From Adineta ricciae (Eukaryota > Rotifera > Eurotatoria > Adinetida > Adinetidae), in contig CAJNOJ010000356.1 of NCBI GenBank assembly GCA_905250025.1, positions 30,446-94,445 on the forward strand: a stretch of DNA of 64,000 nucleotides, given 5' to 3'. Of the stretch, positions 1-64,000 are shown piece by piece. How positions within the stretch are numbered: the first letter of the stretch is position 1; each line of letters starts with the position of its first letter. Made by a program: the position numbers and the translations under genes. Under the pieces are notes generated by a model. That model saw only the letters and a program-made list of their open reading frames with translations, was not told the DNA's origin and did not search any database.

Positions 1-470
1 CAAAGGTTGAGATAAATCTTCATATTTAACCACCGATCAATCTCTAAATCCAGGGACTGTACTTTAAAAAAAAGGATGTTCAGGAAAGCTTTAGTAGCAA
101 AATCTGTATGTAGTATATTTTCGCTTCGAAAATTTATTCAAGCGACCAGTACGAGGCTTAAATATTATCAATCGATACTTTAACAGTTTGTCTGAGATTG
201 TTATATGTTTTGATCGAATTCTAAAGATTAACGGCTCATGTTACTGTTTTTCAGGTATGTATGGATCATTTTATTATATCATTATCGCAAATAATCGTAG
301 TTTATCTATCTTTCTCCGATTTCAAAATACTTAACTAAAAAAATCATGCACAAAAACAGGTACATGTAGGTCATACTTTTTCTCGGTGCTTTTTCTGTTA
401 CTTATCAGTATGTTTAATCATTCGATGGAAATTCGGTTAGCCGCCATTAGGTCGAAAGGACAAATGTCAA
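1..470. repeat. Flank repeat, copy 1 of 3
   Basis: A unit of about 345-450 bp containing an ATG at about 78 that opens a reading frame starting MFRKALVAKSV. It recurs at about 7975-8420 and 15812-16155. Copies 1 and 2 lie at the 5' end of an MPEG1-like gene; copy 3 lies just upstream of an unrelated minus-strand gene. It may be a shared promoter region or an old mobile fragment. The plus-strand frame is 35-77 codons long depending on the copy, so I do not call it a gene. Confidence 0.75.
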
Positions 471-1363
471 AAATTTCATTAAGAGACTTTCTCTATTCTT
501 CAATTAATAGCATAAAATAATCACTAGGGTAGACATAGGTAAGACAGAAAAATGTAGCATTATTGTCGCTAGGCAACTATGAATGACAGACCATCAATAT
601 TTCCCATAGTTGCGATAGCACGACCACAATGTCATTCATTAAAATAACTTATATGATGTTGGATAGCAATCGTGTTTAGCTTCTTTTTTCTTGCACATAA
701 ACCAGCAATAAATTGAGTATAAAATATGGAAAGAACGGTTTTTCTTCTAAAATTTAACGAAAGCTCAAATATTTAGATATTCTGTACTCAGCGCAACTAT
801 GAAATGCTTAATGAACATTTAGTCATTAGAACTAATTTCAGTTTCGCACGAATAGACTCGTCAGAAAAGATTGCATATCGTGGAGGGTAACATCTGATGT
901 TGGGTAGACAAATGTCATCTTTACATCTCTCTCTTTTCGATCTTTTCTCTCCTTCGATTTTCGGCCTAATGAGGGCACATCAGAATAATATGTGTATGAC
1001 TCGGACGAGAGTCGACTGAAATGGAAGAAGAAAAAGATACCCTCACTACCGCTCGTTCGTATCGAATGAGAATTGATCGAAATAAACAAGCGTGCACGCA
1101 CATCCGTCTTGTTCAACTAGGTGAGTGGTCCAATTTTGGAGACGGCACATAAGAGTGAATCTGCTTTCATATATTGAAATTCTATCGGAAGGACTATTCC
1201 AAATTCGACTATTTTTATTTACGTCATTTCTCACCATTCAAAATAAGATATAGACAATATTTCGAATCAGTTTAAATAGGTCCATGATCAAGATGTGTTG
1301 ATAGCTTGATAAACGTTTGTGTTCCTCGCAATGTCTCTACAGTTTTCTTGATGGGATGATTCA

Positions 1364-1606
1364 GTGGGACGGAAAGGTGGTCAGTATACAGTTTTCGAAC
1401 GGGCAAGTACACGCTTTTTCCTAGAGATGAACAAATCTTTGATGGGGCGCGCCAGATATACGGGACTCGTGACATCCGTCTGGATAAAATACTCGGATGA
1501 TCAGATTCGTAAAATTTTTCCTCTCATTTTTTTTCTATATATGTACACAAGCGAAATCTACGCAGATCTTCTCCCGAACGAGATGGTAATAGAGCTTTTT
1601 CGTTAG
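1364..1606 (+). other. Short ORF with F-box-like tail, left copy
   Basis: An 80-codon frame that ends in DLLPNEMVIELFR followed by a stop. That tail resembles the start of an F-box (LPNE followed by hydrophobic positions). The matching ORF at 9336-9578 ends RFPNEAIIEIFR, with mostly conservative changes. The rest of the ORF is not recognisable. The likeliest reading is the 5' remnant of a degraded F-box gene sitting about 210 bp in front of the intact F-box exon. Conservation between copies is weak evidence because the whole region is duplicated. Confidence 0.3.
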
Positions 1607-1814
1607 GAGTCACCTTTTAAGATGAGATCTCTTGACTTTTCTTTCGAATGAGGTGCTTGTCTAAATGATTTTTTTGGGAAAAAATCGAAGACTACTAATT
1701 GAAAAGCTCAAAAATTTTGAGGAAAATTTCATTGGAATGATCATCACGATTCTTTGAGCTAAGATTCGCGTCAATTCGAATAAAGATTTTCTATTTAGAA
1801 CTTGTGTTAATACC

Positions 1815-3174
1815 ATGCTTGGCGATCTACCTACAGAACTTTGGATGACAATAATTGGTTACCTCTCATCATCAGATGCACTTCTAGCCTTCGCTCATAC
1901 AAATAATCGTCTTAATACAATCGCTTGTCAACATATCGCTCGATGTCTTACGTTTGCCAGCAACATGTCGCTCGCTCGCTTTCGTCACTATTTTCAAGTG
2001 GAACATCCACGCGTTCGTCATCTCGTCACTCGACTTCGCATCGACGACTATATGCATTTGAATGAACTCGTCCTTATTCTCCTCGCGAATGATCAGAACA
2101 ATAATGACATTCTATTTCCTCGACTCAAACGATTTGATTTGTGGGGCTGGTATGAAGACACACATTTGAGCACATTTCTCTGTCATCCTTCTCTATTCAC
2201 ACTTCGTCATGTTAATATCAATATGGATCGGTGTTTGTTCAATTATCTGAATATGAACATTCTTCTCCAGTGTACCTCACTCCAATTGAAAATAGCGCCT
2301 CTTGAAACGCTAAAACTGATCTATCGGACTGGTACGTAATAATCTACTGATAAACTCTTTTCATTTAGATCAAAAAAAGACATCTAACAAGCGACTTGTA
2401 TGCACAAGATTTTAATTTTTTTTTCGAATTTCACTAAAAGAAAGCCATATACCAAGTCTAAAATGACTATTTTCCCTTTTTCAGCATGCTTTGTTCTGCA
2501 AAGAAGAAAAATATTACCCCAGACTTTTCCGTTTCGCGCAACGTTTTATAAACTCTACAATTTGATTGATTAATGAAGTTTAGTTCCTGTTCTGGAAGTT
2601 TCTGTTAACTTTTAATTTTGATAATAGTAGTGCGCTGTTTCAGTGTGATAAAACACAACTCTGGAAATAATCGAAAAAATTAAGCTGCAAACGAAAATTG
2701 CAAATCTTTCTCGAAATGAATACGTTAACATTCTAGTTAGTGTAGCTACACGTCATCGTTTCATTTTTCTAGTTAATCCACCCCCAATCGCGGAACGAGT
2801 TAAAACATTCCAGACTACTATTGGCTCTTGGTTACGGGTATTACCCATCGATCGACCAATTATGGTATGGAATTCACTGGTTCAGCTGACACTATCGATC
2901 AGTGAACGGACTATTTTGTGGTTGCTTTTGGACACTTGCCCGATGCCGTCGCTTATTCTACTTGATGTCACCTTCGAGTATGATGCTAATCCTCGTTATC
3001 CTGTCGACAAACTGACGATCATGAATGGTACAAGTAATTTCGTCGAATTGCGTACCCTTAGGCTAAAAAATAGTCCGTTTGGTTTCATTCAACGTTTACT
3101 TGACAGCTTTAACATGTCTCGAATCGATACTGTTTCCTTTATTAATATTTATGACAATGCTCAAGCAAATTCTG
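1815..3174 (+). pseudogene. F-box/LRR-like gene, left copy, probably truncated
   Basis: Exon 1 (1815-2331) starts MLGDLPTELWMTIIGYLSSSD, a clear F-box at residues 3-45, which in the family binds Skp1 as part of an SCF ubiquitin ligase. The donor is GTACGT at 2332. The acceptor TTTCAG ends at 2484. In the right copy the next exon is only 26 bp and ends at a GT donor; here that GT is changed to AT. Exon 3 sequence (about 2645-3174) also carries 2 extra bases after its acceptor, so it cannot be joined in frame. Read through the lost donor, the protein would stop at 2571-2573 with about 201 residues. It may be a short F-box protein or a pseudogene. The 3' part is cut by the N at 3471. Confidence 0.7.
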
Positions 3175-3470
3175 GTGAGTACGAATGCAGTTAGTTATTG
3201 TCATATTCTTCATCTGGTACATCCACGATGTAAATCGGATTTTTGACGTCGAAGATGTATTCATTTCGGCTTTCAGACACCATTTCATAAATACGTCTGG
3301 TTCAGTGAATTCGACTAATCTAGACTAGAGCATGACACAACCAAAGTCAGTCCCAGTGGAAGATTTGGTCGCGTTTTTATCTAATATCGAATACTATCGT
3401 TCGGAAGAAATTCATCGCTAAGTTGAGCTAGTACATAAGACCTTTATTTCCACCACACAAGTCTACACAG

Positions 3471-3471
3471 N
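3471..3471. other. Assembly joint (single N)
   Basis: A single N joins intron sequence of the left F-box gene to the last exon of an F-box-like gene. In the right copy the sequence before the joint continues into about 200 bp of intron and two more exons, so about 2 kb of the left gene is probably missing here. Confidence 0.75.
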
Positions 3472-3473
3472 TT

Positions 3474-3689
3474 GGTATTGCTGTTGAAAATCGAACATGT
3501 GTTATAAGTCTCATTAATGCATTAAATAATCTTCAAGCATTAACGATTGTCAGTCTAGATGATAATTGGAATAGCGCATCAGTATCGGATAACGATGAAC
3601 TTGTTCGATGGTTTCAAACACAGTTACCATCTGCATACGTTATGCGAAGAAGTAATGCGCCACGAGTCATCAATTTTTGGCTACAGTGA
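3474..3689 (+). CDS. C-terminal fragment of an F-box/LRR-like protein
   Basis: Directly after the N, a frame of 71 codons runs to TGA at 3687-3689. It contains INALNNLQALTIVSLDDNW and ends in PRVINFWLQ. The leucine pattern and the short hydrophobic end fit the C-terminus of bdelloid F-box/LRR-like proteins; this is from memory of the family and was not searched. It is probably the last exon of the left F-box gene, whose middle was lost at the joint. The right copy lacks this end, so neither copy is complete in the assembly. Confidence 0.5.
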   Translation, partial: GIAVENRTCVISLINALNNLQALTIVSLDDNWNSASVSDNDELVRWFQTQLPSAYVMRRSNAPRVINFWLQ

Positions 3690-3871
3690 CTTATTTTTTT
3701 CCGAATTCCTTCTCTTTTACATTAATAAACATGATTCATTGCTTCGAAATGACAGAACGCGCAATTACCTACTTGTATGTATGTGCACGTAAAACATCGA
3801 GAGAAAGAAAAAAATATATAGCAAAACACACGTGTTTCACCATTTTTGTTCTTATTTTTGTAGATACATCG

Positions 3872-4777
3872 ATGTCTGACGTGTCAAGTACTATTACTTT
3901 GCTACAAAACTTTTTCATTCATCTACGTCTGAAATTTAGTCTATTTCTCGCACCGATTTATCTGTATGGTATTATTATAGCGAATAGGAATATTTTTACA
4001 TGGGAATTCTTGATTGAATTTGTTATTCTTCATGTTTTTGTGTATGGTGGCGTATATGCATTAAATGATTATTACGATCGAGATGAACAAGGACCGATCG
4101 GTGGACTTGAACATCCTCCGGCAATGAGAGGTGACACACTTTTCTATTTAGCATGGGCATGGAAATTAATTGGATTAACTCTATCGATCTTCTATTCAAC
4201 ATCTACACAATTTATTGTCAGTTGTTTTCTCGATGTTCTCATGTCAGTTGCCTATTCACATCCAAAAATTCGTTTAAAAGGTAGTCCGTTCGGAAGTGTT
4301 CTGTTGGTCATCTTCTTACAAGGTTTTCTCACCTATTATTTGGGGACAATTCTCGACGATAGTAATCTTAATGGAATCTCATTGGTTAAATTTTGGTTAG
4401 GAGCATTTGTTATCATTTTTCTGGTTCTCGGCACATATCCTTTGACTCAAGTCTATCAAATCGAACAAGATAAACGTCAAGGTGATCGTACGCTCGCTAT
4501 CGTCTTTGGCATTGAAAAGACTTTCCAATTTGCGTCATTATGTCTATTTGTCAGTGGCACGTTGAATAGTTTAGTAATTGGATACTATTACCATTGGTGG
4601 GAGGGTGTCATCATTTTCATCGGTTCGTTGTTATTTCAATATGATCTTCGAAAATGGAGAAAGATCTTTTCCAAACAATCAGTCAATGAAAATTTTCAGA
4701 CTTTACATCAATTGTTTTCTGTTCAAACTGTTTTTCCATTTGTTTTTTGTCTTGCACATTTACTACACATTTTGTAG
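3872..4777 (+). CDS. UbiA-superfamily prenyltransferase-like membrane protein
   Basis: 301 residues with about eight hydrophobic segments and no intron in the coding part. UbiA enzymes move a prenyl chain from a prenyl diphosphate to an acceptor in the membrane. Two Asp-rich motifs are present: NDYYDRDE near residue 64 and EQDKRQGDRT near residue 199. These match the two Mg-diphosphate sites (NDxxD and DxxxD). I chose the ATG at 3872 (MSDVSSTITLLQ) because the frame upstream to 3677 shows no family likeness and a TTTTTGTAG acceptor sits at 3854-3863, suggesting a 5' UTR intron. The acceptor substrate cannot be told. It is followed 230 bp downstream, same strand, by a lactonase-type gene. Lack of introns and bacterial-type relatives suggest transfer, which is inference. 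Confidence 0.8.
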   Translation: MSDVSSTITLLQNFFIHLRLKFSLFLAPIYLYGIIIANRNIFTWEFLIEFVILHVFVYGGVYALNDYYDRDEQGPIGGLEHPPAMRGDTLFYLAWAWKLIGLTLSIFYSTSTQFIVSCFLDVLMSVAYSHPKIRLKGSPFGSVLLVIFLQGFLTYYLGTILDDSNLNGISLVKFWLGAFVIIFLVLGTYPLTQVYQIEQDKRQGDRTLAIVFGIEKTFQFASLCLFVSGTLNSLVIGYYYHWWEGVIIFIGSLLFQYDLRKWRKIFSKQSVNENFQTLHQLFSVQTVFPFVFCLAHLLHIL

Positions 4778-5004
4778 CAATGATTCTCATGGCGCAAATA
4801 TCGTTTCGGTATTCAACAAAAGTTACGCTTACCGTTGTTTAGCTCGGAAGACTGCTAAAAGAACGGGATCACACGAAAGATTGTGTCCGATAGATGTCAT
4901 TCAAATGCGTTTCCACTACTGCGTGTCTGTCTTTTTGGGAGAGGTCATTCTATGAGAGAATCATGGTGGACTTTCCTATCAATATTAATCTATTTAAAAC
5001 ATCA

Positions 5005-5817
5005 ATGTCGAACAATACTGAAAGTGCAATAACATCTATTAGACGTCTTTATGTTTTGTTATGTGGTTTTGAAATAATTCCGAAAACAATTTCAACGAAA
5101 AATCTGGGTGGAAATATTATAATGAGTGAACCTATTAGTGCATATTTACTCGACACGACTGCTGGTTGGATACTTGTTGATAGTGGCATTGATGAAACAA
5201 GAATTGATGATCCAGACTTAGCGAAAACATACTTTTTGGATCGCGGTTGGAAACCACTCCCAGTCGTTCTCCCGACGCATCGTTTAACATATCAACTATC
5301 ACTAATTGATGTTGAGCCACAAATGATCAAGTCTATTATACTGACTCACACACATGCTGATCATACGGGAAATTTAAAACATTTTCCCGATGCAAAAATT
5401 TACATTCAACGTCAAGAATACGCATATGCATTCCAATCTCGTGAAACCATAGGTAGTGCTTGGTTTCGTGATGATTATGACAATCGCCCAGAGACTGATT
5501 GGTATTTAGTAGATGGTGACATGAATATTCTTCCTGGCTTAGATCTAATATCAACACGTGGTCATACGCCCGGCCATCAATCTGTTCGTGTTCGATTACC
5601 GAGTGGAATGATTGCTATTTTGACAGGTGATGCTGGAGATTTGTTGGAAAACTATGAGAAAGAAATCTTACCAGGGGAAACAGTCGATGATGAAGCTGCG
5701 CTTGAATCAATTCGACGATTGAATCAGTTGGCATCTTTGCCTAATTCACATTTATTTATTGGCCATGATCCGATTCTTATTCGAAAACTTAAAATTGTAC
5801 CGGATTATTATGATTAA
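5005..5817 (+). CDS. Metallo-beta-lactamase-fold hydrolase, N-acyl homoserine lactonase type
   Basis: 270 residues. The zinc ligands of the AHL-lactonase family (AiiA/AttM type) are all present in order: HTHADH at residues 114-119, the distal His in RGHTPGHQS near 185-193, Asp in LTGDAGD near 207, and His in IGHDP near 253. Such enzymes open the lactone ring of bacterial quorum signals; other lactones are possible substrates. The start at 5005 (MSNNTESAITS) is preferred; an in-frame ATG at 4964 would add 14 residues. No signal peptide and no intron are seen. It sits just downstream of the UbiA-like gene on the same strand. Animals generally lack close AHL lactonases, so a bacterial origin is likely but unproven here. 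Confidence 0.82.
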   Translation: MSNNTESAITSIRRLYVLLCGFEIIPKTISTKNLGGNIIMSEPISAYLLDTTAGWILVDSGIDETRIDDPDLAKTYFLDRGWKPLPVVLPTHRLTYQLSLIDVEPQMIKSIILTHTHADHTGNLKHFPDAKIYIQRQEYAYAFQSRETIGSAWFRDDYDNRPETDWYLVDGDMNILPGLDLISTRGHTPGHQSVRVRLPSGMIAILTGDAGDLLENYEKEILPGETVDDEAALESIRRLNQLASLPNSHLFIGHDPILIRKLKIVPDYYD

Positions 5818-6088
5818 CTGCAGCATTTTTGCATGTGCGTGGCAAGTAAATGAATCGTCTTCGCATTCAAAACATTTATCCAATAGACCACCATTCGAAA
5901 CTGTGGCTATAAAAACTATTGATTTCGTGTCAATTTCAACTGATTTTTCATGAAAACCTTGAGGAGAAAGGCGTAAGTGACATATATTCTCATGATCTAT
6001 CTAATTATTTTTATTTCGAAATCATCTTGAATAAAATGTATTCTTTATGATAAGAAGCAACCCAAAAAAGTACAATAGTGTTTTACTA

Positions 6089-7972
6089 CTAGATCATTTG
6101 AGTAGTTATTGTATCATAGGCTGTTGTTTCGTTTGTTGATATATCGTCTGTTGATGTTTCATTTGCGCCAACTTGTGAATAGATGGTATCAATTGAAAAG
6201 AATGGTGGTAAAGCAACAGATGGTAATTCCCGTTGATCACTGGTAGTCTCAAACTTTAAACACACTTCTAGAGCACAGTTTCCATCGACAGATCCGATAG
6301 CATAGGCGCTATAACCTTCTGAACAGCCTCTTACATGCGTTCGAGTAGCCATATTGCCATATTGGCATGAATACATACCACCATAACGAGGAAGATCTTT
6401 TCTGCTTGTTGGTGTTCTTTCAGCAAGACATACTCTGATGCCATTGATATCGTAAGCTACGAATAGGCTATCAGGACAAGTAAAAGCATTAGTTACAGGA
6501 TTAACTTTCTGCGATGTGTATGAACCACCGAACAGATAGGTCGATTGGACATCGATACTACTGTAAGAACCAGACCGTTGAGTAGCATTACGATTGCAAA
6601 CATACAAATAAAGTTCACGTCGTCCTTCGCCTACGTAAACGTCTTCACAACATGTCCTCAACCACAAAAATCCACATTTCCAGCAATTTTGACGATATAG
6701 TGATTGATATTGAGATGAAGTATGCAACAAATACTTATTGAAACCGTGTACGCATTGATCGTTGCCAGTATAGTAATTATTCTGTCGCAGATAATAGCAG
6801 TGTCTAAACAAAAACAACTTCGCTAAATATTTCTCACTGATCAGACTCGCAACTCACGGCGACATGCGAGAATCTTCTGAGCAGGTGCGAATGAAGCCAC
6901 CGAATTGTGTCAATTGAGAAATTGGAGCACAAGAACTATCCGCGACATTTGAAACCCAGTTAAAAGACGGTGAATTTCGATCCATGCATCCTCGAATCGT
7001 ATTCATTTCCACATAAGAATTAACTGCCTGTTCAATTTCTTTTCGAACGTTCGTTAATGCAACTTCGGTCATCTCGGGAAACTGGTCTGTTTGGATGAAA
7101 TATGTGATGTTCTCAATACTTCGTCGAACAATAGCTGGATTCGTTTTTATCGAGGCTTGCCACGCTTCCATATGACCGCCTAATATGAATACGTCACCAC
7201 CCTTAGAACTTACCACTTTCCGTTGAATTCTGTTTTTATGTTCATTGACCGTAGCTTGATTTTGACTGGAGCTAGAACTGAAGCTTGCTGATATGCTGAA
7301 TGTACCTCTGAACGAAGCTTCTGCGGCTGCCTTGTAAGCATTCTTTGACGTAGTACTCGAATAGTAATCTGAATGAGATATGAAATCTTCTTCAACAATT
7401 GATCCGCCCAAATACAACCGACTGGTGAAATGTGTGCCATACTTTTTAACAAATAACTGTGCATGATAAGTGGCCAAGAGACTCTCGTTGTTCGATTGAA
7501 GTTTGGCAATATTAACTATATCCTTCTTCACTTGGGGATGTACGGGACATGACGACTGAATAATTGCATCTACCATCAGATAGTTAATTTCATTTCGGAG
7601 AACGATAGTCTTTTCTTGGCTTTGCTCTTTTTTTGCTGTCTGATATTCTTTGGAATAAGAGCCACTGATCTTGAAACCTAAGAAACCAGCACTACCACCT
7701 ATCATCAGATTTGATGAATAGTCACTGCTGTGCAAATTATACATGTCCATCTCTGTTGATGCCAATTCAATCTTGTTCTCATGTAAAGGAATTAGTTCAA
7801 TACATGATTGAAACTTGTCTGAATCATTAAAATTTGACACATCATAGATTGGAGACATATCAAGAAATCGTAAGTGATCCCAACCAAAGCCTGGATAAAC
7901 CTGCACTTTCAACGATCTTTCGCCGCGACAACCCAGTAGTAATAACAACCAAAAGTTGAGATAAATCTCCAT
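6089..7972 (-). CDS. MACPF protein, macrophage-expressed gene 1 (perforin-2)-like
   Basis: Two exons, 7972-6858 and 6803-6089, with a 54-bp GT-AG intron joined in phase 2; 609 residues. It starts with a signal peptide (MEIYLNFWLLLLLGCRG). Next comes a family hallmark, PGFGWDHLRFLDM, then the MACPF core with YGTHF and a following GG near residues 180-193. Exon 2 holds the cysteine-rich membrane-proximal domain of MPEG1 proteins, with FGGSY and YGGMYSC motifs. MPEG1 proteins form pores that damage engulfed bacteria. Vertebrate MPEG1 is about 710 residues and membrane anchored; here no membrane helix follows, and the Thr/Asn/Ser-rich tail ends the protein, so it may be secreted. The upstream ORF extension to 7978 uses TTG, so ATG 7972 is chosen. 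Confidence 0.85.
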
Positions 7973-9335
7973 ATTCAATCACCGATCACTTTCTAAATCT
8001 GGGACTGTACTTTTAAAAAAAGGATGTTCAGGAAAGCTTTAGTAGCAAAATCTGTATGTAGTATATTTTCGCTTCGAAACTTTATTCAGGCGAACAGTAT
8101 GAGGCTTAAATATTATCGATCGATACTTTAACAGTTTGTCTGAGATTGTTATATATTTTGATCGAATTCTGAAAATTAACGTCTCATGTTACTGTTTTTC
8201 AAGTATGTATAAATCATTTCAACATATCATTATTGCAAATAATCATAGTTAATCGATCTTTCTCTGATTTCAAAACACTCAACAAAAAAAATCATGCACA
8301 AAAACGAGTACATGTAGGTCATGCTTTTTCTCGGTACCTTTTCTGTTACTTACCAGTATGTTTAATCATTCGATGGAAATTCGGTTGGCCGCCATTAGGT
8401 CGAAAGGACAAATGTCAAAAATTTCATTAAGAGATATTCTCTATTCTTCAATTAATAACATAAAATAATCACTAGGGTAGACATAGGTAAGACAGAAAAA
8501 TGTAGCATTATTGTCGCTAGGCAACTATGAATGACAGACCATCAATATTTCCCATAGTTGCGATAACACCACTACAATGTCATTCATTAAAATAACTTAT
8601 ATGATACTGTATGGCAATCGTTTTTAGCTTCTTTTTTCTTGCACATAAACCAGCAATAAATTGAGTATAAAATATGGAAAGAACGATTTTTCTTCTCATT
8701 AGAGGAATTTAACGAAAGCTCAAATATTTAGATATTCTGTACTCAGCGCAACTATGAAATGCTTAATGAACATTTAGTCATTACAACTAATTTCACTTTC
8801 ACACGAATAGACTCGTCAGAAAAGATTGTATATCGTAGAGGATAACATCTGATGTTGGGTAGACAAATGTCATCTTTACATCTCTCTCTTTTCGATCTTT
8901 TCTCCTTCGATTTTAGTCCATTTGGTCTTATTATTTTCGGCCTAATGAGGGCACATCAGAATAATATGTGAATGACTCGGACGAGAGTCGACTGAAATGG
9001 AAGAAGAAAAAGATATCCTCACTACCGCTCGTTCGTATCGAATGAGAATTGATCGAAATAAACAAACGTGCACGCACATCCGTCTCGTTCAACTAGGTGA
9101 GTGATCCAAGTTTGGAGACGGCACATAAGAGTGAATCTGCTTTCAAATATTGAAATTCTATCGGAAGGACTATTCCAAATTCGACTATTTTAACGTCGTT
9201 TCTCACCATTCAAAATAAGATATAGAAAACATTTCGAATCAGTTTAAATAGGTCCATGATCAAGATGTGTTGATAGCTTGATAAACGTTTGTGTTCCTCG
9301 CAATGTTTCTACAGTTTTCTTGATGGGATGATTCA

Positions 9336-9578
9336 GTGGGACGGAAGGGTGGTCAGTATACAGTTTTCGAACGGCCAAGTACACGCTTTTTCCTAGAGAT
9401 GAACAAATCTTTGATGGGGCGCGTCAGATATACGGGACTCGTGACGTCCGTCTGGATAAAATACTCGGATGATCAGTTTCGTAAAATTTTTCCTCTCATT
9501 TTTTTTCTATATATGTACACAAGCGAAATCTACGCAGATCGTTTCCCAAACGAGGCGATAATAGAGATTTTTCGTTAG
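9336..9578 (+). other. Short ORF with F-box-like tail, right copy
   Basis: Same 80-codon frame as at 1364-1606, ending RFPNEAIIEIFR then TAG. Five of the eight differences from the left copy fall in the F-box-like tail. Most keep hydrophobic character, although two replace Leu with Arg and Met with Ala. Probably the remnant of an older F-box exon. Confidence 0.3.
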
Positions 9579-9785
9579 GAGTCACCTTTTAAGATGAGAT
9601 CTCTTGACTTTTCTTTCGAATGAGGTGCTTGTCTAAATGATTTGTTGGGAAAAAATCGAAGACTACTAATTGAAAAGCTCAAAAATTTTGAGGAAAATTT
9701 CATTGGAATGATCATCACGATTCTTTGCGCTAAGATTCGCGTCAATTCGAATAAAGATTTTCTATTTAGAACTTGTGTTAATACC

Positions 9786-12700
9786 ATGTTTGACGATCTA
9801 CCTACCGAACTTTGGATGACAATAATTGGTTACCTCTCATCATCAGATGCACTTCTAGCCTTCGCTCATACAAGTAATCGTCTTAATACAATCGCTTGTC
9901 AACATATCGCTCGATGTCTTACGTTTGCCAGCAACATGTCGCTCGCTCGCTTTCGTCACTATTTTCAAGTGGGACATCCACGCGTTCGTCATCTCGTCAC
10001 TCGACTTCGCATCGACGACTATATGCATTTGAATGAACTCGTCCTTATTCTCCTCGCGAATGATCAGAACAATAATGACATTCTATTTCCTCGACTCAAA
10101 CAATTTGATTTGTGGGGCTGGTATGAAGACACACATTTGAGCACATTTCTCTCTCATCCTTCTCTATTCACACTTCGTCATGTTAATATCAATATGCATC
10201 GGTGTTTGTTCAATTATCTGAATATGAACATTCTTCTCCAGTGTACCTCTCTCCAATTGAAAATAGCGCCTCTTGAAACGCTAAAACTGATCTATCGGAC
10301 TGGTACGTAATAGTCTACTGATAAACTCGTTTCATTTAGATAAAAAAAAGACATCTAACAAACGATTTGTATGCACACGATTTTCATTTCTTTTTCGAAT
10401 TTCACTAAAAAAAAACCATATACCAAGTCTAAAATGACTATTTCCCCCTTTTCAGCATGGTTTGTTCTGCAAAGAAGAAAGGTATTACCTCAGACTTTTC
10501 CGTTTCGTGCAATGTTTTATAAACTCTACAATTTTATTGATTAATGAAGTTTAGTCCTTGTTCTGGAAGTTTCTGTTAACTTTTAATTTTCATAATAGTA
10601 GTGCGCTGTTTCAGTGTTATAAAACAACTCTGGAAATAATCGAAAAAATTAAGCTGCAAACGAAAATTGCAAATCTTTCTCGAAATGAATACGTTAACAT
10701 TCTGGTTAGTGTAGCTACACATCATCGTTTCATTTTTCTAGTTAATCCACCCCCAATCGCGGAACGAGTTAAAACATTCCAGACTACTATTGACTCTTGG
10801 TTACGGGTATTACCCATCGATCGACCCATTATGGTATGGAGCTCACTGGTTCAGCTGACACTATCGATCAGTGAACGGACTATTTTGTGGTTGCTGTTGG
10901 ACACTTGTCCGATGCCGTCGCTTATTCTACTTGATGTCACCTTCGAGTATGATGCTAATCCTCGTTATCCTGTGGATAAACTGATGGTCATGAATGGTGC
11001 AAGTAATTTCGTCGAATTGCGTACCCTTAGGCTAAAAAATAGTCCGTTTAGTTTCATTCAACATTTACTTGACAGCTTTAACATGTCTCGAATCGATACT
11101 GTTTCCTTTATTAATATTTATGACAATGCTCAAGCAAATTCTGGTGAGTACGAATGCAGTTAGTTATTGTCAAATTCTTCATCTGGTACATCCACGATGT
11201 AAATCGGATTTTTGACGGCGAAGATGTATTCATTTCGGCTTTCAGACACCATTTCATAAATACGTCTGGTTCAGTGAATTCGACTAATCTAGACTAGAGC
11301 ATGACACAACCAAAGTCAGTCCCAGTGGAAGATTTGGTCGCGTTTTTNTGCTCAAGCAAATTCTGGTGAGTACGAATGCAGTTAGTTATTGTCATATTCT
11401 TCATCTGGTACATCCACGATGTAAATCGGATTTTTGACGTCGAAGATGTATTCATTTCGGCTTTCAGACACCATTTCATAAATACGTCTGGTTCAGTGAA
11501 TTCGACTAATCTAGACTAGAGCATGACACAACCAAAGTCAGTCCCAGTGGAAGATTTGGTCGCGTTTTTATCTAATATCGAATACTATCGTTCGGAAGAA
11601 ATTCATCGCTAAGTTGAGCTAGTACATAAGACCTTTATTTCCACCACACAAGTCTACACAGAACGATCCGATGAGATTTGTATTTAATGCAATATATCCA
11701 AAACTTGGAGAAAAGTGCATTCTATAACTGGGACTATGAGTAAACAGGTTAATTTGTGTTGCTTGGATTCGGATGCCTTTAGTATTCTCGATTAATGTTG
11801 AAATGAAATGTACCATTAGATTTGAACAATCGTCTAAGAATGCATGCATATCAATTTTAGTGTGCTCAAACGACGCTTGGTCTCGGCTTATCACCAGTCG
11901 ATTACCTCATCTTCATCAATTCGAATTGAAAGTGCTCATCGATCCAATTCCTCTACCTGCTGCCATTGATCGTCTCATTCAATCATTTTGCTTTGATCCT
12001 GTTCTAAGCAGTTGGCCAGTGAGCGCTTTTATCGACGAAAGATTTAACCACAGTCGCGATTTTGCACATTTGAAAGAGGCTAGTCGACTTGTTCTGCACA
12101 CTCTTCCCTATCCAGGAAGGCGCGATGTGATGGACGAACTTTGGAATTTTGATATTGTTTCAAAGCGAAGAGAGGCATTGCGTACTGCTTCTCATATTGG
12201 TCGACATATCAACTGGTACGTCAACGAAACCATCCAGTACGACGAATCTTTCAAGCTCTTGTCGAAATTAATGACTCGTCGAGTTCGATCAATTCGTCTC
12301 GTCTATTCGGCCGTGGACGAAAGCGAACCGAAGGTAATTTCTTCTTGTGTGCCCACAAAATCGATTTGGAGCTGACCGCATATGGCAATAGCTCAAAAGT
12401 TTTCTATGAAAATCTAGACATGTTTTTAACCGAACGAACTTACATAGTTATTCACTCAAAAATATCTCTGGAGAATACTGCAAGGCGTCCATAGCAAAAG
12501 TTTCAGCTTTATCACACAAATTTGAATAGGGGTCGTAACGTAGCTGCAATTTAAAAACTCGATATTTTACGCTGAGCACATGAAAAGACGTTCGAACCAT
12601 TTCTAGATTTCCATAGGAAGCTTTGAGCTATTGCTCTATATGATCAGATTTTCTTTAAACATACAAGAGGGAGGGGAGCGAGGTATTCTTAAATCTTCAA

Positions 12701-13569
12701 TAGTATGTTTAGATTTCTTCAAGATTACGCAGAGAGTGGAAATTATAAAAGTAGAGTAAAATAGTTGTTCACTCCCACAACCACATGCACTGATAAGTAG
12801 CAAGAGTGTTTAATTTGGAACCAATTCTTCAAGATGAAAAGAAGAATAAAAAAGTTGTTCCTCAAATATCCATAGATTGGTCGTTCTACTAAGAGCGAGA
12901 ATTGATAGAGCATGCAGGTTGCTCATATCTTAACCTCATGGTCTCACCCACCCTCAAGACTGGATGTGAACGATCACGTAAACTTTGTTGTTTTTCCTAC
13001 AGGAGAAACAACAAGAGAATGGAATTGGATCCTTGCCAACTTTGTGTTGTGATATAGTGGAACTCAAATTGAAATTCGATCGTACGCCGTCGGCAACTAA
13101 GATCAATCTCGTTGAGTGTCTATTCGCTCAATTGGCACCATTCATTCGAAAATTGGAGCTTGACGCAGCTGATATTGAAGATGGCCGATGGTTATTATGG
13201 CAAGCATTGCTTGCGCGACAACGCATTACTCATCTAGACATTCGTTTTAAATCCGCATTGAACAATGATTTCTCACCTGTCAAACAAATCTCGTCGACTT
13301 TTCCGTATCTCACTCACCTTTCTGTAACGGGCATTTATATGCAACCTGACTCACTCGTTCGAGTTGCCGTCGAACTACTCTGTCTCTGGCCTCACACCAC
13401 TCACATACAACGTCTTCGCCTTGGCTATCTCTATCCAAAAAAGAATTATTTTCAATATGAGAATGTTAAGTACATAAACACGGCCTTATTGCGATCATTG
13501 GCTGTCTATGAACCCTCAACACAGCTGTCTCATCGTTTTCACCAGAACTCGTTATTGATTTGGCGGTGA
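9786..13569 (+). CDS. F-box/LRR-like protein, right copy
   Basis: Proposed exons: 9786-10302, 10456-10481, 10615-11143, 11861-12333 and 13003-13569. All have GT-AG borders and matching phases, giving about 703 residues. Residues 2-44 are an F-box (DDLPTELWMTIIGYLSSSD), expected to bind Skp1 and bring a target to an SCF ubiquitin ligase. The rest is leucine-rich, with HLHQFELKV and FIRKLELDAADIED as typical strands, and is the likely target-binding part. The 26-bp micro-exon is unusual and rests only on phase and splice signals. The long third intron includes an assembly artefact at 11348. The end at 13569 lies just before another N, so the true C-terminus may be missing; a candidate C-terminal exon sits at 3474-3689 in the left copy. 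Confidence 0.65.
11124..11574. other. Assembly joint with repeated flank (N at 11348)
   Basis: About 224 bases before the N (ending GTCGCGTTTTT) are repeated almost exactly after it, starting again within exon 3 of the F-box gene. The left copy of the duplication has this sequence only once. It looks like two contigs placed end to end without merging their overlap. Confidence 0.85.
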
Positions 13570-13963
13570 ACACAATACTCGTCATTCGAAAAATTCACAT
13601 ACCTCTCAATTGTATACTTTACATTAATAATCACAATAAACTCATGTGTTAAGAAATTCAAGAAGTGACTTCACAGTCGCGCACGAAACTATCAATAACG
13701 TCTCCAAAAATGTTCATTGCTTGAAACATTGTTTGGAGTGCGNCAGCTGTCTCATCGTTTTCACCAGAACTCGTTATTGATTTGGCGGTGAACACAATAC
13801 TCGTCATTCGAAAAATTCACATACCTCTCAATTGTATACTTTACATTAATAATCACAATAAACTCATGTGTTAAGAAATTCAAGAAGTGACTTCACAGTC
13901 GCGCACGAAACTATCAATAACGTCTCCAAAAATGTTCATTGCTTGAAACATTGTTTGGAGTGC
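13523..13963. other. Assembly joint with repeated flank (N at 13743)
   Basis: The 220 bases from CAGCTGTCTCATCG to TTTGGAGTGCG occur immediately before and immediately after the N. The ORF at 13868-14107 begins in this doubled sequence. The near-perfect match ending at the N points to an unmerged contig overlap. Confidence 0.85.
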
Positions 13964-14983
13964 GGACGCATACATGGAAAGTCGGCGAAGGTGCTTATGT
14001 TTCACTGCTGCTATGGCGATTTTCAAAAGATTTCTGAATACGTCTATTGTGTCTCACATATTGGATGTCACTCGATGATACTCGTTGACAAGGCCGTTAG
14101 CGAATGACCTGGATGGAAGTCAAGTGATAAGACGTTGAGCTAGATCGAATTAGCGCAAGATTGAACTTGCTCTTACCTAAATCTGAATTTTCTTATTCTC
14201 TGGTTCACGATCAAGTCTTGCCTTATGTATGTCTTCGCTCTAATGTAAATGTTGCATATTGCGTTGAATTCATTTATCGTCTGCTTCGAAATAATAGTGT
14301 AAAATAACGACGATGGACAGTCGACCCGACCCAAGAGTTTAAACTCAAAATTCCACGTAAGTATATATTGAAAATTGGAAATCGTACACAAGCTCTTCAC
14401 GTGACGATCTTATTTTTTCGATAAACGTCACCTCGGCATATACTTGTCCTTTTCTGGCATGTGAGATCTCACAAGGATTTTTTAAACACTTATTGTTCAC
14501 CGGTTAAGTTCAAAGGCAAAGTTATCAACAACGAATCATTTTTATCATAATTGATGATATCCATGAAATTTTGATCGATTATGTCTGATTATTTAGCTCA
14601 TTCCTAAGATCGAATTTAACCGATTATTGACGATTAAGCAATCAAGAATAATCAAACGACTTTTATTTACCGTATGAAATTATTTTTACCTGGACAATTT
14701 ACTCATGTTATCAGTCGATTACTTAGATAAAATGCATCTACTTAGAAATGATCTTCTCTTTTTTTAGTTGTATCTCATCAGAACATAAAAATAGATCATC
14801 ATGAAAATCGATCGACGAAAGCAGAGAGTTCAGCGAGAGATCCGCCATCGTTCTTGTTGTTTGATGCACTGTGTGACAATTCATTCGATTGATTATACTC
14901 AGTGATCGTCGCTTTCGGTACGTGATCATCGGTATTGCGTTTTTTTATCCTCCCGATATTTTCCAAAAGACGATGTAATTGAG
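13964..14983. other. Stretch without a recognised gene
   Basis: Only short frames are seen. A minus-strand frame of about 57 codons at about 13885-14055 reads like helical protein (LLKIAIAAVKHKHLRRLS), but no start or splice context supports it. The minus frame at 14799-15005 (MQKINDLAQLHRLLENIG) could be the last exon of the next gene; it would need a splice near 15000. No RNA gene was seen. Confidence 0.4.
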
Positions 14984-15685
14984 CTAGATCATTGATTTTT
15001 TGCATTGATCAATACCAATACTTTCTTGAACCTGTCGAAGAAGGTGATCCCGTACTTTGATTAGATCATGATTTGTACCATCGTAAACAAAAAACACCTC
15101 TGCGGACCAATCAGTAACCAGAAGTCTAATCAATGACGCAAGCGTGTCATTGTCACATGTATGATCACGAACATTAGTGGCGATCGTAACGTAAGGTACT
15201 GAACATTGATCCACCAGCTACAATAGAAAGAAGAAAAGCTAGATAGCGAAAACATTGTGTCTTGTCCTTCCTTCGTATTCACAAAGAACGGTCGAATGTG
15301 ATTCATACTGTTCACCCTTTAAGTTTGTTTCCAGAACACAGATCTATGAGGCATCCTGTTGTGACTTCTCTTTTAATTCGATCGCTACTCTAGCACTGAG
15401 ATCGTCATTAGCCAGCATACCAAAATACAATGATGCATCGATGTTTGCCGTCGACTTAATAGCCGCGCGGGTATCACGTAAGAGTTCATTGATCGCTGAG
15501 AAATGAACCGGTGAAGTATGACGCAGGAGAACTTCTTCAACACCATTTTCATTGTAAAAATAAATGATAGCAAGACACGTATTGACAGCAATGCTACCAA
15601 ACTCGCAATTTGATATCCACAAGTGAAAGTCTTCATCTTCCATTTCCACATTACGAACAAAACTAGATGAATTTCCATTCGACAT
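14984..15685 (-). CDS. Unrecognised two-exon gene, weak CheD-like pattern
   Basis: The first exon starts at ATG 15685 (MSNGNSSSFVRNVEMED) and stays open to 15344. The second begins after a TATTGTAG acceptor near 15220 and reads VPYVTIATNVRDHTCDNDTL to a stop at 14984. The donor is unclear: the first exon hits a stop at 15344-15346 unless a weak GT near 15365 is used. The part with SIAVNTCLAIIYFYNENG, then RHTSP some 19 residues after the Cys, resembles the Cys-His spacing of CheD glutamine deamidases, but likeness is weak and I do not assign a function. The DNA just upstream (15812-16155) is copy 3 of the flank repeat. Confidence 0.4.
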
Positions 15686-15811
15686 GATACAGCGAATATA
15701 ATCGAATTCGAATAGCTCGGTGGATGTTATACACGCATTCGAACAGTCAGTGTATTTAAATGAAGAAGAGAAAAATAACATGCCATCTTTTCTCTTTTCT
15801 TTCTCTACTTC

Positions 15812-16155
15812 CAGGGACTGCACTTTAAAAAAAAAGGATGTTCAGGAAAGCTTTAGTAGCAAAATCTGTATGTAGTATATTTTCGCTTCGAAAATTTATT
15901 CAGGCGAACAGTATGAGGCTTAAATATTATCGATCGATACTTTACTTTAACAGTTTGTCTGAGATTGTTATATATTTTGATCGAATTCTGAAAATTAACG
16001 TCTCATGTTACTGTTTTTCAAGTATGTATAAATCATTTCAACATATCATTATTGCAAATAATCGTAGTTAATCAATCTTTCTCTCGTTTTAGAACACTCA
16101 ACAAAAAAATCATGCACAAAAACGAGTACATGTAGGTCATGTTTTTTCTCGGTGC
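15812..16155. repeat. Flank repeat, copy 3 of 3
   Basis: Matches 50-390 and 8000-8330, starting at CCAGGGACTG and ending near GTGCTTT. The ORF at 15838-16071 is the repeat's own frame, longer here because of a 6-bp difference. Its borders are sharp: sequence on both sides is unrelated to the other copies. From 16156 to 16499 I see nothing further. Confidence 0.8.
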
Positions 16156-16499
16156 TTTCCCTGTTGCCACTTCGTTTGGTGAAAAATCGACAACAATGTC
16201 GCCCTCTTCAAGTAATGTTTAATTTAAGTATCAATACTTATCTTTACAAATTTGACGGAAATGTCAGATCTTCGTTTTTTTCACGTTACAAAAGCAATTA
16301 CATATAAGCTATCCGTGAAATAGCTGATCGATGATTAGTAATTATTGCGTTTAATTCGCAATCTGGTCATGTAACATGACTAACAAGGAACGAGACACTC
16401 GAATCTTTTCTTTTAATTTACACATACTGGGACATACAGAGAAAAGTGAAAGAAAACGCATACATTTCATTGTTCTTTCATCAGTTTTTTGTAAAGTCT

Positions 16500-17621
16500 T
16501 CATCTCGTCGTAATTACAACTCTGTTCGTTGCTACGGGACGAATGGCATTTAGTCTAATGTCTGACATCGTTCGTCGTCGAAGAGTATCGATCAAAACCC
16601 TCATCTTCTGTTTGATTTCTGGCAATGCAAACACACACACAACTGGATTTCCCAACACTGATAAGTAAATGGTATTGATCAGCACAAAACTTGTTTGCAA
16701 TTCAATTAACAAATCAGATGGTCTTTCACTGGTTACTACAAGCACTAAAACAATAGTTACAGGTAGCCAAACTATCGTATGTAACACCGATACTGATAAC
16801 AGTTGTCTAAGCATCCCAACATTCTTTTTCCACACGTTTTTCTGTCGCATTCGACGTCTCTGCAGCATCACTCGCATGCAAAGCAAAATGTTGAAAAAAA
16901 TTATGCATGATAATGGCATATAAACGGTGAAGATTATATCAAATGTGCCAATAGCTGCTTCTAGTTGATAACATGAACCACCACATAACTGATCAACATA
17001 CGAGAAATGCTCTTCACATGGATAAAATAGAACTGTACTGCAAGAATACATGATTGCAATTAGTGTGAACATCGCTATTGGAGCATAATGAATCCAAGTC
17101 TTGTATCTAAATGTAAAGAAGACGAGAATGTTCGGTTCGTGGAAGACATGGAACATGTGTGCGTTTACTTATTTAGAATATTGGGATGTATGATGAACAG
17201 ATAACGATCGACTGAGAGATGAGCATTGAGAAACAAGAGAGTTGTATTTAGACTGTAGTTGAAAGCAATCCAGAACTTACAAAAACGATAAGTCTCGAAT
17301 GGAACACGGCCACTCCTCAGAAACGCCAACAAGAATGGCATTTCACATGTTTCCTATGAGGTCAGTTCAATCAAATGATTAGAACGAAAGATTCCTTACT
17401 TGAATTAAACTGATGATGAAGATGAAAATAACTGAATGATTGGTCAAACGAGTTCGCAATTCGTCTAGGCGATAGATCCAATAACAGATATACAAAGCTA
17501 ATAATGTTGATGGAATGATGAAGATGCTGAACAAGATCAAACAAACAAGTCGATTGAGAGCGACGTTGATGTATGATGATGCTGGTGAGTCGACATCTGC
17601 TGAGTCGTTCATTTGGATCAT
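16500..17621 (-). CDS. Rhodopsin-like 7TM receptor with three exons
   Basis: Exons 17621-17400, 17353-17169 and 17106-16500 join with GT-AG borders in matching phases to 337 residues. Introns are 46 and 62 bp. Exon 1 holds TM1, exon 2 TM2-TM3 with the DRY-type motif SVDRYLFIIHP, exon 3 TM4-TM7 with NPVVCVF, a variant of the NPxxY motif. It belongs to the class A receptor fold; the ligand is unknown. An internal ATG at 17612 is an alternative start. Broken fragments of a close relative lie at 33.4 and 51.4 kb, so this appears to be the intact member of a copied family. No ligand-specific motif is visible. Confidence 0.85.
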
Positions 17622-17639
17622 ATAAATAGAACTTGTTCG

Positions 17640-18160
17640 TAAAGTGTTTCTAGTGGCTGAAAGAAGAAAACGAGTTGTGAATGGGAGAAGAAATTGTGGG
17701 AAGTGATTCTCTACTGTTGAAGATGGTGGAAAGGATTTGTTGTCGCTTGAATGAAATCCTTAATCTCATTTATTATGAATATTTGTGACAGATATAGAGC
17801 ACAGCTTGCCCTAAACTTGGGATTTATCTCGCCCCTTTTTCTTACCAATCATTCTCATGTGGATTAAATTATCTCGGGTCAAAATCTGTCGACCAGAAAA
17901 ATATCGCAAGTGCGTCTTTTCACTAGCAAAAAAACTACATCCTGCACTTGTCGCACAGATCTCCATCTTTTCATATATACTACGTCGTATACAAAAGTAT
18001 CGGTAATATGATAACACCCTCAAGATTTCTAAAAGATAATAATACGCGATGCAGAAGTCTTTGCACAAATGTCAAGCTTTATAGTTCGATTATTTTATTA
18101 GCTTACGATCTGGTTCTTTTTCATTATGAAGAGTGTAGAAAATACTACAAAAATCTTTGC
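17640..18160. other. Intergenic, with a short dispersed repeat
   Basis: No gene is supported. The stretch at about 17970-18045 (ACTACGTCGTATAC, AAAAGTATCGGTAATATG) also occurs at 23300-23370 and 26590-26660, upstream of the tandem receptor pair. Confidence 0.5.
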
Positions 18161-18600
18161 TCACAAAACCGTATACAGGCCTTCTCGCCAGATAGATCGA
18201 AGCTTGCTTTTGACACCCTCAATCATACCTTGCAACATTTTTCGATCAAATTCTTTCGATTTTTGTTTGATTCTTCGAGCTAAAACATCCAAGTTTTTTT
18301 GTTTACCAATTGTTCTCGTACACTTTGTGTTCGAGTAAAGTCCAGCCGATTTCGATTGGACGGGCTTGTGGTATATTTAGAGAATTATCTTTACGAATAA
18401 CAAATGGTACGTTTTTCTCAGTTAAACGTTCTTGTACAGATTTGGAATAATGAGCACTGCTAAAGCAGACCAGAACAAATAATTTCCATTAGAATGATGT
18501 GTTTCGATAAAAGGAAGACGTCTTTCGTTGATACACTTATGTAAACAAGTAACGCTCGTCAAGGCAGACTCGCTTAGCTCTTTCTCGTAGAAATATCGCT
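18161..18600 (-). mobile_element. Mariner/Tc1-type transposase relic (C-terminal part)
   Basis: On the minus strand, pieces in shifted frames read HYSKSVQERLTEKNVPFVIR, then ARPIEIGWTLLEHKVYENNW, then ARRIKQKSKEFDRKMLQGM, ending near LRSIWREGLYTVL. This order matches the C-terminal half of Tc1/mariner transposases, including the stretch before the last catalytic Asp/Glu (normally PIE.FW). At least two frameshifts separate the pieces, so it is dead. I could not define terminal inverted repeats. Confidence 0.75.
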
Positions 18601-18911
18601 TGCGAATGTTATATTTTTAATGCATTATTGTGTATATAAGTTTATTTTCAGCATAGATTAGATATTTTCAAGAAATACCAATACAATTAGAAAGATTATG
18701 GATGATTACATCAAAAAACGAAACAAAGAAAACACGATAGGCAATATCTGGTACAATGGCAGAAAACAGATAATTATATAATAATTAACATAAGTGTAAA
18801 TAGAGATAAAGAAATTTATAAATAATTATTTTAAGATAATTTCAAATTATGTTACGTTTTATATGCCTACCATGAAACTAGACTGTTAGGAAAGTATCGA
18901 TTTACACATAT
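18601..18911. other. Intergenic, AT-rich
   Basis: AT-rich sequence between the two transposon relics; nothing recognised. Confidence 0.5.
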
Positions 18912-19615
18912 TTACGAAATGAAAGAGGCACACTCTCGCTTTGTCTTTTTGTCAAGTTCATCCAGACGTTTCAGTTCAGCATCTTGCACAGAAGAAGGTG
19001 GAACTTGTAGAACATTCGTATCAAAAAGCTGAAGAATGACTATATCTTCCACTTTCTTCACTCTGCTGAGTGGTACATATACTGACGCTACCTGCAATGT
19101 CTGAAGTGGAACTTGCATATCGACTACAATTTTGTTCATTGTGAGTTCTTGCGCTTTATATTGTAGTTATTGCGAAGGCAGGTACAATTGGTAGTTGGGT
19201 TCGTGTGACTTGAATGAATTGTGGAATTTTTCTCTCATTTTGCATTCGATCGAGTAGATGTCCGAAGAGTTGCTTTATAGGAACAGTGAATTGCTTCTTG
19301 ATTAATGGAATATGGAATAGGAATTAGTTTGGGACGAAGACCATCGAGATTTATTTCTACTTGTGATGTATTAATTTCTTCGAGTGCATATAATGGTTTT
19401 CGCATGTATACTGTATTAGAGAGAAATACATCGCTCTTTATCTTAAAACCCCCTGGCTCCTCCTGATCATCGTATACAAGCTCTCGAAAAATTCCTTGGG
19501 TACTACGGGAAAGCCCTATTTCACACGCAATGTTATCGATGAGAAGTACAGACATGTTTGGTACTAAAGGTAAAAGACCGGGAAGAAGTTTAGTCTTATT
19601 GTCAAGTATATGGAT
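18912..19615 (-). mobile_element. PIF1/Helitron-type helicase relic (C-terminal part)
   Basis: Minus-strand frames read LPGLLPLVPNMSVLL, DNIACEIGLSRSTQGIFREL, then after a shift VPIKQLFGHLLDRMQNERKI and ITT followed by a +1 shift into YKAQELTMNKIVVD, then YVPLSRVKKVEDIVIL. The order and the KAQ element match the last motifs of PIF1-like helicases found in Helitrons and related elements. At least two frameshifts are present. Nothing of the Rep domain is seen. The end at 18912 keeps a normal-looking Lys-rich C-terminus (LKRLDELDKKTK). Confidence 0.75.
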
Positions 19616-21558
19616 GTTAATTCAAAGTTCGTTTATGAAGACCAGTTGTTAATTATTACGTCGATAGACAATTAACACCATGTTTTGTTTATCATACTAA
19701 TACGCTTGAGTATAGTCGGTATCCTATGGTTATACATTTTTCCTCGATAATCTCTACCATATGTTTAAAAAAACTGAAACCAAATTCGAGCTCCTCGCAC
19801 CAAAAAAAACTTTGTTCGAATTTGATAAAAGAAGTTTTTCTAAAAAAAATGGCCAGTTGTCTAAAAATATGTTTTTTTTAATTAAAAAAAAATAACATCA
19901 GATTCGAATTTTTCGCATCGAAATACCTCTGAAAACGTCTTTTTTTACAAAAATTGATTTTCGATGTTTTTTCCCCTGCAGACATACAAGCAAGCAAACA
20001 ATTTATGTTTCTAAGACTCTTCTCTACGAGAAAGAGAATAGCTAGCTGATTATAGTTACTCTCTCAATCACCGTTATCTGAGACCAATTCCCATACACTT
20101 TTGGCAACGGATTTCTTCCTCAGTCCACAGTGAATTCAAGACTTACAGCTCCCTATCGCCTCCATCACGTCTAATCACTTGGGTATACTTTTACTTTCAT
20201 CCAAGAGCTGTTCGTCTCGATTATATCGACTTCGACCTCTTTTCGATGTTCTCACCTCACTGATCCGTAACACACCTCATCCTATCTAGTCCTTCTCACA
20301 ACAACTTATTATTGAGGTACAGACTGCTTTTCCATACAAAGTTCGTTTTCTCGTTTAGCATGGCTTTAGTTTCGTTCATGCTATCCGTTATTAGGCTGCG
20401 TGAAATGCTCGTTTTGATTGTTTAGGATAGGTCTCATTCTTCGTTCACATGTTTGCCAGTAGTTTATAGAAAGTTCAGCTTATTCATAGTTTTGCACGCT
20501 TGGTAGATATTTATTTGTGACCCTACAATAATAATGGAAAGGTATCCTCTTAGGTAAAAGGCCTAATTCTGATGCGTATGGATTAATGGTCCGAACAGCA
20601 GAGGCACGGAAGTTATACTAGTAGGCGACGAGCCAATTAAATGATTTGTACATGTGTTCGTGTAGAATCTGTTCGGTGTGAAATCTGTCTGATTATGAGT
20701 AAAATTTTTTACAGAACGAATGATTTATTTACCCTATGTGTGTTGAAAATATTGTTGTTTATTGCGAAGGGCATTCCGCAAAAACGACTGCGCTTGGTGC
20801 GTTTTACGTTGAGGGAAAATAGTGAAGCTGATAGGTTTCACTTCTAATGATTCTGATTGTTTTTGGCACGTTTTTATTGTTCTGGATTGTGAGGAGAATA
20901 GCTGACGGAAACTGTTATCGATAAAGTGATTCTAAAATTGGATCGTTTAAACTGTCGAATTATAGTATTTAACTAGAGTAAACTGTTTAGACTTATATTT
21001 TTTACGGCCATGTTTAATATGTAATTGGCGGTCCAAACTGTCGTCAAAATCGCTGAAAACTGATAATAAAGACATATTTCAACTTGTGAAGCATGTCTAC
21101 TACGAACGTTTTCCATTGCGCTTTCATATTTGGTTTTTATATTCGTGATTGTTCGTTGGTTGTGGTTCTTGATGAAGAGTCAGAAGCGTGTTAGAATTAC
21201 TGTCAATTAAACGAACTGAATTTTTTATGTGTCCGTTTCAAATAGTCCCACAGATTTACTCGAGTGAAATACAAGCAAAAGCGAATTCCCGCACGCTTGG
21301 GCTCCCCTTCATATAAAACCATAGCACTGTACTTTTCAGTTCCACATTTCTTGATGAAACCTTTTTTGCAGTGTGATACTTAAAAGGGCTTTGTAGTCGA
21401 TGTTTCGGAGCGTATATCCGCGAATAAGTCCTTTTCAGATCTGACAGATTTTGAAAATCATTTCTTTCCATATGTTCGTGCATTTGGAAAGCATTCGTCA
21501 GCTATGAATCCTTTTTCGATGGGTTCGGTAGTATGTTTTTATTTATAGGACAGGAAAA
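19616..21558. other. Long stretch without a recognised gene
   Basis: Poly-A/T-rich runs at 19750-19970 and a less AT-rich stretch at 20100-20430 that reads like decayed coding sequence in several frames but matches nothing I know. The plus ORF at 20641-20847 and minus ORF at 21256-21483 have no supporting context. Confidence 0.4.
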
Positions 21559-22572
21559 TTATTGACGAGGAGCAATACGTCGATTAACACGGTTTTTCGT
21601 GAAGATTTTAGCTAATTCACGACGAAAGAAAACACTCACTAATGTGTAGATGTAAAACGAAAATATTTTGTCGAATAAGTTAAGCCAGACAGCTAAGTTG
21701 AGAAGAAGGCTTTCTATAGCAATTTGTTTGCTACTTTTCACAAAAAAAGCCGAAACGCTTGAATAAATTCTGAACATGAATAGTGGAAGTGAGAAGAAAA
21801 TTAAAATGATCACTTGTACACAGAGCATAAGTAAGACGTTATTGTTCTGATTGTTTCGACCGTTTGGATTAATTTGATTGTTGTTTCTAGTATAGCCACC
21901 ACTATTCGCGTTGGTTCTCACAGTCGCCTTTTCTATTGGCACTACTAGCTGTTGTTTAGCAATACGAATATGATTGTATGTACCGATACCAAAAACAAAC
22001 ATAGATATAGGTGGTCCAATTGCTTGCAAGATGAAAGCAAATACTGAATTAATAATGTTACATGTATTGTTTATTGGATTGCACAATGCTCCACCAGGTT
22101 GATTGGCGTCATAACAATAGAATATTTGTGAATATAGAAAAATAATAATGCTAATAACAATGATGATTACACGATATGCATTTTTCATATTGCTATATCG
22201 TCGTACGTCAGCATTACGTGATGATGAACAGAATCGATCAATACAACAACAGGTCATAAGCCAATTCGATAGAGCGATTGATATATTGTAAATAAATATT
22301 TGCAATTTGCACAAAACTGACGAATAATAAGCTGGTGTGATATTGAAGCCAATCAACATGCGTAACACGACGTATGTAGAGATATTCAACATGTTGACTA
22401 TAGAAGCAAACAACATGAAAGGAATGCATGGCGATATTGCTCGTAAAGTGCGCCGTGTAAAAAGGAAAATATTCAGCACATTACCCGCCGTTCCTAAGAC
22501 AATATAAATGATACCCATTGATATAGCCAGCTTGTTCCTAATCTCATTGATAAGTAAAACTGTCGAAGACAT
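21559..22572 (-). CDS. 7TM receptor, tandem copy 1
   Basis: A single-exon gene for 337 residues with seven hydrophobic segments. It starts MSSTVLLINEIRNKLAISMG; TM1 carries GNVLNIFLF, TM3 ends CCIDRFCSSSRNADVRRYS (DRF in place of DRY), and TM7 lacks NPxxY. It is a divergent rhodopsin-like receptor of the kind strongly expanded in bdelloids. The third inner loop is Asn-rich. The copy at 24869-25882 differs at about 32 of 337 positions, many of them in this loop, and is equally open, so both are probably functional. Ligand unknown. Confidence 0.82.
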   Translation of the reverse strand: MSSTVLLINEIRNKLAISMGIIYIVLGTAGNVLNIFLFTRRTLRAISPCIPFMLFASIVNMLNISTYVVLRMLIGFNITPAYYSSVLCKLQIFIYNISIALSNWLMTCCCIDRFCSSSRNADVRRYSNMKNAYRVIIIVISIIIFLYSQIFYCYDANQPGGALCNPINNTCNIINSVFAFILQAIGPPISMFVFGIGTYNHIRIAKQQLVVPIEKATVRTNANSGGYTRNNNQINPNGRNNQNNNVLLMLCVQVIILIFFSLPLFMFRIYSSVSAFFVKSSKQIAIESLLLNLAVWLNLFDKIFSFYIYTLVSVFFRRELAKIFTKNRVNRRIAPRQ

Positions 22573-24433
22573 GGTGACAATGACAGTGCTGCATTGAAAC
22601 GACAGTTAATTAAACGAGATCACGATATTAAATTGTCGTTCATCTCTTTTTCTCTAGCTACAATGAAAACAAAAAAGACTTCGGTCGAAACCGAGAAGTG
22701 TTTCGCGCACTTAAAAAGGATTTCATAGGAAATAAAGGCCTTGTTAAAAATGTTTTCCAGGCCAAATGGATCTTTTGAGGGATTTCGCACTTTGCAACGA
22801 ATTCTAAACCGTTTAAGGGCTTGGTAGGAAAACTACGAAACGTTCAAGAAAGATAGCGCAGCTTGTAATAACTCTAATGAAAGCCTCTTAGGTTTATACG
22901 AAACATTCAAAGGGGTTTTGATTTCATTGCAAAAATAGTTTCGTATAAAGGGGTCTTGGTGTGAGAGTGTGAAGGTGAGGGTAGATGAAAATTTTTTTAT
23001 GATTCGAATCTATAGAGCTCACCGAATTGTAGCTGGAATAAGTGTCGAAATGGTAGCTGGAAATAAAGAAACGAATCCGTGCGTGTTTTTCTGAAATTTT
23101 CATGTTTGTCTGGTTTTTCTGGCAATTTTCCTGCATTTTTATGGACAAGGAAGGATATTTCCCGGAATTTTATCCTTGGAATAGATTGAGTTCACCGAGT
23201 TCCACTTGGAACAAATGTGATAAGAGTTGGAATACACTCGTGTTCGAATCCGTTCAAGAAAAGGTCGAATTCATGTCCAAAATATCTTACATCGGATCTC
23301 TATCCTTTCATACATACTACGTCGTATAGAAAAGTATCGGTAATATGGTAATTACTCACTTCTAAAAGATAATATACTTTTTCTGCCGAGAATCAATACT
23401 TTTATTTCACTAAACTCGATGTTTTTACACATTCGACTTCACTTAAAATAAGTTCTAACAGGCGGTTTTCTAATAAGATCAATCTAGCTGATACACAAAT
23501 TCAAATAAGCAGACTTATCAAGGTACGCACTCATGGTATCGTGTCACTCGTCAAACAAACAAAATGTTCTAAATCATCTCTGGTAGAAGCGAAAACGATG
23601 CTTATCAACACTAACATAGGATCAGGGTGCATCTTTCTTAAGAAAAAAACTGCAAAGTACGGCTGATAAGTCAGGTATGTCATTTCTTTTTCGAGTGTTT
23701 TACGAAGTATTTCACGAGGACACGCGGATGAATGCATCGAAAAGATGCCTAACTATCCGTCAAGTTCCCACTTTTCTCTCTTTTTTCTCAGCTATTCACA
23801 TTACCAAACAACATCTCGTTTTACCGCTCCTCAACTCCGACCGACTTGTGCAGAAACAGAAAAACATTCTATAAACATCCGGCACTGGATTCTCGTGCGG
23901 ATAGAAATCAGATTTTTAATGCACCCATCTGTGAACTCCTCCTGTACTGAATTTTCGGGCCAGTTTCGACCCTCTCACAAATCTTCACTAAAAATCGAGA
24001 AGTCAGAGACAGGAATAGTTAATTAGCTGTCGGATTAAAATTCCAAGTTCAATCCTCACTCAAAATGGAGAAGTCAGAGCTTAGAGCGGGCATCGAGATT
24101 CTGGATTAAAAATCGCATTTTGAGCTTCTCCCAAATTCGCTCCTCATGATTGGACATTGGTTTTCGTTAATTCTGGGATGTGGTAGAGGGATTAATGCTG
24201 AGGTTGTATTCGGATTGCTAGTGGCAGATGATAGTTCATGTGTAATAAGGTGTTTTAGGGCGGAAAGATATCACTTTAGATCGGATTTTCGGGGAAGTCA
24301 TCATAACGGTTTGGAAATGATCGGAACTTCTGGGAATAGGCTGGGTTCAATCACTAGGATTCGGGCGTTGTAGCGTTATGTATATGTATGCTCATCAACT
24401 CATTACCAGTTCATATACGTATGCCTTCTTCCT
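22573..24433. other. Upstream flank of receptor copy 1 and unrelated spacer
   Basis: 22573-23570 matches 25883-26856 and is the shared 5' flank of the receptor pair. The minus ORF at 22924-23148 and plus ORF at 23102-23329 are not kept in both copies. 23570-24433 holds no recognised gene. Confidence 0.6.
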
Positions 24434-24600
24434 ATCAGTGTGAAGCTAGCACGAAGGAGCTAGCACGAAGAAACTGTGTGTAAGCTAAAAACTTTTTTCC
24501 AGAGTTTGTTCGGTCCATAAAACCTAGTCCCTTTGATTCAGAATTTAATTCTGCATCGAATGGTGGTATTTTTATTCACCGGACAAACTTTGGAAAAAAA
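24434..24600. repeat. Left arm of a 167-bp inverted repeat
   Basis: Nearly perfect reverse complement of 26895-27061. It runs from ATCAGTGTGAAGCTAGC to a run of A after GGACAAACTTTGG, and includes the hairpin element at 24493-24600. The arms flank receptor copy 2. Confidence 0.85.
24493..24600. mobile_element. Small hairpin (MITE-like) element
   Basis: About 108 bp with imperfect terminal inverted repeats of about 30 bp: TTTTTTCCAGAGTTTGT at the left end and ACAAACTTTGGAAAAAA at the right. A near-palindrome, CAGAATTTAATTCTG, lies in the middle. It encodes nothing. A second copy is at 26895-27001 in the other orientation. No clear target-site duplication is seen. Confidence 0.6.
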
Positions 24601-24656
24601 TTATCGGAAACATAAATAGACCTATATGAGGCAAACAAAGATGTAGTTAAACTTNT

Positions 24657-24795
24657 CGGATCCGAGACCGTCGGAATCCAATGCGATTCCGTCACCAGGA
24701 TTGCATCGGATCCGTCGAATTCCTGTAGGATCCGGTAAAATTCAGTATTGGATCCGATGGGATTCGATGGGATCCGAGTATGGGATTGTTCGACC
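24657..24795. repeat. GGATCCG-rich degenerate repeat
   Basis: In 139 bases the motif GGATCCG occurs five times (one further site is GGATTGCATC), with several GATTCCG/GATTCG variants. Spacing is irregular. It starts right after the N at 24656. Its base make-up is unlike the AT-rich surroundings. Confidence 0.6.
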
Positions 24796-24868
24796 TGGGA
24801 AGCATTCGTCAACTCTGAAACCTTTTCGATGGGTTCAGTAGTATGTTTTTATTTATAGGACAGGAAAA

Positions 24869-25882
24869 TTATTGACGAGGAGCAATACGTCGATTAGCAC
24901 GGCTTTTCGTGAAGATTTTAGCTAATTCGCGACGAAAAAAAACACTCACTAATGTGTAGAGGTAAAACGAAAATATTTTGTCAAATAAGTTAAGCCACAC
25001 AGCTAAGTTGAGAAGAAGGCTTTCTAGAGCAACTTGTTTGCTGCTTTTGACAAAATAAGCTGAAATGCTTGAATAAATTCTGAACATGAGTAGTGGAAGC
25101 GAGAAGAAAATTAAAATGATCACTTGCACACAGAGCATAAGTAAGACGTTATTGATCCGATTGTTTCGACCGTTTTGATTAATTTGATTGTTGTTTCTGC
25201 TATGGCCATCACTATTCGCGTTGGTTCTCGCAGTCGCCATTTCTATTGGTACTACTCGCTGTTGTTTAGCAATACGAATATGATTATATGTACCGATACC
25301 AAAAACAAACATAGATATAGGTGGTCCAATTGCTTGCAAGACGAAAGAAAATACCGAATTAATAATGTTACATGTATTGTTTATTGGATTGCACGGTGAC
25401 CCACCAGGTTGATTAGCGTCATAACAATAGAATATTTGTGAATAAAGAAGAATAATAATGCTAATAACAATAACGATAATACGATATGCATTTTTCATAT
25501 TGCTATATTGTCGTACGTCAGCATTACGTGATGATGAACAGAATCGATCAATACAACAAAAGGTCATAAGCCAATCTGATAGCGCGATTGATATATTGTA
25601 AATAAATATTTGCAATTTGCACAAAACTGACGAATAATAAGCTGGTGTGATATTGAAGCCAATCAACATACGTAACACGACGTATGTAGAGATATTCAAC
25701 ATGTTGACTATAGAAGCAACTAACATGAAAGGAATGCATGGTGATATTGTTTGTAAAGTGTGCCGTGTGAAAAGGAAAATATTCAGCACATTACCCACTG
25801 TTCCTAAGACAATATAAATGATACCCATTGATATAGCCAGCTTGTTCCTAATCTCATTGATAAGTAAAACTGTCGAAGACAT
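24869..25882 (-). CDS. 7TM receptor, tandem copy 2
   Basis: 337 residues, single exon, colinear with the receptor at 21559-22572. The start at ATG 25882 matches copy 1; the frame is open further upstream only through a non-ATG start. It keeps CCIDRF after TM3 and the Asn-rich third inner loop. Differences from copy 1 cluster in that loop (for example EKATVRTNANSGGY versus EMATARTNANSDGH), where G-protein coupling is usually set. The copy is bounded by the GGATCCG repeat downstream and a 34-N gap upstream, inside a 167-bp inverted repeat. Confidence 0.82.
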   Translation of the reverse strand: MSSTVLLINEIRNKLAISMGIIYIVLGTVGNVLNIFLFTRHTLQTISPCIPFMLVASIVNMLNISTYVVLRMLIGFNITPAYYSSVLCKLQIFIYNISIALSDWLMTFCCIDRFCSSSRNADVRQYSNMKNAYRIIVIVISIIILLYSQIFYCYDANQPGGSPCNPINNTCNIINSVFSFVLQAIGPPISMFVFGIGTYNHIRIAKQQRVVPIEMATARTNANSDGHSRNNNQINQNGRNNRINNVLLMLCVQVIILIFFSLPLLMFRIYSSISAYFVKSSKQVALESLLLNLAVWLNLFDKIFSFYLYTLVSVFFRRELAKIFTKSRANRRIAPRQ

Positions 25883-26856
25883 GGTGACCATGACAGTGGT
25901 GCATTGAAACGACAGTAAAATAAATGTGATCACGATATTAAGTTGTTCTTCATCTCATTTTCGCTAGCTACACTGAAAACAAAAAAGACTTTGATCGAAA
26001 CCAAGAAGTGTTTCGCGCACTTAAAGAGAATTTCATAGGAAAGAAAGGCCTTGTTAAAATGTTTTCCAAATGGAGCTTTTGAGTGATTTCGGACTTTGCA
26101 GGGCTTGATAGGAAAACTTCGAAACGTTCAAGAAAGATAGCGCAGCTCATAACAACTCTAATGAAAACATCTTAGGTTTACACGAAACCTTCAAAGGGAT
26201 TTTGATTTCGTTACAAAAATAGTTTCGTATAAAGGAGTCTTAGTGTGAAGGTGTGAAGGTGAGGCTCGATGAAAATTTTTTTTTGATTGGAATCGATAGA
26301 GTTCGTCGAATTGTATCTGGAATAAGTGTTGAAATGGTAGCTGGAAGTAAAGAAACGAATCCGTGCGTGTCTTGCTGAGATTTTCATGTTTGTCTGCTTT
26401 ATTTTGGCAATTTTCTTGCATTTCTTATGGATAAGGAAGAATATTTCTCGGAATTTTATCCTTGGAATAGATTGACCGCGCCGAGTTCCATTTGGAAAAA
26501 AAGGTGATCAGAGTTGGAATACACTCGTGTTCGCATCCGTTCAAGAAAAGGTCGAATCCATGTCCAAAATGTCTTACATCGGATCTCTACCCTTTCATAT
26601 ATACTATGTCCTATACAAAAGTATCGGTAATATGGTAATTACTCACTTCTAAAAGATAATATACTTTTTCTGTCGAGAATCAATACGTTCATTTCACTAA
26701 ACTCGATGTTTTTACACATTCGATTTCATTTAAAATAAGTTTCAACAGGCCGTTTTCTAACACGACCAATCTAGCTGATACACAAATTCAAATAAGCGGA
26801 CTTATCAAGGACGTACTCATGGCTTCGTGTCACTCGTCAAACAAACAAAATGTTCT
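25883..26856. repeat. Upstream flank of receptor copy 2
   Basis: Matches 22573-23570 with small indels up to the N run, so the paralogous block is about 2 kb long and includes the promoter region of each receptor. No gene seen in it. Confidence 0.8.
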
Positions 26857-26890
26857 NNNNNNNNNNNNNNNNNNNNNNNNNNNNNNNNNN
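26857..26890. other. Assembly gap (34 N)
   Basis: Run of 34 N. Sequence to the left is the end of the receptor-copy-2 block; sequence to the right starts directly with an arm of the inverted repeat. Confidence 0.95.
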
Positions 26891-26894
26891 AAAC

Positions 26895-27061
26895 TTTTTT
26901 CCAAAGTTTGTCCGGTGAATAAAAATACCACCATTCGATGCAGAATTAAATTCTGAATCAAAGGGACTAGGTTTTATGGACCGAACAAACTCTGGAAAAA
27001 AGTTTTTAGCTTACACACAGTTTCTTCGTGCTAGCTCCTTCGTGCTAGCTTCACACTGATC
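26895..27061. repeat. Right arm of the 167-bp inverted repeat
   Basis: Reverse complement of 24434-24600, including the hairpin element (26895-27001). It begins 4 bases after the N run. Confidence 0.85.
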
Positions 27062-28888
27062 TTCTTTCCTCGCTTTCCTATGAAATGCATCTGTTCATTT
27101 ATCTTCATAATGTGTCTATCCTATAACACGTTTCTCTTGTGGCGTCTCTCGCTTTCCTCCTCTCTCTCATCGTGCTCGACGAATAAGTCGAAGGAAAGAG
27201 AGATGAGTAGTTCCCTTTTCTGAAAGAAAGGGTTACAGCCGCGTTGAAAATCGTTAAAAGTTTGTTCGTCCAAGCCAATCAGAAATGAGGAGTTCGTAAA
27301 TCATCGAAATTTACCCCTATCAACTATGACCGACTACTAGATAGGTAATCGGGGTTGAGGATCTCGAATGCAGTGTTAGTTTTCCAAAATGCGAATTCGA
27401 TAATTAGTTAATTACTTCAGTAACTAATTATAAGTTCTTAGTGGCGAGCAAGGGTCGATCGAAGGATAATCGGAGTAGAAGATATCGAATCTGGTGTTAG
27501 ATTTTCAGTAGAAAAATGCTGTTCTTTTTTTCAGGCAACGAAGTTTTTTAGGCGATAGTGTTTGAAGCAGCAATATGTAGAACTGAAACGAAATAGCTGA
27601 TTAACGTCCGATTGTTGGATATTCATACTCATCAGCATATTAATAAAATTACACTTATACAAACAGTTTTATTACACAAACATTATCTGATGCTAACCAC
27701 TCAAAATAATACTTCCTCTGACAAATGTTGTTTTGGACAGTCACAATGGCACAAAGCTGGTGATTCTTCAGCAGGGAGTGGAAGGAAATGGTTTGATTCA
27801 TTCTGAAGGACATTGTAAACTAGATGAGAGAATGAAAGTCGGACATGTAACGGCTAGTCGTGAGTGGCCGACCGGAGGCAGCTCGACGAACGACTAGGCG
27901 TTTGTTTTAGTGGTTCAGAAAAGATAAAATAAGTGTAAATAAATTTTTTTTAATTTTAAATAGTGGGAAGAGAGTGGATTAATAAATGTTTAGAAACAGT
28001 GTTCCTTTTGCTGACATCTTTGGATAAATGAATTGAAAGTAGTTTGACATGAATAAAGTAGAAAAGGATTGAAAGAAAAGAATGTGCATAAAAGTGACTT
28101 TAATTCGAAGCGGATTAGAGTGAGATAGAAGTTGGAGTTTTTATCGAAAAATCTTGCAATTCTCTCAGAAAAGGATCAGCGAATCCAACAGATGAGCGCA
28201 ACTTGTATATAAGGAGGACCTGGTTGAAATGAAGCCAGTTCATAACCTTAAACAAAGTTTGTTGCTACAGGCGTATTTCATTGGAAGGGGGAGGACTTAG
28301 AAGGAATGGGTTAGAAAGCTGATCGCTATTTCTGGCGGCTCCGAAGGCCGGAACGTTTGTCCTGGAATATGTGTAGAATTCTACGTTTCCACTTCATTGA
28401 GTGCATTGCTAATGAATTGAAATTAAATGTACGAAAATGATTCAAATCGCTCAATATCAGTCACTATGTTGTGTTTGCAATACTTTTCAGATTTTTAAGT
28501 GCTAAATGAAGAAATATTCTAAACGCAACTCTCAGTATAAAAGTCATGCTGTTTAGACACTAATGCACTGTCTACGTGGTAGGAAATTTCGTTTGAACAG
28601 TTAGTCGGTTATTAAACTTCGTTTTACTCTTAATGATCCAGTCTACTCTCTTGAAAAAAGTTCGGAAAAATACAAAACTCTTTTTCTCGCACCGTATTTA
28701 GTAGTCCCTAAAATTGCATTGAAACTAGTTGCAAACAGAAAAGCCTTGATTTTCAAAGGCAAAGATCATTGTTGAATATTTTGTAGTACTGAAAAAAAGA
28801 TAGTGTCTTTTTCAATCAATCAATAGTCATCCAACAAGGTAATTAGTTTTACATGATCATTTAAATTATCAGAAACACAGAAAATTTT
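27062..28888. other. Stretch without a recognised gene
   Basis: An imperfect direct repeat of about 42 bp is present at 27341 (GGTAATCGGGGTTGAGGATC) and 27464 (GATAATCGGAGTAGAAGATA). The plus ORF at 27612-27806 has no recognisable motif. No RNA gene identified. Confidence 0.4.
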
Positions 28889-29986
28889 CTACAAAAACAG
28901 AGATGATTGTAGTCTTTTTAGATAGCTTACAAGAAGAAAAAGACAGTAATCATTTGTACTATGTTCGTCGTCTTCTGCAAATTCGAAAAAAACGATTCTT
29001 TGAAAGTTTTTCGGTACGAATTCGACGGAAGGACAAATACGATAAAGATAAGCATCGACGGGGTGAATGAAATAAAACATCCGCCAACATATAGCCACAC
29101 ATGACTAGATACATCTACGCAACCAGATAACAAAGAGATAACTAGACGTGGTGCTGATAGAAAAAGTAAATTTGTCGGACTGATGACGAGTTGTGTATGT
29201 TCATTCCATTGTTCACGAATATGTTGCCCATAAGTCTGTCGCTTATGAATTTCTGCTCGTCGTCATGCACTTCCAATAATAATGAACATTGCAGAGGAAA
29301 GATTTGCAATGAATGGGCCGAGTAGATGAACGAAGAGAATAGCTATGTTATAATCCTGAACTGATTGCGGATGAGTAGTTACACACCATGTATAACTGAC
29401 TATCACGGTTTCTTCTGTAGGATTTTTCCTTTATTTCATGCACGAATATTCCGCGGTAGAGTAGCTCATGAATGATCGTGCACATAATCACAATCGGTAA
29501 GATGAAGATGATCCATTGAGCAAAACGTTTGCGCTTCTCTTTATCGAAACTAATTCCTCTGTAAATACTCATCGCACGTTCAATTGCTACACATGCGCAC
29601 AGCCAGGCGTCCCAGTAAAAGAAAAATTTGAGAAGAGACTCAATCCACTTGCAACCACCTGCGAGAACATACTGGAGAATAGATGTATTCATCTGTGTGA
29701 CGACAACAAACCAAAACTTGATCGTAAACATTGTAATTGTTAACAGAGAAGTCACTGACGATGCAAAAAGATACAATCCACATCCAACTTGTTGCGAAAT
29801 TGCATCGTGAAAATTTAAAATCGAACAAACGCTGCTGATGACACCCGCAAGAAACATAATTATACGGTCAAAGCGCCACTGATTTTGATCAGAAGTGGTT
29901 GATAGTGTATGCCCGCATTTCGATTGACTTCCAAACGTAAAATATCGTCGAGAGTGAGACCAATACTTTTCACTTGAACATTGCAC
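28889..29986 (-). pseudogene. 7TM part of the NHL receptor gene, segment A
   Basis: The minus strand codes a rhodopsin-like 7TM domain of a bdelloid type: DAWLCACVAIERAMSIYRG around TM3, RFAQWIIFILPIVIM in TM4, and at 29100-28930 GGCFISFTPSMLIFIVFVLP for TM7. Three lesions are visible. There are 2 extra bases at about 29862 compared with segment B (frameshift in TM1). A frameshift lies near 29420, after HEIKEK. A TGA lies near 29269, in IIIGSA-stop-RRAEIHKRQ. The frameshift near 29420 is also in segment B. The link to the exon ending at 30119 does not splice in frame. So the membrane part is dead although the ectodomain exons are open. Confidence 0.7.
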
Positions 29987-30118
29987 GGACCATCGACATA
30001 AAAAGAAGTAGAATTATGTTAACTAAGCAAATTGATGAAAGGAAAACAATCAAAGAGTACTCTATTTAAAGAAAGAACAAAACATGTGTACGTTCTGTCT
30101 TCGTAGGTAGTTACTTAC

Positions 30119-31528
30119 TAAAGCGTTGTAAAGTAACATTTGACGGCAAGTAATGTGTATATGATGTCTGACCGAAGATAAACGGTATGTTTTATTTCGC
30201 CACCATTGGAACATATATGTTCATCGATTGAAATTAAATTTTTCTTTGGATTCAGCGGATCGAAATGATTTTCGTAGATGTAAATGTTTATATCCGAGCT
30301 CTGCATAATGGAAAAATCATAGTATGTATCGGCGAATACAGTTAATTCTATGGTTTCGTAGTAATAATTTACACGAGTACACTCTTTGTCATACTTTTGA
30401 TTATCTGTTGTTAGTTCTGATGAATACGTCGAGTAAATGACTGGTGAGGCATCTATTCAGAAACAATGTTAGGTTTGGTTTTTCAGTACTCGTGAAGATT
30501 ACGTGGAGTACTCACCCGTGCGTTGAAAATAGACATGACTTTTGCCAAAAATTTTGAACGAGAAATCCCACATTTGGTCCAGCATACATACGGTCACAAC
30601 AAATACGTAGCGAATATCGCTAAGAAGCTCAAGAGTAATTGTACGCGATTCATAACGTTCACAAGTATCTTTTCGTTTCAGTAAATATCCAAATGGAATA
30701 AGTGCATAAAAATCATGCTCATAGATATAAAGTTTCATACCCATCTCCGTAATTTCATCTATCATAATAGTGTAGAAGCCACTTTCGATGACATTTACAT
30801 GTATTGCTTCATAATATTCTCTGGGAACTGCTTCACAATCAATAGGAGAATATTTTTTGCTGTCGTGTGTCAGTGAGGAAGTATATGTTGATTCAATGAA
30901 TTGTTCAATATCTAATCAACACAAAGAGTATTGTGAACATACATACTCTAAGTCATGTTTTCAATCTATTTAGTGTTAAAAATGACTGTTCAACGTGTCT
31001 GAATTTTAGGAATAAATACAAAACGCAAAAGAAGCACATAGCTTGATTCGCATTTTTGTAACAAAATTTATAGAATGATCAAGTAACACTTTATTTCTTA
31101 GTTGCACGCTTCATCAAATACAGTATGTTACTTACCGATGTGTTTCAGCTGAACTGTAGGTGATCCGAATACTGTGATTGAGAACGGACCTGTTACAAAT
31201 GGATTGTATGTTGTTACAACCAATATGTACTTCGCATAAGCATGAAGTTCAAGTGTAAATTCGAATTGATCGTTACTGTAGCGTTCGCCATTCCATGCGA
31301 TCAGATCGCGACTTGTAGGATCAAATGAGTGAAAACGATCTTTGTAGACATAGCCGTATAGCCCGATACTGCTGACACTAGTGATGATGTAAAAACCATT
31401 TTGACTTACAAACATTTCAATGACTTCGTAGAAAAAAGCGGAGGGATAAAATGGAGCGCGTGCAAATCTCTCATGATCTTCTGTTAATGTTGATGAAAAG
31501 GTTGCTTGAATCGTTGTTGGGACATCGA
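30119..31528 (-). CDS. Three beta-type repeat exons of the NHL receptor gene, segment A
   Basis: Exons 31528-31136, 30911-30516 and 30452-30119 are all phase 1 at the start, with GT-AG borders, and code about 131, 132 and 111 residues. Each has the same plan: a start like TFSSTLTEDHERF, an FYEVIE or YYEAIH strand, GLYGYVYKDRFHSFDP or its equivalent, and an end like YILVVTTYNPFVTGPFSITV. The VTGPFSI signature is one I associate with bdelloid NHL receptors. They are likely extracellular beta-sandwich domains between the NHL propeller and the membrane part; ligand unknown. All three are open here but carry nonsense changes in segment B. Confidence 0.72.
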
Positions 31529-31764
31529 CTAAATAGAAACAAAATGGTTTGTACTTGAATCATGAATAGCAACAATTTTGTCACAGTTATTATCGTTGTT
31601 ACAGAGCTTTTCCTAAGATTACTCAAAATATTAGTCGAACAATAAACTTACAATCCATGAATTCTACTTTTAATTTAGAAAATGATTTCAACTCTTCAAT
31701 GGTAGTTAAAGTAAAAGAAATGTGTGTTGAAAATACTATTCCAATTGGAATATCGGATTCTTAC

Positions 31765-32812
31765 CACAAGAATCTTCGAGCAAATCGAATTTTTGGATTC
31801 GGCTATTTCCTTTATCAACAACAAACAGGTTCCCATAGATATCAAAGCGGAGTCTCTGTGGTGATTTCAATTGATGAGATCGTGTGCCGCCTCCATCACA
31901 CCCAACTAAACATCGAAAACCATTGGGTCCAGACGCAACGATACGATTGTTTCCGTCATCGGAGATGAAAAGATAATTGTAAGCGTCTAATATAATTGAG
32001 TGTGGTTGAGAGAGTCCAATTGTAATATCTGATGAGCTTTGTCCTGCAACTGTTTCTCCAACAGTTTCATCTAACCGAAAAAGCTGAATCCGATCATTCA
32101 TAGAATCCGCGACATACAGATCGCTATCAGTATCAACAAAGATCCCTTCGGGGTCATCTAGTTCAATATCACTGGAACCGTCACGGCCTGTACCAGTTAC
32201 AACTACCATTTCCATCTCATCGTCGAGCGGTGTCTTCCAAACTATATCTTCCAAAACTGACGCACAATATAAATAACCGTTAGAAGTAACGAAAAGACTA
32301 GCGCATTGTGTTTTAACTTCCATGATATTACCAGAATTATTCGCACTTGACACCCATTTGAGGATTTTATTCTCAGATATATCAACACCAACATAAACTT
32401 CACCAATGTTTGAAACAAATATCGATGGAGACGCCGACCACCTTGTTCTCAGAATCTTCGTAGCATGGATACTATTCGGATTCCAAATTAAAATTTGATG
32501 TTTTTCAGAAGGAGCGACATAGATTGTATTGTTTCTATCGATAAATATGTCGGCACCCTTCGTTCCAAGTAAATCGCTATTGACAAAAGTGGTTGCAGTT
32601 TGGCTCCATTTGACTGTTGAACACAGTGCCGGTTGATTGGACGAAAGAGCTACACAACAAAAACAAGTGATCTGATGAGAAATTTCATAAGTTTCTCTAA
32701 ACAGCCGTCGAGTGACAGGCACTCTCGAATTGAAATGGTTACCTGATATTCTTTCATTGAAGACAATCAGTAAAAAGATCGTGAGCACAAAAAAACGACG
32801 ATTTAATAACAT
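31765..32812 (-). CDS. Signal peptide and NHL propeller exons of the receptor gene, segment A
   Basis: Exon 1 (32812-32743) is a signal peptide, MLLNRRFFVLTIFLLIVFNE, then a phase 1 intron of 93 bp. Exon 2 (32649-31765) carries NHL-type blades: ADIFIDRNNTIYVA, PEGIFVDTDSDLYVADSMND, PHSIILDAYNYLFISDDGNN and LRFDIYGNLFVVDKGNSRIQ. NHL propellers bind proteins, RNA or sugars; outside the cell a binding role is likely. It splices in phase 1 to the beta-repeat exons, so with the 7TM part at 28.9-30 kb it forms one gene of NHL + beta repeats + 7TM. The frame is intact. Plus-strand ORFs across it (31657-31968, 32712-32894) are shadows. Confidence 0.8.
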
Positions 32813-33364
32813 ATCAAATGAGCTTAGAACATTAAAACCGTCTTCTGTTCGTGCTCTCTCCAGTATCTATGTCTCTCTTGCTTTTCATGATTAATACAAG
32901 TAAATACCTCTTTTTATCACGATTCACTTTGATGACGTTATTTCTTTTCTCCTCGCATTCACGATAACTCTATAATCAACATCGATTCATCATTCATTCA
33001 TGACAACGCTATTGAAGATGACTGAGCGTAAGCATAACAGAAATGATTAAAACTTTTCACACATTCAAGAAAATACTCCATCCGTCGATCTTGAAAATTC
33101 ATAGAATAATTCAATTGTCTTTCTTTTTATCGTAGCTATATTATGAGATATAGGCAAATGTCAATTCCAAAATAAGAATCATTTCTTTAATGTATGTATG
33201 TGAAACACAATAGAATACGTAACTTAGAACGACTTCAATCTAGTTATTTTGTTCCTTTCTTTTCATTTTATAGGAAAGAATGAATATGTTATATTCATTA
33301 AAACATACAGAGGAAATTTAAACAAAATATATACATTTCATTATCTTTTCATCAACTCTTGTAA
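32813..33364. other. 5' flank of the NHL receptor, segment A
   Basis: Contains no ORF of note. It partly matches the flank in segment B (51160-51350), where about 300 bp are missing. Probably promoter. Confidence 0.5.
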
Positions 33365-33671
33365 AGTCCTTATTAGTATTGGAGCATAATGAATCCAAGT
33401 CTTGTATCTAAATGTGAAGAAGACGAAAAGGTTCGGTTACTTATTTAGAATATTTGGATTTATGATGAACAGATAACGATCAACTAAGAGATGAGCATTG
33501 AGAAACAAGAGAGTTGTATTTAGACTGTAGTTGAAAGGAATCCAGAACTTGCAGAAACGCCAACAAGATCAAACAAACAAGTCGATTGAAAGCGACTTTG
33601 ATGTATGATGATGTTGTTGAATCGATGACTGCTGACTCGTTCATTTGGATCAGATAAATCAAACTGATCAT
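33365..33671 (-). pseudogene. Relic of a 7TM receptor, segment A
   Basis: Fragments matching the three-exon receptor at 16500-17621: the start of exon 3 (YKTWIHYA-like, near 33400), part of exon 2 (VDRYLFII region, 33460-33560) and the start of exon 1 (YLIQMNESAVIDS, near 33650). Exon 1 is joined directly into exon 2 with TM1 and the exon 2 start deleted. A fuller relic exists in segment B at 51341-51665. Confidence 0.75.
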
Positions 33672-34842
33672 TGCAATATGGCATTAACTACCTAAGAAAA
33701 GGGGATTGTAACTTCGGTCTTCGTTCTTATGTATGAAATATATGTTTTCTAACGCGTTTCGAAGCTCAAGAACTAAGAAGCTAGTAGTTATCAACGGAAA
33801 ACTTAATTGATTGTGCATATAATTTATTCCGATGAATCTGTGAGGATTTACATGAAAACGAAACTCATTGAATTGGGACAACTGAGTGATTGGTTAGAGA
33901 AAGGACACGAGTTCATTCTGGATGTCGCCGATCTGTCTGCATTCTCTGCCGTTTTTAATGATTTACATATTATATTTAGCTTTCGATTGAAAGCATTCAT
34001 ATCTCGTCGAGATATTCAATAATATGATTCAAAAGGATTTTAAATTATCTATTTGATTTCGTTCGCATGATAAATTCTGAAGCCTAATGAACTGTTCACG
34101 GACGCGTTTCTGCATATCTGAGACAATGCATTCTAGTTTTTCGGAAAAAATGTTTGTAAAACTGGATTTTTCTCTGCATGGCATCTAACTCTTTATGATC
34201 TCATTCCGCTGAGGACAGTTGCAGTTCCGGTCAATGGATGAGAATAATTATGTATAAAAATCGATTGGAGTGACTGCAAACGCGCCCTCCATGTGACAGC
34301 CAGTGATCCGTGCACGTTGGATAAGAAGAAAAATAAAAGAAAAGAAAAAATCAAAATATCTGCATGCATCAGCAGTTTTCATCGACGAATGTGTAGAACA
34401 GGTAGATAAAGAACGAAAAATATGAAATAAACAAGCAGCAAACGTGCGCACATTTGGAGCGTAAAATATATGATTGTTTAATAGAAGTGAGTCTTTTAAA
34501 GTAAAACTTGACGTGTAAATTGGTTGACATTGATGTCTAGTGCAGTTTCGAATTATTTAAGGTTAAAATTTAATATACTGAGCGATTGGGAATGTTTTGC
34601 AGATGGAAAAACGTGACAGATTTTTCGAAAAGAATGATAAACAATCGCTTTTTCCTGTCCGAGTTGAGTGTAGTCGCAATTTTATGATAAATCGAGCATT
34701 TTCTCAAAAAGTCACCTTATGCTTATAGTCAACGTAAAAATTTCCCCTTCGGACGCTACTTATTACGATTTTCTGTCGTTTAAGAGCTCCGATCAAATCC
34801 ATCAACACATACTTGCATGTCTTTATACTCTCTAGGTGTTCA
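33672..34842. other. Spacer and upstream flank of the VC0807-like gene, segment A
   Basis: A plus frame at 33807-34022 contains QLSDWLEKGHEFILDVADLS, which reads like real protein but is broken in segment B; it may be an exon relic. The rest is upstream flank, similar in both segments. Confidence 0.45.
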
Positions 34843-35736
34843 ATGACTTCAAATTATGAACGATTTGAATCCGATTCTGTTCCAGAAAAACAATTACCCT
34901 CCCAAGACAAAGTTTCCACATGGAACACGTTCAAACACCACATTCCTCGTATTCTGATTACGGCTTTCATCGATATGTTTGTGCCACTTATAATTTATTT
35001 TCTTCTTGAAAATCGCATTCCATCCGTGTACGCTCTTTTACTCGCTGGTGCTCCGCCTTTCCTCATGGTTACATACAAAGCTATCCAGGAACGTTCGTTT
35101 GATGCAATCGGCTTTCTTGTCTGTGCTGCTTTTTTACTAGCAGCTGTGTCCGCCGTATTACTCGATGATCCTTACATACTCTTATTTGAAAAGTCATTTC
35201 TCACTGGCATAGGAGTAGTAGCATTTTCCATCACATTGATTCCATTTCGATGTCGCTATTCCAGTAAATATCAATGGCGACCATTAGTGTATTATTTCTA
35301 TCATGATTTGATACCAATAAATCGAACAGAATTCGGATTACCCGATAGTGTGTTTGATGACGACCAATACACAGAGCGTACGGAACTCAGAAATGAAATG
35401 ACAAGCAAAGGAATATCTCGTGCACGAGAAGCACGTTTAGTTTATGCATGGCTGTACGAGCATTGCTCATCGTTCCGTATTTCATGTTATTTCATGACAA
35501 CCGTCTGGGCAGTGGCCTTTTTGAGCGACTTTATCATCCGACTTTCTCTCTATGTTGCAAACACATCAATAAACACGATGTACGTATGGGGGCAAATTAC
35601 ATTCTGTATCGCTTGTGCTCTATGCGCTGTTCTACAGATACTGACGATGACCATTGAACGGAAATATACATTAGCGTACATTGAGCGATGGAAAATTGAA
35701 CATCTGAATGCTCAGCAATCGCCGTCAACCAGGTAA
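34843..35736 (+). CDS. VC0807-like integral membrane protein, segment A
   Basis: 297 residues, no intron. I chose ATG 34843 (MTSNYERFESDSV); the frame opens slightly upstream only with a non-ATG codon. The middle has hydrophobic segments ITAFIDMFVPLIIYFLL, VYALLLAGAPPFLMV and FDAIGFLVCAAFLLAAVSAV, then FEKSFLTGIGVVAFSITLIP. This pattern resembles the VC0807 family of membrane proteins known mainly from bacteria and fungi, whose role is unknown. Two more helices follow an Arg/Glu-rich loop near residues 165-200. The segment B copy differs at 21 of 297 positions and is equally open, which suggests both are kept by selection. Foreign origin is possible. Confidence 0.6.
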   Translation: MTSNYERFESDSVPEKQLPSQDKVSTWNTFKHHIPRILITAFIDMFVPLIIYFLLENRIPSVYALLLAGAPPFLMVTYKAIQERSFDAIGFLVCAAFLLAAVSAVLLDDPYILLFEKSFLTGIGVVAFSITLIPFRCRYSSKYQWRPLVYYFYHDLIPINRTEFGLPDSVFDDDQYTERTELRNEMTSKGISRAREARLVYAWLYEHCSSFRISCYFMTTVWAVAFLSDFIIRLSLYVANTSINTMYVWGQITFCIACALCAVLQILTMTIERKYTLAYIERWKIEHLNAQQSPSTR

Positions 35737-35869
35737 CAAGATCATTATCGGAAAAAAATGTTTTTTTTTATACATTGAAATATCTACAATAAATCAGTAT
35801 GAGCTGTTGCTTCACTTACGCAGTTGCCAATGTAGAATCCTTTAGTTTTTAGCATATCATGCGACAGTA

Positions 35870-38460
35870 ACGACCACCATACACCAGTAATTCTTCGTAA
35901 GTATCTTGCTTAACAGTCGTTCCGTCGTATACAATGCAGCATCATATCTATTTTTTGAATTTTTGGTAAACGATGAGCGATTGTAACGGATGTTCGACTC
36001 TGTTGAGCACAATCAAGCGCTTCTTGAACCAATCTTTTGTTTTTCAGTGTCCACAACGCTTGTGACTAAAAGGAAGTTAATCGTACAGATAGTATCAGTT
36101 GCGCATTTGTGAGCCTACCTATATCAAGAAGTAACACTTTCGGATTTCGCGTCAATGCTCTTGCGATGGTTAGACACGAAGTACATCAACTGTCAAAAAA
36201 GAGTTTACCTCTCATCTATCTCACCAATTCATTGTTTTTGACGGCCGAATATCTGAGTACTCTTTGGGTTGCACATATTGTCTCGTATACCTTCAAGTCA
36301 GAAGAAACAAAGCGGCAACGTACATGAGGAAGACTTTGAATAAAATCATGAATATTCGCGTTCTTAGCTGCTTGGATGATTTCATTCAGTGGAATACCTG
36401 TTCAATTGTTAATCCCATAAGCAATATTTTCACGAATTGTCCTGTCAAATAAAATAGGTTCTTGCGCTAGTTGAACGTTTACCACTTGCCACGGTCATTT
36501 TTGTCCGGATTATAACAAATACTGGCTCTACTGCCCCATTGAGCAAAGCTGCAACACATCCCTTACCTTCATCAAGGAGTAAAATTGTCGAATCCCGAAT
36601 GAGTACTCGAGCGATAGCTAACTATAAAGCAAATTGATAGACAATATCGTATCTCGCTTCACTGATCAGTTCTGTGTTTCTGTCCACTAGACAGTGGAGT
36701 TTCATACTTCTGCATAGAACTTAGATCCAGTGAGTCAAACAGGCGAGAAGTTTTCGAAAACTTACATCAAGCAAAGTCATGATAAAATCATGTGCATTTG
36801 CCATTTTCGCTGTTTGTATTCTTTCTTCTTCAGTCACTGAACGCGTCCCAACAAAATATTTTGTCGAATAGTTGTATGCAACAAAACCGGTTCCTGACTA
36901 ACAACACCGATATGTTTTCGAAGCCATTTCAAATTGTATTCAGTGATGTCCTTGTCATCGATTAGTATGGAACCTGAGTTTAGATCATAAATCTTTGTAA
37001 TGATTGCACACATGTGGATTTTTCTGAGCCCGAGCAGGCCGCGAGAGTAACGGTTCGACAAGGTGAACTTCAAATAATAGATTTGAGAGAGGTGGAACGT
37101 TTCGTAGTTATGGATAAGCACAATTGACATCAGAAAAATGTATATGACCAATAAAATCAGCGCTTGTTTCGCTTATAATCATTGAATCTGTAATGATCGT
37201 CGATGGTTGCAAAAGATGTACTTTAATGTTTGTGGATTAATCTTTTCGGGACGGGGTTCTTTTTTAACAGACCAAATAACGAAACACGATACTAATCAAA
37301 GTCGCTAGATTTTCATTTTTAGTTCATTATTTTCATCTGTCGAGAGACTAATACGGCACATAAGCTCATTAGTGGTATCGAAGGCTAGAGGAATATCAGC
37401 TAGAATAATAGAAAAATAATATACAGTTAACGATTGGAATGATCTCAAGTCAGTGGCCATTATAGTGGCCGCCCGTCCCGAATGGGTTAAAAAAATGTAA
37501 CTTACTTCATTGACAACTTTCTGTCCTCGATAAGCAGCTGCTTGTGTCTGAATTAATGCTTGAAACTGTGGAGTGATATATTTTAGCGTAATTATAGCAT
37601 TTAAAATCGAGAAGAAAATCTGAAAATAATTCACTTGCAGTATTCGCAAAATCTTCTCTCCGTATGTACCGCACACACAATACCAATCATGTACTGATCT
37701 TCTCGAATAAATTTCGCACCATACTAACATCCTTTAAATAAACTTAAATAACGAACAAACCTACTTTTAACGGTATTACTTAATCCAAATAAACGATATG
37801 CAAGCAGCAATTCCAGATCCATTATAAAACTATCAATGATATTTTTCCTAATTGCGGTTCCCTTGAATTTCTCAAGTGACTGTTCGTAACCAAAAAAAAC
37901 ACGGAATTGATCACTTTTCGCTTTCGAAATACTTGTTATACAAGCGATGGATTTCTTTTTCTTAGTCGTTGTATGACAGAACAGTACGAAACGAACTTAT
38001 CACTTCTTTCGCGATATTTCCAGCGCTTCCATATGCTTTCGAGTCATTCCAGAGCTAGATCGTAAGTATTTGTACGTGTCCTAGCTCTGATTCATCCACA
38101 TTGGGTTTCGCGACAATCTGAAGACAAACAATGACAATGAATGAAGTGAGAATGATTGATAATGTAGACAATACCATCAATGCTAGTTTCCATCCTTTGA
38201 CGAAATCTAGGTCGTTACAAATTTTCCTTGCTCTTGTGCACAGAAAAGATCAACGTACCGATTACAATAGAGAACATCGGTAAAAAGTGGTATATCGAAA
38301 CTGAAAAGGAGAGATATAGAAAAGTAACATGGGTAAATACAATTAGTTGATACCGATTGGAGAATTTTTACAGGTTCACTTGATTACCTTTTCTTCCAAC
38401 ACCATCGTCTGATCGGTAATCGGTTTTCGCTCCTATCGTTCGGTACAACAATATGCGTCA
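35870..38460 (-). pseudogene. ABCB (P-glycoprotein-type) transporter relic, segment A
   Basis: Minus-strand pieces follow the order of an ABCB protein. There is a membrane piece with EKILRILQVNYFQIFF near 37640 and QALIQTQAAAYRGQKVV near 37520. The first nucleotide-binding domain piece, near 36850-37010, has GSILIDDKDITEYNLKWLRK and VVSQEPVLL. AIARVLIRDSTILLLDE (Walker B) lies near 36600. Second-domain pieces are EPILFD and [10 protein letters not shown] near 36340-36460, IARALTRNPKVLLLD near 36150, and the H-loop TIAHRLPKIQK near 35960. The Walker A site is destroyed and the signature motif is missing. It is dead in both segments. Confidence 0.82.
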
Positions 38461-38986
38461 CGAGAAATTCCCACAGCAGTAACGGCACTCATATTCATCT
38501 TACAGATATACGAGTATCACATAGTACAAGAATAGTACGTTGATCGAAGTCATTGATTCGTGAGATGACATCAACAAATTAAAATCTTGCTAGTACGAGA
38601 CGGTGTTTACTGTTTTGAATGTGACTGCACTCTATACATTTAAAAAGCTCTGAGTACGTAAAAGGGGTAAATTTTATTTAAAATTCAACAGACTAGATTG
38701 ATGGAATAAATCAATGATTAGCGAAGAAGTTTCAATAATGTTTTAGTTTGTATATCCAAAGCAGTGTTTTATGGAGAATTCGTAGTACGCCTATCAAAGC
38801 AAAAGAGGGAGCTCGTTTTACGCGTATGTTAACATGTACATTGTTTCACGCTGCGCACTGCAATCGAACGACTTGCTTCTTTTACACTCAATAAATCATG
38901 TTAGCTTAAAAACTTCGAGAGTTAAAACAATTATTTCGAATGAATCGTTTACATTGAAAAATATTATTCACGAATATCAATTACGT
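38461..38986. other. Spacer between receptor and ABC relic, segment A
   Basis: No gene; matches 55980-56516 in segment B. Plus ORF 38834-39052 overlaps the receptor 3' end and is not kept open in B. Confidence 0.5.
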
Positions 38987-39985
38987 CTATTGCAAACTTG
39001 TGCGCGGACCAGGAGTCATCTCCATATGAGATGGATGTTGCTGATGTTCTGAAGTTGCAGTCTGAAGTGACATGATATGGTTTTTTCGAAAACATTTCAA
39101 AAGTAGATTTTTAAAAACTCGTCGTACTTCGCTTGACATGCATAAATAAATGTAAAAAGTACACACATAATTGCAATGAAATAGCAAGAGAATCACTTGA
39201 CCAAAAAAATCTTCCAGTGCCAAACGAAAGCCATCTTTTGGAATACGACTCGTTAAATCAAGATAGATACCTTGAAAACCGAATGGGACTCCGGATATAC
39301 CCAAGACAATCAATTGCGGAATGAGCATTCGACGAACTTGTTTCATCAAATGATCTTGTTGACGTTCTCCATGAAATGAACGAAGATTTTTCGCTGTACC
39401 ATATGTGAAAAGCATAATGATGATCAATGGACCCACACTGTACACAAATGGCGTTAGAAAGTAAGTATTAAATTGAGTAAATGCTCCTGGCCGTAGTACA
39501 CAAACACCATCGATGATTTCACTAACAAAAATAATCGGTATATAAGCAAGTGACCAGAAAATAACGGTGCCAACGATCACCCATCGAACAAAGTGAATGG
39601 AACTCCAACGGTGTCGAAAATTTGCATTGCGAGATGTGTTAACATATTGATCAAATGCTGCCCAACATGGAAACGAAATAGCCGTAACCGTTGTCATGTA
39701 CAACAAATAGTTATGTTCACGACAAGCAACGAGATTCGTATCCAAAAAGCGTAAACCAAATCCATTAACGAGAATGCTTTGGGAATAAATCATTGGGAGA
39801 TGAATTCCTGTCATTGTTGCACCGGCTAATAGATATGTTATAGTAGCATTACGCCAGAATAAAGGCTGTCTGGTAAAGATGACAACAGTTAAAATAGCTC
39901 CAATAATTCCTAGAGTAATAAACGGTATAGCGACAACATAATTAAGCCATCTCGTGATGATTCTCAGTGTTGTTTCATCCAACAT
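38987..39985 (-). CDS. 7TM receptor, segment A
   Basis: 332 residues, single exon, starting MLDETTLRIITRWLNYVVAI. Seven hydrophobic segments are visible; TM3 ends with FDQYVNTSRNANFRHRW (DQY in place of DRY), and TM5 holds TPFVYSVGPLIIIMLF. TM7 lacks NPxxY. It is of the divergent bdelloid rhodopsin-like type. The segment B copy (56517-57515) differs at 18 of 332 positions and is also open. It lies upstream of, and on the same strand as, the ABC relic. Ligand unknown. Plus ORF 39133-39324 is a shadow. Confidence 0.82.
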   Translation of the reverse strand: MLDETTLRIITRWLNYVVAIPFITLGIIGAILTVVIFTRQPLFWRNATITYLLAGATMTGIHLPMIYSQSILVNGFGLRFLDTNLVACREHNYLLYMTTVTAISFPCWAAFDQYVNTSRNANFRHRWSSIHFVRWVIVGTVIFWSLAYIPIIFVSEIIDGVCVLRPGAFTQFNTYFLTPFVYSVGPLIIIMLFTYGTAKNLRSFHGERQQDHLMKQVRRMLIPQLIVLGISGVPFGFQGIYLDLTSRIPKDGFRLALEDFFGQVILLLFHCNYVCTFYIYLCMSSEVRRVFKNLLLKCFRKNHIMSLQTATSEHQQHPSHMEMTPGPRTSLQ

Positions 39986-40333
39986 CTTAAATGGTTCTTC
40001 TTTATCTTCTAGATGTTTTCATCAATAACTTTTATACTCGTAATTTTCCTGTAAAAAGAAAACTGATAAAGTGTTGATAATTATTATGGCACATTGAAGG
40101 TTTTACTCGCATTACTCTAATTCATTTGTTTTTACAACGCAATAAATATGCATTTCACTTTCCACTGATGCATATCGATTCTTTTTGAAAGGTTAATTAA
40201 TAAAATTCCTTTTCATGAAAAAACTGTTGTTTGAAACTAATGTCTTAACTAGAGAACATTTTTAGTTGAAAAAATTAAAATTCTATTACGGATTCCAAGC
40301 TTTCCGGTTTTTTCTTGAAACGCCTATGGTGTA

Positions 40334-40364
<31 letters not shown>

Positions 40365-41693
40365 CAAAAATGTCGAGAAAACGCGTAGAATTCCTTAAAA
40401 ATCTTTTTTTAGTTTTCAAAAATGTCAACAAAGTCTAGAAACATATTTTCTGTGAAACATCAGACCAGTTCTATTGAAAATTTTGAAGGCTCAGGCATTT
40501 TCTCTAAACATCTCAATAGCTATATTTCATCAACGTAGACCCTATTCAATTAAATTGAATAATTTCTGTTTTCCTCTACCCGTGGTATCCAACAACTTCC
40601 ATGACAGTATCCTCATAGAACGAAATCGTACTAACGGCTCCGTTCTAATAAATAGAACGATTTGCTGTTATCTCGTCTACCAAAAATGAGACCATGGAAT
40701 TGAAAGAGACATTACTATCGAAATGATAGATTTCCCATTTTTCTATGAGGGCACCTTTAGATATAGTCCTATTCACAAATATTATGATTTTACACGAATG
40801 AGTTTACGAGGTGAATCATTAGGTATCAGAAAATGCCGACTACTCGTTAGTGCTTCTTTACTTTTTCAATCTAATTCAATGTCATGAGGAAAAAATTGTG
40901 AACATCCGATCCCATGTGCAATTATTTTTAGTATAAACGCATTTTAAACGCAAAGCACAAATGCGTCTTTGAGATGCGCTCAACCGCGATTCTTTTCCAA
41001 ATGTGTTTCATATTCTTTTTTTCCAAAAATACATTCTATCGCTACAGCTTCGACCTGCGCCACCATTATTCTCTTCTGATGAGCATCTTTTCCAACATAA
41101 TTCGAATAGGATATCTATTTTATTTTTATACATACGTTTAGATTGTTCGACGATTGAGACAAGAACATAAGACCTTTCAATTACAAGTCTACTGACTTCG
41201 ACCATTGCACTACATCGATTTATCTAGGAATAAATGAGATAATCCGTACTGTCAATGCTTTTCTAAGGACAAAATTGAGATTTTTTCAATTGAATAAAGA
41301 AGATAAATCAACTTTGTTCTTATTCTTATTTAAGACGAATAATTCGATACATTGATGAAAGCTTTATTTGTTGAGTGAAAAATTAGTTGAATATTAATTA
41401 TGAATAATCACGATTCTCAGCATGATTTTGATGAATAAGATATTTGTTATTTCTATTCCTTATGATTCTATAATGAGTGATTTTTAATAAACACACCAAA
41501 TTTTGTTCATATTGTCTATTACTTGTTATTTTCCATTATCTTTCACTTATATCAATTCTGTTTTGCAATTGAAAAAAAAATTTCGATCCTTTTTATAAAT
41601 TATGATCAGAACAGGTCACAGTTTCGTTAAAAAAAGATAGGATTTAGTAAACTATCTTAACTATAAAATTTTTAAAAGAAAGTATCATTGATC
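39986..41693. other. 5' flank of the segment A receptor and spacer
   Basis: Matches segment B as far as about 40830, then unrelated sequence. A pure (TA)n run at about 40336-40361 is shortened in B (near 57866). No gene supported. Confidence 0.55.
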
Positions 41694-42970
41694 TTAATCA
41701 GAAACGCGATTAAAACAAGCATAGAACATTGTTAATGCACAAATCTTGATTGGTTCAAGAAGAAGAATCGATGAGGAGAAACCGCTAATTAGCGATGTCA
41801 GCCATTTTTGAGTTTTCAAATCGCCAAATTCGATTTCGCGAACAATAATAAAAAAGACTGATACGAAAGTTATGATAAATGACAAACCATACGCAAGGAA
41901 TAGATACCACTATGAAAATTTCAGTCGGAATGGCTTCTTGGTGTTCGGTTTGTCCGATGAAATCGTTGGTATTGGGTTGATGTGAGAAAGCGTTTGACGT
42001 GGTGGTGAAACTAGTGTTTGGCTTAGTTGAATGCGCTGAAAGAACTGAATGAGGCATAAATTTGGTAAGAATATCAACAACTCAACGATAATAGAAATTC
42101 CAATCTATACATTCGAAACAGAACAATAGAAGTAGAAATGAGAAGGATGTGCAATGAACCAAACGACAAACTACTCTTTCCACCGGTGCTACTTTTTGCG
42201 TCATTCTTTTGATCATAGTAGAGGATGTTTAACAGCATTGAAATGAGTAGTAACACGAAACAGCAGGTACATCGTTGAATACGTGTGAATTTATTCGACA
42301 GTGGACAAGAACAGAGATTTCATAATAGGTTTGTTTAGACAGAATATACGCAAATTCATCCATTCTCAATTAACTTGATACGAGTAAGAGATGTTCGGTC
42401 TAAAACTTCAAACACGGAACACTAAGAACTACAATAGTAGCACTTACACGTCCATCATCTTTTATTAATGGCAAACCATCGTTGATAAATAAAATACGAC
42501 TTTTCCAATGTTTGTAAATCACGAACGATCAAATATTTCAGAAACCACAACAAATTATCTTGATCGCTATGCCAAATAGGAATAAAATTCAGTTTTTCCA
42601 ATGACTTAGAAACAGTCATCACAAATGACTCCACTTGGCCACGTTGAAATATCTGTTGCTTAGAATGATTGAAGGTTGGAACTTATGTTTCATCTTCATC
42701 ACCAGCGAGAATGGAATAAGCTCGAGATTGGGTTCCAGCATTTTTTCGATTTCCAGTGAAGACAATGATTTGATAACAATACTAATCTTTCCTATGGTAA
42801 GCTTCCAATGCGAGCATTATCCTTATAACATGTGCAAAGATCATGCTGAGTAGATAAAGAATAGAAACGCAAATCACGGTGACATAAATTGTTTTTTTGC
42901 GATTGAAATCTGCATTTGCGAAGACATATTTCCAGTTAATAGATGCTAGTAACGCAAGAAATCCACTCAC
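41694..42970 (-). pseudogene. Polycystin-1-like relic (TM1, PLAT domain, later helices)
   Basis: In order on the minus strand: a membrane segment (IYVTVICVSILYLLSMIFA, near 42880); a PLAT domain with VFTGNRKNAGTQSRAYSIL (near 42740), RGQVESFVMTVSKSLEKL (near 42620) and LWFLKYLIVRDLQTLEKSYF (near 42540); then FTRIQRCTCCFVLLLISMLL (near 42260), and REIEFGDLKTQKWLTSL (near 41800). This order is that of polycystin-1/PKD1-like proteins after the GAIN/GPS region. In the PLAT domain there is a TAA at 42683-42685 and an extra base after WFAINK near 42460 that shifts the frame. The large ectodomain and the final channel-like helices are missing, so it is a fragment. Confidence 0.75.
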
Positions 42971-43663
42971 AAATGTTGTTAAATGAGTCGAAAAAAGTTT
43001 ATCACATTCAATTGCAAAATAATCAAAATGAAGTTTGTGCTCTTAACTGCGACAGGAATGAAATTTGTTTGTATTGTCGCGATGTATTCGTAATAAAGAA
43101 AAATACAGGTGAAAAAGAATCTGTTCGTTGTAAATCTCGCCCATGACAATACCTTTATGATGACAGCAATTCACTAAAATAACATATGCGAAAAAAAAAA
43201 CACATGTTTACTGGATAACTTTTATGATCTGAAGTACATCATCAATTTGAATAAAATGACATGTAGATTCTATACGATATTTTCATTGTGCAATGTTGTA
43301 TATTGTATCTTAATAGTTATATGTGATTTAACGAGGCAATTATACTGTTTTTTTTTCATATGATGTAAAGAAGTATTTTCTTTCTTCCTGTCAAAAATAA
43401 ATTCACAGGATAATATGATTACGTGCATTGCTATTGTTTTTAAGAATGCAACAAAATATTTTGCGTCACTTTCAAATTTCATTGTTTCTCATGAATACGA
43501 AGTTTTCTCTTATTATTTATTACTGAAAGAATCAACAACGCGAAACGGATTACCATGTACAAATATGATATTATAAACGAATAATTTATACTCATTTCAC
43601 TTTGATACTGTGTATTCTTATTATGTTATTTCAGATAACGTGATAATTCAGAGAACTCCGACA
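42971..43663. other. Spacer between polycystin relic and peptide synthetase
   Basis: AT-rich; the ORFs at 42943-43146 and 43270-43482 show no motif. The last 200 bp should hold the synthetase promoter; no specific site seen. Confidence 0.45.
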
Positions 43664-46600
43664 ATGACAACTCTTTTTTGAGCAGAACGACTTGATCTAC
43701 TCAAAGATGAACTTCTGCATGAGATCTTCATTCAAACAGCACAAAACTTTCCCGATAAAGTCGCGATTCGTTAGCAAAATGAAGAGATTACTTACTACCA
43801 GCTCTATCAACACGCATCCTATCTAGCTGCAGTTTTACAGCAAACAAAACACATCGGTACAAATGATCGAGTAGCTATATGGTTGGCACGTTCAGCTCAG
43901 TTACACGTTACCATTCTCGCTATTTTGATGACCGGTGCAACGTATGTTCCGTTCGATGCTGATGCACCCGAGGAACGTGTCAACGAAGTACTCGAAGATT
44001 TGCAGATCACACTTCTTCTTGTCGATTCACGTCGTCCGATAACAACACACTCATTAGCATTTAATGTTGAACACGTAGCCGAGAAAACTGATAATATTTG
44101 TAAAATTGAGCAATTAACTGTAGATACACATAGAAATTTACCAGCTTATATCATCTGTACGTCGGGTTCGACAGGCAAACCGAAAGCGATTGCAATCAGT
44201 CATCGAAGTATTTGTCATTTCGTTCGTGCTGATAATGAAGTCATGCAAATCAAGTATGATGATGTTGTTTACCAAGGTTCTTCAGCTGCATTTGATATGT
44301 TTCTTGAAGAAACATTTCTTTCGTATTCTGTGGGCGCAACTTTGGTCGTCGCGTCGAAAACGGATGTTTTAAATAGTGATCAATTACACTTATTCTTCAG
44401 TCGTCATTCAATCACGGTTTTGTTTTGTGTGCCAACGCTACTACTTTTGATGTCCGATGACCCTGCATTGAAAATTCGTCTCATCAATAGCGGCGGAGAA
44501 GCTTGTCCACAAGTAAAAGAGATAAACTCTAAAATAAAGCGCTTCTTCATATGATAATGTTTATGACTCCTAGACACTTGTGGATCGATGGTGGAAAGAG
44601 GATCGAGTGATATTTAATTCTTATGGTCCTACTGAAATAACAGTTGCTGCCACTGTGCAATCTCTGCATCCTGGCCACCCAATTAGCATCGGTGCTCCGT
44701 TACCTAATTATGTATGTTGTTTACTTGATGAGGAGACAGGCCAGCCAACGTCTGAAACAACCGGTGAATTATGCATACGTGGACCAGGTGTTGCTCTGGG
44801 CTATATTAATCGTGAAGCATTGACTAAAGAGAAATTCACGGAATACGGTTATCGCACAGGTGATCGTGTGTCGATTGAGAACGAGAAGATCTACTTCCAT
44901 GAACGAATTGATTCTCAAGTCAAACTTCGTGGTTTTCGTATGGAGCTCGATGAAATCGAACAGGAATTGCTTCAATTAGAAGATAGAGTTGTGTCCGCTG
45001 CTGTGGCTGTTGTTCATGAGCAATTGGTCGCTTTTGTTGTCGGCAGCTTGAGCGAATCACAGATGCGAGAAGAACTCAGACAACGACTTCCTTCTTACAT
45101 GATACCTGACCGATTAATTAAAGTCGATGGAGTAATGCCTCATTTACCCAGCGGCAAAATTGATCGCAAAGCTCTCTTATTGATGGACGATACAATAAAA
45201 CCGAAATTTACTGATACGGAAACTAACTCTAACTTTGAAACAGAACATACTATCGACGAATTAAGTGAAGATAGCCAACCAATCGATGTTATTATTAATA
45301 TTTTTCAAAAGAGTTTCCCACATCAACAAGTAAAGCCTAATAATGATTTCTTCGTCGATCTTGGTGGTCATTCGTTGATCGCCGCACTTACAATCACAGA
45401 ATTACGTAAACATTTTCCCATTGTTGCTTTGAACGATTTATATGAATGTAAAACCGCAACTAAACTTGCTGAACGGTTAACTAGTCAACCAACTGAAAAG
45501 AAAAACGACGAAAGTAGCGCAAAAACTTCTGTTATTTACCTCAAACCTTCTCTGGCAAGGATGATTGTGTGTAGTATTTACCAATTATTAGTAATATTGG
45601 TGCTCGGTACAATTGCTTCCATGGAACTTCTTCTACCATACATAGGGTTTGTTTTACTATTGAAGGAACATGATCTCGGCTACGCATGTCTTGCCGCTTA
45701 TGTAGCGCTGGTTGGTACAATGATAGTTCGATACAGTTTACCCATTTTGGTCAAGTGGATACTGATCGGTCGATTTAAAGAAGGTGACTTTCCTTTGTGG
45801 GGTTCGGTGTACCTGCGCTGGTGGACTATCGAGAAGCTACGAAATCTGGCTATGGAAGGAATATTAGCTGATAGCCCATTGATGAGTATTTACTATCGAC
45901 TTCTTGGTGCTAGAATTGGCCGGAATGTTCATTTGGGCTCTATCAATTGTGCCGCACCTGATCTATTGGAAATCGATAATGAAACAACCATATCATCAGA
46001 AGTGCATTTTCAGACCGCCTTTGTCGAAGATTATACGTTGAAATTTCGTAGAATTTGTATCGACAAAGATGTGTACATCGGACGTCGAAGTGTAGTAAAT
46101 GGGCAAACAAGAATGAACGATTATTCTGAACTAAATGATTTATTCTTTCTGCCGGCTAATACATCCGTACCTACCGGTGAAGTATGGCATGGTTCACCCG
46201 CCACGTATTCTCATAATGTTGAAATGGAAGCATTACCTTATGACGCAGCCAATAGTAAATTCAAATCTCTGATCACTGCGATTATTTTCACTGTGATCGT
46301 TGTTTTCTTCATACCATTCTTCTATTGTATTCCAACGATTCCAGGTCTTATTCTTTTCGAATATGTGGATTTAAAACCAATCAACGACTGGGTACAAGTC
46401 ATTATCTTTGCTGTCCCTGTTGGCATCTTATATACTTGTTTAGTTATTGTACAAATTGTTGTTATCCGGTTTTTGTTTATCGGTACTCCAACAGTAGGTA
46501 TCTATAGCACGCACTCATTTGTTTATATACGAAAGTGGTTATTCGATCGAATTTTCAATATTGCGTTACATATTATCCATACGTTTTATGCTACGCTGTA

Positions 46601-47294
46601 TATGGTACCTTTTCTTCGAGCATTAGGAATGAAGATTGGTAATCGTTGTGAAGTGTCGACGGCGATAGGAATGGTTCATTCATTAGTTGAAATCGATGAT
46701 GAATGTTTTATCGCTGATAATGTTCTTCTTTGTGATCCATACATTCGATTCGGGCAGATGCATTTACAACGGACGACGATTGGTAAACGTGTTTTCATTG
46801 GAAATTCCGCAATCGTTCCAGACGGAATACAAATACCAAATGAATGTTTAATTGGATGCATGTCTCTCGTTGCTGATGGCATGGAAGCAAAACAATCGTG
46901 TCTAGGTTCACCAGCATTTATCTTACCAAATTGAGAACAAGTTACCGATGATATTCCAGAAAGTTTGACATACCATCCTAATACTTCTATGATTGTTCAG
47001 CGTTTTTGTATTGACACGGTACGTGTATTCTTACCGCGAATTATCGTTGTTTTAGAAATCGGTATAGCGATCCAAATTTTCAATCACTTAAACGAATCAG
47101 TTGATTATGGCTATTGCTTATTTCTCTTACCTCTTTTGTACTTCGCTGTACTTGCAATACCATCTACATTGCTTTGTATTGCTCTGAAATGGTTACTGGT
47201 GGGAAAATATCGATTATGTAAAAGAATTCCTACGACCATACGGTTTCGACCTTTTTCAAGGGTCAATCCTCAGGTAGGACTAAATACTGCATAG
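43664..47294 (+). pseudogene. Pls/PosA-type non-ribosomal peptide synthetase with in-frame stops
   Basis: Exons 43664-44512 and 44574-47294 join in phase 0 across a 61-bp intron. In order come an adenylation domain (TSGSTGKPKA, SYGPTEIT, YRTGD, GFRMELDEIE, PSGKIDRKAL), a carrier domain with DLGGHSLIAA (Ser for phosphopantetheine), then several membrane helices and hexapeptide-type repeats with KIGNRCEVS and GKRVFIGNSAIVPDG. This is the layout of bacterial epsilon-poly-lysine synthetase-type enzymes, which have no condensation domain of the usual kind and end in a membrane tail. Three in-frame stops break it: TGA 43679-43681, TAG 43772-43774, TGA 46932-46934. The tail is also cut short at KWLLVGKYRLCKRIP, where a repeat begins. 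The A and carrier domains themselves are open. Likely transferred from bacteria and now decayed, unless stops are sequence errors. Confidence 0.8.
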
Positions 47295-47590
47295 AAACAT
47301 TCAAACTGAAATTTGAAATGATTATAAAAATCTTCCAAAATATCAAAATGAATCTTCAAGAAGCAGTAGAAGCAATTCAATACATAGTAAGAGATTATGT
47401 AAAAGAATTCCTACGACCATACGGTTAATTATACAAATTAGTTACCACGATCTCGATTTCGACCTTTTTTAAGGGTCTTTCATCAAGTGGTTTAATAATC
47501 TGCATATAGAAATTTAACTCAAACAAATCAAAAGATAGAAATCTTTCAATTTACGAAGCATAAATTTCGAAAGCAGCAGATAATCCAATT
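47215..47590. repeat. Imperfect direct repeat at the end of the synthetase
   Basis: Sequence from TTATGTAAAAGAATTCCTAC (47215) through a run similar to CGACCTTTTTCAAGGGTC recurs from 47395 on, with insertions and many changes. The first copy is read as the last codons of the synthetase, so the natural 3' end has been replaced. Confidence 0.6.
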
Positions 47591-47775
47591 TATATATAGG
47601 TGAGTTATATATAGTGGAGCCCTACTATCGCGCTTTCGATCTTTTGATTTGTTTGAGTTAAATTTCTATATGCAGATTATTAAACCACTTGATGAAAGAC
47701 CCTTAAAAAAGGTCGAAATCGAGATCGTGGTAACTAATTTGTATAATTAACCGTATGGTCGTAGGAATTCTTTTA
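47399..47775. repeat. 137-bp perfect inverted repeat with 103-bp spacer
   Basis: Arm 47399-47535 and arm 47639-47775 are exact reverse complements as far as I checked by eye. The right arm ends at the base before the N at 47776. Spacer is AT-rich with GTGAGTTATATATAG. Either a fold-back structure or a contig-end artefact. Confidence 0.85.
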
Positions 47776-47776
47776 C
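47776..47776. other. Assembly joint (single N)
   Basis: Joins the palindrome to the start of segment B inside the 7TM part of the second NHL receptor; that receptor's TM6-TM7 end is missing here. Confidence 0.9.
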
Positions 47777-47803
47777 NGTAGATGAACGAAGAGAATAGCT
47801 ATG

Positions 47804-48427
47804 TTATAATCCTGAACTGATTGCGGATGAGTAGTTACACACCATGTATAACTGACTATCACGGTTTCTTCTGTAGGATTTTTCCTTTATTTCATGCATG
47901 AATATTCCGCGGTAGAGTAGCTCATGAGTGATCGTGCCCATAATCACAATCGGTAAGATGAAGATGATCCATTGAGCAAAACGTTTGCGTTTCTCTTTAT
48001 CGAAACTCATTCCTCTGTAAATACTCATCGCACGTTCAATTGCTACACATGCGCACAGCCAGGCGTCCCAATAAAAGAAAAATTTGAGAAGAGACTCAAT
48101 CCACTTACAGCCACCTGCGAGAACATACTGGAGAATAGATGTACTCATCTGTGTGACGATAACAAGCCAAAACTTGATTGTAAACATTGTAGTCGTTAAC
48201 AGAGAAGGCACTGACGATGCAAGATGATACAATCCACATCCAACTTGTTGCGAACTTGCATTGTGAAAATTTAAAATCGAACAAACGCTGCTGATGACAC
48301 CCGCAAGAAGCATAATTACGGTCAAAGCGCCACTGATTTTGATCAGAAGTGATTGATAGTGTATGGTCGCATTCCGATTGACCTCCAAACGTAACATATC
48401 GTCGAGAGTGAGACCAATACTTTTCAC
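47804..48427 (-). pseudogene. 7TM part of the NHL receptor, segment B (cut by gap)
   Basis: Starts reading at KSIGLTLDDMLRLEVNRNAT and stays open through TM1-TM5, without the 2-bp insertion seen in A. The frame is lost after HEIKEK at the same place as in A; a one-base shift there would read on as ETVIVSYTWCVTTHPQSVQ. The joint at 47776 removes TM6-TM7. So TM1-TM4 are better preserved here than in A. Confidence 0.7.
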
Positions 48428-48569
48428 TTGAACATTGCACGGACCATCGACATAACAATAAGTAGAATTATGTTAACTAAGCTAATCGATGAAAGGAAAA
48501 CAATCAAAGAGTACTCTATTTAAAGAAAGAACAAAACATGTGTACGTTCTGTCTTCGTAGGTAGTTACT

Positions 48570-51160
48570 TACTAAAGCGTGGCAAAGTAACATTTGACGG
48601 CAAGTAATGTGTATATGATGTCTGACCAAAGATAAACGGTATGTTTTATTTCGCCATCATTGGAACATATACCGTATGCTCATCGACTGAAATTAAATTT
48701 TTCTTTGGATTCAGCAGATCGAAATGGTTTTTGTAGATGTAAATGTTTATATCCGAGTTCTGCATAATGGAAAAATCATAGTATGTATCAGCGAATACAG
48801 TCAATTCTATAGTTTCCTAGTAATAATTCACACGAGTACACTCTTTGTCATACTTTTGATTATCTGTTATTAGTTCTGATGAATACGTCAAGTAAATGAC
48901 TGGTGAGATATCTATTCAGGAACAATGTTAGGCTTGGTTTTTCAGTGCTCGTGAAGATTATGTGGAGTACTCACCCGTGCGTTGAAAATAGACATGACTT
49001 TTGCCAAAAGTTTTGAACGAGAAATCCCACATTTGGTCCAGCTTGCATACGGTCACAACGAATACGTAGCGAGTATCGCTAAGAAGCTCAAGAGTAATTG
49101 TACGCTATTCATAACGTTTACAAGTATTTTTTCGTTTAAGTAAACATCCAAATGGAATGAGTGCATAAAAATCATGCTCATAGATATAAAGTCTCATGCC
49201 CATCTCCGTAATTTCATCTATCATAATAGTGTAAAAGCCACTTTCGATGACACCTACTTGTACTGCTTCATAGTATTCTCTGGGATCTGCTTCACAATCA
49301 ATAGGAGAATATTTTTTGCTGTCGTGTGTCAGTGTGGAAGTATATGTTGATTCAATGAATTGTTCAATATTTAATCAATCCAAAGAGTATTGTGAACCTA
49401 CTACTCTAAGTCATGTTTTCAATCTATTTTGTGTTAAAAATGACTGCTTAACGTGTCCGAAATTTAGGGATAAATAGAAAGTGCAAAGGAAGTGCATAGC
49501 TTGACTCGCATTTCTGTAACAAAATTTATAGAACGATCAAGTAACACTTTATTTCTACTGTATGTCATCCGAATACTGTGATTGAGAACGGACCTGTTAC
49601 AAATGGATTGTATGTTGTTATAACCAATATGTACTTCGTATAGACATGAAGTTCAAGTGTAAATTCGAATCGATCGTTACTGCAGCGTTCGCGGCTTGTC
49701 GGATCAAACGGGTGAAAACGATCTTTGTAGACATAGCCGTATAGCTCGATATTGCTGACACCAATTAAGATGTAAAAACCATTTTGACTTACAAATATTT
49801 CAATGGCTTCGTAGAAAAAAGCGGAGGAATAAAATGGAGCGTGTGCAAATCTCCCATGATCTTCTGTTAAAAATGTCGATGAAAAAGTTGCCCGAATCGT
49901 TGTTGGAACATCGACTAAATAAAAGCAAAATGATTTGTACTTGAATAATGAATATCAACAATTTTGTCACAGTTATTCTCATGTGTTATAGAGCTTTTCC
50001 TAAGATTACTCAAAATATTAGTCCAAGAATAAACTTACAGTCCATTAATTCTATTTTCCATTTAAGAAATGATTTCAACTCTTCAGTGGCAGTCAACGTA
50101 AAAGAAATGTATGTTGAAAATACTATTCCAATTGAAATATTGGGTTCTTACCACAAGAATCTTCGAGCAAATCGAATTTTTGGATTCGGCTATTTCCTTT
50201 ATCAACAACAAACAAGTTCCCATAGATATCAAAGCGGAATCTCTGTGGTGATTTCAATTGATGAGATCGTGTACCGCCTCCATCACATCCAACTAAACAT
50301 CGAAAGCCATTAAGTCCAGACGCAACGATACGATTGTTTCCGCCATCGGGGATGAAAAGATAATTGTAAGCGTCTAATATAACTGAATGTGGTTGAGAGA
50401 GTCCAATTGTAATATCTGATGAGCTTTGTCCTGCAACTGTTTCATCTAACCGAAAAAGCTGAATCCGCGACATACAGATCGCAATCAGTATCAACAAAGA
50501 TCCCTTCAGGGTCATCTAGTTCAATGTCACTGGAACCGTCACGACCTGTACCAGCCACAACCATCATTTCCATCTCATTGTCGACCGGTGTCTTCCAAAC
50601 TATATCTTCCAAAACTGACGAACAATATAAATAACCGCTAGAAGCAACGAAAAGACTAGCACATTGTGTTTTAACTTCCATAATGTTACCAGAACTATTC
50701 GCACTTGACACCCATTTGAGAACTTTCTTCTCAGATATATTAACATCAACATAGACTTCACCAATGTTTGAAACAAATATCGATGGAGACACCGACCACT
50801 TTGTTCTCAGAATCTTCGTAGCATGGATACTATTCGGATTCCAAATTAGAATTTGATGTTTTTGAGAAGGAGCAACATGGATTGTATTGCTTCTATCGAT
50901 AAATATGTCGGCACCCTCTGTTCCAAGTAGATCGCTATTGACAAAAGTGGTTGCAGTTTAGCTCCATTTGACTGAACGAAAGAGCTACACAACGAAAACA
51001 GGTGATCTGGAGAGAAATTTCATAAGTTTTTCCAGACAGCCGTCGAGTGACAGGCGTTCTCGAATTGAAATGGTTACCTGATATGATTTCATTGAAGGCA
51101 ATCAGTAAAAAGATCATGAGCACAAAAAAGAACGACGATTTAATAACATGTCAAAGGAGC
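48570..51160 (-). pseudogene. NHL and beta-repeat exons of the receptor, segment B
   Basis: Same exon plan as 30119-32812 but broken many times. One base is inserted in the signal peptide (near 51130). A deletion of about 20 bp and a TAA (WS-stop-TATTF) lie at the start of the propeller exon (near 50960). A 16-bp deletion in the last-but-one blade falls near 50467. There are stops in the beta repeats at KRYE-stop-R (near 49110) and YY-stop-ET (near 48818). The donor of the first beta-repeat exon is lost by deletion near 49558. Pieces such as PSIFVSNIGEVYVDVNISEK are still clear. Confidence 0.82.
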
Positions 51161-51340
51161 TTAGAATAATAAAACCGTCTTCTGTTCGTGCACTCTCCAG
51201 TATCTATGTTTCTCTTGCTTTTCATGATTGATGCAAGTAAATACTTGTTTTTACCACGAATCACTTCAACGACGTTCTTTCTTTTCTCCTCGCATATTTA
51301 CAATAACTCTGTAATTCACATCGATTCATCATTCATTCAT

Positions 51341-51665
51341 TCATGACAACACTATTGAAGCATAATAAATCCAAGTCTTGTATCTAAATGTGAACAAGAC
51401 GAGAATGTTCGGTTGCTTATTTAGAATATTTGGATTTATGATGAACAGATAACGATCAACTGAGAGATGAGCATCGCGAAACAAGAGAGTTGTATTTAGA
51501 CTGTAGTTGAGAGCAATCCAGAACTTGCAGAAACGATAAGTCTCGAATGGAACAAGGCCGCTCCTCAGAAACGCCAACAAAAATTGAAAGCGACTTTGCT
51601 TTGATGTATGATGATGTTGTTGAACCGATGTCTGCTGACTCGTTCATTTGGATCAGATAAATCAA
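51341..51665 (-). pseudogene. Relic of a 7TM receptor, segment B
   Basis: Keeps more of exon 2 than segment A: AFLRSGLVPFETYRFCKFWI and HLSVDRYLFIINPNILNK, followed by the start of exon 3. Intact relative is at 16500-17621. Exon 1 is cut short after about 20 codons and TM1 is missing. Confidence 0.78.
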
Positions 51666-52983
51666 ACTGATTATTGCAGTATGGCATTAACTACCTGAAA
51701 AAAGGGGATTGTGATTTCGGTCTTCGTCCTTATGTGTGGAATACGCGTTTTCAAACGCGTTTCGAAAGCTCAAGACCTATAAAAAGCTAGTAGCTATCAA
51801 CGGAAAACTTTAGAAAAAGCTATTTCAGACCGGTTCTTATTACAACTTCGATCGTAGAACGATCTTTTCTCCTGATTTGTGTAGGAAAAAAAACACTTGA
51901 AGGATATACTTGAATGCCAGGAACAACGAAAAAGCAGAAAAGATTTCGAGGCGAGGCATCAGTGAACTAAGATACAAAACTTAATCTACTGCGCATATAA
52001 TTTATTCCGATGAATCTGTGAGGGTTTACTTGAAAAAAAACTCATTGAATTGGGTCAACTGAGGGATTAGTTAGAGAAAGAACACGAGTTTATTCTGGGT
52101 GTCGTGGATCTGTCTGCATTCTCTGTAGTTTCTAATTGGTTTACATATTATATTTCGTCGACATATTCAATAATATGATTCAAAAGGATTTAAAATTTTC
52201 TATTTGATTTCGTTCGCATGATAAGTTCTGAAGCATAATGACCTGTTCACGGGCGCGTTTCTGCATATCCGAGACAGTGCATCCTAGTTTTTTGGAAAAA
52301 TGTTTGTAAAACTGGATTTTTCTCTGCATATGGCATCTACCTCTTTACGACCTCAATCCGCTGAGGACAGTTGCAGTTCCGGTCAATCGATGAGAATAAT
52401 TATATATAAAAATCTATTGGAGTGACTGCAAACGCATCCTCCATGTGACAGCTAGTGATCCGTGCACGTTGGATAAAGAGAAAATTAAAAAAAAGAAAGA
52501 ATCAGAATACCTGCACGCATCAGCAGTTTTCACCTACGAATGTGTAAAACAGGTAGATAAAGAACGAAAAATATGAAATAAACAAACAGCAAACGTGCAC
52601 GCATTCGGAGCGTAAAATATATGATTGTTTAATAGAAGTGAGTCTTTCAAAGTAAAACCTGATGTGTACATTGATGTATAGTGCAGTTTCGAATTATTTA
52701 AGGTTAAAATGTAATATACAGAGCGATTGGGGATGTTTTACAGATGCAGAAACGTGACAGATTTTTCGAAAAGAATGATAAACAATCGCTTTTTCCTGTC
52801 CGACTTGAGTCTAGTCACAATTTTATGACAAATCGAGCATTTTCTCAAAAAGTCACCTTATACTTATAATCAACGTAAGAAGTTCCCCTTCGGACGCTAC
52901 TTATTGCGATTTTCTATCGTTTAAGAGCTCCAATCAAATCCATCAACAGATACTTGCATGTCTTTATACTCTCTAGGTATTCC
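51666..52983. other. Spacer and upstream flank of the VC0807-like gene, segment B
   Basis: Matches 33672-34842 with an extra stretch of about 160 bp near 51810-51970. No gene. Confidence 0.5.
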
Positions 52984-53877
52984 ATGACTTCAAATTATGA
53001 ACGATTTGAATTCGATTCTGTCCCAGAAAAACAATTGCCCTCGCAAAACAAAGTTTCCACATGGAACACGTTCAAACACCACATTCCTCGTATTCTGATT
53101 ACGGCTTTCATCGATATGTTCGTGCCACTTATAATTTATTTTCTTCTTAAAAATCGGATTCCGTCCGTGTACGCTCTTTTACTCGCTGGTGCTCCGCCTT
53201 TCTTCATGGTTATATACAAAGCTATCCAGGAAAGTTCGTTTGATGCAATCGGCTTTCTTGTCTGTGCTGCGTTTTTACTCGCAGCTGTGTCTGCCGTATT
53301 CTTCGATGATCCTTACATACTCTTATTTGAAAAGTCATTTGTCACTGGCATAGGAGTAGTAGCATTTTCCATTACATTGATTCCATTCCGATGTCACTAT
53401 TCCAGTAAATATCAATGGCGACCATTAGTGTATTATTTCTATCACGATTTAATACCAGTAAATCGAACGGAATTCGGATTACCCGATAGTGCGTTTGATG
53501 ACGACCAATACACAGAGCGTACGGAACTCAGAAATGAAATGGCAAGCAAAGGAATATCTCGTGCAGGAGAAGCCCGTTTAGTTTATGCATGGCTGTACGA
53601 GCATTGCTCATCGTTCCGTATTTCATGTTATTTCATGACATCCGTCTGGGCGGTAGCCTTTTTGAGCGACTTTATCATCCGATTTGCTCTCTATGCTGCT
53701 AACGCATCAATAAACACGATGTACGTATGGGGACAAATTACATTCTGTATCGCTTGTGCTCTATGCGCTGTTCTACAGATACTGACGATGACAATTGAAC
53801 GAAAGTATACGTTAGCGTACATTGAGCAATGGAAAATTGAACATCTGAATGCTCAACAATTGCCGTCAACCAGATAA
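52984..53877 (+). CDS. VC0807-like integral membrane protein, segment B
   Basis: 297 residues, fully colinear with 34843-35736, no indel. The 21 replacements are spread along the protein and mostly conservative (L/F, I/V, S/A). It has the same helices and the same Arg/Glu-rich loop. Preservation while neighbours decay argues for function in both copies. Confidence 0.6.
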   Translation: MTSNYERFEFDSVPEKQLPSQNKVSTWNTFKHHIPRILITAFIDMFVPLIIYFLLKNRIPSVYALLLAGAPPFFMVIYKAIQESSFDAIGFLVCAAFLLAAVSAVFFDDPYILLFEKSFVTGIGVVAFSITLIPFRCHYSSKYQWRPLVYYFYHDLIPVNRTEFGLPDSAFDDDQYTERTELRNEMASKGISRAGEARLVYAWLYEHCSSFRISCYFMTSVWAVAFLSDFIIRFALYAANASINTMYVWGQITFCIACALCAVLQILTMTIERKYTLAYIEQWKIEHLNAQQLPSTR

Positions 53878-55990
53878 CAAGATCATTATCGAGAAAAAAA
53901 ATGTTTTTCTATGAATTGAAATATCCACAATAAATCGGTATGAGCTATTGCTTCACTCACAGAGTTGTCTATGTAGAATCCTTTAATTTTTGGCATATCA
54001 TGCGACAATAACGACCACCATAAAAGGAAGTTTATCACACAGATAGTATCAGTTGCACATTTGTGAGCCTACCTTTATCAAGAAGTAACGCTTTCGGATT
54101 TCGTACCCAATGCTCTTGCGATGGCTAGACATGAAGCACATCGGCTGTCAAAAGAAAGTTTGCCTTTCATTTATCTCACCAATTCATTGTTTTTGACGGC
54201 CTAATAACTGAGTACCTTTTGAGCCTCATGTTGTCTCGTATTCCTTCAAGTCAGAAGAAACCAAAACGATAACGAAATAAAGCAGCGTCGTACATGAGGA
54301 ATACTTTGAATAAAATCATGAATATTTGCGTTTTTAGTCGCTTGCAAGATTTCATCCAGTGGAATACTTGTTCGATTATTATTCCCATAAGCAATATTTT
54401 CACAAATTGTCATGTCAAATAAAATAGGTTCTTGGGCTATTTGAACATTTACCACTTAACATGGTCATTTTGGTACGGATTATAGCAAATACTGGCTCTA
54501 CTGCTCCATTGAGTAAAGCTGCAACACATCCCTTATCTTCATCAAGGAGTCAAATTTTTGAATCTCGAGTGAGTGCTCGAGCGATAGCTAACTATAAAGC
54601 AAATTGATAAACAATATTGTACCTTGCTTCACTGATCACAATTCAGTGTTTCTGCCCACCAGACAGTGCAGTTTCATACTTCTGCATAAAACTTAGAACC
54701 AGTGAGTCAAATAAGTGAGAAGTTTTTGAAAACTTACATCAAGCAAAGTCATGATATAGTCATGTGCATTCGCCATTTTCGCTGCTTGTATTGTTTCTTT
54801 TTCAGTCACTGAATGCGTCCCAACAAAAACGGTTCCTGACTACCAACACCGATATGTTTTCGAAGCCATTTCGAATTGTATTCAGTGATGTCCTTGTCAT
54901 CGATCAGTATGGAACTTGAGTTTAGACCATAGAGTCTTTGTAATGATTGCACACATGTGGATTTTTTGAACCCGAGCAGGTCGCGAGAGCAACGGTTCGA
55001 CAGGGTGAACTTCAAATAATAGATTCAAGAGATATGGAACGTTTCGTCGTTATGGATAAGCACAATTGACGTCAGAAAAACGTATATCACCAATAAAATC
55101 AGCGCTTGTTTTTCTTATAATCATTGAATAAGTAATGATCGTCGATAGCTGCAAAAGATATACTGTAAGGTTTGTGCATTAAAAACATGTAACTTACTTC
55201 ATCGACAACTTTCTGTCCTCGATAAGCAGCTGCTTGTGTCTCAATTAATGCTTGAAACTGTGAAGCGATATATTTTAGCGTAATTACAGCATTTAAAATC
55301 GAGAAGAAAACCTGAAAAGAATTCACTTGCAGTATTCGCAAGATCTTCTCTCCGGTGCGTACCGCACACACACAACACCAATCATGTACTGATCTTCTCG
55401 AATAAATTTGGCATCATACCAACATCCCTTAAATAGACTTAAATAACGAACAAACCTACTTTTAACGATATGCAAGCAGCAAGTCTAGATCCGCTTTGAA
55501 ACTACCAATGATGCTTTTCTTAGTTGCGGTTCCCTTTGATTTCTCAAGTGACTGTTCGTAACCAAAAAGAAAACATGGAATTGATCACTTTTCGCTTTCG
55601 AAATACCTGTTATACAAACTATGGATTTCTTTTTCTTGGTCGTTATATGACAGAACAGCACGAATTTTTCTCACTCGAGGGCAAATTTACCATAAAACTG
55701 ACAACGAATGAAGTGAGAATGATTGATAATGTAGATAGTACCATCAATGCTAGTTTCCATCCTTTGACGAAACCTAGGTCGTTACGAATTTTCGTTACTC
55801 CTATGCACAGAAAAGATCAACGTACCAATTACAATAGAACACTAATGCAAAAGTAACATGGGTAAATACAATTAGTTGATACTGGTTGGAGAATGTTTAC
55901 AGTTTCACCTGATTACCTTTTCTTCCAACGCCATCGACTGATCGGTGATCGGTTTTCGCTCTTATCGTTCGGTACAACAATATGCGTCAT
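53878..55990 (-). pseudogene. ABCB transporter relic, segment B
   Basis: Same pieces as in segment A: QAAAYRGQKVVDEVSY near 55220, SSILIDDKDITEYNSKWLRK near 54880, [19 protein letters not shown] near 54400, [12 protein letters not shown] near 54320. The H-loop piece present in A near 35960 is deleted here. Residues before the Walker A are better kept than in A (KKSTCVQSLQRLY), showing A and B decayed partly independently. Confidence 0.8.
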
Positions 55991-56516
55991 GAGAAATTCC
56001 TACAGCAGCAACGGCGCTCATGTTCATCTTACAAATGCACGAGTATCACATAGTACAAGAATAGTACGTTGATCGAAGTCATTGATTCGTGAGATGACAT
56101 CAACAAATTAAAATCTTGCTAGTACGAAACGATGTTTACTGTTTGAATGTGAATGCAGTCTATACATTTAAAAAGTTCTGAGTACGTAAAAGGAGTAGAT
56201 TTTATTTAAAATTCAACAGACTAGATTGATGAAATAAACGAATGATTAGCGAAAAAGTTTCAATAATGTTTTAGTCTGTGTATCCAAAGCAGTGTTTTAC
56301 GGACAATTCGCAGTACGCCTATCAAAGCAAAAGAGCGAGCTCGTTTTACGCGTATGTTAAGACGTACATTGTACTTCACGCTGCGCACTGCAATCGAACA
56401 ACTTGCTTCTTTTACGCTGAATAAATCGCGCTAGCTTAAAAACTTCGAGAGTGAAAACAGTTATTTAGAATGAATCGTGTACATTGAAAAATATTATTCA
56501 CGAATATCAATTCCGT
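55991..56516. other. Spacer before the receptor, segment B
   Basis: Matches 38461-38986; no gene seen. Confidence 0.5.
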
Positions 56517-57515
56517 TTATTTCAAACTTGTGTGTGGGCCAGGAGTCATCTCCATATGAGATGGATGTTGCTGATGTTCTGAAGTTGCAGTCTGAGCTGA
56601 CAAGATATGGTTTTTTCGAAAACATTTCAAAAGTAGATTTTTAAAAATTCGTCGCACTTCGCTTGACATGTATAAATAAATGTAAAAGGTACACACATAA
56701 TTGCAATGAAATAGCAAGAGAATCACTTGACCAAAAAAATCTTCCAGTGCCAAACGAAAGCCATCTTTTGGAATACGACTCGTTAAATCAAGATAGATAC
56801 CTTGAAAACCGAATGGAACTCCGGATATACCCAAGACAATCAATTGCGGAACGAGCATTCGACGAACTTGTTTCATCAAATAATCTTGTTGACGTTCTCC
56901 ATGAAATGAACGAAGATTTTTCGCTGTACCATATATAAAAATCATAATGATGATCAATGGACCCACACTGTACACAAATGGCGTTAGAAAGTAAGTATTA
57001 AATTGAGTAAATGCTCCAGGCCGTAGTATACAAACACCATCGATGATTTCACTGACAAAAATAATCGGTATATAAGCAAGTGACCAGAAAATAACGGTGC
57101 CAACGATCATCCATCGAACAAAGCGTATGGAACTCCAACGGTGTCGAAAACTTGCATTGCGAGATGTGTTAACATATTGATCAAATGCTGCCCAACATGG
57201 AAACGAAATAGCCGCAACCGTTGTCATGTACAACAAATAGTTATGTTCGCGACAAGCGACTAGATTCGTATCCAAAAAGCGTAAACCAAACCCATTAACG
57301 AGAATGCTTTGGGAATAAATCATTGGCAGATGAATTCCAGTCATCGTTGCACCAGCTAATAGATATGTTATAGTAGCATTACGCCAGAATAAAGGCATTC
57401 TGGTAAAGATGACTACGGTTAAGATAGCTCCGATGATTCCTAGGATAATAAACGGTATAGCGACAACATAGTTGAGCCATCTCGTGATGGTTCTCAGTGT
57501 TGTTTCATCCAACAT
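56517..57515 (-). CDS. 7TM receptor, segment B
   Basis: 332 residues, no indel against 38987-39985, 18 replacements. Keeps FDQYVNTSRNASFRHRW after TM3 and the Cys residues of the outer loops (ACREHN, GVCILRPG). Same divergent rhodopsin-like type. Both copies open suggests retained function or recent duplication. Confidence 0.82.
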   Translation of the reverse strand: MLDETTLRTITRWLNYVVAIPFIILGIIGAILTVVIFTRMPLFWRNATITYLLAGATMTGIHLPMIYSQSILVNGFGLRFLDTNLVACREHNYLLYMTTVAAISFPCWAAFDQYVNTSRNASFRHRWSSIRFVRWMIVGTVIFWSLAYIPIIFVSEIIDGVCILRPGAFTQFNTYFLTPFVYSVGPLIIIMIFIYGTAKNLRSFHGERQQDYLMKQVRRMLVPQLIVLGISGVPFGFQGIYLDLTSRIPKDGFRLALEDFFGQVILLLFHCNYVCTFYIYLYMSSEVRRIFKNLLLKCFRKNHILSAQTATSEHQQHPSHMEMTPGPHTSLK

Positions 57516-58745
57516 CGTGAATGGCTCTTCTTTATCTTCTAGACCTTTTCATCGATAATTTTTATACTGGTAATTTTCCTGTAAAAAGAAAACTGATAAA
57601 GTGTTGATAATTATTATGGCACATTGAGGACTTTACTCGCATTACTGTAATTCATTTGTTTTTACGACGCAATAAACATACATTTCAGTTTCCACTGATG
57701 CATACCGATTCTTTTTGAAAGGCTAATTGATAAAATTCTTCTTCGTGAAAAAACTGTTGTTTGACGCTAATATCTCGACTAGAGAACATTTTTGGTTAAA
57801 AATAAATAAATAGTCTATTGCAAATTCCGAGCTTTCTGGCTTTTCTCGGCACGTCTATGGTGTACTTATGTATATATATATAGGAAAAAAATGTCGAGAA
57901 AACGCGTGAAACTTCTTTAAAAGTATTTTTTGTTTTTCAGAAATGTAAACAAAGTCTAGAAATATACTTCCGGTGAAACATCAGGCCAGTTCTATTGAAT
58001 ATTTTGAAGGCTCAAGCATTTTCTCTGAACATCTCAATAGCTATATTTCATCAACTTAGATCCTAAAATTCAGTTAAATTGAATAATTTTTCATTTCCTC
58101 TATTCGGGGAATCCAACAATTTCCATGACAGTATCCTCATAGAACGAAATCGTACTAACGACTCCCTCCTGATAAATACAGTGATTTGCTGTTATATTTT
58201 CTACCAAAAATAACACCATGAAATAGAAAAATGATAGATTTCCGATTTCTTTGAGGACACCTTTAGATATAGTCTTATTCACAAATGTTATGACTTTACA
58301 CGAATGTGGCATGAATGATGTAAAACAGTATACGAGTTTTTCTATGATTAAAAGAAAAATCTAATCATTTTGCAGTTGCTTTTCATCAATGCTACATTTC
58401 GAACCAAACTCGTTAGGTATCATGTTCAGTCAATTGATTCTTGACATGGGTGATGATGCAAAAGTTGGGGATTCATGTCGATAGTCATCTGCATATGATC
58501 GAATCATGCAGTTCTCAGTTGAATGTTTCGTTTTGACAGATTTGAACGAATTTCGTAACGCAGCTAGAGAAGTCAATTATTCAGTTAACTGTAAAAAAAA
58601 GAATCTTTTATTTTGTTGACTTTTGAAATGAAAATGAGAAACAAACAAGTTGAATACTTCTTCTTCTTTCTTCATATTTTCATCAGGAAACTTATCGAAA
58701 ATTCTTCCATCTTAAATAAAATCATGCAAGTTTCACGTTTTTCGA
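57516..58745. other. 5' flank of the segment B receptor and spacer
   Basis: Matches segment A to about 58310; beyond that unrelated and without a recognised gene. Minus ORF 58100-58312 is broken in A. Confidence 0.5.
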
Positions 58746-60079
58746 TCAATATAGTTCTGCGCTGTCGATTCCAATACCTTTACTAGCTCCACCAGCTACT
58801 AATATTGTTCGATTTAATGTCATTGACGCTGTATGGTAATATCGCGCATCATGCATATTTCCAGTCATTGTCCAAGTACCGGTCGATGGGTCATACAATT
58901 CAGCACTATTGAGATGTGTAGTACCGTTACGTCCACCACTGACCAATATTTTTCCATCTGATAACACTGATGCTGTATGATAACATCGTGCAACACTCAT
59001 GCTTCCAGTCACTTTCCACACTAAACAGAAAAAAGAAAATAAAAAGATTTGGTTTACGTATTTAACTTACATGCTGGAATCAAATCAAATTTCTGAATTC
59101 GATTATTTTGTTGATCAACGACGAACAGATTTCCGAACGAGTCAAAACTAAGACTCGACGGATATGTTAATTGATCTGCATTTGCTCCTTGTGATCCAGA
59201 ACATCCTACTAAACAACGAAAACCTTGCGCATTTTGACCAATAATCCGATTATTATTCGAATCGACAATAAATAAATAGCTTTGATTATCTAAAGCAACT
59301 CCGCTTGGACAACTGAGATCAAATGTAAAATTCAAAGATCCATTTCCAACTACAGTTATTCCAGTCATTATTTCATACTTGAATAATTGAATGCGATGAT
59401 TTCCACAATCTGCGACGAATAAATCTTGATTACTTTCATCAACGAAAATTCCTTTAGGACTTCGAAGTGTTGTTGATGTTGAACCAGGACTTCTTGTTCC
59501 CGCAACGACTGTCAAATGATCCCCATCGTTAATCAATGATTTCGAGATGATTTGATGTTGCTCAGATAACGAACAATAGAGAGTTTGACTTAGACTTAGA
59601 AAAATGTCAAAACATTGTTGACAAAAATTCATTCGTGGAATTGGAATCAAAGTCGTTGAATTTGATTTGATTTGACTTACTACACTAACTGATGAATAAA
59701 ATGTATCAACATAAATATCATCTTGTATTGTGACAAATAAACTTGATGAATTTGTTAAATTAGCAGAAATATATTTGATCAAACTTAAGTTTCCTTGAAG
59801 AAAAGTGAGAATTCTTCCATTGGTTTTATTTGGAATATAGATTGTGTTATTCTGATTAATAAATATGTCGAATGGGTTTGATCCGATTAGGGCTCCATCC
59901 GCAATTGTTGTACCATTCGGATTCCACGTTGGGTTAGAAAAAAGTATTGGTCGATTATATGAATAACCTTCATTTACAAAAGAGTTCTCATCATATTATA
60001 CTTATCGAGCAAATTTACCTGAAACTTCTTTTGTAAAGAGCAGAAAAGCCAGTAAATGAAAGTTATGGTAAAAGAACAT
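58746..60079 (-). CDS. Secreted NHL-Kelch propeller protein
   Basis: Exons 60079-60019, 59967-59071 and 59020-58746 join in phase 1 across introns of 51 and 50 bp, 410 residues. Exon 1 is a signal peptide (MFFYHNFHLLAFLLFTKEVS). Exon 2 is an NHL propeller with NPFDIFINQNNTIYIPN, PKGIFVDESNQDLFVADCGN, PSGVALDNQSYLFIVDSNNN and LSFDSFGNLFVVDQQNNRIQ. Exon 3 has Kelch-type repeats of 48 residues (ARCYHTASVLSDGKILVSGG, ARYYHTASMTLNRTILVAGG). Fewer than two Kelch repeats remain and the frame stops right after SAELY, mid-repeat, so the C-terminus is probably truncated. No membrane helix. Role likely extracellular binding; unknown ligand. Confidence 0.78.
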
Positions 60080-60844
60080 CGAAGAATAAAAAAATTTTCC
60101 CAATTTGGCATAGGTTTTTATACGAAAGCCAACAAACATTGAATTTAAGGTTTTTTTAATCAATACCAAGTTCATAAAGAGCAAAAGCGATGATTTTCCT
60201 TTCTCGAAAGTTATTTGTACTTTAATAAATACAATGAAATCTCGGAGTAAGTATGCCAACTCCTACAGGACACTTTCTCTTTTCAAAAATATCATTTTTG
60301 AAATCGACTCGTTGCTCTGTAAACTAACTCGTTCTTTCACATAAACGAGAAAATCATATGTTTGCCTTTCTATCGACAAACAAAAGGAAATGCCATCAGG
60401 CTTATTTCGATCAACATTCTCAAATATGTGCACAAAGAGCCTATTGAATCAATCCTTTATCATTTCATTATCTATCGAACTTATACAATAATAATCATCA
60501 CCTCGATTTCTTTGCACGCATATGCTGTTGTTCGCCGCACTGAAAAAAAAGGTGACACGCGGCCATATGATGATCCAATGGAACCGAAATAAAATAAAAA
60601 AGTATTTTTCTCTATCGGTCACATCACTCTGCAAGTAGCAACAATTTGCACTGTGAATTTTTTCAAATGTGATCAATCGCACTGCTGTTTCTGATTTTTT
60701 TTTCAAGTCATGTAAGAAAGAACGAAAGAAGAAAACTGTTTGAAGAGAGTGAAGGTAAACATTTTAAGATATGCTGTTTCTGTTCACTCTTTCATTGTCA
60801 ACTGTCCTGAAAACATTCGATTACTATTTTTCGAACGCAAAACA
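60080..60844. other. Divergent intergenic region
   Basis: Lies between the minus-strand NHL-Kelch gene and the plus-strand ART-TPR gene, so it should hold both promoters. No specific site recognised. The minus frame to 60259 is an upstream extension of the signal exon; the other ORFs have no motif. Confidence 0.5.
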
Positions 60845-63448
60845 ATGAATGGTACTAAATCGACTCCATCGAACAGCGGTCCGTTGATCAGTGCAGACCT
60901 AATAGGTCATATCAGACCTCGAACAACAGAAAATACTCTTGCAACTCCAACGGACCCAGCCGTTCTTCAACGGATCAATATTCGACGAGCACAAAATACT
61001 GTTCTCATCTGGTTGGATAACCATATGGACGAGGATAGTTTAGAGTATGAAAACACTGTTAGCCGATTGCAGCTGGTGGTGAACGACGTTGAGACATTTA
61101 AAAGTGACAATCTTTGCATCGAGTTTCTTCAAGGTCTTGAAAACAGCAAAGCATGCATGATCATCGAAGGCACACTCAGTCAACACGTTGTATCTCAAGT
61201 ACACGATTTGACTCAAGTCGATTCGATCTTCATCTTTTCAGACGACCAGAAACGACTTAAACATTGGGCTGAACAGTGGCCAAAAATAAAAGGTATCTGT
61301 GCCGATATCGTGCTGATCTCTAAAATGATCAAACAAATTGCTCAACAAGTTGAACACAATGCCATGTCGATGAGTTTCGTGTCAAGTGACAAACGCTTAG
61401 ATCAATTGAATCCAACTTTCATGTACATTCAGATTATCAAGGAAATCATTCTCACTATTGAATTCGATTCGACTTATCGACGGAATTATATTGAGTTTTG
61501 CCGAGAGATTTTCGATGGGAATAAAGCTGAATCTTCATGCGTCGACGAATTTGAACACACGTACAAAAAGGAGAAAGCCATATGGTGGTACACGTACCAA
61601 TGTTTTCTATATCCGATGTTGAACAAGGCTTTGCAAGCGATGGATGGCGATATGATTATCAAGATGGGATTTTTCATCAAAGATCTTCATCAGCAAATCG
61701 AGCAGCTTTATCTAGACCAGTTCGTTTATCAAACGTCGCCGAAAACATTTACTGTCTTTCGTGGTCAAGGCATCTCGCAGGTCGACTTCGAACAGATGCT
61801 ACAAAGCAAAGGCGGCTTGATTTCATTTAATAATTTCCTATCTACTAGTTACAATCGAGAAACGGCGATTAACTTCGCACCTTCAACCGGAACTAGATCA
61901 GGAAATGTAGGAATTTTGTTCATTATGGAAATCAATCCGGTACGATCCAACACGCCATTTGCATCGATCGCCAGTGTTAGTGCTCATGCTAAAGAAGACG
62001 AAGTTTTATTTTCGATGAACGCAGTCTTTCGTATCAAAGACATACAAGAAATGTCGGACGACAGTCATTTATATGAAGTTCATCTGAGTCTCACGAGTGA
62101 CAACGATCCAGAATTGTTCGAATTGGCATGTTACATTCGCCGAGAAAGTCTTCCCGGCAACGAACCATGGTATCGGCTGGGAGCGTTGCTTCTACGAAGG
62201 GGCCAAGCTGAAAAGGCGGAAGAAATCTATGAGGACCTGTTGAAGCAAAAGTCCGACGATAATGAAAAAGCATCCATTTACGATCGACTCAGCTTGGCCA
62301 AATATGGGCAAGGAAAATATCAAGATACAATCGAAATCTGTAAGAAGCTGATCTCGATTTATCAGAAGACTTCCTCGTCGGAATCTGTCAGTCTGGCTAA
62401 TCTGTATAACCGAATGGGCAGTGCGTATCTTCGTATAGGAAACTATTCCAATGCTCTCAAAGTTCATCAGGATGCTTTACGAATTCTCAAACAGGCAATT
62501 GGCTCATCTCATCCGGAAATCGCGAAATCGTACAATAATATTGGTATGGCACTCTATAATATGAGTGAGTACGCCAAAGCTCTTCAATCGCATCAGAAAG
62601 CCGTAGAGATCAATGAAGAATTACTTCCATCGAATCATCCAGATTTAGCTTCCACATACAATAACATCGGTAGTGTATACCAGAGTATCGGCGAATTCGA
62701 AAAAGCACTCTCCTACTATGAAAAAGACCTTAGCATTAGCCAACAGTCCCTGCCACCTAACCATCCTGATTTGGCCTCGACGTACAATAATATTGGAAGC
62801 GCTCATCAAAGTATGGGGGATTATGCCAAAGCACTTTCGTACTACGAAAAAGATCTTGCTATTTGCCAGCAGTCCTTATCGTCTAACCATCCCGACCTAG
62901 CCAAGTCGCTCAATAACATCGGCAGTGTCTATCGTCATATGGGCGAGTACACAATAGCACTTACGTATCACGAAAAGGCTTTGAAAATTTACGAACAAGC
63001 ACTCAATGCTGATCATCCTGATTTTGCATCGTGTTACAACTATATTGGTAATGTATTTCGCAGTATCGGCGATCTCCAAAAAGCATTGTCATATTATCAG
63101 AAAGCTTTGCTCATTATCGAGCAATCACTTCTGCCTAATCATCCTGATTTAGCTTCTACTCATAACAATATTGGCAACGTCTATTGTAGTATGGGTAAGC
63201 ACGATAAAGCGCTGCTGTCTCATGAGAAAGCCTTGGCCATTCGTCAACAATCGTTTCCGCCGAATCATCCCGACATAGCCTGTTCTTACACTAACATTGC
63301 TGCAGTATACGAAACCATGCGTGACTATACCAAAGCACGTTTATTCTACGAACGTGCTCTGCGGGTTGCGGAACATTCGCCGTGTATCAAACAAGAGAAT
63401 CTTCAAGTATACAAAGATAATTTGGCTCGTGCGAAAAGAAAAGCTTGA
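60845..63448 (+). CDS. ADP-ribosyltransferase (ART)-TPR fusion protein
   Basis: 867 residues from ATG 60845 (MNGTKSTPSNSG); the frame opens upstream only with a non-ATG start. Residues about 270-420 form an arginine-type mono-ADP-ribosyltransferase domain with the R-S-E triad: FRGQG near 304, NFLSTSYN near 331 and KEDEVLF near 385. The last has Glu before the usual E position. From about residue 440 there are ten TPRs; the last eight have a 42-residue period with YNNIG, Y.KAL and NHPDLA, as in kinesin light chain-type repeats. The TPRs probably hold a partner or target, the ART domain would move ADP-ribose from NAD to it. No signal peptide, so intracellular. No intron. This architecture is common in bdelloids and some other aquatic animals. 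Confidence 0.85.
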   Translation: MNGTKSTPSNSGPLISADLIGHIRPRTTENTLATPTDPAVLQRINIRRAQNTVLIWLDNHMDEDSLEYENTVSRLQLVVNDVETFKSDNLCIEFLQGLENSKACMIIEGTLSQHVVSQVHDLTQVDSIFIFSDDQKRLKHWAEQWPKIKGICADIVLISKMIKQIAQQVEHNAMSMSFVSSDKRLDQLNPTFMYIQIIKEIILTIEFDSTYRRNYIEFCREIFDGNKAESSCVDEFEHTYKKEKAIWWYTYQCFLYPMLNKALQAMDGDMIIKMGFFIKDLHQQIEQLYLDQFVYQTSPKTFTVFRGQGISQVDFEQMLQSKGGLISFNNFLSTSYNRETAINFAPSTGTRSGNVGILFIMEINPVRSNTPFASIASVSAHAKEDEVLFSMNAVFRIKDIQEMSDDSHLYEVHLSLTSDNDPELFELACYIRRESLPGNEPWYRLGALLLRRGQAEKAEEIYEDLLKQKSDDNEKASIYDRLSLAKYGQGKYQDTIEICKKLISIYQKTSSSESVSLANLYNRMGSAYLRIGNYSNALKVHQDALRILKQAIGSSHPEIAKSYNNIGMALYNMSEYAKALQSHQKAVEINEELLPSNHPDLASTYNNIGSVYQSIGEFEKALSYYEKDLSISQQSLPPNHPDLASTYNNIGSAHQSMGDYAKALSYYEKDLAICQQSLSSNHPDLAKSLNNIGSVYRHMGEYTIALTYHEKALKIYEQALNADHPDFASCYNYIGNVFRSIGDLQKALSYYQKALLIIEQSLLPNHPDLASTHNNIGNVYCSMGKHDKALLSHEKALAIRQQSFPPNHPDIACSYTNIAAVYETMRDYTKARLFYERALRVAEHSPCIKQENLQVYKDNLARAKRKA

Positions 63449-63711
63449 TTAGTTTCGATGAATTTCATTTCCAGAGCATGCGTGCGTTTTACAGTCTTGT
63501 AAAAAGCTTTGTTAACAATTCTTATGAATAAAAAGAAACGGTGATAAGGTGCAAATATAGTTTCTCACAACCTAATCTAGAAAGATAAATTCATGTGTCA
63601 TATATGCTTAATCATTTTATTTTGTTTTTTTCTTTGTTGCTGTAAGGATGGCAACCGAAAAGATATTTAAGACACATTCTCTTCCAGATGTTCTTTTCTA
63701 CACAAGTCAGT
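63449..63711. other. Short intergenic spacer
   Basis: No gene seen. Contains the ART-TPR 3' flank with AATAAA-type signal near 63527 and the 5' flank of the next gene. Confidence 0.5.
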
Positions 63712-64000
63712 ATGCTTCGTGAAGTGTTATTCGTTTTATTCATTGCAACAGCGTCATCTGTAACACCGTCGCCACCACGATGGCCTCCGGTCTGGATGTC
63801 AACTGGGAGTGCGCATTATTTATTCAATAATCAAACTGTATCCACACAAATATTTTATGACTGGACTCGACCGGCACAAGTGATGAATTTAATGAGAGAA
63901 GATTCTTATACATATACAATCATGCACAATGGAACAACAGTTTGGCGATTAGAACGTGCCAATCGGTCATGTTGCATCGATCCACAACAAACAGGTGTCA
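63712..64000 (+). CDS. Secreted protein, N-terminal part, runs off the window
   Basis: From ATG 63712 the frame is open to the last base (96 codons). It begins with a signal peptide (MLREVLFVLFIATASSV), then a Pro/Trp-rich stretch and paired Cys (NRSCCIDPQQ). Two N-glycosylation sequons, NNQTV and HNGTTV, fit an extracellular protein. I do not recognise the family. Confidence 0.65.
   Translation, partial: MLREVLFVLFIATASSVTPSPPRWPPVWMSTGSAHYLFNNQTVSTQIFYDWTRPAQVMNLMREDSYTYTIMHNGTTVWRLERANRSCCIDPQQTGV

Follow-up and report, generated by a model that had tools for sequence, protein, structure and literature searches.

Two decayed copies of a putative NHL-propeller, beta-sandwich and class A-like 7TM receptor gene in Adineta ricciae, and the apparently undescribed family to which they belong

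To our knowledge, class A receptors with large ectodomains come in few kinds, of which the LGRs (the glycoprotein hormone receptors, and RXFP1/2 with LDLa) are the main one. In the LGRs, the stalk that precedes TM1 serves as an internal agonist. The receptor family described here resembles them in having a class A-like 7TM domain, a large modular ectodomain and a short conserved stalk before TM1; its ectodomain differs, however, being composed of an NHL propeller and predicted C2-like sandwiches, and no Pfam match to LRR was found in the scanned exons of the window or in the relatives' ectodomain exons. The adhesion GPCRs (class B2) also place a large multi-domain ectodomain on a 7TM domain, but the family 7TM matches the Pfam model 7tm_1, and no GPS/GAIN match was found with Pfam in the scanned exons of the window and relatives. 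The NHL repeat family is shared with Thin, TRIM71 and teneurin. As far as we know, the propellers of these proteins occur in E3 ligases or single-pass teneurins and not before a 7TM domain. None of the papers listed by searches of the open PubMed Central literature names the fusion of NHL, repeats and 7TM, and the receptor family is apparently undescribed there. In PMC3846280, 7-transmembrane receptors and NHL proteins of Adineta vaga are given as separate expansions, and no mention of NHL was found in PMC10531068.

The DNA analysed here (the window) is a stretch of 64,000 nucleotides from one contig of Adineta ricciae. A gene that we call copy 1 occupies its minus strand from 32812 to 28889, and a second copy lies at higher coordinates (Table 1). 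We consider it very probable that the window holds two decayed copies of one member of a large class A-like 7TM family, the intact members of which would consist of a signal peptide, an NHL propeller, sandwiches, a stalk and the 7TM, with a ligand-binding ectodomain that would act via the stalk on G-protein signalling.

Table 1. Positions of the receptor gene parts and of the duplicated segments in the window
Feature	Positions	Strand	Evidence or remark
Signal-peptide exon 1: start codon and MLLNRRFFVLTIFLLIVFNERIS, phase-1 donor	32743..32812	-	Reading frames and splice sites
NHL beta-propeller, exon 2	31765..32649	-	Pfam NHL 41 bits against a cutoff of 20
Repeat R1, exon 3, modelled as calpain-III/C2-like beta-sandwich	31136..31528	-	
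Repeat R2, exon 4	30516..30911	-	28% identity to R1; groups with the R2 exons in the 17-gene tree
Repeat R3, exon 5, 3'-truncated, then in-frame stop	30119..30452	-	ORF ends ...KCYFTTL*
Stalk, C-x2-G-x2-C...GLTLDDIL, start of the 7TM exon	29868..29989	-	Frame differs from TM1 in copy 1
7TM, first half (~TM1-TM4)	29351..29867	-	44-68% identity to the 53 next-best genome matches after copy 2 (91%)
7TM, last part (~TM6-TM7)	28927..29262	-	Other frame, after a further stop
Second receptor copy, more decayed, 7TM cut off after ~TM4	47778..51149	-	
Flank co-duplicated with the receptor gene	33377..40800 (partner ~51353-58306)	.	Blocks of 85-91% identity

In the splice models of copy 1 the NHL-R1, R1-R2 and R2-R3 junctions are all in frame via phase-1 introns (3/3), and with the Pfam matches this bears out an earlier note on this DNA, which had described a signal peptide, NHL and three repeat exons spliced in frame and a 7TM-like region on the same strand. 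The note had also called the link to the 7TM broken, and indeed splice-site modelling gave no in-frame splice from R3 to the 7TM in copy 1, the stalk does not share its frame with TM1, and the 7TM itself runs over two frames with an additional stop. Its description of a GPFSI-like end on each repeat is correct for R1 (TGPFSITVFG) and arguably for R2 (DFSFKIFG), but not for R3, which reads KCYFTTL into the stop and is without its last strand; the modelled R3 exons of relatives extend beyond that point.

The NHL profile was recovered at E<=0.01 in 13/13 relatives, and a PDB profile search matched the NHL exon to Thin with an E-value of 5e-28. For the repeat, the structure model of R1 gives a beta-sandwich fold of calpain-III/C2-like type; the alignment behind this model consisted of the four window sequences. 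Calpain domain III and the pre-peptidase C-terminal sandwiches show 12-18% identity to the repeat. Pfam Calpain_III reached 7 of 48 repeats at E<=0.1, with a best value of 0.033 that is not significant, and one member fits Kre9_KNH at E 0.0039. Contigs C284, C345, C257 and C530 carry repeat arrays with no 7TM on the same contig among the matches listed, and these are perhaps other proteins made from the same module.

Since the broken window gene alone cannot show whether the fusion is real, we examined its relatives in the same genome (130 Mb, 1033 contigs). Protein searches gave at least 150 scored matches for the repeat (of 309 candidates), at least 150 for the 7TM (of 384) and at least 138 for NHL (of 1300). 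The best 55 7TM matches by E-value, two of which are the window copies, were then scored for neighbouring domains, the neighbours having been ignored in the choice. On the same strand and no more than 9 kb upstream, 41 of the 55 had a repeat, 34 had NHL and 33 had both; the downstream counts were 3 and 4 for repeat and NHL, and evenly scattered matches would give about 0.3 for either domain. The other 22 did not have both domains upstream (14 without a repeat and 21 without NHL among the matches listed, with one query per domain). Twenty loci, picked for coincident matches, were fetched, and 17 of these show a collinear NHL-R1-R2-R3-7TM order. L058 has NHL, two repeats and the 7TM, and L056 and L057 gave no NHL match at E<=1e-3.

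Splice models were built for 19 loci (L039-L057, L058 being left out). Fourteen gave stop-free NHL-R1-R2-R3-7TM frames, two of them containing an N, a further two were stop-free without NHL, and three had a broken junction (L043, L047 and L055). The NHL part of L041 is partial and holds an N, and the frame of L053 continues past the 7TM through an N. All 75 of the scored domain junctions are phase 1, a few of them at weak sites (L041 NHL-R1, L046 R3-7TM and L049 R2-R3); left out of this count are two joins in phase 0, in L054 and L055, that score low and link neighbouring genes, and four junctions that had no solution, in L041 (between partial copies), L043, L047 and L055. The splice from R3 to the 7TM is a model in every locus, across introns of 50-409 nt in matching phase 1. 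The 7TM is a single ORF in all 19 modelled loci, unlike in the window copies. Of 17 other loci with an NHL exon, 15 have a similar hydrophobic ATG exon before it, as found by a search that favours hydrophobic exons and was run without a control, with weak candidates in L040 (1.1) and L049 (1.9). The matches listed suggest up to three NHL propellers in some relatives. The stop-free models and the upstream neighbours of the best 7TM matches uphold the proposed fusion of NHL, repeats and 7TM, and the contrary case named in the earlier note, that no bdelloid protein combines these parts, did not arise among the gene models of this genome. The layout is thus real as a gene model, and its recurrence and phase-1 symmetry can be read from the genomic sequence.

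The assignment of the 7TM as rhodopsin-like was borne out in the intact relatives: among 16 intact 7TM exons, 15 matched Pfam 7tm_1 at E<=0.1, the lowest E-value being 6.4e-8, and L039 reached 31.1 bits, above the cutoff of 30.5. L059 (30.1 bits) and L058 (25.0 bits), scanned in addition, lie below it. The window 7TM fragment alone gives E 0.094 and lies below the cutoff. Class A receptors typically end TM3 with E/DR(Y) and carry NPxxY within TM7. In the family TM3 ends in ER in 15/16 cases and in GR in L045, aligned with the DR of CCR6, and the Y is not kept. C122 and C219 are invariant in 16/16 intact 7TMs, C122 being aligned with the CCR6 Cys before TM3, and C219 being presumably the Cys in the second extracellular loop, before TM5. 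We use the label 'class A-like' because NPxxY was not found in the family TM7, where an IFVVF-like stretch occupies the position of NAIIY in the melatonin receptor. Hydropathy gives 6 to 8 segments per family 7TM. A structure prediction for the window 7TM fragment had a pLDDT of 43 and was set aside, and a scan of viral contigs with the 7TM alignment found no relatives.

The 7TM exon starts with C-x2-G-x2-C, followed by GLTLDDIL and TM1. This stalk motif, as a pattern written after the sequences were viewed, is present in 21 of 22 compared proteins; L051 departs from it. Among those that have it are L060, L061 and L062 of the same genome, the 7TM of which is related (40-47% identity to the window 7TM) but the ectodomain different. 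L060 and L062 hold a long ectodomain, the stalk and the 7TM in one ORF. By eye, an EGF-like Cys pattern precedes the stalk motif in all three proteins; EGF in L060 and L062 scores 20.1 and 18.8 bits, below the Pfam cutoff of 21.5, and LDLa in L060 scores 19.7 against 24.1. L061 has no EGF model match and a 7tm_1 match of 37.3 bits, and L062 has no 7tm_1 match at E<=0.01. The L060 gene (C171:212800-217900) is a single ORF of 1567 aa, with a weakly EGF/LDLa-like ectodomain, and dozens of the genome 7TM matches listed fall in ORFs of more than 1000 aa. The ectodomains look interchangeable, because the shared stalk is common to 7TM relatives with a different ectodomain. Possibly, NHL-repeat exons have taken the place of an EGF-type ectodomain, with the stalk and the final part of the last EGF being retained; the direction of this change is inferred. 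A wider proposal, which we regard as possible but somewhat doubtful, is that in this animal lineage a single 7TM-plus-stalk output has been joined to exchanged, unrelated ectodomains (long EGF/LDLa-like chains, or NHL with two to six C2-like sandwiches), giving perhaps at least 150 receptors with fast-diverging outer parts that would sense non-self or environmental molecules via G proteins.

The phase-1 symmetry of the repeat exons had been taken in the earlier note to allow rapid change of the ectodomain. This does not describe the subfamily of the window gene, but exon copying of this kind is seen in L059. In 17 genes, made up of window copy 1 and 16 other loci, R1, R2 and R3 form three clades, with supports of 99/96, 100/95 and 99/94; the array therefore appears stable, with change occurring via substitution, and on these trees the three-repeat array of the subfamily is judged old. 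The six repeats of L059 form one clade (98/99). They share 53% identity with one another, against 33% with others, and each is followed by a phase-1 intron; no NHL precedes them among the matches listed. Median dN/dS between genes was 0.27 for the 7TM, 0.33 for R1, 0.46 for NHL, 0.55 for R2 and 0.68 for R3, values that are rough as dS is near or above 1 in many pairs. Ratios of 1 or more were seen in 1/120 pairs for R2 and 6/120 for R3 and in none for NHL, R1 or the 7TM. The 7TM and R1 thus appear conserved, and NHL, R2 and R3 faster. Window R1 groups with L051 in subgroup II (100/91), and window R2, R3, NHL and 7TM are nearer subgroup I. A mosaic origin of the window gene was considered and dropped, as the alternatives survive AU tests (R1, p 0.185; R2, p 0.149).

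The duplication of the gene is not mentioned in the earlier note; the two window copies are 90% identical in DNA (29322-33017 against 47778-51360). Relative to copy 1, copy 2 carries a stop in each of NHL, R1, R2 and R3, together with insertions of 2 nt in exon 1 and 5 nt in R3 and a 17-nt gap in NHL; its stalk and TM1 are in one frame (ORF 47804-48472). The end of R3 and the break in the middle of the 7TM are common to both. Both copies are unable to make the receptor and are pseudogenes, and the product of copy 1 is at most a secreted ectodomain. K between them is 0.07-0.12 in introns and flank and 0.04-0.08 in exons. For the aligned exons a simple method that ignores transition bias gives dN 0.044 and dS 0.093 (79/1829 versus 48/547 sites; Fisher p 1.3e-4 for the difference). 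The non-coding gap between R3 and the 7TM differs at 4/129 sites and the four introns at 57/578, as if the two copies had been homogenised at this end. The shared lesions in the 7TM may therefore be younger than the duplication, and the constraint seen between the copies may date from before the 7TM was lost.

Besides the receptor gene, each half of the duplication (29322-40800 / 47778-58306) contains two further ORFs, of 332 and 343 aa, and the two halves flank an NRPS-like gene (43775-46934, plus strand) that has AMP-binding and a phosphopantetheine site and a hexapeptide-like end below cutoff. A 143-nt inverted repeat, 99% complementary, lies at 47399-47776, where copy 2 breaks off at an N, and is either a mobile element or a join made during assembly. 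Elsewhere in the window are two more duplicated 7TM genes on the minus strand (21559-22605 and 24869-25954, 91% DNA identity, the first matching 7tm_1 at 37.8 bits), a MAC/perforin-domain ORF (6857-7975, minus strand, 76 bits), a further NHL exon that leads into a Kelch ORF rather than repeats and a 7TM (59995-58746, minus strand), and one ORF in which a long TPR array comes after an ADP-ribosyltransferase-like domain (60716-63448, plus strand).

We also weighed whether the locus might be two neighbouring genes, one for a secreted NHL-repeat protein and the other for a separate 7TM receptor. Repeat matches on contigs without a 7TM among the matches listed (C284, C345, C257 and C530), and the NHL exon that leads to Kelch at 59995-58746, are in keeping with such an arrangement. 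It is nevertheless quite unlikely, given that the modelled introns between R3 and the 7TM measure 50-409 nt and match in phase 1, that no stop precedes the donor in the modelled R3 exons, that a Cys-containing stalk begins the 7TM exons, and that the relatives of the other kind have a long ectodomain, stalk and 7TM in a single ORF. Misassembly as the source of the fusion or its lesions seems to us very improbable. The region is duplicated, copy 2 is cut off at an N next to the 143-nt inverted repeat, and L041 and L053 contain an N and partial duplications; however, an identical order is found on many contigs, where the genes have clearly diverged and keep intact frames, and misassembly would not give the same order in diverged intact genes.

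Copy 1 might instead be functional still, making a secreted NHL-repeat protein after loss of its 7TM. Its frame runs uninterrupted from the signal peptide until the stop that follows R3, and dN is lower than dS between the copies, though both are without a working 7TM. The last strand of R3 is lost, however, the frame of copy 2 breaks in NHL and R3 with stops in all four ectodomain exons, and with a possibly homogenised 3' end the constraint may predate the 7TM loss; we consider continued function unlikely. We favour the reading of two decayed copies of a receptor gene.

In an intact gene of this kind the domain boundaries would fall at phase-1 introns, and a single mRNA would encode the signal peptide, NHL propeller, three sandwiches (two in L058 and six in L059), stalk and 7TM. 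At the cell surface the propeller, with the sandwiches as a rod or second contact, would bind an extracellular ligand, the stalk would relay to the 7TM whether ligand is bound, and signalling via G proteins would follow from the 7TM.

If this genome resembles that of Adineta vaga, the expansions of 7-transmembrane receptors and NHL proteins given in PMC3846280 may partly be one gene family. With a large family that combines NHL, C2-like sandwiches and a class A-like 7TM, there would be a second large-ectodomain design with many members. Furthermore, replacement of the ectodomain at a fixed stalk would provide natural swaps for testing in what way a class A core is driven by its ectodomain.
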